Source: Thiohalocapsa sp.
Lineage (GTDB): Bacteria > Pseudomonadota > Gammaproteobacteria > Chromatiales > Chromatiaceae
Direction: 5' to 3'
Length of the DNA: 47,914 bases
NCBI RefSeq assembly: GCF_022340605.1
Contig: NZ_JAJDNQ010000074.1
Span: 1-47,914, forward strand
The notes under the pieces are model-generated. The model was not told the origin of the DNA and did no database searches. It saw only the letters and a list, made by a program, of their open reading frames with translations. Below, in pieces: positions 1 through 47,914 of this stretch. Every line of letters begins with the position of its first letter. The first letter of the stretch is position 1. The position numbers and the translations under genes are program-made.

Positions 1-836
1 CTGTAAAGATTCAGGGATACCAGTGCGATGCGCTACCCAAAAGCGAGCCGGCAGCCGGACAATTTACTACCTACAAAGGAAACTCCCTCGAGCCGACGGT
101 TGATGCATACCCTTGCTATGTGATCCATTTGGACGTGAAAAGCTGCGAGGACTAGCCGCCGAAACCAGGACGGGGATTGGTTTTTGCCCACCCTCACCCT
201 CACCCGCGGCCAGTGATCTATCTACGGCTTCCGCTGTGGCGTCGTTTTACAGCACGCCGCGGGGCCCTTCTCCGAGTGCGCCTACTAACTCGCCAAGGGA
301 TCGCGCATGCACGGCCTGCTCAAGAGCGTCGTGCACACCGACAGGTGCTTCTCGACCAGGCGCGGCCGCCGCGTCATTGTCACCGCCTTGGTTATCCGCG
401 AGTGCTTCGAGCAGCCAGCCCGCGTCTGTACAGTGCTCTGAAGCTTTGACCAACTCGTGGAGCAGTTCTTGGAGCAGGTCTGCCGATATCGGTGAAAAGC
501 TTACATTGACCGCTTTATCGCGACGGGCGAGTTCTTCCTGCATGCAGCCAGTCGGCTACGTTACGCCGTCCGACTGCTCTTGGTCATGAGGAGACGTTGA
601 CTGGCCGGGGTTTGGGCGGCAGCATTGAGCAGTTGGGGCCGTTCGCCGCCTTCGCTGAGAATCTCCGCCGATCTTGGCTGGGGACGACCAGTGTCCGCGA
701 TTTCCTTGCTAGACCCCGAGTTGTCGGCCATCCTGGCCAACATCGGTGTCGCCGTTGATGAAGTTCAAATGACGTTCCACTTGCTCGGCTAGGGAATATG
801 GCTCTGTTCACCTCAACCCGCTTTAGGAGAAGACGC
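1..836. other. Left-edge region with no supportable gene
   Basis: Open frames exist on both strands (for example around 113-589 plus and 247-543 minus), but they overlap each other. Their translations are rich in Arg, Ala, Pro and Ser, as expected from chance frames in GC-rich DNA. I recognise no domain, signal peptide or strong ribosome site. It may be decayed coding sequence or an intergenic region. Confidence 0.5.
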
Positions 837-1340
837 ATGAGATCGGCATCGATGAAGAAGGCGACGCGTCCCGTCATCGCACTAATGACGATGTTCGGCA
901 TGGCTAGTCTGCACGCGGAACCTGTGTGCCTTAGCGCGTTTGATGGAGATGTTCTCTACGAGATCAATGTTGGCGAAAATATTGCGGACACCGACATCGG
1001 ACCGTCAATCACCGGCCGCGTTTCGGGTAATTTGGCCCCCTGTGCGGGGCTTGGCGCATGGCCCTTTGAGGGTAGTTGGTTGCTCTTGGGAGACACCGTT
1101 GCGGTGGCCTTTCGTGCTATGACAGTGGATGCGCTCGGCTGTGGTGCTGTGGACACGATGATGGTGATGGATTCGGCAAGTTATGAAGGTACGTTGGAGC
1201 TGTATAACTCGCGCAGCGACTTTGCCAATACATCGACGGTGCAGAAGATCGACTGCCCCCTGGATATGGAGCTTGGGGGTTCCGGATCAGCCTCCGGAAA
1301 CGGGGACCTTATAGACCTTTTCGGGAACCCTTTCCAGTAG
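837..1340 (+). CDS. Exported hypothetical protein
   Basis: This is a 167-residue protein of unknown function. The ATG at 837 is chosen because AGGAG lies seven bases upstream; an in-frame ATG at 798 lacks such a site. The N-terminus is a typical Sec signal: two Lys and Arg, a hydrophobic run, and a likely cleavage after Leu-His-Ala near residue 26. The mature part is acidic and contains four cysteines (near CLSAF, APCAG, LGCGA and DCPLD), so two disulfides in the periplasm are possible. It is rich in Gly, Asp and Ser and has no membrane segment after the signal. It has no operon partner: the flanks on both sides lack convincing genes. I recognise no family. Real coding status is supported by the start site, the signal peptide and the non-random composition. 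Confidence 0.65.
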   Translation: MRSASMKKATRPVIALMTMFGMASLHAEPVCLSAFDGDVLYEINVGENIADTDIGPSITGRVSGNLAPCAGLGAWPFEGSWLLLGDTVAVAFRAMTVDALGCGAVDTMMVMDSASYEGTLELYNSRSDFANTSTVQKIDCPLDMELGGSGSASGNGDLIDLFGNPFQ

Positions 1341-2593
1341 GCGTGCTTTGGGCGGAGGTGTCTGGTCCCGGCTTTGCCGGGGCTGATCTCTCCGTTATGA
1401 TCCAGTCGGGCGCGGCGAGCGCTCTTACGATGCCAGCCAAGTGGCTGTCGCTGTCGCTGTGGCCGTCCGGGGCGGCCGAGAACGAACACCGCGTGGTTTG
1501 GGCAAGAGGGGCCGGGTCCGTCGCGGGGGCGGGCGCCACCGGCCCGCTGCGCCAAACGCTGCGAGTGGTCCCGGCCACGTCTGCGGGCGGGCGGCATTAC
1601 CTCACGTCTAGTCATCCAAGCTCCGCCAAGGCGGGTTACAGACCTCCGCGAAAGTCGGCCGGGCGTCAATCGCGAGCAAGTGTGTCGGCGCCGGGGCGGT
1701 GCTGCCATTGCGCAAGTCGAGCATCAACGCAACCGAGCGGTGGAAAGAGAGGCCGCGCTATCCCGTGAACGCCTTCGGATACAGGCGGACGCGGGCAGCG
1801 ACACCTACGGCAGGACAAAGCCTGCCTTATGGCGGCATAAACAGATTCAAATCGCCGCGAGCTTCTTGGCTTCTGCAGCCATGATCGGCGTTGCTGCTTG
1901 CTTCTTCATGCCTGCGCGTCGAGTGCTGAGCCGATGTTGTTGCTAAGTCAGTTTAGTTAACGCTACGTCGACGGCATTAGGTCGGGCGCCGGCCGCGGGT
2001 GGCGCCCAGGCGCGCGATCACAATCTGAAGCGGTGCATTGGTCTGGATGCGCAACCGGATGTCCGCGCTACGGCATGACAGTCAGGTTGCGTGTACTTCG
2101 GGCGTCGGCGTGCGCGCCGGTACCGTGCGTTGGTTCGGTGCAAGGCCCAGCCGACTTTCACGAGACGTGTCGTGACGCGCGTGGATGAGGGTGTGCAGCG
2201 CCCACCGACGCGCGCGGCGGCCAAGAGACGCCCCGGCCCCGCTCGCCGTTCCGCTGCGCAGTACGCGCTCCCCTGCTGCCTCTCCTGGTGAAGCCACAGG
2301 GCGCATGTGGTCCACGAAACGCAAAGTTTTCGATGTACGCCACGAGCACACGACTGTAGTATGGCGCGCCATCGCCAGTTCCGCTGGCGGCAGTCGCACA
2401 GTGCGCCGCGCGCGCCAGGCTTACCGGCGCGCTTGCGTAAGGCCCTATGAGCGCCCCAGTGCGCCCCTGAGCCCCAGCCAGCGGTCCGTGCGCCGCATAA
2501 CAGACGTCCGTCCACAGAAGGTGCCACCGGCTCTGTGAGGCGGCGACCCCACGCCCTTCGTGGGCGCGCAGCAAGACTGACGCACTGCCCAAG
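1341..2593. other. Long gene-poor interval
   Basis: About 1.25 kb without a convincing gene. Frames are open on both strands, but their products are Arg/Ala/Pro-rich and unrecognisable. The least unlikely is a plus frame at 1680-1946 (GTG start, 88 residues) with a charged first half and one possible membrane segment near its end; I cannot support it further. No tRNA, CRISPR or insertion-sequence end was seen. Confidence 0.5.
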
Positions 2594-3526
2594 ATGTCCC
2601 GACGAAGCCCCGCGCAGTACTTCATCGTGCCGCGACGCACGCCGGACTGGTCCAGCCTGTCCGAGCGCTTCCAGCGCGACGGGACCTGTGAGCCCAGCGC
2701 CTTCATTCCCGAGATCTTGCCTACGGGCTTTCCAGGTGACCTGCGTGCACGCGTTGATCTCTGGAACAACACCTTCAACTTGGATTTCTTCAGTTGCCGG
2801 GCGCGACTCGCGGAGATTGCGAAGGAGTCTTGGGCGGCGGTAGACGGCGCGACGCTGTTGCCGAGCAACGTTGCGCTACATCAGGAGGCCATCGCAGCGG
2901 TCGATGCACGCAAGCGATTTCTCTTCGTCGACGACGACGACTGGTTCGCGCCGGGCCTTCCCGCCCTGCTGGAACGGGAAATTACCGCTGGCGCCGCGAT
3001 TGTGCGTTGGGCCGCCCCGAGTTTCAATGGCGAATGGACTGTCCGCATCCAGCCCGCAATAGGCGCCCGGCTGCTGGTCAAGCTATACCGCTACGCAAAC
3101 TCCCGTCCCGTGCTAGAGGCGGTCTACCGACGATTGGTCGGATTGTTGCCGCAGGATCCGGCGTGCCCGCTCGTGCCCGCGGACCATGTGCTTTATACGA
3201 ACAATTATGCGGTGACCGAGCGTTATCTCCGTTATTTCAATGATTTTGCTTGTGTCATGGATCACACCGACGCGACCAGACTCGCGATAATCAGCCGCTT
3301 GCGGGTCCAGAGCCGGCCACGGCTCTATCTAAGCGTAACCAATAAGCATCCTTGTTCCGCCGGGGTCATTGCACGCGTCGGCAAACTCGACGGCGGCGAA
3401 GCCCGCCTGCGGCAACGGGTTGCAGACTACGTGCGGCGGGGTCGCGATCGTCCCATCCCAGAGCGGCTGGCCTGGTCCAAGCGCTATGTTGAACAGACTC
3501 TGGATATCTTCGCGTCCATCCTGTAA
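2594..3526 (+). CDS. Putative rhamnosyltransferase-like glycosyltransferase
   Basis: A soluble 310-residue protein. The run of four Asp followed by Trp-Phe near residue 116 (FVDDDDWF) is a DXD-type metal and nucleotide-sugar site. The surrounding pattern, with a reported position on the protein, then the acidic cluster, then a conserved His-Thr-Asp region near residue 223, resembles the putative rhamnosyl transferase family (Pfam Rhamno_transf) and related GT-A enzymes. It probably transfers a sugar to a surface glycan in the cytoplasm. It lies 297 bp upstream of another glycosyltransferase on the same strand, so the two may share a locus rather than a tight operon. The start is uncertain because no good ribosome site precedes the ATG. 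The exact sugar and acceptor cannot be read from the sequence. Confidence 0.6.
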   Translation: MSRRSPAQYFIVPRRTPDWSSLSERFQRDGTCEPSAFIPEILPTGFPGDLRARVDLWNNTFNLDFFSCRARLAEIAKESWAAVDGATLLPSNVALHQEAIAAVDARKRFLFVDDDDWFAPGLPALLEREITAGAAIVRWAAPSFNGEWTVRIQPAIGARLLVKLYRYANSRPVLEAVYRRLVGLLPQDPACPLVPADHVLYTNNYAVTERYLRYFNDFACVMDHTDATRLAIISRLRVQSRPRLYLSVTNKHPCSAGVIARVGKLDGGEARLRQRVADYVRRGRDRPIPERLAWSKRYVEQTLDIFASIL

Positions 3527-3823
3527 TGACAGAACGATAACACGATCAACAGCGATAGGTGATTGTGTTCGTCGTGCCGCCATTGGGACGAGCTGCATTG
3601 CATGGTCTTTGCTCGCGTAGCCGCAATGTCAAAGTCAGCGTCATGCTACCTGCGCTGCCGCGAGCGGGACCGCTTCGTTAGCGGGTTGCATTGAATGGAA
3701 CTTCGGCGTCAGGGCATGGGGCATCGCCCACTGCGCATGTCAAGCCGGATTGCGGAGACCGTGCCCTTCGGGGAGTGTCGCACGCAGGTCTTATTTGGAT
3801 TGCCGTCGTATTGAGGGTGCTGC

Positions 3824-4831
3824 ATGTCGCAGAAGCCTCGATTTGCGGTGGCGATTCCAGCCTACAATCGTGCGGCTGTCATCGCAGAGACGCTCGATGC
3901 CGTTTTCGCGCAGGAATTGCCACCGATCGAGGTTGTGGTGGTTGATGACGGCTCCACGGATGGGCTGAGTGACGCGATTGCGCCCTTTAGGGACAAGATC
4001 ATTTTCGAAAGGATCGAGAACCGAGGTGCTGAAGGGGCGCGTCGGCATGCCATCGAGTTGACATCCGCCCCTTGGCTTGCGCTATGTGACTCGGATGATT
4101 GCTGGCTGCCGAACCACTTGGCGAACTTTGCCCGGGCTGTTCGAACTTTTCCGGACGCGGACTTCCTGATTAGTAATTTTCGCACCTTCGGTGATTCACG
4201 CAGTTCGGTATCAGATCACTTCGCGCGCTGGCCGCGCGAATGGTATACGCGCTATGCGGAGGTGGCTAAGCCGCCATTCCTTCGTCTAGGTGCCGACGCA
4301 CTGGCTGGCTTCATGCATTGCAACCTCTGTTTTCCATCCGCGAGTGCCTTTCGCCGTTCGTTCTACGATGCGATTGGCGGCATCAACCCCGCTCTGAGTC
4401 GGGCGCCAGCCGCTGATGCCAATCTGACCCGGCGTGCGCTCGGACGAGGCGCGGTGACCGTGCTTGACACAACAGTTACGGTGTTGGTACGCAAGGGTGA
4501 GGACAATCTGTCCGCGGATGTGGTGAAGAACCTTGTCGGCAAGAGCGCCATGTTGCGACGGGAGATTGATTTGGGGGAAACGCCCCCGCGATTTGTTGAA
4601 GCGGCGCTGCAGGTAATCGACGAGACAGAAGTAGATCTCCTGTGGACGCTGTTTTACGAACAGCGGGATGATGAAGCGCGCCGGCTAGCCCGTTCTCTGA
4701 ATGGAAAAGCGCTGGATCAGAGAACTTGGCTGCTTTGTTGGTTGCTCAATCAGCCGCGTCCGCTGCGGATGTTGGCGCGAAGATTGAAGACCACGCTGTG
4801 GAAGCCGGGCTCGTGGCTAGGTCAACCCTGA
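3824..4831 (+). CDS. Glycosyltransferase family 2
   Basis: A 335-residue GT-A fold transferase. The N-terminus shows the family pattern AIPAYNRA, then VVVVDDGSTDG near residue 40, then the metal-binding CDSDDCW near residue 88, the GT2 hallmarks. The C-terminal 100 residues are helical and basic, as in enzymes that sit at the inner face of the membrane. GAGGGTG just upstream of the ATG supports this start. It is followed after 94 bp by the sugar aminotransferase gene, so it likely belongs to the same glycan-assembly unit. It should transfer a nucleotide-activated sugar to a lipid-linked or protein acceptor; the specificity is unknown. Confidence 0.85.
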   Translation: MSQKPRFAVAIPAYNRAAVIAETLDAVFAQELPPIEVVVVDDGSTDGLSDAIAPFRDKIIFERIENRGAEGARRHAIELTSAPWLALCDSDDCWLPNHLANFARAVRTFPDADFLISNFRTFGDSRSSVSDHFARWPREWYTRYAEVAKPPFLRLGADALAGFMHCNLCFPSASAFRRSFYDAIGGINPALSRAPAADANLTRRALGRGAVTVLDTTVTVLVRKGEDNLSADVVKNLVGKSAMLRREIDLGETPPRFVEAALQVIDETEVDLLWTLFYEQRDDEARRLARSLNGKALDQRTWLLCWLLNQPRPLRMLARRLKTTLWKPGSWLGQP

Positions 4832-4925
4832 GCAATGACAATCTCTGCGCTATGCAAACGCCGATTCTCGTGGTTGCTCAAATCGGCGCTGTCGCAAGGG
4901 TCGCATAACAGAGGTGGGGACTTCC

Positions 4926-6017
4926 GTGAGTAGACTGTCTTGGTGGGAGCCGAGCTTCGGCGAGAAAGAGGCGACCGCTGTCGCGGAAGTCGTTCGTTCC
5001 GGCTACGTCAATGAAGGGCCGCAAACGGCCCGCTTTACCACTCAGGTGAGTGAGTTCCTCGGCAGCCGCTTCGCAGTGGCGACGAACAGCGGGACGGTGG
5101 CGCTTTTCCTGGCATTGCGCGCATGCGGAGTGGGCCCCGGTGATGAAGTGCTGGTGCCGGATCTGACCTTCGTCGCGACGGCTAACGCGGTCGTTTTGGC
5201 CGGCGCGGAGCCGGTGTGTGTGGACGTCCGCGAGCAGGATCTCAACATCGACCCGGATCTTGTCGAACAGACGGTCGGTCCGGCCACCAAGGCGATCGTG
5301 CCGGTGCATGTCAATGGGCGTCCGGCCGATATGGTTGCGCTGCGGGCGATCGCCGCGCACTACGAACTTGGGCTGATCGAAGATGCCGCGCAGGCCCTTG
5401 GCTCGCGCGATGGCGGTGCGGCGTTGGGGTCGATAGGTGACGCGGCGGCGATTTCGCTGGCGCCGACGAAGATCATCACCTCCGGGCAGGGGGGGCTGGT
5501 GATAACCGACGACGAGGCGGTCTATGAGCGCGTGGTTCGGCTCAAAGACCATGGTAGGTTGAAGCGCTCATGGAACCACCACCCCGAGCACGGCTTCAAC
5601 TTCAAGTACTCTGACGTCTGTGCCGCTATCGCGAGCGAGCAGATGCACCGACTGGACCACCGTCTGCGACGCGCGCAGCAGCAATTTCGGTTCTATGAGC
5701 AGGAACTCGCCGGGTTGCCGGGCATCCGCTTCATCGAAACCGATTTCGATGCCGGCCATGTGCCGCTGTGGGTCGATGCCGTGGTCGACGACGCCCCGGG
5801 GCTGATCGCTCACTTGGCCGAACGGGGCATCGATTGCCGCCCGTTTTGGCCAGCCATTCATACCCAGCCGGGATACCGCAGCGCCGGGCCCTGTTCGGTT
5901 GCTGCACGCATGGCGCAGCACGGCGTATGGTTTCCATCGGGCGCCGGTAAGGACGAGGAGGACCTGGCGCGGGTCTCTTCAGCCGTACGGCAGTTCCTGG
6001 AGCGGCGGGCGCGATGA
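4926..6017 (+). CDS. DegT/DnrJ/EryC1/StrS sugar aminotransferase
   Basis: A PLP-dependent aminotransferase of nucleotide-sugar pathways (363 residues), expected to convert a 3- or 4-keto-sugar nucleotide to an amino sugar. Visible marks are the N-terminal SGYVNEGP segment, the ATNSGTVALFLAL cofactor region, LIEDAAQALGS (Asp contacts the PLP pyridine), and the Schiff-base Lys in SLAPTKIITSGQGG. The GTG at 4926 is chosen because GAGGTG lies at the right distance upstream; an in-frame GTG at 4914 lies inside that ribosome site. The next gene starts inside its stop region (overlap 6014-6017), so the two are translationally coupled. This suggests the aminotransferase and the SDR act on the same sugar. 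The product could be a 3-amino or 4-amino deoxysugar. Confidence 0.88.
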   Translation: MSRLSWWEPSFGEKEATAVAEVVRSGYVNEGPQTARFTTQVSEFLGSRFAVATNSGTVALFLALRACGVGPGDEVLVPDLTFVATANAVVLAGAEPVCVDVREQDLNIDPDLVEQTVGPATKAIVPVHVNGRPADMVALRAIAAHYELGLIEDAAQALGSRDGGAALGSIGDAAAISLAPTKIITSGQGGLVITDDEAVYERVVRLKDHGRLKRSWNHHPEHGFNFKYSDVCAAIASEQMHRLDHRLRRAQQQFRFYEQELAGLPGIRFIETDFDAGHVPLWVDAVVDDAPGLIAHLAERGIDCRPFWPAIHTQPGYRSAGPCSVAARMAQHGVWFPSGAGKDEEDLARVSSAVRQFLERRAR

Positions 6018-6964
6018 TCGACCTCTCCACGTCGAAGGTGCTCATCACCGGCGTCAATGACATGATCGGTCTGCACGTCCTGACCGCGCTGAAGCGGAGA
6101 GGCGCCAAGGTCTTGGGCATCGGCGAGTTGGGCAGCGATCTGGGCTCCTTGCGCTACCTGGACAACCAGATTGAGCACTTTCGCCCCGACGTGGTGTTCT
6201 TCATCCCGTCCGATCGCCACGGTATTGCCGTGCACCGGCGCTATCCAGGCACGGTCTATTACGACAGCATGATCGTTTGCTCCCACCTGCTGGAAGCCGC
6301 GCGCAAGGCTGGAGTGCGTAAGGTCGTCAATGTCATGTCCAACTGTGTCTATCCGTTCAATGCGCCGATCCCGCACCGGGAGGAGGACATCTGGACGGGA
6401 TTGCCTGAGGAGAGTTTGATACCCCACGCCATGGCGCGGCGGTTGTCGCTGGTGCAGGCCGGTGCGTATGCTCAGCAATTCGGCATGCAGACAGCCTCAC
6501 TGGTGTTGGCCAGCGTCTTTGGTCCGCACGACAATTTCGACCCCGCAACTGCGCAGGTCGCGGCTTCGATGATCAACCGCTTTGTCACCGCGGCACGCGA
6601 GGACCGCGAGCAGGTCGTTTGTTGGGGAAGTGGCCGGCCGACCCGCGAACTGATCTACGTGGATGATGCGGTGCATGGCATCTTGGCCGCCGCGATTTAC
6701 TACGAATCCGCGGAGCCACTCAATATCGGCACCGGCGTTGAGGTGTCCATCAGAGAGCTAACGGAGGTGGTCGCGCGGCGAGCGGGATATGCCGGAAAGG
6801 TGACCTGGGATACGTCGAAGCCGGATGGGCGCGCGCGCGTCTGTCTGGACAATGCGCGGATGCGCGCGGAGTTGCCCTCATGGCAAATGCGCAGCCTGGA
6901 CGAGGGCATGGCTCAAACGGTGCGTTGGTTTGTTGACAGCGATCATCGCACCGCAGGACATTGA
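6014..6964 (+). CDS. NAD-dependent epimerase/dehydratase, GDP-fucose-synthase-like, altered active site
   Basis: A 316-residue extended SDR that aligns by eye with GDP-L-fucose synthase: VLITG start, the NVMSNCVYP strand (compare GSSCIYP), and a nucleotide-binding end with GTG, then VDDAVHGI. Two family hallmarks are changed. The YxxxK catalytic pair, expected at the PYAxAK position, reads PHAMAR (Tyr to His, Lys to Arg; codons CAC and CGG near 6425-6440). The Gly-rich loop reads TGVNDMIG, with Asp where the middle Gly is usual. The substrate-side regions are intact. It may be a non-redox sugar-binding partner, an epimerase using other residues, or a decayed enzyme. Coupling to the aminotransferase gene argues that it is expressed. 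The ATG overlaps the preceding stop. Confidence 0.75.
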   Translation: MIDLSTSKVLITGVNDMIGLHVLTALKRRGAKVLGIGELGSDLGSLRYLDNQIEHFRPDVVFFIPSDRHGIAVHRRYPGTVYYDSMIVCSHLLEAARKAGVRKVVNVMSNCVYPFNAPIPHREEDIWTGLPEESLIPHAMARRLSLVQAGAYAQQFGMQTASLVLASVFGPHDNFDPATAQVAASMINRFVTAAREDREQVVCWGSGRPTRELIYVDDAVHGILAAAIYYESAEPLNIGTGVEVSIRELTEVVARRAGYAGKVTWDTSKPDGRARVCLDNARMRAELPSWQMRSLDEGMAQTVRWFVDSDHRTAGH

Positions 6965-7059
6965 GACCCCAGTGCGAGACCGGGCAGAGCCAGCGCTTCT
7001 GGCGGGTCTTGGCTAGCCGTATGCACCAGCAAGTAATGTCGGCAGGGTAGGCGGCCAGC

Positions 7060-8082
7060 ATGAGCGTGGACTCGCGCAAGGCATTTCAGACCGGGCTTGG
7101 CTTGCTGGCCAGCGCCGTGTTCCTGTGGTTGGCTTTTCGTGGTGTTGATCCAGCCGGGCTGCTGGACGTTCTGACCCATGCCGACCTGAGCGCGGTCGTG
7201 TTGGCGGCCCTGTTCGAGATTCTGGCCCTTTGGTTTCGCGCCATGCAATGGGGAATTCTCCTCGGCAACCTCGGCACCATCTCGGTCGGTCCGCTGTTTC
7301 GCGCCACGCTCATCGGTTACATGATCAACTTCGTGATGCCGATCAGAGTGGGTGAAGTTGCGCGCGCGCAAGTATTGGGCAAAGAGACGGGCTTGAGCAG
7401 AATGAGCATATTCGGCACGGTGGTTGCCGAGCGGGTGCTGGATGCCCTGGCGATTCTGCTCATCGCACTGCTGTGGTTCATGCTGGGTGCGCTACCCGGT
7501 GATGGTGCGCAATTGTCCAGCACCGTCACCGCCGCGATGCTGGGACTGGCGTTGCTGGTGGTGATCGTGATGGGGGGCCTTTGGGTGCTGGTGCGGCACA
7601 CGGATCGGCTAATGGCGGTGGTGTCCTCGGTCCTCGGGCTGGCCTCGAAGCGACTTGCAGGCGAGGTGCGCTGGCGCCTGGAGCTATTGGCAGTCGGATT
7701 TGCGCCGTTACGGGACCGCGGCGGCTACCTGCGCCTGGGCTTGCACTCGGTTGTCATTTGGGGTCTCTCCGTGGGTGCGGTCCGGGTGCTTGCTGCCGGG
7801 CTGGGCATGCCGCTGTCTCTGGAGCAGGCGTCTTTCGTGCTGGTTGCGCTGGCGTTGGGCGTCAGCGTGCCGTCGGGTCCCGGATTCGTCGGCACTTTTC
7901 ACTTCGCGGTCGTGCTCGCGCTCGAGGCGTATGGAATCGATTCTTCCGGCGCGCTGGGCTACGCCATCCTCCTGCACGCCGTCAGCACGCTGCCGATCAT
8001 TGCGCTGGGGCCGCTTGCGCTCTGGCAACAGCATCTCAGTGTCGGCGGCGTATTGCAGGAGCCGCCGTCGGACCGTCAATAG
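7060..8082 (+). CDS. Flippase-like integral membrane protein (LPG synthase TM / UPF0104 family)
   Basis: A 340-residue polytopic protein with about eight hydrophobic segments, of the family that includes the membrane part of lysylphosphatidylglycerol synthase, YbhN and archaeal AglD. The family signature is visible near residues 86-105: NFVMPIRVGEVARA, with the conserved Asn, Pro, Arg, Gly-Glu. A second conserved piece near residue 268 reads SVPSGPGFVGTFH. Members often sit beside polyprenol-phosphate glycosyltransferases and are thought to help lipid-linked sugars cross the membrane; that role is inferred. It is followed after 37 bp by such a glycosyltransferase, in line with the idea. Confidence 0.82.
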   Translation: MSVDSRKAFQTGLGLLASAVFLWLAFRGVDPAGLLDVLTHADLSAVVLAALFEILALWFRAMQWGILLGNLGTISVGPLFRATLIGYMINFVMPIRVGEVARAQVLGKETGLSRMSIFGTVVAERVLDALAILLIALLWFMLGALPGDGAQLSSTVTAAMLGLALLVVIVMGGLWVLVRHTDRLMAVVSSVLGLASKRLAGEVRWRLELLAVGFAPLRDRGGYLRLGLHSVVIWGLSVGAVRVLAAGLGMPLSLEQASFVLVALALGVSVPSGPGFVGTFHFAVVLALEAYGIDSSGALGYAILLHAVSTLPIIALGPLALWQQHLSVGGVLQEPPSDRQ

Positions 8083-8119
8083 CAATCTCAGACCCAGCCC
8101 CTTGGCCAAGGTTGTCCAC

Positions 8120-8836
8120 ATGCAGGAACTCTCAGTCGTCATTCCCACCTTCAACGAGCGTGACAACATCCAAACTCTTGTACCCGCGGTGCTGGCGGTG
8201 TTCGCCGACCACGACATCGACGGCGAGATCGTCGTGGTGGATGACAACAGCAACGATGGCACCATCGCGGTTGTGCGCGCCTTGGAACGTGAGCACTCCG
8301 CGGTGCATTTGCTGCTCCGAGAAGGGCCAGCCAGCCTGTCGCGCGCGTGGCTCGAGGGGTTTGAGGCGGCGTCCAAGGCGAACATCGTCTGCATCGACGC
8401 CGACCTTTGCCACGACCCGAAGCTCTTCCCGCTGATGCTGGAAAGGCTGAACTCCTGCGATGTCGTGATCGGCTCGCGCTACCTCGCGGACGCCACCAGT
8501 GGAGAGGGCAAGTCGATCGCTGCAAAGCTGGCGAGCAAGCTGGGGCAATACGCCAATCGCATCTTCCTCGGCATGAGTGAGACGGACAGTTCGCACAGCT
8601 TCCGCATGTTCAGGAAGTCGGTTTTCGACGCGATCAAAGGGCAGATGCGCAGCGAAGGCAATGTGTTTCTGATCGAGTTCCTGCTCCGCGCCAAGCGCAA
8701 TGGTGCCGGCGTCTCCGAGGTGCCCATCGTTTACGGCGAGCGCACCTACGGCGAGACCAAGCTGCGGGTTGGCAAAGAGTCGCTTCGGTATCTGCGCTTC
8801 CTGTTCAAGTCGGTTCTAATGGGCCAGCGGGCATGA
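8120..8836 (+). CDS. Polyprenol monophosphate glycosyltransferase (GT2, DPM1-like)
   Basis: A 238-residue GT2 enzyme of the dolichol-phosphate-mannose-synthase type, which moves a sugar from a nucleotide to a polyprenyl phosphate on the cytoplasmic side. The markers are VIPTFNERDNI at the start, VVDDNSNDGT near residue 40, the DADLCHDP metal site near residue 93, and the terminal YGERTYGETKL block typical of this family. A longer open frame extends upstream but overlaps the flippase gene in another frame; the ATG at 8120 matches the family start. It has no C-terminal membrane helices, so it is the soluble bacterial form. Its stop overlaps the start of the GT39 gene (ATGA), so the two are coupled. 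This is the expected pair, because GT39 enzymes use polyprenyl-phosphate sugars. Confidence 0.88.
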   Translation: MQELSVVIPTFNERDNIQTLVPAVLAVFADHDIDGEIVVVDDNSNDGTIAVVRALEREHSAVHLLLREGPASLSRAWLEGFEAASKANIVCIDADLCHDPKLFPLMLERLNSCDVVIGSRYLADATSGEGKSIAAKLASKLGQYANRIFLGMSETDSSHSFRMFRKSVFDAIKGQMRSEGNVFLIEFLLRAKRNGAGVSEVPIVYGERTYGETKLRVGKESLRYLRFLFKSVLMGQRA

Positions 8837-10581
8837 AGGGGCCAATGGCATTTTTTTGGGTCAGGCTCGCGGCGGCGGCACGCTGGAGCCACGCTCCCCT
8901 GTTGGCCCTCGCGGTGATCGTGTTGGTTGCCTGCTTGCGTGTGGCCGCGACCTACCCGGTGTTCTCTCACACCTGGGACGAGCCGTTTCATATCGGCGCC
9001 GGCATGCAATGGCTGCACGACGGATGGGGGCACGATGGAAGATTCGTTCCCATCCACCCACCGCTCGCGGAAACGATGAACGCCGTCGGCGTCAACGCCT
9101 TGGGCATCGATAACATAGCGTACGACGGTAGCAAGTTCTTCGGGTACAAATCGGGTGTCCAGTTGCTGTTCGCCAAAGGCGACTACTGGCGGACGCTGGC
9201 GGCTGCGCGTGCCGGCACTTTGCCGTTCCTGCTGCTGGCCTTGCTTGTCACAGCAATCTGGGCTTGGCGCACTGCCGGCTGGCCGGCGGCACTGTTGGCG
9301 TCGCTGGCCTTGAGCCTGTTACCACCGGTTCTCGCGCATGCAGGTTTTGCGACCGTGGATATGGGGTGCGCGGCGACAGTCGGCGCGGCACTATTGGCCT
9401 TCGCGTATTTTCTGCGAGCACCGAGCGTCTTGCGCGCATTGCTGTTCGGAGCCTCGGCTGGTCTCGCACTTCTGACGAAGTCGTCGGCACTCCCCTTCAT
9501 CGTTGCGGGTGGGGGCCTGATGCTGCTGTTGCACGGCATCCTGGCGTGGCGCAAACGGGGCGCTGCGGGCGGCCCCGTGCCTGCTGCGCGGTTTTGGTTG
9601 CGCTGGCTGGCCGTTGCGGGACTGAGCGGGTTATTGGTGGTCTGGGCCGGTTATGGGTTCGACACGGAGCGGTTCGGCCCGGACATGAGGCCGCATCAAG
9701 ATATCGACGCAGTGCTGGGCTCATCCGGCATTCTGCATCATGCGGCCTATCAGTTGGTTGAAGCAGTGCCGGTGCCGATGCCAAACTTCTTTCGCGCCAT
9801 GCAGGCGGCGTTCGGCAAGGGCAAGAAGGGGCATGAGTCATATTTTCTGGGTGCGGTGTCCTGGCATGGCTCCGCCCTTTATTTCCCGGTCATGTTGGCC
9901 GTCAAGTTGCCGCTGGCCTTTCTGCTGTTGCTGCTCATCGGCTCGGTGTATGTGGCGGCCGACTTGGTGAGCGACCGCACGGACGGCGGGTGCGAAGCGG
10001 CCCTTGCGTTGGCGGCGGCGCTTGGCATCCTGGCCGTCGGCATGGCCGCGGGTGTCACCAATGGCCTGCGGCAGCTGTTATCCATCATGCCGCTATTGGC
10101 CGTTGTTGCCGGATATGGTGCTGCGCGCCTGCTGCGAGTCCGAGGCGGATGGCGTCGGGCGGCGCGGACGGGCGTGGTCGCGCTGTTCGCTTGGTTGGGC
10201 GGGGTATCGGTCATGGCCCACCCGGACTACCTGGCCTGGTTCAATCCACTGGCCGGGGAGCATCCCGAGGAGATCGCGGTGGACAGTGATCTGGATTGGG
10301 GGCAGGACTTGGCCCGTCTGGGGCCGCTCCTGGAGTCGCTCGGGGTGGATCACGTCTGGATGCAGTACAACGGGAGCCTCGGTACGCCCTTGGAGCGTTT
10401 CGGTCTGCCGGCCTTTGATGTCTTGCCACCCAATCAGCGGGTCACGGGTTGGGTGGGCATCAGCGTGTTCAATCTCAAGCTGGGAACGCGCGAGCCACCC
10501 TATGATCAATATGCCTGGCTGCTGGATTACGAGCCGGTGGCTCGCGCAGGCTCCTCGATCTGGGTTTATCACGTGGATTGA
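8833..10581 (+). CDS. GT39/ArnT-like membrane glycosyltransferase
   Basis: A 582-residue protein with a hydrophobic N-terminal anchor, then a long extracytoplasmic loop holding HTWDEPFHIGAG (the Asp-Glu pair is the catalytic acidic site of the PMT/ArnT family) and IHPPLAETM. About ten further membrane segments and a periplasmic C-terminal tail follow. Such enzymes transfer a sugar from polyprenyl phosphate to protein, lipid A or another acceptor on the outer face of the inner membrane. The gene overlaps the polyprenyl-phosphate glycosyltransferase by four bases, so donor synthesis and use are co-translated. The C-terminal tail contains DSDLDWGQDL, a motif common in this branch. The acceptor is not deducible. 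Confidence 0.85.
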   Translation: MKGPMAFFWVRLAAAARWSHAPLLALAVIVLVACLRVAATYPVFSHTWDEPFHIGAGMQWLHDGWGHDGRFVPIHPPLAETMNAVGVNALGIDNIAYDGSKFFGYKSGVQLLFAKGDYWRTLAAARAGTLPFLLLALLVTAIWAWRTAGWPAALLASLALSLLPPVLAHAGFATVDMGCAATVGAALLAFAYFLRAPSVLRALLFGASAGLALLTKSSALPFIVAGGGLMLLLHGILAWRKRGAAGGPVPAARFWLRWLAVAGLSGLLVVWAGYGFDTERFGPDMRPHQDIDAVLGSSGILHHAAYQLVEAVPVPMPNFFRAMQAAFGKGKKGHESYFLGAVSWHGSALYFPVMLAVKLPLAFLLLLLIGSVYVAADLVSDRTDGGCEAALALAAALGILAVGMAAGVTNGLRQLLSIMPLLAVVAGYGAARLLRVRGGWRRAARTGVVALFAWLGGVSVMAHPDYLAWFNPLAGEHPEEIAVDSDLDWGQDLARLGPLLESLGVDHVWMQYNGSLGTPLERFGLPAFDVLPPNQRVTGWVGISVFNLKLGTREPPYDQYAWLLDYEPVARAGSSIWVYHVD

Positions 10582-10641
10582 CCGGCGGTCATGCTGGTGA
10601 TGGCTGGCGGTCTGCAAACTCGGTACTACAGGCGAATGCGG

Positions 10642-10812
10642 CTATTTCACCAGGATGAGCTTGTCGTTTCGGGTCAGCAGCAGCGTGTACTGCGCCTGCC
10701 CGTGCTCGATGACCACACGGCGCCGGCCGCGGAGCAATTGGCTGCTCTGCAGCCGCGGAGGCTCGGGATCGGAAACCGGATTATGGGAAGGGGATTTGTC
10801 TGAATAGTGCAC
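10642..10812 (-). CDS. hemP: Hemin uptake protein HemP
   Basis: A 56-residue protein that matches the HemP/HmuP family along its C-terminal half: SSQLLRGRRRVVIEHG, then QYTLLLTRNDKLILVK at the very end. The usual family pattern is a variable N-terminus, then a small beta-rich domain ending in KLILTK. Family members accompany haem uptake systems and in some species act as regulators of them. The start is the GTG at 10812, preceded by GGAG with eight bases of spacing. The frame is open upstream but has no ATG and meets a stop. No haem receptor or transporter gene lies nearby, so HemP is an orphan here. It is convergent with the GT39 gene and transcribed away from cobD, with its own promoter and dyad. 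Confidence 0.85.
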   Translation of the reverse strand: MHYSDKSPSHNPVSDPEPPRLQSSQLLRGRRRVVIEHGQAQYTLLLTRNDKLILVK

Positions 10813-10844
10813 GCGAGTTGCTCCATTCTCGATGATCGATGCCG

Positions 10845-10879
10845 GCGTGCCGCAATCGCATCATGCGGATGCGGCACGC
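10845..10879 (-). promoter_or_regulatory. Strong hairpin in hemP leader
   Basis: Ten-base arms GCGTGCCGCA and TGCGGCACGC pair perfectly. Inside them CGCAT and ATGCG form a second stem. In the hemP transcript this would fold about 20 bases before the ribosome site. It could act as an attenuator or translation control, or be a chance palindrome; there is no T-run. Confidence 0.4.
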
Positions 10880-10945
10880 ATGGGCCGGTGAAGGGGCGGA
10901 AGTCACATCGCCACGTTCCCTCGCATCGCCTCCGCACGTGGCAGG

Positions 10946-10974
10946 AAGATAACGCCAATGCGAACGGTTCGCAA
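10946..10974 (-). promoter_or_regulatory. Predicted sigma-70 promoter of hemP
   Basis: On the minus strand TTGCGA (10974-10969) and TATCTT (10951-10946) are separated by exactly 17 bases. Transcription would start near 10939 and leave a leader of about 125 bases before the hemP GTG. The -35 box lies inside the dyad at 10959-10973. Confidence 0.5.
10959..10973. promoter_or_regulatory. 7-1-7 dyad operator candidate upstream of hemP
   Basis: TGCGAACGGTTCGCA is a perfect seven-base inverted repeat around one central base, the same geometry as a Fur 7-1-7 site. Four of seven positions per half match TGATAAT. It covers the -35 region and spacer of the hemP promoter, so a repressor bound here would block it. 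Fur or another iron regulator is the natural guess from the hemP link, but the match is only partial. Confidence 0.45.
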
Positions 10975-11037
10975 TAGCCGCGAGCTCGACCCGCGGCGCG
11001 CGCAGGGACCCGCTGTGAGGCGGTACGTGCCGCCCGG

Positions 11038-12237
11038 GTGTCGGATGCGGCCATGGGCTGGGACCCCGTGCCTCGCGAGACCGGGCGCGGGCCAGTGAGT
11101 CGGAGCGTTTCGCGCATCCCGGTCGGTGCTCATGGCGGCAATCTGGCTGCACTCGCTGCGCGCGCGCGGCGGCCTGCGACCGAGATCATCGACTTCAGCG
11201 CCAACATCAATCCGCTCGGTATGCCGGCATCCGTACGGACCGCGCTGGGGGGCGCGCTGGCCGAGCTGGGGGACTATCCTGACCCTGACTGCACCGAGTT
11301 GCGCCAAGCCATTGGCGCTCACCTCGGCGTGCCGCCGGAGTTGGTGCTACCGGGTAACGGCGCGGAACAGCTGATTTGGTGGCTACCAAGGCTGGTGCGT
11401 GCGCGCCGCGTGGTGGTGACCGCGCCGTGCTACCTGGATTATCGCCGCGGCGGCGCTGTCTGGGGGCTCGACGTGCAGGAGGTGCCGCTCGATGCGCGCA
11501 GAGATTTCGCCCTTGATTCCGGCGCGCTCACCGCCGGCGTCAGTGACGGCGACCTCGTTTGGATCGGCCGGCCGAACAACCCGACTGGCCGACTCGTCGA
11601 TGTCGCCGCCATCGCGGCGTTCGCCAAGGCGCGGCCCGGCGTCTGGTGGGCGGTGGATGAGGCGTTCATCGAATTCGTCGAGGGCGAGGTGTCCGTCGCG
11701 GGGCTGCCGCTCGAGAATGTCATCCTGGTTCGCTCCATGACCAAATTCTATGGGCTGGCCGGGTTGCGCCTCGGCTATGCGGTGCTGCGAGGCGATCTCG
11801 CCGTTGCCGGGCGCCGGCTGTTGCCGGACTGGTCGGTCAACACCCTGGCGCAGCGCGCGGGCGTCGCTGTACTGACAGACCCGGAGCTTAGCGCCTTCGC
11901 CGAGCGCACCCGCGGGTTGATTCGGTGCGAGCGCCAGGCACTCGCCGCAGCGTTGCGCGTGCTGGGGGCGAGCGTGGTGGACGGGGCGGCCAACTACCTG
12001 CTGCTGCGCCTGCCGGATACCGCACCGACGGGTGCCGCAGTGGCCGAGCGACTGCTCTGCCGGTTCGGCATTGCCGTGCGGACCTGTAACGACTATGTCG
12101 GGCTTGATGCGCGGTATTTGCGAGTCGCGGTGCGAGGCGCGGCGGACAACGCGCGATTGATTGCCGGGTTGGCCGATGTGCTGCACCGCCGTGGGGGGGA
12201 GACGGCGGCGGTAGCCCCTGAGCGTGCCGGCCGATGA
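11038..12237 (+). CDS. cobD: Threonine-phosphate decarboxylase CobD-like (PLP, aspartate aminotransferase fold)
   Basis: A 399-residue fold-type I PLP enzyme. The N-terminal HGGNL, then IIDFSANINPLGMP, is the signature that separates CobD from histidinol-phosphate aminotransferase. CobD makes (R)-1-amino-2-propanol phosphate from threonine phosphate for the nucleotide loop of cobalamin. Also visible are YPDPDC, PGNGAEQLIWWLP, RPNNPTG, DEAFIEF, and the PLP Lys in SMTKFYGLAGLRLGY. The GTG at 11038 gives an extended N-terminus; ATG 11053 or GTG 11095 are alternatives, and the conserved part begins near residue 31. No other cobalamin gene lies in the window. A terminator follows closely, so it is probably transcribed alone. 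I saw no B12-riboswitch box upstream. Confidence 0.82.
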   Translation: MSDAAMGWDPVPRETGRGPVSRSVSRIPVGAHGGNLAALAARARRPATEIIDFSANINPLGMPASVRTALGGALAELGDYPDPDCTELRQAIGAHLGVPPELVLPGNGAEQLIWWLPRLVRARRVVVTAPCYLDYRRGGAVWGLDVQEVPLDARRDFALDSGALTAGVSDGDLVWIGRPNNPTGRLVDVAAIAAFAKARPGVWWAVDEAFIEFVEGEVSVAGLPLENVILVRSMTKFYGLAGLRLGYAVLRGDLAVAGRRLLPDWSVNTLAQRAGVAVLTDPELSAFAERTRGLIRCERQALAAALRVLGASVVDGAANYLLLRLPDTAPTGAAVAERLLCRFGIAVRTCNDYVGLDARYLRVAVRGAADNARLIAGLADVLHRRGGETAAVAPERAGR

Positions 12238-12243
12238 CCTTGC

Positions 12244-12270
12244 GCATACACATAAAGTATGCATTTTTTG
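12244..12270 (+). terminator. Rho-independent terminator after cobD
   Basis: GCATAC and GTATGC pair around a seven-base loop, followed by ATTTTTTG. It lies a few bases after the cobD stop. The stem is short and AT-containing, but the T-run is clear. Confidence 0.6.
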
Positions 12271-12353
12271 GTCCTGTGTGTCACTTCTCAGCCTTACAGA
12301 CCGGCGACCATCTGCCGTCCGCGATATAGCGGCTGGGACTCATGGCAATCTGA

Positions 12354-12390
12354 GCTAGGGAAGCGCCGATGTATCGGCGTTTCCCCTAGG
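12354..12390. repeat. Long perfect-looking hairpin
   Basis: The sequence reads CTAGGGAAGCGCCGAT, then GT, then ATCGGCGTTTCCCCTAGG. It forms a stem of about 16 pairs with one bulge, one G-T pair and a very tight loop. The inner AAGCGCCGA...TCGGCG resembles the hairpin at 13929-13973. It may be a bidirectional terminator or a small mobile palindrome. Confidence 0.5.
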
Positions 12391-12945
12391 TTATTTACCC
12401 CCTATGGGCTTCGCCCTGCTACCCTGCGGGCGATCCGCTGTTGTGCTCGTTGAGTGTTCGCCTTGCGGCCTTCTGCGCAGTCACACCTCCCGGTGCAACG
12501 AGCTTTGCTGAGGCGGCGTTACTGGCCGTCCATTGCATAATCCCTTTTGTCCACCGATGGCGCCCGCCTTGGCCATCTTGCACGATGGCGTAGACGGCGA
12601 AATGGCTAGCACCGAAACCGTCTTTCCTAAAGAGAAGAGGCGATTGCCACCGAGCGCGCCCGGATCAGTCGAGAACGACTTCTTAGAGCACAGGATGCTG
12701 ACAGCGCGGGAAGGTCGCCTGGCGACCGATAGGCTCGTGCTCATCGGGCTGTTGGGGCCGTGAGCGCATTGGCACGACTAGGGCTTTACTCTTCGACATC
12801 GTGTTGGGCGTTGGTGCCTGCGCGAACCGGGATTGAGCCGGTTTGCGTGGCGCCAAAGCATCACTCGATCTGGAAAGACTGCTTGCCGCTCACCGCAGTT
12901 GCAGCCGGTAACGACCGGCGTTTCTGGATGAAGAAGAGGCGAATA
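12391..12945. other. Mostly non-coding stretch before small operon
   Basis: Apart from the weak 12602-12763 frame nothing is recognisable. An open frame runs from GTG 12760 into the next gene, but its first 60 codons look non-coding and the real start is better placed at 12946. Confidence 0.4.
12602..12763 (+). CDS. Possible small hypothetical protein
   Basis: A 53-residue frame with mixed, non-repetitive composition. The first half is charged (PKEKRR), the middle reads VENDFLEHRMLTAREGR, and the end is hydrophobic. It precedes the small-protein operon on the same strand. The ribosome site is weak and no family is recognised, so it may be chance. Confidence 0.3.
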   Translation: MASTETVFPKEKRRLPPSAPGSVENDFLEHRMLTAREGRLATDRLVLIGLLGP

Positions 12946-13359
12946 ATGATGAATGCGAGTGGGTTATGGCCGTTGGTCGTTGCCGCGACGGGAGCCGCTT
13001 TGAGCCTCGTCATGGCAATGATGTGGTCCCACGCGGCGCACGCACAGACGAGACACAGTAGTTTCCTGTTGGGCTATGGGATTCACGCCGGCTCGCTGGC
13101 GTTGCGCAAAAGGTGGAGCGGCGTCGGTACTATCGCGGGCCGAGTCGTTGCTGGCGAGGCCATCCACATCGGCACCTGCAGTCTGCTGACACACACCGGC
13201 AGCGCGCAAGCGGTCTGCCGAGAGCGATCTAGGCACCGCAAGGTCAGGGGGGTGAGCGGCTCTGGCACCTTTGCCAGTCGGGGGCAGCTCGTGACGGACG
13301 TCGCGGGAATGAACCAGACGCGACAAGACATGCGCGACAGCCCGTTCCGGAGCGCCTGA
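12946..13359 (+). CDS. Exported hypothetical protein, first of three coupled small genes
   Basis: A 137-residue protein with a clear N-terminal signal: a short polar start, then LWPLVVAATGAALSLVMAMM, ending in Ala-His-Ala, a typical signal peptidase site near residue 33. The ATG at 12946 is preceded by AGAGG with seven bases of spacing; an ATG at 12928 in the same frame is less well placed. The mature part is basic, Gly- and Ser-rich, with two cysteines (GTCSLL and AVCRER). No family is recognised. Its stop overlaps the start of the next gene (TGATG), and that gene overlaps the third in the same way, so the three are probably translated together and work together. The exported or membrane nature of all three suggests an envelope role; the function is unknown. 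Confidence 0.55.
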   Translation: MMNASGLWPLVVAATGAALSLVMAMMWSHAAHAQTRHSSFLLGYGIHAGSLALRKRWSGVGTIAGRVVAGEAIHIGTCSLLTHTGSAQAVCRERSRHRKVRGVSGSGTFASRGQLVTDVAGMNQTRQDMRDSPFRSA

Positions 13360-13793
13360 TGTCACGGATAGCTTGGTGCGCTCTGCTGCTCATACTTCCC
13401 GCTTGTGCAAACATCGGAACAATGGGACAGACCGCTGATGTGGCGACCACGGCCGTGGGTTTGTCGCAGGGTTTGGCAGAAGCCAATCCTGCCGCTCTGC
13501 CGCTGATCCCGGCGAAGGTCGCAATGACGGGTATGGCGCGTAGGATGGACGATCCGGAGGAGTGCCGGGAGGCGACACAGGGGCTGTCCCTGGCCGGCTT
13601 TGGTGCCGCGGGTTGGAATCTGGCAATGCTGGCCGGTGTCTCGACGGGGGGGGCGGGGCTTCTGGCGCTCGGGACCATGGCATTGCTTTGGCGCCCGGCG
13701 TATTTCGGCGCAGTGAACAGTTGTCAACAAGGTCCTGAGCTGCCGCCCGGGGTCAAGGCGGCTGAAGCCAGCCCATTTCGGGAGGCGTCGTAA
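13359..13793 (+). CDS. Small lipoprotein with two hydrophobic segments
   Basis: A 144-residue protein. The start is a lipoprotein signal with the lipobox LPAC, so Cys16 would be lipidated. The mature part begins with TADVATTAVGLSQGLAEANP. The order of Asp, Thr-Thr, Gly and Glu-x-Asn-Pro recalls small membrane proteins of the DUF5658 type, but I am not sure. A hydrophobic region follows (near residues 76-110), then a Cys and a polar tail. Cysteines in DPEECRE and NSCQQ could pair. Both neighbours overlap it by one base (TGATG before, TAATG after), a strong sign of translational coupling. Confidence 0.65.
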   Translation: MSRIAWCALLLILPACANIGTMGQTADVATTAVGLSQGLAEANPAALPLIPAKVAMTGMARRMDDPEECREATQGLSLAGFGAAGWNLAMLAGVSTGGAGLLALGTMALLWRPAYFGAVNSCQQGPELPPGVKAAEASPFREAS

Positions 13794-13921
13794 TGGACTA
13801 TGTGCTGATCTGTCTGATCTCTTACGGCTGCGGTGTTCTCATGGGCTACGTCGAGTGTAGGAATGACCGCAAGCGCGCTCGTGGCATCGCCCGGGATGGC
13901 GCGGACAGATTCTGGACTTGA
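13793..13921 (+). CDS. 42-residue single-span membrane protein
   Basis: This gene is very short and easily missed. It starts at the ATG overlapping the previous stop (TAATG) and encodes one hydrophobic helix (residues 3-20, containing LICLISYGCGVLMGY), followed by a short, strongly basic tail with Arg and Lys, ending FWT. Topology by charge: tail in the cytoplasm. Coupling to the lipoprotein gene and the hairpin directly after the stop support a real last gene of the operon. It might anchor or assist the two upstream proteins. No family is recognised. Confidence 0.5.
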   Translation: MDYVLICLISYGCGVLMGYVECRNDRKRARGIARDGADRFWT

Positions 13922-13928
13922 TGCCTTG

Positions 13929-13973
13929 GCCGGGCGAAAGAAGCGCCGAACTGGTCGGCGCTTCCAGCCCGGC
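13929..13973. terminator. Two-layer palindrome between convergent genes
   Basis: Outer arms GCCGGGC and GCCCGGC and inner arms GAAGCGCCGA and TCGGCGCTTC all pair perfectly around ACTGG. It lies eight bases after the small operon and faces the hprK-like gene from the other side, so it would serve as a bidirectional terminator. No T-run follows. The core is shared with the hairpin at 12354-12390. Confidence 0.5.
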
Positions 13974-14199
13974 GGGTTGCGCGGCCCCCTGTTGATCCCG
14001 GCAGTTCCCAGCCGGCGACGTCAAAAATATACGCCCGCGGTTCAAGGTGCCAGTGCCCTTGGCCGCCGCCGGTTGTTGCCCATATCCCGCTTGGAATCGG
14101 TGCCAAGCTCGTCACGCAACTGGAAGACGCGGTCTTCCGCTTCGGACCCGAGCTCTCCCCCGGAGGATCTGCGCTTGGCGCAGCGGAGACCGGGGTTTC

Positions 14200-15102
14200 T
14201 CAGGCTTGATCCATGTGCTCCAAGAGGTTGTCGAGGTCATTCTCCAGACGCTCCAATCCCCAAGGCCGGCGGAAGGAGAAGATGCGGACCCGTTTCGCGA
14301 TCACGCTGCACGCTTGCAGGTGCTCCGCGGACAGTTCCAACTCGCGCAGCAACTCCCATCGGTAGGTCTGCGCACGGATGAGGTCGATCGCGGTGTAACC
14401 CCTTACCCGCTCGATCAACGGCTGTTCCGCCGAGGCGCGCTCCAGCAGATAGATACCGCGCAAGGGAAGTGGCCTGCCGTGAAAGCCTTCGGTCAAGCGG
14501 ATATGGTACTTATCGGCGCGGCTGAAATCCCGGGTCAGTTCTTGGTGATCCATGCCGAAGTGCTCCAGGGCATCCCGCCAGAGCTTGATGCGCGGAAAAC
14601 CAGGATGCAGCAGAACCTGTTGGGCTTCGGGCACCACCAACCCCACATCATCGGTCAGTACCGGCAGACCGCGCCGGTGCAGCGCGGCGGCGAGGGTGGA
14701 CTTGCCGGCGCCCGATTCGCCGCAGAATGCGTACGCGCCGCTGCCAATTGCGACGGCGCTCACGTGGAGCGGCAGCAACCCCCGCTGGTGGACTGCGACG
14801 GCTAGTCCCAGGGCGAGAAGCCAGACGCGCACATCACCATGCCGCGCGTCGGGACAAGGATCGACGAGAATGCGGCTCCCCCGTAGGATGCGGTAATGGC
14901 CAACACCCTCGATTGAGAACTGAACGACCCCGGGCGTGATCTGCAGGTGGGGCTCGGAGAGGTTCGCGTTTTCGAGCTCGGGGGTGAGGGTTGCGAGTTC
15001 GATCTCAATGTCCGCGGGATCGGCGCCCGATATAGCGACCAGTTCGGGCAGTGCGAGCGCGGATGCGACGGTGAGACCAAACACCCTGTAGCGATAGGTC
15101 AT
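14200..15102 (-). CDS. HPr-kinase-like protein of a RiPP/HPr-rel-A type locus
   Basis: A 300-residue protein whose C-terminal half is an HPr-kinase-type P-loop domain: FCGESGAGKST near residue 127, followed by the LTDDV strand that carries the catalytic acid. The N-terminal half is a variable beta-rich domain. Proteins of this type (HprK-related kinase A, and the kinases of some lasso peptide clusters such as paeninodin) sit next to PqqD-like proteins and phosphorylate a peptide or small target rather than HPr. It is divergent from the PqqD-like gene, with 126 bp between them. The ATG at 15102 starts with MTYRYRVFGL, the conserved beginning. A TTG at 15135 with AGGA upstream is the alternative. 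Expected substrate: the precursor peptide, by inference. Confidence 0.75.
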   Translation of the reverse strand: MTYRYRVFGLTVASALALPELVAISGADPADIEIELATLTPELENANLSEPHLQITPGVVQFSIEGVGHYRILRGSRILVDPCPDARHGDVRVWLLALGLAVAVHQRGLLPLHVSAVAIGSGAYAFCGESGAGKSTLAAALHRRGLPVLTDDVGLVVPEAQQVLLHPGFPRIKLWRDALEHFGMDHQELTRDFSRADKYHIRLTEGFHGRPLPLRGIYLLERASAEQPLIERVRGYTAIDLIRAQTYRWELLRELELSAEHLQACSVIAKRVRIFSFRRPWGLERLENDLDNLLEHMDQA

Positions 15103-15228
15103 CGGGGAATGCCTTAGGCCAGGCAGCAGGGACAACAGGGATCCTGCGTCGCCTATGCCATCATGTTACGGGCTATGCCGGCGCAATAGACAGCAATTTG
15201 CGAATGTGCTCAATCAGGGGATACAGGT

Positions 15229-15567
15229 ATGAACACCAGCGGCTCCACCCCGATCGCGAATTTGACGCTCGAGACCGTGGTTCGGCAGCATCCGGATTTG
15301 GTCGCCGCCGACGCCGACGGTGAGGTGCTGATGATGCACGTTGATTCCGGCAACTATTTCGGCCTTAACGAAGTCGCCAGTTTCGTCTGGTACCAGCTTG
15401 AGTTGCCTCGGACAGTCGGTGATTTGTGCTCCCGCATCCGATTGGAATTCGATGTCGAGGAGGAGCGGTGCATCATGGATTTGTTGGCGCACCTGCGGGA
15501 TAGCATCGCCGACGGGCTGGTCGAAGTCGTTTCTTCAGAGGATCAAAGCGCCGCGACGCAAGACTGA
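15229..15567 (+). CDS. PqqD-family peptide-recognition protein (lasso B1-like RRE)
   Basis: A 112-residue protein with the winged-helix PqqD fold, the RiPP recognition element that binds leader peptides and presents them to modifying enzymes. The typical pattern is visible: DGEVLMMHVDSGNYFGLNEVASFVW (strands and first helix, residues 26-50), then a C-terminal helical part with CIMDLLAHLRDSIADGLVE. It lies between the kinase and the nucleotidyltransferase genes, the arrangement known for HPr-rel-A systems and for some lasso clusters (B1). It starts the plus-strand run pqqD-nucleotidyltransferase-ABC-B2-SET. It is slightly longer than a standalone lasso B1 (about 80-100), with extra acidic residues at the end. 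Confidence 0.82.
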   Translation: MNTSGSTPIANLTLETVVRQHPDLVAADADGEVLMMHVDSGNYFGLNEVASFVWYQLELPRTVGDLCSRIRLEFDVEEERCIMDLLAHLRDSIADGLVEVVSSEDQSAATQD

Positions 15568-15611
15568 CCCGTCATGGCGCTGGTGTCGAGCACTGACATT
15601 CCCGGCACCAG

Positions 15612-16934
15612 ATGCTGAGAAGCCGACTCGTTTCCGTTCCGATCAGAGCAATGCTGCCAGCCGCACGAGCGACGCCCGATCAAGACGACCTCGTGTCGAT
15701 TCTGCTCGGCTGCCTCCACACCGATGCCGGTCGGCCGGACGCTGTGGCCCTTGCTTGCCTGGGCGCAACAGATTGGGAGCGGCTCGGAGATCTGGCGGCG
15801 CAAGGCAAGGTCGAGTTCCAACTCTATGAGCGATTGATGCAGCCGAGGCTGAGGCCGTCGGTGGCGCCCCCGCTGTTGGACCGCTTGCGCGCGTCGGCAC
15901 AGGCGCAGGCATTGAAGGAACTCGGTTTGCGAGCCACCCTCGTCGAGATACTGCGCGCGTGTGCAATAGCAAGCCTGCCCGTGATGACGCTGAAGGGCAT
16001 GCATCTGGCCCATACCGTCTACAACAGCGCATCGGCGCGGGGCATGGCGGACATCGACCTGCTGTTCAGGCGGAGCGACATGGCGCGGGCGACCGCGGTG
16101 TTCAAGTCGCTCGGTTACCACGTCCCGCATGACGCCAGCAATCTGATCGATCTGGCGCCGGCGAACCATGAATATGCGTTGCTGCATCCCCGCTTTGGCG
16201 CCACTGTCGATGTGCACTGGGCTTTGACTGATCCGCGGATGGAGGCAGCCATCGACGAGGCCGCATTTTGGCACCGCGCCTGTGCGGTGACGATCGGTGC
16301 AGAGTCCGCATTGGGCCTGGCACGGGAGGACTTGATCGCGTACCTGTGCTTTCACGCCAGCCATCATCACTACTTCGGCACCGTCGGGCTGCGGCCTTTC
16401 GTTGACGTTGCTCGGCTCTGCGCAGGGCCATCTCCACCGGATTGGGCGATCCTTGCCGAACGGACACGGGCGTGGGGCTGGGGGCGCGGCGTCTATCTCA
16501 CCCTGTCGATGGTGCGGCGATACCTTGGCGCCGCGATTCCTGAGCAGGCACTGGGCGGGATCGCCGATGCCCCAGCAGATCTGGAACAGATGCACGCCGC
16601 CGCTCTGGCATCCATTTTTCTCGATATGGCATCGCGCGACCGGGTCGGGCGCAATGTCCTGCGGGTGTGGACAAGTGGCTCCAATCGTGAACGGCTTGGT
16701 TTGTTGGCGCATCGCCTGTTTCCGCCCCGCATCGAACTGGTCGAGGAATTCGGCCTGACCGAAGCGCAGGCATTGCCGCCGGCATTCTGGCTGCACGTGC
16801 GCAGGATAGGGCGGTTATTTCGGCGCCACGGCCCCAAGGTGTGGAACATATGGCGGGGCGATTCGGCTCGTCTGGCCGAGCTCACGAGCCAACGTGTGCT
16901 TATCGAGTGGCTTGATTCCACCGACCATGGCTGA
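15612..16934 (+). CDS. Nucleotidyltransferase-family protein (NTP_transf_5)
   Basis: A 440-residue protein of the uncharacterised nucleotidyltransferase family. The diagnostic block is VMTLKGMHLAHTVYN, then RGMADIDLLFR (residues 125-155), where the Asp-x-Asp pair binds metal and nucleotide, and then a third acidic strand in TVDVHWAL near residue 200. The rest is helical. Such proteins occur in lasso clusters with kinases (pseudomycoidin type), where they add to a phosphorylated C-terminus, and in HPr-rel-A loci. The role here is inferred to be tailoring. Its stop lies inside the ABC transporter gene start (eight-base overlap), so the two are coupled. The start could instead be ATG 15651. Confidence 0.75.
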   Translation: MLRSRLVSVPIRAMLPAARATPDQDDLVSILLGCLHTDAGRPDAVALACLGATDWERLGDLAAQGKVEFQLYERLMQPRLRPSVAPPLLDRLRASAQAQALKELGLRATLVEILRACAIASLPVMTLKGMHLAHTVYNSASARGMADIDLLFRRSDMARATAVFKSLGYHVPHDASNLIDLAPANHEYALLHPRFGATVDVHWALTDPRMEAAIDEAAFWHRACAVTIGAESALGLAREDLIAYLCFHASHHHYFGTVGLRPFVDVARLCAGPSPPDWAILAERTRAWGWGRGVYLTLSMVRRYLGAAIPEQALGGIADAPADLEQMHAAALASIFLDMASRDRVGRNVLRVWTSGSNRERLGLLAHRLFPPRIELVEEFGLTEAQALPPAFWLHVRRIGRLFRRHGPKVWNIWRGDSARLAELTSQRVLIEWLDSTDHG

Positions 16935-18735
16935 GCCGGCGCTGACGCGTGGCGATCGGCATTCGCTCGTCGCGTTGGCGGGAGCGCGCAGCCTATTCGT
17001 CGGTGTGCCTTCCCGGACGTGGTTGCTGTTCGGGCTCGTGACGGCGGCCGCGAGTATCACGGAGGGCGTTGGCCTGTTACTGCTCGTGCCGCTGCTGCAA
17101 CTCGTGCAGGGTGTGGGAGGCGGCGCCGATGATGGCCACTTTGCGGTGTGGCTTAAGTCGGTGCTCGGCTCCCTCGGCCTGCCGCTGGGTATTGAAATCC
17201 TGTTGCTGCTGTTTCTGGTTCTGGTCATCGCGCGGGCGGCCGTGCAGTACACACAGGCGTTGCTTGCTGCGCGAATTCAGCATCAGCTGGTGGACGGATT
17301 GCGTGGACGTGTCTTCCAGGTGTTGCTCGGGGCGGAGTGGCGTTGGGTGGCGCGCCGCCGTCGTGCCGACATCATCAGCACATTGTTGAATGATATCGAG
17401 CGCATTGGCGTCGGGCTGCATTTCGGCTTTCAGGTCCTAGTGGCGTTGGTTACGATGCTGGTGTACCTGGTCGCGGCATTCACACTGGACGCCGGACTGA
17501 CCCTGATCGCCGTCATCGGTGGCGGGGTGCTGCTGGTCGCCGTGCTTGGGCACCAGCGCACTGCAGTGCGTCTGGGGTGGCAGTTGAGCGATGCGCATCG
17601 GGACATGACCGGTGTGCTGGAGGGCAGCTTGAGCAACCTCAAGCTGGCAAAGATCCTCGGCACCGAGCGGCGGCAATTGGATGTCTTTGTGAGCGTGTTG
17701 ATGCACCTGCGCGAGCAGGAATTGCGCTTCATCGCAAACACGAGTCGGACGCGCGCCTTGTTGCAGGTGATCGGCGCGGTGCTCGTGGCGGGATATCTCT
17801 ACGTCGGCCTGGCGATGCTGCAGACACCCGTTGCGGAACTGATGGTCTTGGTCCTGATCGCCGCGCGGCTCATTCCGATCCTGTCCGGCGCATTGCAGCA
17901 GTCGGCGCATGTTCTGCACGCCTTGCCGGCGGCCACCGAGACCGCGCAATTGATGGCTGCTGCCGAGCGGCACGCCGAGCCAGCCTTGGTGGACCCGGCA
18001 CCGGCACCGGCGCCGTCGCCACGACGGCACATCTGTCTCGACCGGGTCTCGGTGCGGTACGAGGGGCGGAGCCGGCCGGCCCTGGATGAGGTTTCCATTT
18101 GCTTTCCGGTGCGTACCACAACGGCGATCATCGGTACGTCGGGGGCTGGCAAGAGCACATTGGCCGATGTGCTCATGGGGTTGCTCAAGCCCGACGCTGG
18201 CGCGCTGCGGATCGATGGTGTTTCCCTGTCGGAGTCGCAGCGCTTGCGTTGGCGCTCCGCGGTCGCCTACGTGCCCCAGGAGACCTTCCTATTCAACGAC
18301 AGCATCCGTGGCAATCTGCTTTGGGGGGACCCGAACGCGACCGACGGGGCGTTGATTGCGGCGTTGCGGGAGGCCGCGGCGGAATTCGTCCTGGAACTGC
18401 CCGATGGGCTCGATACGGTGGTGGGTGATGCCGGACTGCGCCTATCCGGTGGCGAGCGCCAGCGCATCGCGCTCGCCCGGGCGCTGCTCAAGCGCCCTGC
18501 GTTGATCCTGCTGGACGAGGCCACCAGTGCGCTCGATCTATCGACGGAGGCCCAGGTGCGCCGCGCACTCCGACAACTGCACGGCAGTACCACCGTGGTC
18601 ATGATCGCGCACCGGATGGCGACACTGGCGCATGCCGACCAGGTCGTGGTCTTGGATGCGGGGCGGGTCGCCCGCGCCGGGACGTGGGAGGAAATGCGCA
18701 CGGCGGCGGTCAGCATCGATCATGTCGTGGCATGA
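16927..18735 (+). CDS. ABC exporter, fused permease-ATPase (lasso D-type)
   Basis: A 602-residue half-transporter. It has an N-terminal six-helix membrane domain (residues about 20-340) and a C-terminal ATPase with Walker A GTSGAGKST near residue 404, Q-loop YVPQETFLFND, signature LSGGERQR near residue 507, Walker B ALILLDEAT, and the switch His in MIAHRMATL. There is no N-terminal C39 peptidase, so leader removal must be done elsewhere, which fits the separate B2 protease directly downstream. It would work as a homodimer in the inner membrane to export the finished peptide. It overlaps the nucleotidyltransferase gene upstream and the B2 gene downstream (ATGA). The ATG at 16927 is the first sensible start. 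Confidence 0.88.
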   Translation: MAEPALTRGDRHSLVALAGARSLFVGVPSRTWLLFGLVTAAASITEGVGLLLLVPLLQLVQGVGGGADDGHFAVWLKSVLGSLGLPLGIEILLLLFLVLVIARAAVQYTQALLAARIQHQLVDGLRGRVFQVLLGAEWRWVARRRRADIISTLLNDIERIGVGLHFGFQVLVALVTMLVYLVAAFTLDAGLTLIAVIGGGVLLVAVLGHQRTAVRLGWQLSDAHRDMTGVLEGSLSNLKLAKILGTERRQLDVFVSVLMHLREQELRFIANTSRTRALLQVIGAVLVAGYLYVGLAMLQTPVAELMVLVLIAARLIPILSGALQQSAHVLHALPAATETAQLMAAAERHAEPALVDPAPAPAPSPRRHICLDRVSVRYEGRSRPALDEVSICFPVRTTTAIIGTSGAGKSTLADVLMGLLKPDAGALRIDGVSLSESQRLRWRSAVAYVPQETFLFNDSIRGNLLWGDPNATDGALIAALREAAAEFVLELPDGLDTVVGDAGLRLSGGERQRIALARALLKRPALILLDEATSALDLSTEAQVRRALRQLHGSTTVVMIAHRMATLAHADQVVVLDAGRVARAGTWEEMRTAAVSIDHVVA

Positions 18736-19259
18736 CTTCGCCGGCAGGTCCAGCGGTGCTGCCGAATAAGTTGCGCAAATTGCGCCGGGAGCCCGGATTC
18801 GTTTGGCTCTGGTTGGGCCCGACCTGGGCCCTGTTAGGCTTGAGCCGCGGCCTGATTGCCCTGGTGCCTTTCCGGCGGCTTGCGCCGTTGCTCGGTACGA
18901 ACGTCGGCGTGGAGCCTTGGGTGCCGCTGGTGAGTGCTGTCCAGGCCGTGCGTGCGCGGTTGATCGGTCGGTCCGTCCAGATTGCGGCCCGCTATACGCC
19001 CTGGGAGTCCAACTGCTTTCCGCAGGCGATTACTGCGCGGCTGCTGCTCGGACTCTATCGAATTCCTTTCGCTCTCTACCTCGGTCTGGCGAGAGATCGT
19101 GACAACAATGATCTCAGCGCACACGCCTGGGTGACTGCCGGTCCGATGCATGTCGCCGGCGGCGGCGCCGACTTTGAGCGCTTCACGGTGGTGGGGTGTT
19201 TCGTTGCACCGGTACTGGCCAAGCGCATGGGGTTGCCGGTGCCACGCATGCCCGGGTGA
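18732..19259 (+). CDS. Lasso-peptide B2-type transglutaminase-like protease
   Basis: A 175-residue protein of the lasso B2 family (transglutaminase-like cysteine peptidase), which cuts the leader from the precursor with help of B1. The family block is clear: SNCFPQAITARLLLGLYRIP with the nucleophile Cys near residue 95, then SAHAWV with the catalytic His near residue 131, followed by the G-x-x Asp/Glu region. An N-terminal hydrophobic stretch (LWLGPTWALLGLSRGLIALV) is also typical. The start codon overlaps the ABC transporter stop (ATGA), so the exporter and protease are co-translated. Together with the PqqD-like protein and the asparagine-synthase-like protein it completes a lasso B1/B2/C set. 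Confidence 0.85.
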   Translation: MTSPAGPAVLPNKLRKLRREPGFVWLWLGPTWALLGLSRGLIALVPFRRLAPLLGTNVGVEPWVPLVSAVQAVRARLIGRSVQIAARYTPWESNCFPQAITARLLLGLYRIPFALYLGLARDRDNNDLSAHAWVTAGPMHVAGGGADFERFTVVGCFVAPVLAKRMGLPVPRMPG

Positions 19260-19284
19260 TGAAGATTCTCGCGGAGGCGGTCAC

Positions 19285-20406
19285 TTGACGGATTCCCATT
19301 TGGTCCGGTCCGGCTCACGGATCATCAGGCAACTCCTCATCGAGATCGCCCGCATTGTGCGCGGTGAAGGGGGCAGCGTGCATCCAGGCGTGCGGTTGGT
19401 CGAGACGGCCGGGAACTTCAGCGTTCATTGTGACCCCACGGCGGGTGCCGTCGGGCAGCCCCTATTCGCAATTCCTCGAGGCCTGCTGATTCCCCTGGAG
19501 GGTCTTGTCTGGAGCGAGCGCACGGATCGGATCGTGCTGACCGGAACACCGCAGGGGCTTTCGTCAACGCAGCAGCAGCTACTGGAAATGCATGTCGATC
19601 TCTACAACGCGGCGAACAAGCTGGACTGGTGGAGTTGCCGGCATCCGCGACGCGTAGTGATCGAGGACAGCAGGGTTCGGCAGGCACTCGCCGAGATTCG
19701 CCCGGATCTCGCTCAGCAGGAACCGGTAACCGCCGCGGCCGGATTCCTGCAAACCAGGGCGTTCTGGGTTCGGCACAAAGGCGACGCTTCCCGGGGAGTT
19801 CTGATGCCGTTGAGCGATTTGCTCAATCACCACCATTGCGGCAGCACGATCGACCTCGACGCGTCGACGCTGTGCGTGGCGGTCTCCCAGCCGGGGCTTG
19901 GCGCCGAATGCTTCGTTGATTACGGGGGCCGCCGCGATGTTCTGGGCCTGGCCCTGCATCATGGCTATGTCGACCGTACCACGCCATTTGCACGCAGCGC
20001 GGCTTTGCGTCTGCGAATGCCTGAGCTCGGTGAGATCGCAGTGTTGGCGCAGACACGCAAGCCGGCGCACCCGACAGACCCGCCCGAGGTGACCCTTGGG
20101 CAGCATCGCCTCGAGATCAGTCATCTCTATTGCGATCTGGAACACCCGGCGCGGGCCCGTGCCGCGTTGCGTTTGGCGCTGTTGCGCGCCGCGCGTGTTG
20201 CCGGCCTGGCTGGGGACAAAGCCGAACATGCCGTCAACCGGGCCATCGGTGAGATAGCGGTAGGCAACCTGGACCTACTGGCGAACCTGGCGCGCGCGTG
20301 TCTGAGCGCCAGCTCGACGAAGGCAGCGACGGACGTGTTGGCAGCAGCCGCCGCACGACAAGCGCAAATTATCCAATCCGTGCTGGTAAGAGATTCCACT
20401 CCATGA
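19285..20406 (+). CDS. SET-domain protein in RiPP locus
   Basis: A 373-residue protein. A SET-type methyltransferase core is suggested by LMPLSDLLNHHHCG (residues about 172-185; the LSDLLNH block binds S-adenosylmethionine), then GAECFVDYGGRRD near 207-219 and LHHGYVD near 226. This order matches Rubisco-LSMT-like SET proteins with a helical C-terminal half for substrate binding, here residues 240-373. The TTG start at 19285 has an ideal GGAGG site seven bases upstream; the frame has no ATG nearby. SET enzymes methylate Lys (or His) side chains, so a methylated precursor or partner is one possibility. The gene lies 25 bp after B2 on the same strand. The family call is by motif only and is less sure than the neighbours. 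Confidence 0.6.
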   Translation: MTDSHLVRSGSRIIRQLLIEIARIVRGEGGSVHPGVRLVETAGNFSVHCDPTAGAVGQPLFAIPRGLLIPLEGLVWSERTDRIVLTGTPQGLSSTQQQLLEMHVDLYNAANKLDWWSCRHPRRVVIEDSRVRQALAEIRPDLAQQEPVTAAAGFLQTRAFWVRHKGDASRGVLMPLSDLLNHHHCGSTIDLDASTLCVAVSQPGLGAECFVDYGGRRDVLGLALHHGYVDRTTPFARSAALRLRMPELGEIAVLAQTRKPAHPTDPPEVTLGQHRLEISHLYCDLEHPARARAALRLALLRAARVAGLAGDKAEHAVNRAIGEIAVGNLDLLANLARACLSASSTKAATDVLAAAAARQAQIIQSVLVRDSTP

Positions 20407-20549
20407 TTACGAATTGGCGCAGGAGTGAATCTTTATGCCACGTTAGCGAAAGCATTACAGCGCCGGGCGGGTGCGCCGTCGCAAGCGATGCATCTGCGAA
20501 TGCCAAGAAGGCACGATGTGCTCGACGATTCGCTACGTGGCGGATGTGA
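20403..20549 (+). CDS. Tiny ORF coupled to the SET gene (weak)
   Basis: A 48-residue frame whose ATG overlaps the SET stop (ATGA). It contains TAPGGCAVASD followed by a basic Ala/Arg tail and four Cys. Gly-Gly followed by Asp at position 8 could mimic a lasso core, but no YxxP leader motif is present and the Thr is at -3. It may be chance. Confidence 0.25.
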   Translation: MITNWRRSESLCHVSESITAPGGCAVASDASANAKKARCARRFATWRM

Positions 20550-20630
20550 CAGAAGGTTCACTGCCTGCTAGCGCACTGAACCCATCACCTCATCACCTGC
20601 GACCGCCGAACACTGATCTGTAGCCTCGGC

Positions 20631-20816
20631 TTATGAACGCACCAAAGACATACCCACGCCCGCTTCAAAGCCAGCATTGTTCTTGCCGGCCTGTGTCGAA
20701 GCGGCGACCGCGATGCGCTGATGCTTCGGCGTGCGGTACTGGCGCTTGCAAATTCGGGCGGCCCCCGTCGCCTGCGTCACCGCGTTCTGGTCGTGTTGCG
20801 TGGAGATCTTTCCCAT
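20631..20816 (-). CDS. Candidate lasso precursor peptide
   Basis: A 61-residue ORF on the minus strand between the SET and ATP-grasp genes. Its composition (five Lys, many Gln and Asn, GC-rich third positions) is unlike chance frames here. The leader holds QYRTPKHQ, that is YxxP, the motif bound by lasso B1 proteins, about twelve residues before the proposed cut. If cleavage is after Thr-Gln (Thr at -2, the lasso rule), the core is AGKNNAGFEAGVGMSLVRS: 19 residues with Ala1 and Glu9, giving a nine-membered ring as in Ala1 lassos of the caulonodin VI type. Bulky Met14, Leu16 and Arg18 could lock the tail. Weak points: only a weak ribosome site, it lies 250 bp after the ATP-grasp stop, and Leu is missing from the YxxPxL position. 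Confidence 0.45.
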   Translation of the reverse strand: MGKISTQHDQNAVTQATGAARICKRQYRTPKHQRIAVAASTQAGKNNAGFEAGVGMSLVRS

Positions 20817-21066
20817 TTCCGAATCCCAGGCAGGTGGTTGACAAACCCATTTTCGAAAGAGAGTTTATCCGAGAGCACAACAGAGCTCTAACAGTATTCC
20901 TCTGATTAGGTGATCGGTAGATCCTTTATGGTCGCGCAATGGCAGGCTTTAGGGGAGCGTTGCTCAGCCGTGTGAAATTACGCGAGACCAGGCGACCGGG
21001 AGGCCGCGGGGCGTATTCCAGAGCTGTTCGGCGCGACCCACGCGTGGCGCCGGAGCACTGGCGACA

Positions 21067-22338
21067 TCAGGCGGCGGCCAGGAAGGCGCCATGAATGATC
21101 TGGGGTATCGTTGTCCCCCAGCCGCTATTGCCCTCCAACAGGAAGGGGCCGGTCGGGGTCAGAATCCAGTCCCAGGCGATGGCCCAGAGATCCGGGAAGC
21201 GCGCATGTGCCCGATGACTGGCGGCGACCAGCGCCGACCAGTCCGGGAGCGAAAAGTCATCAGGCACCCGCAACCTGATCTTTGCGCTGCTCTGGCGGTC
21301 GCGGGAGAACAAATACGCATCCCTTGGCCACTCCAGCACTCTGCCGACACGCGGGTCGATGGGCAGGATGCAGTAGCGCGTGCGGTCGCTCCCCGGGGCC
21401 ACGCCACTTGGGATTTCAAGCAAGGCACAGAGGCATGTGGCCTCGGTCCCTCGCCACTGACTGATGTAACGGACGCCGATCGCCGCATCGTCGTCAGTCA
21501 ATGGCTGAAGGGCGCGATGATTGGTCAGACAGGGCTGTATCAGGGTGTCGCCCAAGGCGTGCAGGTGCTGCCAGGCGTCGTTCACCGCGTCGGTGTCCGG
21601 CAGCATGCGGCCGTCGAGACAGCGTCCCGCGAGCCCCGCCGGAGTCCGCCAGGCGCTGAAGGCACCAATCCCCGCATGGCCCGACCGCGACTTGCAAAAC
21701 ACCCGACCTGGACCTTGCAGCCGCTCCAGCAGGCTGTCTAGGGGCTCGGTTTTCGGCACGCATTGAAGCGTTTCGACCACCGGCACCTGTAATCCCGCGA
21801 GCTCGGCTGCCAGTGCGAGCTTGTCTTGCAACAGGGCGAGGGACGCGGCGCTCGGCCCAGGTGGCGCGCTTCGCCAATGATGGTAGGCGGGTAACTCGTG
21901 CTCGTAGACGTAGTCGAGTGCGCGCTCCGGGTGCCGGACCAGGCCGAAGCGATAGCAGTCGATCGGTGGAATGCACGACCCGAGCGCCAAGCGCAGCACA
22001 CGTAGCAGTTGGCGCGACTGACCGATCCCCCAAAAGCCGGCGGCGTCGGGGCCGAGTCGAGCCACCGTGCGGACGGCGTCTGTCCAGGCGAGGCAGAAGA
22101 TCCATCGCAGCCAGAGCCATCCCTGCACGACCAGCCAGGCCGAGCGCGGCCAGCGGGCGCCATTGTGCCACCATAGCGCGCGATGCCGGCGGACAGGTGC
22201 CGGCGGCTGCCACAAGAGATAGCGCCAGCCGAGGAGTCCGTGTGGCAACCGCCGCCACCAAAGCTCCCGCTGTGCGATCCGTCCCAATCGCCCGAGGCGA
22301 TCTAGTGGGCCTCGCCCTTCAGCCATGCATCCAGCCAA
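21067..22338 (-). CDS. ATP-grasp protein, sugar-transfer-associated type
   Basis: A 423-residue protein. The C-terminal block WAIAWDWILTPTGPFLLEGNSGWGT is typical of the sugar-transfer-associated ATP-grasp family, where Glu-x-Asn binds Mg-ATP. Upstream, RVFCKSRSGHAGIGAF is the nucleotide-binding loop with its Lys. The N-terminal 130 residues are basic and Trp-rich, including a hydrophobic part (LVVQGWLWLRWIFCLAW). ATP-grasp enzymes join a carboxylate to an amine through an acyl phosphate, so this one could make an amide or peptide link. It starts inside the asparagine-synthase-like gene (37-base overlap), so the two are translated together. It is not part of the standard lasso set. The exact reaction is unknown. 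Confidence 0.72.
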   Translation of the reverse strand: MAGCMAEGRGPLDRLGRLGRIAQRELWWRRLPHGLLGWRYLLWQPPAPVRRHRALWWHNGARWPRSAWLVVQGWLWLRWIFCLAWTDAVRTVARLGPDAAGFWGIGQSRQLLRVLRLALGSCIPPIDCYRFGLVRHPERALDYVYEHELPAYHHWRSAPPGPSAASLALLQDKLALAAELAGLQVPVVETLQCVPKTEPLDSLLERLQGPGRVFCKSRSGHAGIGAFSAWRTPAGLAGRCLDGRMLPDTDAVNDAWQHLHALGDTLIQPCLTNHRALQPLTDDDAAIGVRYISQWRGTEATCLCALLEIPSGVAPGSDRTRYCILPIDPRVGRVLEWPRDAYLFSRDRQSSAKIRLRVPDDFSLPDWSALVAASHRAHARFPDLWAIAWDWILTPTGPFLLEGNSGWGTTIPQIIHGAFLAAA

Positions 22339-24200
22339 CGTATTGCACGCACGTTATTGTCGAACATGTATCCGAAGTATTCGGCACCGTCGCCCTGGAC
22401 AGCGGCCTTGATTTGCCGCCGCAGCTTGGCGCGGTCGATGATGCCGGCGAGTGTCGGATGCAGGTCCGCCTCCAACTCGCGCAACCGCTCGGCCGCCGCC
22501 GCCATTCTCGGCAGCCTGAGCTGATCGTGGCGCGCGTCCTGACCCATGTCCTTGGTCGGCTTCCACGCGACCATTGGTGGTACGACGCCATCGATTGCAC
22601 GTCGGTGCAAATAGCGTCCGATACCCTCGGGGCCAAACTTCTCCAGGCTGGGGGTGGACAGGTACTGCTGCACCAGTCTGGCGTCACAGAGCGGCCAGCG
22701 ATATTCAACGCCGAAGCTGCGCGCTAGTAGGGAGCAGGCCTCGAATCGGCACGCCATGTAGGACATACGCAGCAGCCCATCCAGAATGAAGGCGTTGATG
22801 CGCCGGTAGGGGGCGTCGTACCGCGCGAACTCGATATAGGCGCGATGCAGGTCGAGGTGCGCAATCACCTCAGGACGCAGCAATTGGTATGGCCATCGCG
22901 CCTCCCAGGCGTCCAGAACGAAGCGATTGTAGGCGGGGGAGCGCCGACCGATAGTGCTTGCCTTGACCAGGCGCAGCGCCCGGCGTAGCGGGTTGCCGGG
23001 CAGGATGTCCCAGAGGCTCGCGTAGTCGCGGCTGTCGAGTAGCTCGTAGCGGAGCAGGTTGCCCGGATTCGTGACGACCTCGTCGCCGCCGAACCCTGAG
23101 AACAGCGTCCGAATTCCGCGCTTCGCACATTCGGCATAGAACAGCAGGTGATCCGTGGCGATGCCGCCCTCTTCTGGATAGCCGATGCTCCGGAGTGCGC
23201 GGTCGATGCGCTCACTCGTATGCTCGGAGGCGCCGTGGGCCGTGATGACGTAATTGTGCGTTACGCCTTTGGCCCGGCTCGTCTCCAGGATAAACCCGGG
23301 CTCCTGCTCGCAGGTCGCGAAGCCGAAGCTGTGCAGACGGTCTCCCGGCTCACCGAGAAAATGGGCCAGAAAGGCGGTTACCGTGGCGGAGTCGATGCCG
23401 CCACTGTTCTCTGCGCCCAGCGGGAAATCGCTCGGCATGCGGCAGCGAATCGCTTCTTCGAGTACCGACCGGTAGGCCGCGACCCAGCGCGGATCTCTGC
23501 GGCGCGCGGCGGGCGCATCGTCGCGCCACGCATGATACGCCCGCAGGCGCTGGTGGCCGGCGGCGTCCAGGATCAGACAGTGGCCCGGCAACAGCTTGAG
23601 AATTTCTCGATATGCGGTCTGCCGGTCGCTATAAGACAGCTGCAACAAGTACCGCGCCATCCAATCCGTGTCGGGCGTGAGGTCGAGGTCGCCGAGGAAA
23701 CGCAACGCGGCGACGCTGGTGGCGAACGTGAAGCCGCCCGCATGCTGCACGTAATAGAGCGGCTTGACCCCGAGTGGGTCCCGGGCGAGGAACACACTGC
23801 GCCGCAGCGGGTTCAGGACGGCCAACGCGAAGTCGCCAAGCAAGTGCTCGGGCAGTGCCTCGCCCCAGCGCCGCCAGGCTGCCAGCACGAGGTCTGCGTC
23901 GGTGGGCGGGTGGGGTGCCGCCGTCGCGTCCCGGCCGAGGCGGGCGATCAGGTCGTCCCGGTTGTCCAGTCTGCCCCAGAACGTGAGGACAACGCCGGTG
24001 GCCGGGCAGCGCCGCGGCAGCTCGGTGTCACGATTCGCAGCATGGTTGAACACGCGCTGCTCGTAGAGCCAGGCGCCCGTGCCGGCAAACAGGCCGTCCA
24101 GATCGGAGCGGCAGTCGGCGGCAAGCGCCGCGTTGAGGCGCTCCCGATCGGGCCCCGCGGGAGCGTTGTCGTGGCGCTGGAGGACGCGACCAATGAACAT
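22302..24200 (-). CDS. Asparagine-synthase-like macrolactam synthetase (lasso C-like)
   Basis: A 632-residue AsnB homologue. The N-terminal Ntn-type part keeps the fold blocks (GRLDNRDDL, FLARDPLGVKPLYY) but starts MFIGRV and lacks the catalytic Cys2 of glutamine amidotransferases, so it should not release ammonia from glutamine. The C-terminal synthetase domain has the pyrophosphate loop ENSGGIDSATV near residue 266 and LFSGFGGDEVV near residue 365. It should therefore adenylate a carboxylate and let an amine attack: lasso C proteins use this to join the core N-terminus to Asp or Glu. Genes for asparagine synthase in exopolysaccharide loci look similar, so the lasso role rests on the B1, B2 and exporter neighbours. 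It leads the minus-strand pair with the ATP-grasp gene. Confidence 0.82.
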   Translation of the reverse strand: MFIGRVLQRHDNAPAGPDRERLNAALAADCRSDLDGLFAGTGAWLYEQRVFNHAANRDTELPRRCPATGVVLTFWGRLDNRDDLIARLGRDATAAPHPPTDADLVLAAWRRWGEALPEHLLGDFALAVLNPLRRSVFLARDPLGVKPLYYVQHAGGFTFATSVAALRFLGDLDLTPDTDWMARYLLQLSYSDRQTAYREILKLLPGHCLILDAAGHQRLRAYHAWRDDAPAARRRDPRWVAAYRSVLEEAIRCRMPSDFPLGAENSGGIDSATVTAFLAHFLGEPGDRLHSFGFATCEQEPGFILETSRAKGVTHNYVITAHGASEHTSERIDRALRSIGYPEEGGIATDHLLFYAECAKRGIRTLFSGFGGDEVVTNPGNLLRYELLDSRDYASLWDILPGNPLRRALRLVKASTIGRRSPAYNRFVLDAWEARWPYQLLRPEVIAHLDLHRAYIEFARYDAPYRRINAFILDGLLRMSYMACRFEACSLLARSFGVEYRWPLCDARLVQQYLSTPSLEKFGPEGIGRYLHRRAIDGVVPPMVAWKPTKDMGQDARHDQLRLPRMAAAAERLRELEADLHPTLAGIIDRAKLRRQIKAAVQGDGAEYFGYMFDNNVRAIRWLDAWLKGEAH

Positions 24201-24543
24201 CGGCAGGGGAGCAGAAACGGGCTAGGGGCGGCCGCATGCGGCGTCGGACGGCGAAGCTATCCACGCCCGCGCCGCTTGTTTGGCGCGATATGCGGCGCAT
24301 GCGGGATGCAAAACACAACGTCAATTCTCCAACTCCATTAGCCGCGCGCGCATCGCCGCGCATCCGGTCAATCGTGCCGACGAACTGCTGCCTAATGAGG
24401 CACCGCCCATTCGCCCTACCTCGTCACGCAACGGCAGCGCGTGTGCATCCGCACTTGCGAGCGGTGCCTCGTGCGGCTTAAATCCCCAGTGTGCCGTCCG
24501 ACGCGCACGGCGTCCGTCGCCAACCCCGTGGAGTTTCCTGGCC
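24201..24543. other. Divergent intergenic region upstream of asparagine-synthase-like gene and fmdB-like gene
   Basis: This holds the promoters of both divergent genes. Open frames on the minus strand (24321-24545 and 24028-24363) were read for a lasso precursor; neither has YxxP with Thr-2 and a ring acid at position 7-9. Nothing else is seen. Confidence 0.45.
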
Positions 24544-25065
24544 ATGCCGGTGTACGAGTTCTATTGCCCCGATTGTCACGCCATCTACAACTTTTTCTCC
24601 CGTCGACCGGATACCGAGACGCGCCCCGGCTGCCCGAGCTGCGGGCGGCCGGACCTGGAGCGCCAGGTATCCATGTTCGCCATCTCGAGAGGGCGGGGTG
24701 AGCGCGAGGACGACGCCGACGCGGCGCTGCCGGAGGGTGTCGACGAGGCCGCCATGATGAAGGCCATGGCCGCCATGGCGGACGAGTTGGAGCACGTGGA
24801 CGACGACGACCCGAAGCAGGCCGCACGGGTGATGCGGCGGCTGTTCGACAGCGCCGGCCTCAAGTTGGGCGACGCCATGGCGGACATGATGGCGCGCATG
24901 GAGGCTGGCGAGGACCCGGACCAGCTCGAGGCCGAGTATGCGGACGTGCTGGATGCGGAGGACCCGCTGGCCGGACTTGGCGGGGGCGGGGGCGGCGGTC
25001 TCCGCGGCCTGCGGCGGAAGCTGCTGCCGCCGCGCCGCGACGACAAGTGGTACCCGTTGACCTGA
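24544..25065 (+). CDS. FmdB-family zinc ribbon protein
   Basis: A 173-residue protein. The first 45 residues are the FmdB putative regulatory zinc ribbon: MPVYEFYCPDC, then CPSCG, with four Cys (CxxC...CxxC) as zinc ligands. The rest is a long acidic, Met- and Ala-rich low-complexity part with DDDD runs and a poly-Gly stretch, ending in a basic tail with RRDDKWYPLT. FmdB proteins are small, usually 60-110 residues, so this one has an unusually long tail. A frame extends upstream to 24280, but ATG 24544 matches the family start exactly. The function is unknown; regulation of formamide or C1 metabolism was the original proposal for the family name. No operon partner. Confidence 0.8.
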   Translation: MPVYEFYCPDCHAIYNFFSRRPDTETRPGCPSCGRPDLERQVSMFAISRGRGEREDDADAALPEGVDEAAMMKAMAAMADELEHVDDDDPKQAARVMRRLFDSAGLKLGDAMADMMARMEAGEDPDQLEAEYADVLDAEDPLAGLGGGGGGGLRGLRRKLLPPRRDDKWYPLT

Positions 25066-25107
25066 AGGCGCGTCGCGTCGGCGCTGCGGTGGATGGGCCA
25101 AGGGGGC

Positions 25108-25578
25108 TCAGCGGCAGTAGTGGTTCAGATAGGCCTCGTACTCACGACGGCGGCGTTTGAGCCGCTCGCCGCGGGCTGGCTTGTAACCCGCGCGGAGCTC
25201 GTTGTCGACGCGCTGGAGCTGCTGGCGCTTCTGCCAGCAGCGGTCCGCGTTGCGGTCGGCGTGGTCGGTGGCGGAGCGCGACCTGGGCTTGCGCTTGGTC
25301 TTCTCGGCCGCCCGCGGTGCAGGCGCGGGCGGCACCCAGCCGGTGGTGTTGTCCCGGATTTCGATTTCCCGCTCTCGGTCTTGCCCAGCGCAGGGGTGCT
25401 GGCGGAACTCGATGCCGCCGTCCGGGGCGGTGCAGCGGTACACGGTGGCTTGTGCCAGGACGGTCTGAGGCACGGTCGGAAGGGCGCTCAGAAGTGCAGT
25501 CAGGCCTGTCGCGATCAACAGTGCGCCGCGGCGCGGCGTGGTCGGATTTGCGAGCCCCATGTAGCGGGATGTATGCAT
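25108..25578 (-). CDS. DUF4124-type exported protein
   Basis: A 156-residue protein with an N-terminal signal (hydrophobic run around GALLIATGLTALLSALP, cut near Val-Leu-Ala) and then the DUF4124 pattern: VYRCTAPDGGIEFRQHPC, in which a short beta strand carries a conserved Tyr and Cys and is followed by PC. After it come a charged, Lys/Arg-rich linker and a C-terminal helix with two Cys (DRCWQK and NHYCR). Such proteins are periplasmic and of unknown role. The start may also be the ATG at 25560. It stands alone, convergent with the fmdB-like gene. Confidence 0.7.
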   Translation of the reverse strand: MHTSRYMGLANPTTPRRGALLIATGLTALLSALPTVPQTVLAQATVYRCTAPDGGIEFRQHPCAGQDREREIEIRDNTTGWVPPAPAPRAAEKTKRKPRSRSATDHADRNADRCWQKRQQLQRVDNELRAGYKPARGERLKRRRREYEAYLNHYCR

Positions 25579-25787
25579 CTTGCCTGGCCTCGTGACGCGG
25601 CGCGAGGATGCCCTCCAAACGTGCGTGTGCGCACGCAGAGTGTACTCGCAGAGGCGTGTCTGTAAACAGTGCGTAACATCGCCGGCAGCCCAAATTCGGC
25701 ATCATCGGGACGCGTGCCGCGGAGTCGTTCGTTGCCGCGTTCCGGTCAGGATGCGAGGTTCAGTTTTCAACTTGGAGTTCAAGCCAT

Positions 25788-27881
25788 ATGCAGAGCATCT
25801 ACATCGCCGGTGCCGGCTCCGGCAGCGGCAAGTCCGTCGTTGTGCTGGGGTTCATGGAGCTCTTGTCCGCCATCAACCGGCGGGTGGGCTTCTTTCGGCC
25901 TGTGGTCAGCCGCGATGTGCACGAGGACAACCTGACCACCCTGATCCGGCGGCGCTACGACCTGCCGTTCCCGGCGGATGCCCTCTACGGGGCCACCGCG
26001 GAGCAAGCCAGCGAGCTGGTGGCGGCGGGCCGCTATGACCAGTTGCTCAAGCGCATTCTGGACAAGTACATGCTGCTGGACGAGCAGTGCGACATCGTGC
26101 TTTGCGCGGGCACGGACTTCGATGGGCTGGTGCCGTCGCTGGAGTTCGACTTCAACGCGGATCTCGCCAACAACTTCGGCTGCACCACGGTCGTGGTGGT
26201 GAAGGGGTTCGGCCGCAGCCCGGACGAGGCCCTGCACGCGGTGCACATGGCGCACGAGTCCATGCTCGACCGTTGCGGCGACCTGCTCGCCACCATCGTC
26301 AACGGCGTGGACCCGGACTTCGTGGAGCTGATCAAGCGCCGTGCCCGCGCCGTGCTGCCCGCCAACGAGACCCTCTACGTGCTGCCCGAGACCGAGGCGC
26401 TGGCCAAGCCCACCATCGGCGAGATCAACAAGATGCTGGGCGGCGATTGCCTGTGCGGTGAGGATGACGCACTGAACCAGGTGGTCACCAACTATCGGGT
26501 GGCGGCCATGGAGATCCCGGACTTCCTCAACTACATCGAGGACGGCAGCCTGATCATCACCCCCGGCGACCGCAGCGACATCATCCTGGCGAGCCTGGCC
26601 GCCGACGTGTCGGCGGCCTATCCGCGCGTGGCGGGGCTGCTCCTCACCGGCGGCCTACAGCCGGCGGAGAACGTGCAGCGCCTGCTGATGGGCCTGCGCC
26701 GCAACAAGGTGGCCATCTTGAGCGTGCCGTGGGATACCTTCCAAACGGCGCTGGCGGTGAATCGCGTGGAGTCCACCATCCTGCCCGGAGACGAGCGCAA
26801 GATCGCCGCGGCGCTCGGGCTGTTCGAGCAAAATGTCGAGATCAAAGACCTGCAGCAGCGCATCGCCGTGCACCACAGCGAGCGCATGACGCCGCTGATG
26901 TTCGAGTATCAGCTGGTGCACCGCGCCAAGGCGGAGCGCAAGCATATCGTGCTGCCCGAGGGCAGCGACGAGCGCATCCTGCGCGCCGCGGAGATTCTGA
27001 CGCTGCGTGGCGTCGCGGACTTGACCCTGCTGGGCGATCCGGACAAAATCCGCCGCCGCATCGGCGAGCTCGGCCTGCAGCTTGCCGACATCCCCATCAT
27101 CGACCCGGTCACCTCGCCGAAGCGCGACGAGTACGCGGCCATTTACTACGAGCTGCGCAAGCACAAGGGCATCTCCGAGCAGATGGCACACGACGCGCTG
27201 GAGGACGTGAGCTACTTCGGCACCCTGATGGTTCACACCGGCGATGCGGACGGCATGGTCTCCGGCGCCGCCCACACCACCCAGCACACCATCCGCCCGT
27301 CCTTCGAGACCATCAAGACCAAGCCCGGCACCAGGCTGGTCTCGAGCGTTTTCTTCATGTGTCTGGCGGACCGGGTGCTGGTGTACGGCGACTGCGCGGT
27401 GAACCCCAATCCGGACGCCGAGCAGCTCGCCGACATCGCCATTACGTCCGCCGGCACCGCGGCAGCCTTCGGCATCGAGCCGCGGGTGGCGATGCTGTCC
27501 TATTCCACCGGCGAGTCCGGCAAGGGCGAAGACGTGGAGCGGGTGCGCGAGGCGGTGCGCATCGCCCGCGCCCGGCGCCCGGACCTGAAGCTGGAGGGGC
27601 CGATCCAGTACGATGCGGCGGTGGACGCCAGCGTCGCCCGCTCCAAGCTGCCGGACAGCGAGGTGGCCGGCCACGCCACTGTATTCATCTTTCCGGACCT
27701 CAACACCGGCAACAACACCTACAAGGCGGTGCAACGCAGCGCTGGTGCCGTGGCCATCGGTCCCGTGCTGCAAGGCCTGAACAAGCCCGTCAACGACCTG
27801 AGCCGCGGCTGCACCGTCACCGACATCGTCAACACCGTCACCATCACCGCCATCCAGGCACAGACGGCGGCCCAGGAATGA
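25788..27881 (+). CDS. pta: Phosphate acetyltransferase
   Basis: A 697-residue, full-length long-form Pta that converts acetyl-CoA and phosphate to acetyl phosphate and CoA. The N-terminal domain is BioD-like with GAGSGSGKSVV near residue 8. A DRTGG regulatory domain follows in the middle (residues about 200-320). The C-terminal catalytic domain is typical, with AERKHIVLPEGSDERILRAA at about residue 382 and LSYSTGESGKGEDVERVREA near residue 567. The spacing to ackA is only 38 bases, with a good ribosome site, so the two form the classical operon for acetate excretion or activation and substrate-level ATP. The upstream 210 bp gap is enough for the promoter; no clear box was seen. Confidence 0.95.
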   Translation: MQSIYIAGAGSGSGKSVVVLGFMELLSAINRRVGFFRPVVSRDVHEDNLTTLIRRRYDLPFPADALYGATAEQASELVAAGRYDQLLKRILDKYMLLDEQCDIVLCAGTDFDGLVPSLEFDFNADLANNFGCTTVVVVKGFGRSPDEALHAVHMAHESMLDRCGDLLATIVNGVDPDFVELIKRRARAVLPANETLYVLPETEALAKPTIGEINKMLGGDCLCGEDDALNQVVTNYRVAAMEIPDFLNYIEDGSLIITPGDRSDIILASLAADVSAAYPRVAGLLLTGGLQPAENVQRLLMGLRRNKVAILSVPWDTFQTALAVNRVESTILPGDERKIAAALGLFEQNVEIKDLQQRIAVHHSERMTPLMFEYQLVHRAKAERKHIVLPEGSDERILRAAEILTLRGVADLTLLGDPDKIRRRIGELGLQLADIPIIDPVTSPKRDEYAAIYYELRKHKGISEQMAHDALEDVSYFGTLMVHTGDADGMVSGAAHTTQHTIRPSFETIKTKPGTRLVSSVFFMCLADRVLVYGDCAVNPNPDAEQLADIAITSAGTAAAFGIEPRVAMLSYSTGESGKGEDVERVREAVRIARARRPDLKLEGPIQYDAAVDASVARSKLPDSEVAGHATVFIFPDLNTGNNTYKAVQRSAGAVAIGPVLQGLNKPVNDLSRGCTVTDIVNTVTITAIQAQTAAQE

Positions 27882-27919
27882 GGCCGCGGCGGGTTTCCCG
27901 AATTCGCGCGAGGTAGAGC

Positions 27920-29143
27920 ATGAAGATACTGGTGCTGAACTCCGGCAGCTCGTCCATCAAGTTCCGGCTGTTCCTGGCCCCCGCGGGGGATGAGAGCGGC
28001 AGCGGTGACTGGCAGGTCGCCGCCAGCGGCGCGGTCACGCGCATCGGCGAGGACGCGGCCCAAGTGAAGCTCAGCTGGACCGACGCCGGCGGTGAGTCTC
28101 GAAGCCGCAAGGACGAAGCGCACATCGACTCCCATCACGCCGGGATGGAGCGCATCGTCGATCTGTTGCGCGAGACCGGCGGCCTCGGCGGACACGAGGA
28201 GCTCGCGGCCGTCGGCCACCGGGTCGTGCACGGCGGCGAAGCCTTCCATGCCCCGACGGTGGTGGACGACGATGTCATCGCCGCCATCCGGCGGGTGATC
28301 CCGCTGGCGCCCCTGCACAACCCGGCGAACCTGGACGGCATTCTGGTGGCGCGCGAGCTGTTTCCGAGCGTGCCGCAGGTGGCGGTGTTCGACACGGCCT
28401 TCCACCAGACCATGCCGCGCCCCGCGTACCGCTATGCCATCCCCGGCTACCTTTACCGCGAGCACCACGTGCGCCGCTACGGCTTCCATGGCACCTCGCA
28501 CCACTATGTGGCCAAGGAAGCGGCGCGGATGCTGGGCAAGCCGCTGTCCCAATGCAACCTGATCACGCTGCACCTCGGCAACGGCGCCAGCGCCACCGCT
28601 ATCCGCGGCGGTGCCAGCGTGGACACGTCCATGGGCATGACGCCGCTGGAGGGCCTCGTCATGGGCTCGCGCTGCGGCGACATCGATCCCGCGGTGCACT
28701 TCTACCTGTGCCGGCACCTCGGCTTCGACAACGACACGCTGGACGATCTGCTGAATCGTCAGAGCGGCCTGCTGGGACTGTGCGGCGTGAATGATATGCG
28801 TGAGGTGCATCGCCTGGCGGAGGGGGGCGACGAGGACGCGGAGCTCGCCCTGGGCGTCACTTGCCACCGGCTCAAAAAGTATATCGGTGCCTACCTGGCG
28901 CTCCTTGGCCGGGTCGATGCGCTGGTATTCACCGGCGGTATCGGCGAGAACGACGCGGAGATGCGTGGCTGCGCCTGCGCCGAGCTGGAAGCGCTCGGCA
29001 TCGCGCTGGATGCGGCGGCGAACCGCGCCGTCGCGACACATGCCCGCGCCGTCTCGGCGGCGGACAGCCGCGTAAAGGTTCTCGTTGTGCCCACGGACGA
29101 GGAACTGGAAATCGCCCGCCAGGCGCTGGAGGCGCTCAGTTGA
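27920..29143 (+). CDS. ackA: Acetate kinase
   Basis: A 407-residue cytoplasmic kinase that makes acetate and ATP from acetyl phosphate and ADP (reversible). The ASKHA motifs are present: LNSGSSSIKFRLF at the start, AVGHRVVHGGE near residue 93, the catalytic region VFDTAFHQTMP near residue 155, the FHGTSHHYVA block near 189, LGNGASATAIRGG, and VFTGGIGEND near the end. AGGTAGAGC just before the ATG is its ribosome site. The length is the family norm. It completes the Pta-AckA operon. Confidence 0.96.
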   Translation: MKILVLNSGSSSIKFRLFLAPAGDESGSGDWQVAASGAVTRIGEDAAQVKLSWTDAGGESRSRKDEAHIDSHHAGMERIVDLLRETGGLGGHEELAAVGHRVVHGGEAFHAPTVVDDDVIAAIRRVIPLAPLHNPANLDGILVARELFPSVPQVAVFDTAFHQTMPRPAYRYAIPGYLYREHHVRRYGFHGTSHHYVAKEAARMLGKPLSQCNLITLHLGNGASATAIRGGASVDTSMGMTPLEGLVMGSRCGDIDPAVHFYLCRHLGFDNDTLDDLLNRQSGLLGLCGVNDMREVHRLAEGGDEDAELALGVTCHRLKKYIGAYLALLGRVDALVFTGGIGENDAEMRGCACAELEALGIALDAAANRAVATHARAVSAADSRVKVLVVPTDEELEIARQALEALS

Positions 29144-29219
29144 GTGCGCCGCACTGCGTCGTCCCGGCACCCCCGGGTGACCCGGGTCCTTGGCCGAGCG
29201 AGACCGTGAAAGTACTCGG

Positions 29220-29256
29220 CGTAGGTCGGGTTAGCGATAGCGTAACCCGACCTACG
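29220..29256. repeat. Palindromic repeat element (GTCGGGTTA type)
   Basis: GTAGGTCGGGTTA and TAACCCGACCTAC form a perfect 13-base inverted repeat around a short loop. Sequences of this type occur as dispersed intergenic palindromes in many proteobacteria. Placed 77 bases after ackA, it could also stop transcription. Confidence 0.65.
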
Positions 29257-29280
29257 ATCTCCACCAGGCGCGTCGACAGT

Positions 29281-29403
29281 GTGGGAGCGCCACTGTCTTT
29301 TGTGGCGCGATGACGGCTGTGTGGCTGCCTGCCGCTCGGCAGTTACTCGGGGCGTGGTGTGCTGGCTTGCCGTCGGCCGCGGCACCAAGCGCGCTGCTCC
29401 CAC
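29281..29403. repeat. Paired REP-like elements in inverted orientation
   Basis: One copy starts GTGGGAGCGCCAC and another ends GCGCTGCTCCCAC on the opposite strand, 123 bases end to end. This is the REP (GTGGGAGCG...) layout of a BIME. Each arm contains its own small hairpin. Confidence 0.6.
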
Positions 29404-29609
29404 AAGAGTTGCTACTGCAGACCGTATTTCCGCGCGGAACATGAGTGCTTGCCCAGCCTCCTAATCCTTGGGGAAGCAGCAATCTCGATTGCTTGGGGCC
29501 CACGAAGGGGATTGCCTGAGCTGCTGGTAGGTGATTGGGGTATCCTTGAAGTCGGGAGCCCGAAACACTCACGCCGCGGCCATTGGGCCGACCTCTTGCG
29601 GAGAAAGCC

Positions 29610-29969
29610 ATGAACATCGCGCGTATTGCACTCACCGCAGCGACTCTCACCGCATTTGTCGGCTGCGCCGACCAACCGGCCAAAGAAGATCAGCTTTTGG
29701 AGATCGGCTACGATCACCTTCTGCGGCAGCAGTGGGCGCAAGCGGAAGCGGATTTTCAGCAAGTCTTGCAGCGCGATGCCAACAATCCCTACGCCTTGCT
29801 GAACCTTGGAGTGGTCTACCAGCAGACCGAGCGGGAAGATGAGGCGCGCGACATGTACCAGCGCGCCGTGGAATCAGGTACAGGCGCGGTCGCAGTTGAA
29901 TCGAACGTGGCGGGCGAACAAGGGCGAAGCGTTACGCAGCTTGCGGAGCGCAATCTAAGCCAGCTTTGA
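29610..29969 (+). CDS. TPR-type small lipoprotein
   Basis: A 119-residue protein. A signal peptide with lipobox FVGC (Cys near residue 18) makes it a likely lipoprotein. The mature part contains two tetratricopeptide-like helical pairs, for example LLEIGYDHLLRQQWAQAEADF and NNPYALLNLGVVYQQTEREDEA, and a Ser/Gln-rich end. The ATG at 29610 has GGAG upstream; the longer reading from 29583 is unlikely because the signal would be internal. TPR lipoproteins usually bind partner proteins in the periplasm; the partner is unknown. A GC-rich hairpin follows the stop. Confidence 0.75.
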   Translation: MNIARIALTAATLTAFVGCADQPAKEDQLLEIGYDHLLRQQWAQAEADFQQVLQRDANNPYALLNLGVVYQQTEREDEARDMYQRAVESGTGAVAVESNVAGEQGRSVTQLAERNLSQL

Positions 29970-29987
29970 GTCTAGTTGCCTTCCCGC

Positions 29988-30016
29988 CGCCGCCGTCATT
30001 AACCGAAGCGGCGGCG
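29988..30016 (+). terminator. GC-rich hairpin after TPR lipoprotein gene
   Basis: CGCCGCCG and CGGCGGCG pair across a 13-base loop. There is no T-run, so it is a weak terminator candidate. Confidence 0.35.
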
Positions 30017-30176
30017 TGAAAGGTCACCGCGGTGCCCGCGCGGTAGCTCGGCGGAGGGTCGCATTACTCCGATACAAGACGACTTTCGGTCGTTAGCTGG
30101 ACTTGCTCATTGGCTGGCACTGCCCGCGGGAACGTCCCATTCAGCCCCTGTCTGAATCAAGCGTCGAGCTGGAATG

Positions 30177-30740
30177 CTATTGCGGACTGATAGGAAGTGC
30201 GGTGCCACCGCTAGTGGTAGTTGTGCCACCGCCGCCACCACCGCCGCCGCCGCTACCACCACTTTCGGAGGCCGCCCAGACGACGCCGGCGGCGCCAAGA
30301 CCCCCGAGTATCCACAGCCCGGTCTTGCCGCTGGCGCCAGGAAAGAGCCCCGCCGCAGCGCGCCTACGGCCGGGCGCTCCGGCAGCGGGCGGCGCCGGAT
30401 CAGCCTGACCCAGAGCCGCACGCTCCAGTACGGTGCCGGCGTTGCAGGAACCGCCTTCGCCGATCGTCAGGACGGCGTTCTCGGGCAGTTGCTCCTCACA
30501 ACCGTCAGCGAACTGGAGGGTGGTCTCGCTGTCTTCCAGGACGAACACGCGAGTCAGCGGCTCCAAGTCCATGCCCACCTTGGCAGGCACGATATCGTCG
30601 CCGCTTGACACCAGCGCAGAACCGTCGACCGCTGTCACCACTGCGCTCGGGGCCGCAGCCTGCCCGGGGTCGGCCGAGCAGATCTGCATCGCGCTTGCGG
30701 TGCCGAGGCCGGCGACGATTGCGACTGCTTGCTTGAGCAT
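30177..30740 (-). CDS. Exported FecR-like domain protein with Gly-rich tail
   Basis: A 187-residue protein with a signal peptide at the N-terminus. Residues about 33-97 (AVVTAVDGSALV, then LTRVFVLEDSETTLQF and ENAVLTIGEGG) resemble the small beta domain of FecR-like proteins. A linker, one hydrophobic helix (TGLWILGGLGAAGVVWAA) and a low-complexity Gly/Thr tail follow, of a kind that in other proteins acts as a surface or membrane anchor. GAGGGAAG upstream of the ATG supports the start. The function is unknown; an envelope location is likely. Confidence 0.65.
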   Translation of the reverse strand: MLKQAVAIVAGLGTASAMQICSADPGQAAAPSAVVTAVDGSALVSSGDDIVPAKVGMDLEPLTRVFVLEDSETTLQFADGCEEQLPENAVLTIGEGGSCNAGTVLERAALGQADPAPPAAGAPGRRRAAAGLFPGASGKTGLWILGGLGAAGVVWAASESGGSGGGGGGGGGTTTTSGGTALPISPQ

Positions 30741-31027
30741 GGGATCTTCCCTCGTTTAAACCTAGAGTTTTTTCTTAACGGAAATTTCAGCAGCAAACCG
30801 CATGGGTGTCAAAGCGGCACGCGGCATTATCGAGACCGTGGGTCACAAAAATCGCGCCGCTCGTACGAGGACGCGCGTGATGTCGGTCAGGAGGTTGCGG
30901 CGAGCCGCGACGTTACAAGATTTTGCGCACGGTGATCTGCAACAATCGATTGCCGTCGACGCTCCACCAGGCGAGCCGGCTCCCGGCGACGGCGGGGCCG
31001 GCAGACGCCGAGTTCGGCCGGCCCGGC

Positions 31028-31768
31028 CTATCGCCGCTCGGCGACCGCGGCAAGCTCCCGCGTCCACATCAAGGTTGCGCCGGCGACGGCCGCGGGCATA
31101 ACGACGAAGTTCACCACTGGAATCATGGTCAATCCCGCGGCCGCGGCGCCGAAGCCGAGGCTCACCAAGCGGCGGCGGTGCAGCGTCGCGCGCATCTCGC
31201 GGAACTTGAGACCGTGATTCCCCATCGGATAGTCGACGTATTGCAACGTCAGCAGCCAGGCACTGAACAGAAACCACAGCAGCGGGCCGAGCAGGGGCAC
31301 CAGCAGGGCGATGATCAGAAAGGGCAGGCTCCAGAACACCGCGTACAGGATTTTGCGCACTTCGTCCCAGAGCGTGCCCGGCAGCTCGCGCAGCATGCGC
31401 CCCCAGTCGGTGTCGGTGGCTGGTGATCGGCCGGTGGCCACGCGCTCGGCCTGCTCCGCCAGCAATCCGTTGAAGGGCGCCGCGATCAGGTTGGCCACCA
31501 GCGTGAAGCTGTAGAAGACGATCACCAGCAGCGCGATCACGAACAGGGGCCACAAGAGCCATTCCAGCCAGTCGAGCCAGGTCGGAATATTTGCCTCCAT
31601 GCGCTCCATCAGCCGCTCGAAGCCGGCGGCGCCGAGCCAGATGCCGACCGAGAACACGATGATGTTCACGAGGAGCGGGACGATCACGTAGCGCTTCAGC
31701 CCGGGGCGGGTGAGCAAACCGATGCCGCGGAGCATGTAAAGCGCCCCGGTGGCGGGATTCGAAGGCAT
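31028..31768 (-). CDS. cysZ: Sulfate transporter CysZ
   Basis: A 246-residue inner-membrane protein of the CysZ family, which brings sulfate in for cysteine synthesis. Visible features: GIGLLTRPGLKRYVIVPLLVN at the start, four main hydrophobic stretches, the NLIAAPFNGLLAEQ helix near residue 95, the LQYVDYPMGNHG loop, and the family end with ATLMW. The ATG at 31768 is chosen because it matches CysZ starts (MPSNPATGALYMLRG); a longer frame to 31819 exists. It stands alone. It faces away from the gene at 32051, so the 282-bp interval holds divergent promoters. Confidence 0.88.
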   Translation of the reverse strand: MPSNPATGALYMLRGIGLLTRPGLKRYVIVPLLVNIIVFSVGIWLGAAGFERLMERMEANIPTWLDWLEWLLWPLFVIALLVIVFYSFTLVANLIAAPFNGLLAEQAERVATGRSPATDTDWGRMLRELPGTLWDEVRKILYAVFWSLPFLIIALLVPLLGPLLWFLFSAWLLTLQYVDYPMGNHGLKFREMRATLHRRRLVSLGFGAAAAGLTMIPVVNFVVMPAAVAGATLMWTRELAAVAERR

Positions 31769-32050
31769 GGCGGAGTTGCGGGTTTCGTTCGTTGGCAAGG
31801 CGCGCAAGTATAGCGGCACGACGCCATGACCCTGACCGCCGCGGCAAGCGATCGGGCCGCTGCGGGTGCCTGTCGCCCGGCCCGCAGCGCGGATAAGACC
31901 CAGGGTGACCGCCGCCGCGCGGCAGGGCGCCCGCGCGACGGCTCGGTGGCCGGCGCAGCGCGGCTCGCTTGCCGCAGCACACCGCCCCCTTCGTGGCCGC
32001 CGCGCGGCTCCGGTATAGTCCCGTCATCGAGTCCCCGAGGGCACCGCGGC

Positions 32051-32812
32051 ATGCTGGCGAGTCGATCCATCCTGCGCACCCAGTCGCTGCGTACGAGCGG
32101 CGCCGCCCGGCGCGCCGCCGTGGCGGCCATCAAGGCGCTGCCGGCCTATCGGGTCGCGCTGTGGCCGGACGGCTGGGTGTTGGAGCCGGATGGTGCCGTG
32201 CGGGTCGTCGACACCCATGCCATGGCCGAGGCGAGGCGCTGGTTCGAGATGGCCGGGCGTGCCGGCGGCAGCAGCCGGCGCCGGCCGCTCACCGCCGCCG
32301 AGCAACGCCGCGCCATGCGCCTGCTCGGCGTCTACGTGCCGCCCGCCGTTGTGGCCCTCTCCGGCCAGCGCTTTCCCTCCGAGCAGGTGGCCTCCGTTGC
32401 ACTGCAGCTGGTGGCCGGCGACTGGATCGGTGAGCGCCGCCAGCGCCTGCTCGCGCAGCCGGAGCGCGCGCTCTCGGAGCACGCCCGCGCCTGGCGGGGC
32501 TCGCGGCACCAGTGCCCCGCCGATGCCGAAGCCGCCGTGGCGCTGCTGCGCCAGGCGCTGGACGCCTGCATCGCCGAGGGTCTGGTGCCGCCGGCCCGCT
32601 ATCGGCTCATCTCCCGGTGCGAGGACGGCTTCGGGCTCAGGCGCTGGCGCTGCGCGGTGGAGGTGAACCTGGACCCCTACGCCCGCGCCCGTGCGCGCGA
32701 CGCCTTGAGCACGGCCCTGATCCCCTGGAACCGAGCCGTGATCCGCGACGGCATGCCCATGCCGCTGATTACCCTGGACGTGCGCGCCGCGACCGGCCAT
32801 CGCGTGGGCTAG
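32051..32812 (+). CDS. Hypothetical protein
   Basis: A 253-residue protein with no signal peptide or membrane segment, rich in Arg and Ala. It contains PDGWVLEPDGAVRVVDTHAMAEARRW near residue 38 and ISRCEDGFGLRRWRCAVEVNLDP near residue 200, neither of which I recognise. GC-rich but non-repetitive composition and a single start (ATG 32051 after GAGGG) argue for a real gene. A reading extending upstream to 31826 overlaps the cysZ upstream region and is not preferred. A repeat element begins 25 bases after the stop. Confidence 0.55.
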   Translation: MLASRSILRTQSLRTSGAARRAAVAAIKALPAYRVALWPDGWVLEPDGAVRVVDTHAMAEARRWFEMAGRAGGSSRRRPLTAAEQRRAMRLLGVYVPPAVVALSGQRFPSEQVASVALQLVAGDWIGERRQRLLAQPERALSEHARAWRGSRHQCPADAEAAVALLRQALDACIAEGLVPPARYRLISRCEDGFGLRRWRCAVEVNLDPYARARARDALSTALIPWNRAVIRDGMPMPLITLDVRAATGHRVG

Positions 32813-32837
32813 CGCAACGGCGCAAGTTTTCGACACC

Positions 32838-32989
<152 letters not shown>

Positions 32990-33143
32990 CGTGCTCACGC
33001 GAGATCGCCGCGGATGCGGGCCGTCTGATGCGCTTTGCCCCGCCATCCGCCAATCGCATCGATATCGAAATCGGGACCGGTATCACCATCAAATCGAATC
33101 CCAACCTCGATCCCCGAGCCGAAGCCGGCGCGAGAGATACACC

Positions 33144-33623
33144 ATGAAGCCGAGCCTGGTCATCCCCCTGCTGGCCTGCCTGCTGCTCGCAACCGGACAG
33201 GCAGACGAGCGCCGACTTTCCGGGGAAGACACCGCGCGCCATCCAACGTCGCGCGCTCTGCCGAGTATGCCCGCGCCCGCACCGAGCATGCCTTCACCTG
33301 CGCCGAGCCTGCGTTTTCAGAGCCCGAGCTCGCCGGCGCACGATCGGACGCTGTTGGAGGATATCGACCCGGCCGTGCGCCAGTACTGGTCCGACAAGTG
33401 CGTGCAGCAGCGCGCCCGCGGTTGGGGCTACACCGGCGACTGCAACCACCCGGCCTATTCGGGCGGCTACTACGGTCCGGCGCCGATGGTGGTGCCTGAC
33501 GGCTATCGGAGCTACGGCGAGCGGGCGGGCACCCACGCGCACCGAAAAGGCGAGTCGTGCCGCCGGCGCGGGCACCTCGGCACTCTGCCGCCGCGGCCGC
33601 AGCTGCGCGGGTATTTCCGCTGA
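33144..33623 (+). CDS. Exported hypothetical protein, Pro/Ser/Gly-rich
   Basis: A 159-residue protein with a signal peptide (LVIPLLACLLLATGQA) at the N-terminus. The middle has a Pro/Ser-rich low-complexity stretch, PSMPAPAPSMPSPAPS, then a Cys-containing segment, then GYTGDCNHPAYSGGYYGPAP. The C-terminus is basic. Three cysteines remain in the mature chain. No family is recognised. The start at 33144 fits the signal; the frame is open further upstream inside the repeat element. It lies between the two inverted repeat copies. Confidence 0.55.
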   Translation: MKPSLVIPLLACLLLATGQADERRLSGEDTARHPTSRALPSMPAPAPSMPSPAPSLRFQSPSSPAHDRTLLEDIDPAVRQYWSDKCVQQRARGWGYTGDCNHPAYSGGYYGPAPMVVPDGYRSYGERAGTHAHRKGESCRRRGHLGTLPPRPQLRGYFR

Positions 33624-33779
33624 CCGGCACCGGGCCGGTCGTTTCAGCTCGGCGCTTCGCCACCGGGGCGGCGCAACGACGGCGCGCCTGGCAGCATCAT
33701 CGCGGTTGCATCAGCGCCGCCGGCGGGCGAGACTGCCATCTCAGACGCCTGCCGTATCCGCGCCTTCCCGACCCACTTC

Positions 33780-34730
33780 ATGCCTCGTCCCCCGATCCGT
33801 CCCGCCGCAATCGGCCTCGGCCTGCTGCTGCTTGCCGCGAGCATGGCGCCCGCCGCCGCGCCGCTGCGCTTCTTTGCCCTCGGGGACGTGCCGTATTCCG
33901 ACGCCGAGGCGGCCCTGCTCCCGCTACTGCTGGAGCAGGCCGCGGCGCAGCGGCCGGCCTTCATGGTCCATATCGGCGACATCAAGGGTGGCGGCCAGAC
34001 CTGCACCGATGCCCGCAACCGTATCGTCGCGCAGCTCTTCCGCGCCCAGCCGGTGCCCGTGATCTACACGCCGGGCGACAACGAGTGGACCGACTGCCAC
34101 CGCGAGCGCGCCGGCGGCGTCGACCCCCTGGCACGTCTCGACAGCCTGCGCCGCATGTTCTTCGCAGACCAGACGGTGCTGCACAACGCCGCGCTCGGCC
34201 TGACCGTACCGGACCCTGAGTTTCCGGAGGACGCCTGGTTCATCCGCGACCGAGTGCTCTTCGTGCTGCTGCACATCGTCGGCAGTGGCAATGCCTGGCA
34301 GCCGCGCAACCCCGTCGCGCAGGCGGCCTTCAAGGCCCGCGACAAGGCCAATCGGCAACTGCTCGACCAGGCGCTTGCAGCCGGCGAGCGCGCCGGCGTG
34401 CGTGCCGTCGTGCTGGCCTTCCACGCCAACCCCCTGTTCGACAGGCCCAGGCATGCTGGCTACCTACCCTTCAAGCAGGATCTGCGCCGCCTGCTGGCCC
34501 GCTTCGACGGACCCGTGCTGCTGATCCACGGCGACACGCATCGCTACCGCTTCGATCACCCGGTGACCGACCCCGCAACCGGCCAGCCCATCGCCCGCGT
34601 GCAACGCCTGGAGGTGCCGGGCTCGCCCTTCGTCGGCGGCGTCCAGGTCAGCGTGGACCCGGACGCCGCCGACGTGTTCAGCGTTCACACCCTTTTCCCC
34701 AACGCGACCGAGAGCTGGTTGCACCACTAG
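33780..34730 (+). CDS. Exported calcineurin-like metallophosphoesterase
   Basis: A 316-residue protein with a signal peptide (GLGLLLLAASMAPAAA). The phosphoesterase metal ligands are in the expected order: ALGDVPYS near residue 33, MVHIGDIKGG near residue 61, TPGDNEWTD near 97, FHANP near 221, and HGDTHRYRF near 244. It probably acts in the periplasm on phosphate esters; the substrate is unknown. Its TAG stop lies inside repeat copy 2, so the end of the reading frame, SWLHH, is set by that element. It is flanked by repeat copies on both sides. Confidence 0.8.
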   Translation: MPRPPIRPAAIGLGLLLLAASMAPAAAPLRFFALGDVPYSDAEAALLPLLLEQAAAQRPAFMVHIGDIKGGGQTCTDARNRIVAQLFRAQPVPVIYTPGDNEWTDCHRERAGGVDPLARLDSLRRMFFADQTVLHNAALGLTVPDPEFPEDAWFIRDRVLFVLLHIVGSGNAWQPRNPVAQAAFKARDKANRQLLDQALAAGERAGVRAVVLAFHANPLFDRPRHAGYLPFKQDLRRLLARFDGPVLLIHGDTHRYRFDHPVTDPATGQPIARVQRLEVPGSPFVGGVQVSVDPDAADVFSVHTLFPNATESWLHH

Positions 34731-34848
34731 TGCTTCGCTGCGGAAATTCCGAGACCGGGCTTCCTCGTTGTCGTTGTCGGAGTCGTCATCGAATTTCCGC
34801 ACGGTCAAGATCACGACAACGACAACGACAACGACAACGACCTGAGAT
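34727..34848. repeat. Interspersed repeat copy 2, inverted
   Basis: 122 bp, the reverse complement of copy 1 at 32838-32989. It begins CTAGTGCTTCGCTGCGG and ends CCTGAGAT, with a shorter microsatellite of about five units. Confidence 0.8.
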
Positions 34849-34956
34849 AGTCTCTGGACTTGCGCACTGTTGCACGAGTTTCCAGGAGCGCCTACGGCGG
34901 CGAATGCGCGCCGTGCGGCCGCCGCCCGACATCCGCCAACCATCCCCGAACGACCC

Positions 34957-35253
34957 ATGACCGATCCGGACAACCCCCAAGGGCTCGACCGCTATGTCAG
35001 TTTCATCGGCCTCGACTGCGACGGCAAGGCCGAGCGCTTCGCCGTCGCCCTGCGCGAGAACCTGCCCGACGGCGACGCCGCCGACCCCTTCTGGACCTAC
35101 TTCCGCGCCAAGCTCGACGGCCAGCGCGGCCCCGCGCACGACGCCCTCTATCACATCCACTGCCACCTCAACGACCTGCGCGACCTGCTCACCCGCGCCG
35201 ACCAACCCGACCTGATCCAACTCCTGGAGACCCTGGAGCACGAGTGCTGCTGA
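34957..35253 (+). CDS. cowN: N2-fixation sustaining protein CowN
   Basis: A 98-residue protein with the CowN pattern: RYVSFIGLDCDGKAERF at the start, then DPFWTYFRAKLDG, then LIQLLETLEHECC at the very end. CowN protects nitrogenase from inhibition by carbon monoxide and is found only in diazotrophs. The ATG at 34957 matches the family start; the frame is open further up. No nif gene lies in the window, so it is an orphan. A nif-type regulatory site was not obvious in the 108 bases between the repeat element and the start. Its presence implies the organism can fix nitrogen. Confidence 0.9.
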   Translation: MTDPDNPQGLDRYVSFIGLDCDGKAERFAVALRENLPDGDAADPFWTYFRAKLDGQRGPAHDALYHIHCHLNDLRDLLTRADQPDLIQLLETLEHECC

Positions 35254-35306
35254 CCGACCGCCACCACCCCGCCCCGCCGCCACCCGGCGCGCCGCCATCC
35301 AGGAGC

Positions 35307-35416
35307 GCCGGCATCCTGCCGGCAACTGGGACCGCCGGCATCTTGCCGGCTAACTGGGACCGCCGGCATCTTGCCGGCTAACTGGGACCACCAGCATCCT
35401 CCCGGCCAACTGGACC
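35307..35416. repeat. Tandem repeat array A (27-28 bp unit)
   Basis: Four tandem units of the type GCCGGCATCTTGCCGGCTAA followed by CTGGGACC, the first 27 bp, the next two 28 bp, the last degenerate. It lies in the cowN-uvrA interval. Confidence 0.85.
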
Positions 35417-35559
35417 TCCAGCCATCCCACGTCCATCCCTGCCACGCAAGAAATGCCACCTCCTCGCCGCGAAGTTCCCCCCTCATGGCCTGCATCCCGC
35501 GCGGAGCAGCCCTTCGCCGCCGGCATCGCCAATCAGTAGACGCGGGGCACGAAATCGTC

Positions 35560-35645
35560 CGTAGCTCGGGCTGGGGCACGAAGCCCGACAGGCTGCGCGT
35601 TATCACCGCCGGAATGTCGGGCCTCCTGCGTCGGCCCGACCTACG
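35560..35645. repeat. Imperfect inverted repeat, GTAGGTCGGGC type
   Basis: The arms CGTAGCTCGGGCT and GGCCCGACCTACG pair with one mismatch and one G-T pair around about 60 bases. It is related in sequence to the palindrome near 29221. It lies between the two tandem arrays. Confidence 0.5.
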
Positions 35646-35733
35646 GGGGCACGTTCTGGATGGCGGCGAGCGCGCATGCTTGGCCAGTCTTCGGAGCATC
35701 GCGACGGGGCAGAAGGCCGCCTGGCGGCGGCTG

Positions 35734-35836
35734 GCCGGCGAGACGCCGGCGGTCCCAGGTGCCGGCGAGACGCCGGCCATCCCAGATGCCGGCGAGACGC
35801 CGGCGGTCCCAGGCGCCGGCGGTCCCGGTGCCGGCG
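35734..35836. repeat. Tandem repeat array B, inverted relative to array A
   Basis: Three full 27-bp units GCCGGCGAGACGCCGGC + GGTCCCAGGT-type and partial ones. Its reverse complement matches the unit of array A. It reads through in one frame as AGETPAVPG repeats, but no supported gene uses it. Confidence 0.85.
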
Positions 35837-35849
35837 TTTCTGGTTGGGG

Positions 35850-38687
<2,838 letters not shown>

Positions 38688-38704
38688 TCCTGCCCGCGCC
38701 CCGC

Positions 38705-41479
38705 TCAGTTGCCGCCGGCGAGCTGCTTCAGCAGGGCATCGGCCCGGGCACGCTCCGGGAAGGATCTAGCCTGGATGTTCAGCAGCACGCGGCGCGCGGC
38801 GCCCGCGTCGCCGGTGTCGGCCAGGGCCTTGGCGTAGCGGAAGGCGATGCCCGGGTCGGCGCTGCCGGCGTGGGCCTTGGCGAGCAAGGGCAGGGCGTCG
38901 GCGTAGTCGCCCTGTGCCATCAGGATGGTGCCCTTGGTGTCGATGAAGGCGGCGTCGTCCGGGTGCAGCTTCAGCGCGCGGTCTGCATAGCCCAGCGCTC
39001 GGCCCGGGTCTTTGTCCGCCAGCAGCATGGCCAGGTTGTTGAGCGCCACGCCGTTGTTGGCATCGCGGTCGAGTACGCGCTGGTACTGCTCGATGGCGAG
39101 GTCGTGGTCGCCGCCCGCGATGGCGAGCTGCGCGAGCTCCAGGCGCACGGGGACGTAGCTCGGGTGCTTGTCCAGCCAGTCGCGCACCAGGCCCTGGGCG
39201 GCCGCGTGATGGCCGGACCTGTCGGTGGCCCGGGCAAGCCAAAGGACGTAGGCGCCCGTATCCGGATGCGCATCGGCCAGCGCGCGCAGCATGGCGATGG
39301 CCTCGCCGTAATCGCCCTGCTTGGCGAGGAACCTGGCTTTCGCCGCTCGCAGCGTGGGATGCTGCGGCGCCACCGACAACAGGCGCTGGAGCATGGCCTG
39401 GCGCGCTTGTGCCGTGGGCTGTGCCGCAAGGATGCGTGCCAGGCGGTCATGCTCCAGTTCCTCTCCTCGGTCCACCTCCAGTCCGTCTTCGAGGTTGGTG
39501 GCGGCTGCTCGCAGATCGCCCTGCTGGGCGAATACCGAGGCGAGCATGTAGCGATAGCGCGCCATGGTGGGGTTGCGCTCGGCCAGCGTGGTGAGCGTCG
39601 CCGTGGCCGCGGGCGCGTCGCTAGCGGCCAGCTCCGCCTGGGCGATCAGCAATTGGACCCGGGGAAGCCGCTGTTGCTCCGGCGGGGCATCCTCGAGCAG
39701 CTTGCGGGCGTCGGCGGCGCGCTTGGTCGCGAGGAAGCTCCGGGCCAGGGCGATACGCACCTGGAGCGCCGCCGGATTGGCCTTCAGCGCGTCCTGAAGC
39801 CGGGTGTTGAAGGCTTCGCGGTCCTTGTCGCGCAGCGCCATCGCGGCACGGGCGAGGGTGACCTGGGTATTGTCCGGATCGGCCTGAAGCAGCTTGTCCA
39901 GGGTCTGACGCGCCTGGTCCGGTTGGTCGGTGCGCACGTCCAGCGCGGCGAGTGCCAGTGCCGCGCGCTCGAAGGTCGGGTCCAGTTCCAGCGCCTTGGC
40001 GAAGGCGGCGCGGGCACCGGCGAGATCCTGCTGCTGCGCCAGGATGGCGCCCTTGACGGTATGCGCCATCGGTGAATCGGGTGCCATTGCCAGGTACTGA
40101 TCCGCCGCCGCGGTGGCCGCGTCGGTGTCGCCTGCCAACAGATGGGCGCGAATCAGCAGGACGCGGGCGCGCGCGTTGTCCGACTCGGCCGCGATGACCG
40201 GTTGCAGCGCCGCCAAGGAACCGGCTGCATCGCCGTCACGTTGCAATTGCTCCGCGTAGGCCAGTTGTGCGGAGCTGAGCTTTGGGAAGCGTTCGGCGGC
40301 GCGCTTCACGAGCGTCGCCGCTTCGTCGCGCCGGCCTTGCCGGATCAATGCCTGACGCAGCATTTCCATCGCCTGCAGGGTTGCGTCGGCTCCCTCGGCC
40401 ACCGGTCTGATGGCCTCTTCGGCGCCGGCGGCATTGCCCTCGGCGAGTCGGGTGCGCGCCAGCAGGGTCAGGGCCGCGGCGTTGTCGGGCACCGCTGCCG
40501 TCAGCCGGAGCAGGTCTTCCTCGGCCTGTGCGTGGCGCCCGGTCCGGTTCAGTGCCAGCGCGGCGAAGTAGAGGCCGCGCGCGTCGTCGGGCACTGCACG
40601 CAGATAGGCCTGTAGCCGCTCCACCGCCGTCGCGTTGTCTTCTCGGAGCAAGGCGAGGCGACCCTGCAGCAAGTCCATTGCCGGCAGGCGCCGCGGCATG
40701 TTGCGCAGTGCCTGGATGTCGGCCGCCGCCGACGCCGCCTTGCCCAGGTCCAGGTAGATCTCGGCGCGTTGGATCTGGTACGCCCAAGGGATGTGCGCGT
40801 GCTCGATGGCCTTGGTCAGTGCGTTAACGGCGGCCTCGTTGTGCTCTTCTGCGCGCTCCAGTTGGGCCAGCGCCTGCCACCCGTCGGCGGCTTCAGGATG
40901 TGCCTCGACCGCCTGCTCGATGCGGGCGCGTGCGGCCTCGGCGTCGCCACGGCGAATGTCGAGCGTGGCCGTGCCCAGCATCGCGCGCAGCGCCTGCGGG
41001 TCGGCATCCATGGCGGCCCTGAAGGCCTGCTCGGCGTCCTTCTCCCGGCCCAGCGTCAGCAACACGCTGCCACGCAGGGCCAGGATCTCGGCTTGCTGTG
41101 CCGGCGTCGCATCAGCCGGCGGTTCGGCCCATTCCAGCGCACGCGCGGCCTCGCCCTGGAGCAGCAGCGCCTCGATCAGCCCGGCGCGGGTGTCGGCGTC
41201 GCTGGCACCGGCATCGCGCGCATGCGTCAATTGCTGCTCCGCCGCCCCTGGCTGCCCGGATTGCAGGTAGATCTGGCCGAGCAGAAGCCGTGCGCCGGCG
41301 TCGTCCGGCTTCTGTTGCAGAATGTTCTTGAGGCGGACGAGGGCGCTCTGGATCTTGCCCTGCTGCCAGTCCTGCCGCGCGTCCTCGAGCGATGCCAGGG
41401 CCGACAACGGTATTGCAATCAGGAGCACGAAGGCCAGGATGCGTCGGCGTGGGGTGCGATGGGCGGAGCTCTCGAGCAT
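38705..41479 (-). CDS. Large exported TPR protein, PrsT-like
   Basis: A 924-residue protein. The ATG at 41479 is chosen because a signal peptide follows ([18 protein letters not shown]); the open frame runs 68 codons further into a REP-like element. The mature part is about 22 tetratricopeptide repeats from end to end, for example [20 protein letters not shown] and [22 protein letters not shown]. Size, layout and motif spacing match the PEP-CTERM system TPR-repeat protein PrsT. PrsT-like proteins occur with exosortase-linked exopolysaccharide loci; no exosortase or PEP-CTERM protein is in this window. It does not have a clear lipobox. Role: scaffold in the envelope, by family analogy. Confidence 0.8.
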
Positions 41480-41864
41480 CAGGGGACTTCCGGCTTGGCT
41501 TGTAGGCAGACGCCCAATGATACCAATGGGCCGCTTCAGGAAGCTGGCGCGGAACCCCGGGGAGATCTGTCGGTTCCGCCACGCGCAACGGCACAGTCCG
41601 TTAATCATGAGCTCGTCCGCCGCCGTGGGAGCTCCGTCCTCGGCGCGACGGGTGTCCCATAGCGGCGGGGACGCCGCTCCCACGGGGCCATGGCTCTGGA
41701 CGGAGTTACGATCAAGACCAGGTGCACTGCCTCAACGGGAACGGCAAACCTCGGCCTGGTCCGGCCCGAGCTCGGCGCCGCCGCCGCACGCGTCCCGCGT
41801 GTGCGACGGCGCCACGGCCGCGGAGGTGCCGAGGCGTGCACGCAGCCGGGGCGCGCAACGACGC
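41480..41864. other. Interval between htpX and PrsT-like gene
   Basis: It holds the REP pair at 41625-41683 and the promoter region of the PrsT-like gene. Nothing else is supportable. Confidence 0.5.
41625..41683. repeat. REP-like inverted pair
   Basis: GTGGGAGCTCCGTC and GACGCCGCTCCCAC face each other, 59 bases end to end, each with internal GC-rich pairing. It belongs to the same family as the element at 29281-29403. Confidence 0.65.
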
Positions 41865-42737
41865 TTAGCCGCGGGCGTTCTGCAGGGCCGCGATACGCTC
41901 CTCGAGCGGCGGGTGGCTCGCGAAGAGCTTCTTCAGACCATCGCCGATGCCGCCCGAAATGCCGAAGGCGGCGAACTCGCTCGCCGGCAGGTCCTGCGGC
42001 TCGTGCACCCGCTGCAGGGCGCGCAGGGCGGCGATCATGTTCTCGCGGCCGGCGAGTCGGGCGCCGCCAGCGTCGGCGCGGAACTCGCGGAAGCGTGAGA
42101 ACCACATGACGATGATGGAGGCGAGGAAGCCCAGCACGATCTCCGCGAGGATGGACACGACGAAGTAGCCGATGCCGACGCCGCCGCTGTCGTTGTTGCC
42201 GCGCAGCGCCGAGTCCACGATGCCGCCGATAACGCGGGCGAGGATGATGACGAAGGTGTTCAGCACGCCCTGGATCAAAGTCAGGGTCACCATGTCGCCA
42301 TTGGCCACGTGGCTGATCTCGTGGCCGACGACGGCCTCCACTTCGTCGCGGTTCATGTGCTGAAGCAGGCCGGTGCTGACGGCCACCAGGGCGTCGTTGC
42401 GGTTCCAGCCGGTGGCGAAGGCGTTGGGGTCCGGTTGGTCGAAGATACCGACCTCGGGCATGCGGATGCCGCGCTGCTCAGACTGGCGGCGCACCACCTC
42501 GAACAGCCACTGCTCGAAGGGCGTTTGCGGTTGCTCGATGATCTGTACCCCCATGGAGCGCTTCGCCATCCATTTGGACAGGAACAGCGAGATGATCGAG
42601 CCGCCGAAGCCGAACACCAGCGCCATGATCACGAGGCCGGGGCCGGTCTGGGCCGACAGGCCCAGGAGGCTCAGCACGACCCACAGCACGGTAACGATCG
42701 CGAAGTTGGTCGCGACGAACAGCAACACTCTCAACAT
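41865..42737 (-). CDS. htpX: Membrane metalloprotease HtpX
   Basis: A 290-residue M48 zinc protease of the inner membrane that removes damaged membrane proteins. It has two N-terminal membrane segments (residues 5-55), then [12 protein letters not shown] with the HExxH zinc site near residue 138, then two more membrane segments ([17 protein letters not shown] and [19 protein letters not shown]). The third ligand lies in the [15 protein letters not shown] block near residue 222. Length and layout are normal. The start follows AGATAACC, and family members begin alike. It stands alone; a heat-shock promoter was not identified. Confidence 0.95.
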
Positions 42738-42915
42738 TGTTGGTTATCTCCCAGTGAATGATTCGGTTCGGGCATGGGATTTCCGCGCTGCATAAGTGGA
42801 TGCCGGTCGCGGCGTCCGCAAGTCGTTGGCAGCGGTGCCAGAAGCCGGATCGCGCCCGGCGATGCATCTGGGGCTGGACAGGCCGATCCGCGGGCACTAT
42901 ACTGCGCGGCTTACT

Positions 42916-42991
42916 GGGGCCATAGCTCAGCTGGGAGAGCGCAACACTGGCAGTGTTGAGGTCGGCGGTTCGATCCCGCCTGGCTCCACCA
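42916..42991 (+). tRNA. tRNA-Ala (anticodon GGC)
   Basis: A 76-base cloverleaf. The acceptor stem GGGGCCA pairs with TGGCTCC (one G-T), the D arm reads GCTC AGCTGGGA GAGC, the anticodon stem CAACA and TGTTG encloses CTGGCAG with anticodon GGC, and the T arm is GGCGG TTCGATC CCGCC. The 3' CCA is encoded. Confidence 0.97.
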
Positions 42992-43029
42992 AAACATAAG
43001 CACGCGCCCGCAAGGCTCCTTGGACTCGG

Positions 43030-43058
43030 CCGGCCGCAACCGCGGCCGGTCGGCTTTT
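43030..43058 (+). terminator. GC-rich hairpin after tRNA-Ala
   Basis: CCGGCCGC and GCGGCCGG pair around AACC, then TCGGCTTTT follows. Flanking GGACTC and GAGTCC extend the fold. It may end the tRNA-Ala transcript or separate the tRNAs. Confidence 0.45.
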
Positions 43059-43090
43059 GGGGCCAAGAGTCCGGGCCGGCAACCATCTAG

Positions 43091-43166
43091 GTCCCCATCG
43101 TCTAGAGGCCTAGGACACCGCCCTTTCACGGCGGCAACCGGGGTTCGAATCCCCGTGGGGACGCCA
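43091..43166 (+). tRNA. tRNA-Glu (anticodon TTC)
   Basis: A 76-base cloverleaf. The acceptor stem GTCCCCA pairs with TGGGGAC, the anticodon stem CCGCC and GGCGG encloses CTTTCAC with anticodon TTC, and the T arm is CGGGG TTCGAAT CCCCG. The encoded end reads GCCA. Confidence 0.97.
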
Positions 43167-43174
43167 ATACGATC

Positions 43175-43211
43175 AAGGGGTTGCGCCGATTCTGGGGCAA
43201 CCCCTTTTTTT
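43175..43211 (+). terminator. Rho-independent terminator after tRNA-Glu
   Basis: AAGGGGTTGC pairs with GCAACCCCTT, followed directly by a T-run of seven. It ends the tRNA transcript. Confidence 0.85.
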
Positions 43212-43250
43212 CTTGGGTCCCACTTGGATCCCAGTTGGGTCCCAGCACAC

Positions 43251-43936
43251 CTACTCATCCAGCGTTCGGACCCGTCCGAAGATCTCCAGCGCCAAGTGCT
43301 GCTGCGTTTCGGTCCTGAAAGCTGGATCTGACATAACCCGCGAAAAGATTTCCTCATTCCCCTCCATGCGCTCGATGAACAGCTCATCGAGCATCCTCTC
43401 CAGGAAAGAAGAGAAGTTGTCCAGGTAGTGGTCGAAGGCCAGCTTGTACCGCACCGCGGCGAGCCGGGAGCCGGTGACGACCATCGCCTTGGCGCGTCCG
43501 CCAAGCTCGTGCATGACGGTCATCCGGAGGTGCTCGATGATCACCGACACCACCTGCTCGATGTTCACCGGATGCAGCTCCAGGTAGCGGGTCAGCGCCT
43601 TCCCCGCCTGCTTCGCGGTACCTGTGGGTCATGCTCCACCTGCTTGATCAGGCCGAAGAAGCGCTTGTAGGTGGTGTAGTTGGCGAGCACGTCGAGGATG
43701 AAGCCCTCCTCGATGGCCTGGCGCATACTGTACTCGTGCGGTTATCCCCATTGCTTGGAGCCGCTCGTACTCGCCCAAGACCTGGTCCTTGGTGGGCGCC
43801 AGCACGCAGTCGAGCCGGCCAGCACCACCATCGGCAGCATGACCAGGCGGTACTGCGGCGGCCGGTACGGTCCACGCAGTCGGTTGGCGATGTCCCAGAT
43901 GTGCCCCTTGAGCTGCTCATGGAGCTGCATGTTCAT
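43251..43936 (-). pseudogene. Type I restriction relic: start of hsdM joined to end of hsdR
   Basis: Reading the minus strand from 43936, the first 39 codons are an HsdM start (MNMQLHEQLKGHIWDIANRL, then PYRPPQYRLVMLPMVVL). A one-base loss near 43820 moves the frame; RLDCVLAPTKDQVLGEYERLQAMG continues it. The text then changes to HsdR: YSMRQAIEEGFILDVLANYT, then after another frame change KALTRYLELHPVNIEQVV and GRAKAMVVTGSRLAAVRYKL, ending LDE at 43251. So most of hsdM, any hsdS and most of hsdR are missing, and two frame breaks remain. This is a decayed deletion product and is not functional. It lies directly after tRNA-Glu, a usual site for defence islands. Confidence 0.85.
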
Positions 43937-44737
43937 CCGTACACGGTTCCTTCTGCTTGGTGTCTCGGCTGGTATCGTTTCTGCGTCAGTGTCAGCGTCA
44001 GCGAGCAACCTGAGACCGTCTGGGACCTATCCCGATAACGAGCGTATGGGCCAGCATAGGGGATGTCCCGAAACCGCAAAGTGTCACTGAATTGAGCTAG
44101 TCCCCTGGGGCCAGCCTTGGCTGCACGCGCACGCACGCATCCGTCACAGGTGCGCCCCCATCCGCGGGCATCGGGGGATGGTGTCCGGGATGGTGATGTC
44201 GGGCGTAGCGGTCCGCCCCCGCGCACCAGGATCTTCAGGAGACGGCTGGAGCATCGGCACGCAGCGGTGTCAGCGGAAGCGGCCGGCAGTTGCAGCAGCA
44301 GCCTCAGCGATCATTGTCTGGGCCACAGTTGCGGCCGCTATGCCGCGCCTGCGGCCTAGGGCCGGTTGCTGGCGGGTCGCTGGGGCGTTGGTAAGGCACA
44401 AGCCACAGTCGCTGAGGTCTTGGTCGGGGACCGTCGCGCCGAATTCGTTAGGCGCGATTGGGCGCTTGACGTTAATCACGGATTCGTCGGCGTCGGACTG
44501 GTGCACGCCCTTGGAATTGTCGATACCTTTCGCTGTTTGGCGCGAGCGAGTTTCGCCCTGGAGGGCGACATTCCGGCCATCGCGACCCGCGTCCGGAGTG
44601 TCGGCCTCCAGGTCGACACGGATCAGCGGCATGGGCGGCCTTGAGAGTGGTCTCGATACTTCCGCATGAGTGCGCTAGGGCATGTCCGCTGCCGTGGTCC
44701 GCGCCGGCGGGCTCCGCCGCCGACGCGCGAGGTCGGA
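43937..44737. other. Unassigned interval upstream of the restriction relic
   Basis: Frames are open on both strands (44178-44669 plus, 44270-44632 minus) with conflicting, unrecognised products. The minus frame begins MPLIRVDLEAD, like tautomerase starts, but the rest does not follow that family. GTCAGC-type tandem words occur near 43985-44005. It may be further decayed island DNA. Confidence 0.4.
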
Positions 44738-45319
44738 TCAGCCGCTGAAGTTGCCGGCGACGAAGTCCCAGTTGATCTTCTCCCAGATCGATTCGAGGTA
44801 CTTCGGGCGGGCGTTGCGGTAGTCGATGTAGTAGGCGTGCTCCCAGACGTCGATGGTCAGCAGGGGCGTGAGGCCATCGGTGAGCGGGGTGGCGGCGTTG
44901 GAGGTGTTGACGATGTCCACGCTGCCGTCGGTGGCTTTCACCAGCCAGGTCCAGCCGGAGCCGAAGTTGGTGGCGGCGGATTGGCTGAAGGCCTTCTTGA
45001 ATTCGTCGAAAGAGCCGAACTTGGCGCTGATGGCATCGGCCAGCGCGCCGCCGGGCTCGCCACCGCCGTTCGGGCTCAGGCAGTTCCAGTAGAAGGTGTG
45101 GTTCCAGACCTGTGCGGCGTTGTTGAAGATGCCGCCGGAGGCGTTCTTGATGATGTCTTCCAGGGACATGTTCTCGAACTCGGTGCCTGGAATCAGATTG
45201 TTCAGGTTGTTGACGTAGGCCTGGTGGTGCTTGCCGTAGTGGTATTCGATGGTCTCGGCGGAGATCACGGGCTCCAGCGCATTTTTCTCGTAGGGCAGAG
45301 GGGGTAGCTCATGGACCAT
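44738..45319 (-). CDS. sodB: Superoxide dismutase, Fe type
   Basis: A 193-residue cytoplasmic enzyme that converts superoxide to peroxide and oxygen. Metal ligands are visible: [15 protein letters not shown] near residue 24, [10 protein letters not shown] near residue 71, and [13 protein letters not shown] near residue 155. The pattern [10 protein letters not shown] and the Gln-poor second shell fit FeSOD rather than MnSOD. The ATG at 45319 starts [16 protein letters not shown], the normal beginning; a longer frame to 45508 is spurious. It is divergent from the hydantoinase gene. Confidence 0.95.
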
Positions 45320-45593
45320 GTGGTGTCTCCCGATTGGCTTGATTGTGGTTGGAGGAGCGGCTGCTTGGCCGTTGGAACGTCTCGCTGCGGCAATCTTGTG
45401 CCCGCCCCGGGGTATCTCAAGGCAAATGCCGGCCGCGGCGGAGCGTGCCTGCCGGGGGTGAAATCGGTGACCCTCAAGCCCCATCTCACCCCGATATGCC
45501 CTTAGCATGCTGCCCGTCGCGTCTCACTTTGCGGGGCCTCCGGCGGCGTGTGACGATACGGTTTCTATCCAGCCGCAACCGCTTGCCTGCACA

Positions 45594-47159
45594 GTGGACG
45601 CCATCCAGCTCAGCCTCTTCGTCAGCCGTCTGACGGCCGTTTGCGACGAGATGGCGGCGGTGCTGCGCAACGCCGCGCTGTCGCCCAACATCCGCGACCG
45701 GCTCGACTTCTCCTGCGCCGTGTTCGACGCCGGCGGCGCGCTGTGCGCCCAGGCCGCGCACATCCCGGTGCACCTCGGCAGCATGGCCTTCGCGATGGCG
45801 GACCTGGTGGCCCGCTTCGACTGGGCCGACGGCGACATGGTCATCGTCAATGACCCCTTCCTCGGCGGCACCCACCTGCCGGACGTGACGCTGATCGCGC
45901 CCGTGTTCAGCGATGGCGGCGCGGGTGAGCGGGCTTTGGCCGGCTTCGTCGCCAACCGCGCCCATCACGCCGACATCGGCGCCAGCACCCCGGGCTCCAT
46001 GCCCATCTCGGCGCGGCTGGACGAGGAGGGCGTCGTGATCCCGCCGCGGCTCCTGTTGCGCGCGGGCAGCCTCGACGAGGCAGCGCTGGCAGAGATCACC
46101 GGCGCCACCCGCAACCCGGATCATGCCCGCGGCGATTTCTTCGCCCAGATGGCGGCTAACCGCGCCGGCGCCGCCCGCGTGGCCGAGCTTATCGCCAGCA
46201 GTGGGCTTGTCGCCTTCCGCGTCGGGCTTGCGGCCATGAACGATTACGGCGAGCGGCTCGCCCGCGGCGCCATCGGCGCCATTCCGGACGGGCGCTACGC
46301 TTTTCAGGATGTGCTGGACGACGACGGCAGGGGCCTCGAGGACATCCCGATCCGCGCCACGCTGACCATCGATGGCGACCGCGCGCATTGCGACTTTGCC
46401 GGGACCGCGGCGCAGGTGTCCGGCAACGTCAACTGCCCGCTCGCCGTCGCCGCCGCAGCGGTGTTCTACTGCTTCCGCTGCCTGATGCCGGCGGAGACGC
46501 CAGCCTGCGCCGGCGCGCTGCGGCCCATCGCGCTCGCGGCACCACCGGGCTGCCTGGTCAACGCCCGGCGGCCGGCCGCGGTGGCGGCGGGCAACGTAGA
46601 GACCAGCACCCGCATCGTCGACGTGGTGCTCGGTGCCCTGGCTCAGGCCGAGAACGCCACGTGGCACGGCCATATTCCCGCGGCGAGTCACGGCAGCATG
46701 AACAACCTCGCCATCGGCGGCGAGTTGAACGGCCAGCCCTGGGATTACTACGAGACCATCGGCGGCGGCATGGGTGCAGGGGCAACCGGCGGCGGGCTCA
46801 GCGCCGTGCAGACGCACATGACCAACACGCTCAACACGCCCGTCGAGGTCATCGAGTCGCGCTTTCCGCTGCGGGTCATCCGCTACGCCATTCGCCGCGG
46901 CTCCGGCGGCGCCGGGGCCAGGTGCGGCGGCGACGGTCTGATCCGCGAGATTCAATGCCTGGCCCCGGCCCACGTCACCCTCATTGGCGAGCGCCGCCGC
47001 TACGCCCCCTGGGGGCTTGCCGGTGGTGGCGACGGCCAGCCGGGCGGCCAGTGGCGCAATGACCAACCGCTCCCCGGCAAGGTCGCGCTGAACCTGGCGC
47101 CGGGCGATCGGCTGCGCATCGAGAGCGCGGGCGGCGGCGGTTACGGCCGCAAGCCATAG
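45594..47159 (+). CDS. hyuB: Hydantoinase B / oxoprolinase family protein (HyuB), orphan
   Basis: A 521-residue HyuB (family length about 520-580), the subunit that, with HyuA, opens hydantoin or 5-oxoproline-type rings using ATP. It begins DAIQLSLFVSRLTAVCDEM. Conserved parts are SPNIRDRLDFSCAVFD, VNDPFLGGTHLPDV near residue 85, FVANRAHHADIG near residue 119, HCDFAGTAAQVSGNVNCP and the C-terminal GGGGYG. The GTG at 45594 (ACAGTGGACGCC) fits the family start; an in-frame ATG at 45507 would add 29 poorly conserved codons. No hyuA is next to it: upstream is sodB, downstream an integrase start. So either hyuA is elsewhere or it was lost. Confidence 0.85.
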   Translation: MDAIQLSLFVSRLTAVCDEMAAVLRNAALSPNIRDRLDFSCAVFDAGGALCAQAAHIPVHLGSMAFAMADLVARFDWADGDMVIVNDPFLGGTHLPDVTLIAPVFSDGGAGERALAGFVANRAHHADIGASTPGSMPISARLDEEGVVIPPRLLLRAGSLDEAALAEITGATRNPDHARGDFFAQMAANRAGAARVAELIASSGLVAFRVGLAAMNDYGERLARGAIGAIPDGRYAFQDVLDDDGRGLEDIPIRATLTIDGDRAHCDFAGTAAQVSGNVNCPLAVAAAAVFYCFRCLMPAETPACAGALRPIALAAPPGCLVNARRPAAVAAGNVETSTRIVDVVLGALAQAENATWHGHIPAASHGSMNNLAIGGELNGQPWDYYETIGGGMGAGATGGGLSAVQTHMTNTLNTPVEVIESRFPLRVIRYAIRRGSGGAGARCGGDGLIREIQCLAPAHVTLIGERRRYAPWGLAGGGDGQPGGQWRNDQPLPGKVALNLAPGDRLRIESAGGGGYGRKP

Positions 47160-47200
47160 CCGCGCACAACGGTGGGCATGCCGGCGTAATCCCGGGGCCA

Positions 47201-47249
47201 CCGACTTTCAGTCGGCCGCGCCCGCCGCGGGCTCGATGCCCGCGGCGGG
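47201..47249 (+). terminator. Double hairpin after hyuB
   Basis: CCGACT-TTC-AGTCGG, then CCCGCCGCGGGC-TCGAT-GCCCGCGGCGGG. The second has a perfect 12-base stem. No T-run, but it is a strong structured stop. Confidence 0.6.
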
Positions 47250-47391
47250 CGCTGTACGCCGTCTGCCGACGCTGCCGAGCATTGAGCCTCGTACCCGCGT
47301 GTCGCAGACGCCACCGATGCGGCATCGAGCCGCGACGGTTTTGCGCGCCAGGTGGCTGATTCTAATGAACACTCAGTCTAGAGGGCTGTTG

Positions 47392-47413
47392 CGTGCATAA
47401 ATACCGTGCATAA
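47392..47413. repeat. Direct repeat upstream of integrase
   Basis: Two CGTGCATAA copies separated by four bases, about 110 bases before the integrase start. They may be a regulator or integrase arm-type site. Confidence 0.35.
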
Positions 47414-47524
47414 CGGACCGGCGCAGTGCTATGGTTGCGCCTGGCCCTGAACGCAGGGCAGCCGCCGGCGGGACTGGTACTCCCGACGGCGACCTAACCA
47501 CCACCGATGTCAGGAGCATCAGCA

Positions 47525-47914
47525 GTGGCTAAGCGCAATCGTAGCAATCCCACTGGCGGGACCGACACCCGCCACATCGTCCGCCGCCGCAACCTCTGGT
47601 ATTTCCAGCGCGGCATCCCTCGCGAGCACCAAGCGGCCCTCGGCACCAAGCTGTTCTCGCGCTCCCTCGGCACCAGTGATCTCAAGATCGCCCGGCAACG
47701 TCGCGACCTGCTCAATCGGGAATTCGAGTCGATGCTGGCCTCCCTCGCCCCCCAGGTCGAGAGCTGGAGCCCGCGCGGCCTGACCATGACGGCGAGCTAT
47801 GTCCGGCTGCACGCTCCCGGGGAGGCTGCCGAGACCTTCGAGCAGGAAGCCGCCCGCGTCGCCGCCCACCAGCCGACGCCCATGCAGGTCGACGAGCCGG
47901 CCCTTGCCGAGGCC
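47525..47914 (+). CDS. Tyrosine-recombinase-type integrase, N-terminal part (truncated by the window)
   Basis: 130 codons are visible and the frame is still open at the last base. The GTG at 47525 has GGAG eight bases upstream; an in-frame ATG at 47507 is less likely. The start contains RRNLWYFQRGIPREHQAALG, then KLFSRSLGTSDLKIARQRRDLL, the DUF6538-type arm-binding and N-terminal domain of integrases of the phage family. The catalytic domain (Arg, His, Tyr) would lie beyond the window. Its presence says that a mobile region begins here or extends to the right. It follows hyuB after a double hairpin. Confidence 0.78.
   Translation, partial: MAKRNRSNPTGGTDTRHIVRRRNLWYFQRGIPREHQAALGTKLFSRSLGTSDLKIARQRRDLLNREFESMLASLAPQVESWSPRGLTMTASYVRLHAPGEAAETFEQEAARVAAHQPTPMQVDEPALAEA

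Follow-up and report, generated by a model that had tools for sequence, protein, structure and literature searches.

A predicted lasso peptide cluster with an ATP-grasp ligase beside its cyclase in a purple sulfur bacterium

The window, the whole stretch of 47,914 nucleotides analysed here, is contig NZ_JAJDNQ010000074.1 from a purple sulfur bacterium, Thiohalocapsa-like. An original prediction, made from the letters alone, read eight open reading frames in this DNA as a lasso-type RiPP locus with extra tailoring enzymes. All eight are present where it placed them. It overlooked a small reading frame on the minus strand, just downstream of the ATP-grasp gene, that encodes a candidate precursor. 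The features are as follows.

14200..15135, minus strand: HPr-kinase-like protein, predicted lasso kinase K (P-loop GESGAGKST; profile matches below cut-off only)
15229..15567, plus strand: PqqD-like leader-binding protein B1 (PF05402, 53.7 bits against a Pfam cut-off of 23.4)
15612..16934, plus strand: nucleotidyltransferase N, NTP_transf_5 (PF14907, 173.6 bits against a cut-off of 31.2)
16894..18735, plus strand: ABC exporter D, membrane and ATPase domains fused (Pfam ABC_membrane, PF00664, and ABC_tran, PF00005, both matched)
18684..19259, plus strand: leader peptidase B2 (NCBIfam lasso B2 model NF033537, 82.2 bits against a cut-off of 33; Pfam Transglut_core3, PF13471, 74.6 bits against 26)
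19303..20406, plus strand: SET-like protein, putative lysine methyltransferase (motif NH...GAECFVDYG)
20631..20816, minus strand: candidate precursor A, 61 residues (leader ..KRQYRTPKHQRIAVAASTQ, core AGKNNAGFEAGVGMSLVRS)
21067..22338, minus strand: ATP-grasp ligase (PF14397, 40.1 bits against a Pfam cut-off of 31.4; predicted fold; conservation beside C)
22302..24200, minus strand: lasso-type cyclase C, asparagine-synthetase-like (profiles and C tree; ENSGGIDS loop; residue 2 not Cys)

Pfam and NCBIfam scores bear out the labels given to the B2-type peptidase, the PqqD-type B1, the nucleotidyltransferase and the ABC exporter. Both lasso PqqD models match B1 below their cut-offs (NF033536 with 55.5 bits of 80). 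The P-loop supports the label of HPr-kinase-like protein, but no profile match above cut-off does (TIGR04352, 36.5 of 200 bits; Hpr_kinase_C, 14.9 of 33.3). Homologs of this protein occur in loci L019, L021, L023, L026, L028, L029, L030 and L031. The division of the genes into a plus run and a minus run had been called unusual, but it is not: related loci likewise split into divergent runs.

C contains Asn_synthase (PF00733, 104.9 bits, cut-off 21) and GATase_7 (68.7 bits, cut-off 25) domains. Its best NCBIfam model is the lasso cyclase NF033535, at 237.2 bits with a cut-off of 525 that is not reached. The asparagine synthase model TIGR01536 gives 156.2 bits, below its own cut-off and below the NF033535 score, and TIGR03108, the exosortase amidotransferase of XrtA/PEP-CTERM systems, gives 127.1 bits against a cut-off of 816.9. 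Residue 2 of C is Phe, and the glutaminase Cys2 is absent. Cys2 is a requirement for glutamine use, and its absence is expected in a peptide-bond-forming cyclase. Among solved structures, C matches a hydroxyamidotransferase and asparagine synthetases; a search of plasmids with C returned no match. The original reading of a lasso-type RiPP locus is supported: B2 exceeds its curated cut-off, a lasso model is the best match of C, and the candidate precursor has lasso features and a C-terminal Ser that suits the kinase.

These scores weigh directly on another reading, in which the locus serves an exopolysaccharide or exosortase system. The matches to HprK_rel_A and TIGR03108 point that way, as do the description of ATPgrasp_ST as associated with sugar transfer and the sugar-like genes upstream in the window (read from sequence, no profile). 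HprK_rel_A and TIGR03108 nevertheless stay below cut-off while B2 passes its lasso cut-off, and homologous loci have varied neighbours. We regard this reading as highly improbable and reject it on the profile scores. Placement of C and B2 in exosortase or exopolysaccharide families, with neighbours not conserved together, had been named in advance as grounds for giving up a lasso assignment, and this is not what we find.

The ATP-grasp gene recurs with a particular kind of C. A scan of genome contigs with two short peptide patterns matched 165 stretches, 5 of them confirmed, so that six genomes including that of the window carry the gene; because the scan used two short patterns, more distant ATP-grasp relatives have presumably been missed. 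All six genomes encode a C of one clade, and in five of the six it is adjacent to the ATP-grasp gene. C lies directly upstream in the window and in four of the five loci found. The adjacent C of Sphingorhabdus is represented just by its end, at the start of a contig, and in Dechloromonas C is on a different contig. The combination spans cyanobacteria and alpha-, beta- and gammaproteobacteria. In a C tree of 18 rows, the six proteins form one clade with support 97/99, and the same clade plus the C of genome G199 has support 100/100. Three rows (L006, L040 and L041) are short or wrong-frame reading frames with long branches, which do not touch the six-genome clade. G199, found through its C, has a distant ATP-grasp relative (26% identity) about 3.6 kb away. 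In a class-wide search of 369 genomes with the C alignment, two passed E 1e-80: G199 and the genome of the window. Around Petrachloros, only the source genome among 29 has the ATP-grasp gene, and the ATP-grasp protein gave no match in plasmids. Because all six ATP-grasp genomes carry the same C clade, the ATP-grasp gene is no chance neighbour, and this linkage makes its predicted role as a real added step beside a lasso cyclase well supported. Phage tail-collar proteins, which lie beside C in L026 and L032, were dropped as possible substrates for the window locus because PF07484 has no match in its genome (87% complete).

Lasso leaders are described with YxxPxL at positions -17 to -12 and Thr at -2, or Ile at -2 in bsf, in PMC10368454. 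The window peptide has YxxP, lacks the Leu, and has Thr at -2; its core carries Lys3 as sole Lys, Glu9, and a C-terminal Ser. Three peptides that share Lys3, Glu9 and the terminal Ser are encoded at ATP-grasp loci, in Halochromatium, Dechloromonas and Petrachloros, and a fifth, in Sphingorhabdus, lies remote from its cluster. The five share [YW]xxP, [AG]xK-x5-E (G-K-K in Sphingorhabdus) and the C-terminal Ser, a paeninodin-type feature accompanied here by kinase profile matches below cut-off. Four were picked by eye or pattern and the Sphingorhabdus peptide by a profile of those four, which gave it E 8.8e-4 in a search of its genome; across the 10 genomes the next non-member came at 0.024. Given a 9-residue ring, the Dechloromonas peptide has Thr at -1 rather than -2; the Petrachloros peptide has Ser at -2. 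A search for precursors in G002 and G199 gave no convincing peptide.

The pattern describing these peptides, fitted after all five were known, matches once in the window and not at all in 150 simulated windows; dropping the demand for Lys3 yields 6 matches in the 150, and dropping that for Ser yields 2. In 13 other loci it matches four, the four other members, and misses nine. Looser lasso-type patterns are unspecific, with 2 window matches for one and 10 for another. The cluster could be a lasso cluster whose true A is another small reading frame or is encoded elsewhere in the genome. Searched against the window's genome at E up to 1, a profile built from the other four precursors missed the window peptide, pairwise similarity is weak (tblastn against L028, E 0.84, no better than chance matches), and a precursor remote from its enzymes seems to occur in Sphingorhabdus. 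We nevertheless judge such a displaced precursor unlikely: the peptide is the sole reading frame in the window that fits the pattern, it sits on the strand of the ATP-grasp and C genes just downstream of them, like that of Dechloromonas, and its third-position GC (0.75) lies inside its neighbours' range of 0.72-0.81, although its first-position GC (0.59) falls under their 0.62-0.71. No strong ribosome-binding site was seen upstream of it.

Foldseek, run with a predicted model of the ATP-grasp protein, returned the graspetide ligase PsnB first (E 5.8e-6), then RimK; further neighbours are other ATP-grasp peptide ligases, with low TM-scores of 0.25 to 0.41 among the 50 matches listed. Graspetide systems (PsnB, microviridin ligases) likewise set an ATP-grasp enzyme beside a RiPP precursor. 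Conceivably, then, the product is no lasso peptide, the ATP-grasp enzyme closing a graspetide-like ring between Lys3 and Glu9, both kept in all five precursors, and the asparagine-synthetase-like protein performing another amide step. We find this improbable, since lasso models are the best match for both C and B2, the leader is lasso-like in its YxxP and its Thr or Ser near -2, and the ATP-grasp family profile, searched against PDB sequences at E up to 1, reached no graspetide synthetase. Unlike graspetide loci, the window has a lasso-type cyclase, B1 and B2, and its ATP-grasp family, PF14397, is remote in sequence. Nor is a graspetide-type core with extra pairs of acid and hydroxyl or Lys seen; Glu9 is the only acidic residue in the window and Sphingorhabdus cores, so a second link between Lys and an acidic side chain cannot be general.

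The SET-like reading frame is open from 19150, and its true start is uncertain; 19303 (GTG) was chosen. In its motif, 30 residues separate NH from YG, and the closing stretch reads GAECFVDYG. A pattern of this kind, drawn up with knowledge of the protein, was applied to 472 reading frames of at least 120 residues from the fetched loci and the window. It was found only in 9 loci fetched through PF00856 and in the window's SET-like protein (counted in 5 overlapping loci) and was absent from 28 further loci fetched for SET, so it is specific, not sensitive. The SET label thus has a SET-type motif in its favour but no profile or fold match: Pfam returned nothing up to E 10 (PF00856 matches another protein of the same genome), an AlphaFold model built without relatives reached pLDDT 42.7 and gave no Foldseek match at E 0.001, searches against reading frames of ten SET-bearing loci gave at best E 5.9 by BLAST and 0.86 by phmmer, and PDB sequences gave one chance-like match at E 0.68. 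No second locus with the gene was found in 93 relatives, plasmids and viral contigs. That result is what would be expected if the ATP-grasp and SET-like proteins were bystanders and the product an ordinary phosphorylated lasso peptide. The cross-phylum pairing of ATP-grasp with one C clade and the position of the SET-like gene immediately after B2 in the same run speak against this, and we consider it a poor bet. Of the two additions first proposed, the ATP-grasp step is upheld by linkage, and a SET-type step is plausible from its motif.

The locus is probably a lasso cluster of the split-B1/B2, kinase-bearing kind, with an added ATP-grasp ligation and possible Lys methylation. From the gene content, the recurring pairing of C with ATP-grasp, the recurring precursor features and the ATP-grasp fold class, we infer the chemical steps, their order and the sites of the ATP-grasp and SET reactions. 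B1 would bind the precursor through its YxxP leader. The kinase would add a phosphate to the core's last residue, Ser, and the nucleotidyltransferase would then extend that phosphate. The ATP-grasp ligase would form a further amide, most likely at the Lys3 amine or the C-terminal carboxylate; Lys3 is proposed because it has no role in lasso closure and is yet kept in all five precursors. B2 would cleave after the Thr-Gln pair, and C would use ATP to activate Glu9 and link it to Ala1, by then the N-terminus; the result would be a ring of 9 residues with a tail of 10, exported by the ABC protein. The SET-like protein may N-methylate Lys3. More speculatively, with the odds against it, these loci may form a natural cross-phylum lasso family in which a graspetide-like ATP-grasp ligase adds a second amide at Lys3 or the C-terminus, with the window adding a SET-type Lys methyltransferase, possibly the first SET enzyme to act on a RiPP.

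Lasso peptides are prized scaffolds, and to our knowledge the list of their known tailoring steps is short. ATP-grasp and SET-like enzymes are not usual for lasso clusters. A ligase that accompanies the same kind of cyclase across distant bacteria (cyanobacteria and three classes of proteobacteria) suggests a tailoring step of which we found no description, one that may create an additional bond; the proposal offers a testable site, Lys3, and five precursor peptides for tests.

According to PMC8498205, HPr kinase homologs phosphorylate the C-terminal Ser of lasso peptides, N enzymes add hexose to that Ser, and a sulfotransferase is seen in Firmicutes clusters. The paeninodin (ThcoK), SyanK and pseudomycoidin systems described there combine lasso genes with an HPr-type kinase directed at a C-terminal Ser, and some of them, pseudomycoidin included, have a nucleotidyltransferase, as the window does (PMC8498205). 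Relative to the paeninodin and pseudomycoidin types, the window adds the ATP-grasp ligase, the SET-like protein and the conserved Lys3. The bsf cluster of Bradymonas sediminis has B1, B2, C, D, K and N together and a YxxP leader, but its K acts on Ser3, Ile stands at -2, and the part of the report available names no ATP-grasp or SET protein (PMC10368454). Engineered lasso/graspetide chimeras bring lasso and ATP-grasp enzymes to one peptide; they are man-made, with modifications described as unseen in nature (PMC13003496), whereas the pairing in the window would be natural if our reading holds.

A lasso locus of the same genus, L021 in genome G006, shares with the window an HprK-like protein, C, NTP_transf_5, an ABC protein and B2. 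No ATP-grasp or SET-like relatives were found in G006 at the limits used. Its C falls outside the window's C clade, and its precursor is classic-looking (WSKPQLLDYGKVADLTE/GGYLNSDAEDTLYTSVA).

The locus is best read as a cluster of the lasso type whose ATP-grasp gene is a recurring partner; the host is taken to be Thiohalocapsa-like, and thus a purple sulfur bacterium. The window is one complete contig within an assembly of 4.77 Mb. All eight ORFs of the original prediction lie at the places assigned to them in an ORF check of the window. Profiles from Pfam and NCBIfam bore out the labels of PqqD, NTP_transf_5 and ABC exporter; the B2 leader peptidase scored above the curated lasso cut-off of NCBIfam, and the ATP-grasp protein matched PF14397. 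The best NCBIfam model for the asparagine-synthetase-like protein, C, is the lasso cyclase, but its score falls below that model's cut-off. The kinase resembles HPr kinases only remotely, all its profile matches being under cut-off. Upstream, at 3824-10581, glycosyltransferase, aminotransferase and epimerase-like genes, so labeled by reading the sequence, possibly form a glycan cluster; the ORF before them, at 2594-3526, has no Pfam match.

Among 93 related genomes, the window's own counted, C was matched at E 1e-60 in two, the window's own and a second Thiohalocapsa genome (G002), whose C is 60% identical. The same two, out of ten members of the genus, have a match to the ATP-grasp protein. 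A scan of genome contigs with a two-row ATP-grasp alignment as query returned five loci, from the cyanobacterium Petrachloros mirabilis, Thiohalocapsa (G002), Halochromatium, Sphingorhabdus and Dechloromonas. C lies immediately upstream of ATP-grasp in the first three. In Sphingorhabdus just the end of a C is found by the ATP-grasp gene, at the contig start, and a second C piece occurs on the same contig at 3.46 Mb. The Dechloromonas C is on a contig other than that of ATP-grasp, close to its end. A C search added a seventh, more distant C (G199), whose locus encodes a protein distantly related to the ATP-grasp ligase, with 26% identity at E 1.5e-19. Six C proteins of ATP-grasp genomes form one clade in the C tree (support 97/99), and those six plus that of G199 another (100/100). 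Because either C or ATP-grasp served to find each genome, the pairing is shown for these genomes rather than for every carrier. This recurring partnership deserves to be tested.

The Sphingorhabdus C gene (L042, 12626-14626) diverges near its end, with transposase-like ORFs downstream, and cluster pieces and precursor are far apart on the contig. In another locus, a stray fragment (L020, 3500-3625) resembling the C-terminal end of ATP-grasp precedes PqqD.

The SET-like and ATP-grasp genes are separated by 660 bases. One candidate precursor was found:

20631-20816, minus strand: candidate precursor A, 61 aa, with YRTP, Thr-Gln, then core AGKNNAGFEAGVGMSLVRS

Peptides of the same build occur in Halochromatium (core GGKHRTPFELPDVSSYGPS), Petrachloros (GTKGLTGPEANPGTGVFDPS) and, directly after ATP-grasp, Dechloromonas (AGKAVTGPEVTDSVAPS). 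A profile of these four, run against 10 genomes, gave one non-member match below E 0.01, a Sphingorhabdus peptide (RPYEKPELMEIVLEDYTE/GKKAITVVETLTLGAAS) remote from its cluster. Aligned on the core, all five keep Lys3, Glu9 and a C-terminal Ser. A pattern fitted after the peptides had been seen matches once in the window versus none in 150 first-order Markov windows (6 in 150 without the Lys3 demand, 2 in 150 without the Ser demand); 4 of 13 other loci match, all through the other precursor members. Looser lasso patterns are not specific, one giving 2 matches in the window and another 10. A profile built without the window peptide did not recover it at E up to 1, and gave a match at E 0.0018 in another compared genome (G004). 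Because of the post-hoc pattern, the loose-pattern matches and this leave-one-out miss, the window peptide is the least certain of the five candidate precursors. Another genome of the genus (G006; L021, 2289-2450) has a classic-looking lasso precursor, WSKPQLLDYG..T with core GGYLNSDAEDTLYTSVA, between kinase and C.

The SET-like protein has a SET-type motif, but it lacks any Pfam or NCBIfam match and any notable PDB sequence; Pfam SET matches a different protein in the genome. The motif, NH-x(20,45)-GxE-x3-[DHNSTIQ]YG, which was formulated with knowledge of this protein's sequence, occurs in 9 of 30 loci returned by a SET search and 0 of 7 more from the same search list. It is found in the window's protein (counted in five overlapping loci) and in no further ORF among 472. 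The protein is a probable, unproven divergent SET protein. Its sole other trace in 93 genomes is weak (G036; 39% over 84 residues, internal stop).

HPr kinase homologues phosphorylate, and nucleotidyltransferases attach hexose to, the C-terminal Ser of lasso peptides described in PMC8498205. All five cores end in Ser, which fits this. In contrast, the kinase of the Bradymonas lasso system described in PMC10368454 acts on Ser3, not the C-terminal Ser.

The predicted ATP-grasp model (pLDDT 71.3) is nearest in fold search to PsnB (a graspetide synthetase), RimK and peptide ligases, with low TM-scores. Enzymes of this class couple a carboxylate with an amine or hydroxyl group by way of an acyl phosphate. 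We infer acceptor, donor, SET target and enzyme interplay as follows. Lys3 is the proposed acceptor, because it is kept in all five peptides and is unneeded for lasso closure. Two cores lack a spare acid, which would leave the C-terminus or an external amino acid as donor. A SET enzyme also would need Lys, or else His, a residue that the window's core does not contain; the ATP-grasp and SET-like enzymes may follow each other or compete.

In the literature collection searched, no paper combines lasso peptide, SET domain and ATP-grasp, and none combines lasso peptide and Chromatiaceae; among the matches listed, no title reports RiPP tailoring by a SET-domain lysine methyltransferase. Papers that bring together lasso peptide, ATP-grasp and tailoring do exist, and we do not claim that such a pairing is missing from the literature. 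Lasso/graspetide chimeras made by engineering are described in PMC13003496.

HPr-kinase-like genes and sulfotransferases occur in the same four of the five ATP-grasp loci, both being absent from the 8 kb Thiohalocapsa contig (G002); Dechloromonas has an APS kinase beside both. The window's lasso gene run has no sulfotransferase. A SAM-methyltransferase-like gene is common to G002 and Halochromatium. Two distant hosts have a phage tail-collar-like protein beside the cluster (L026, 15575-16114; L032, 10893-11408). A profile search of the window's genome with PF07484 gave no match. The G199 locus (L032, 5888-17649) is RiPP-like and related. Besides the kinase, the sulfotransferase and C, it holds the tail-collar-like protein, ORFs resembling a flavin halogenase and a 2OG oxygenase, an ORF of 109 aa, the distant ATP-grasp, and ABC and PqqD-like ORFs; the sulfotransferase is a Pfam assignment, and most other labels, like those of both tail-collar proteins, were read from sequence.
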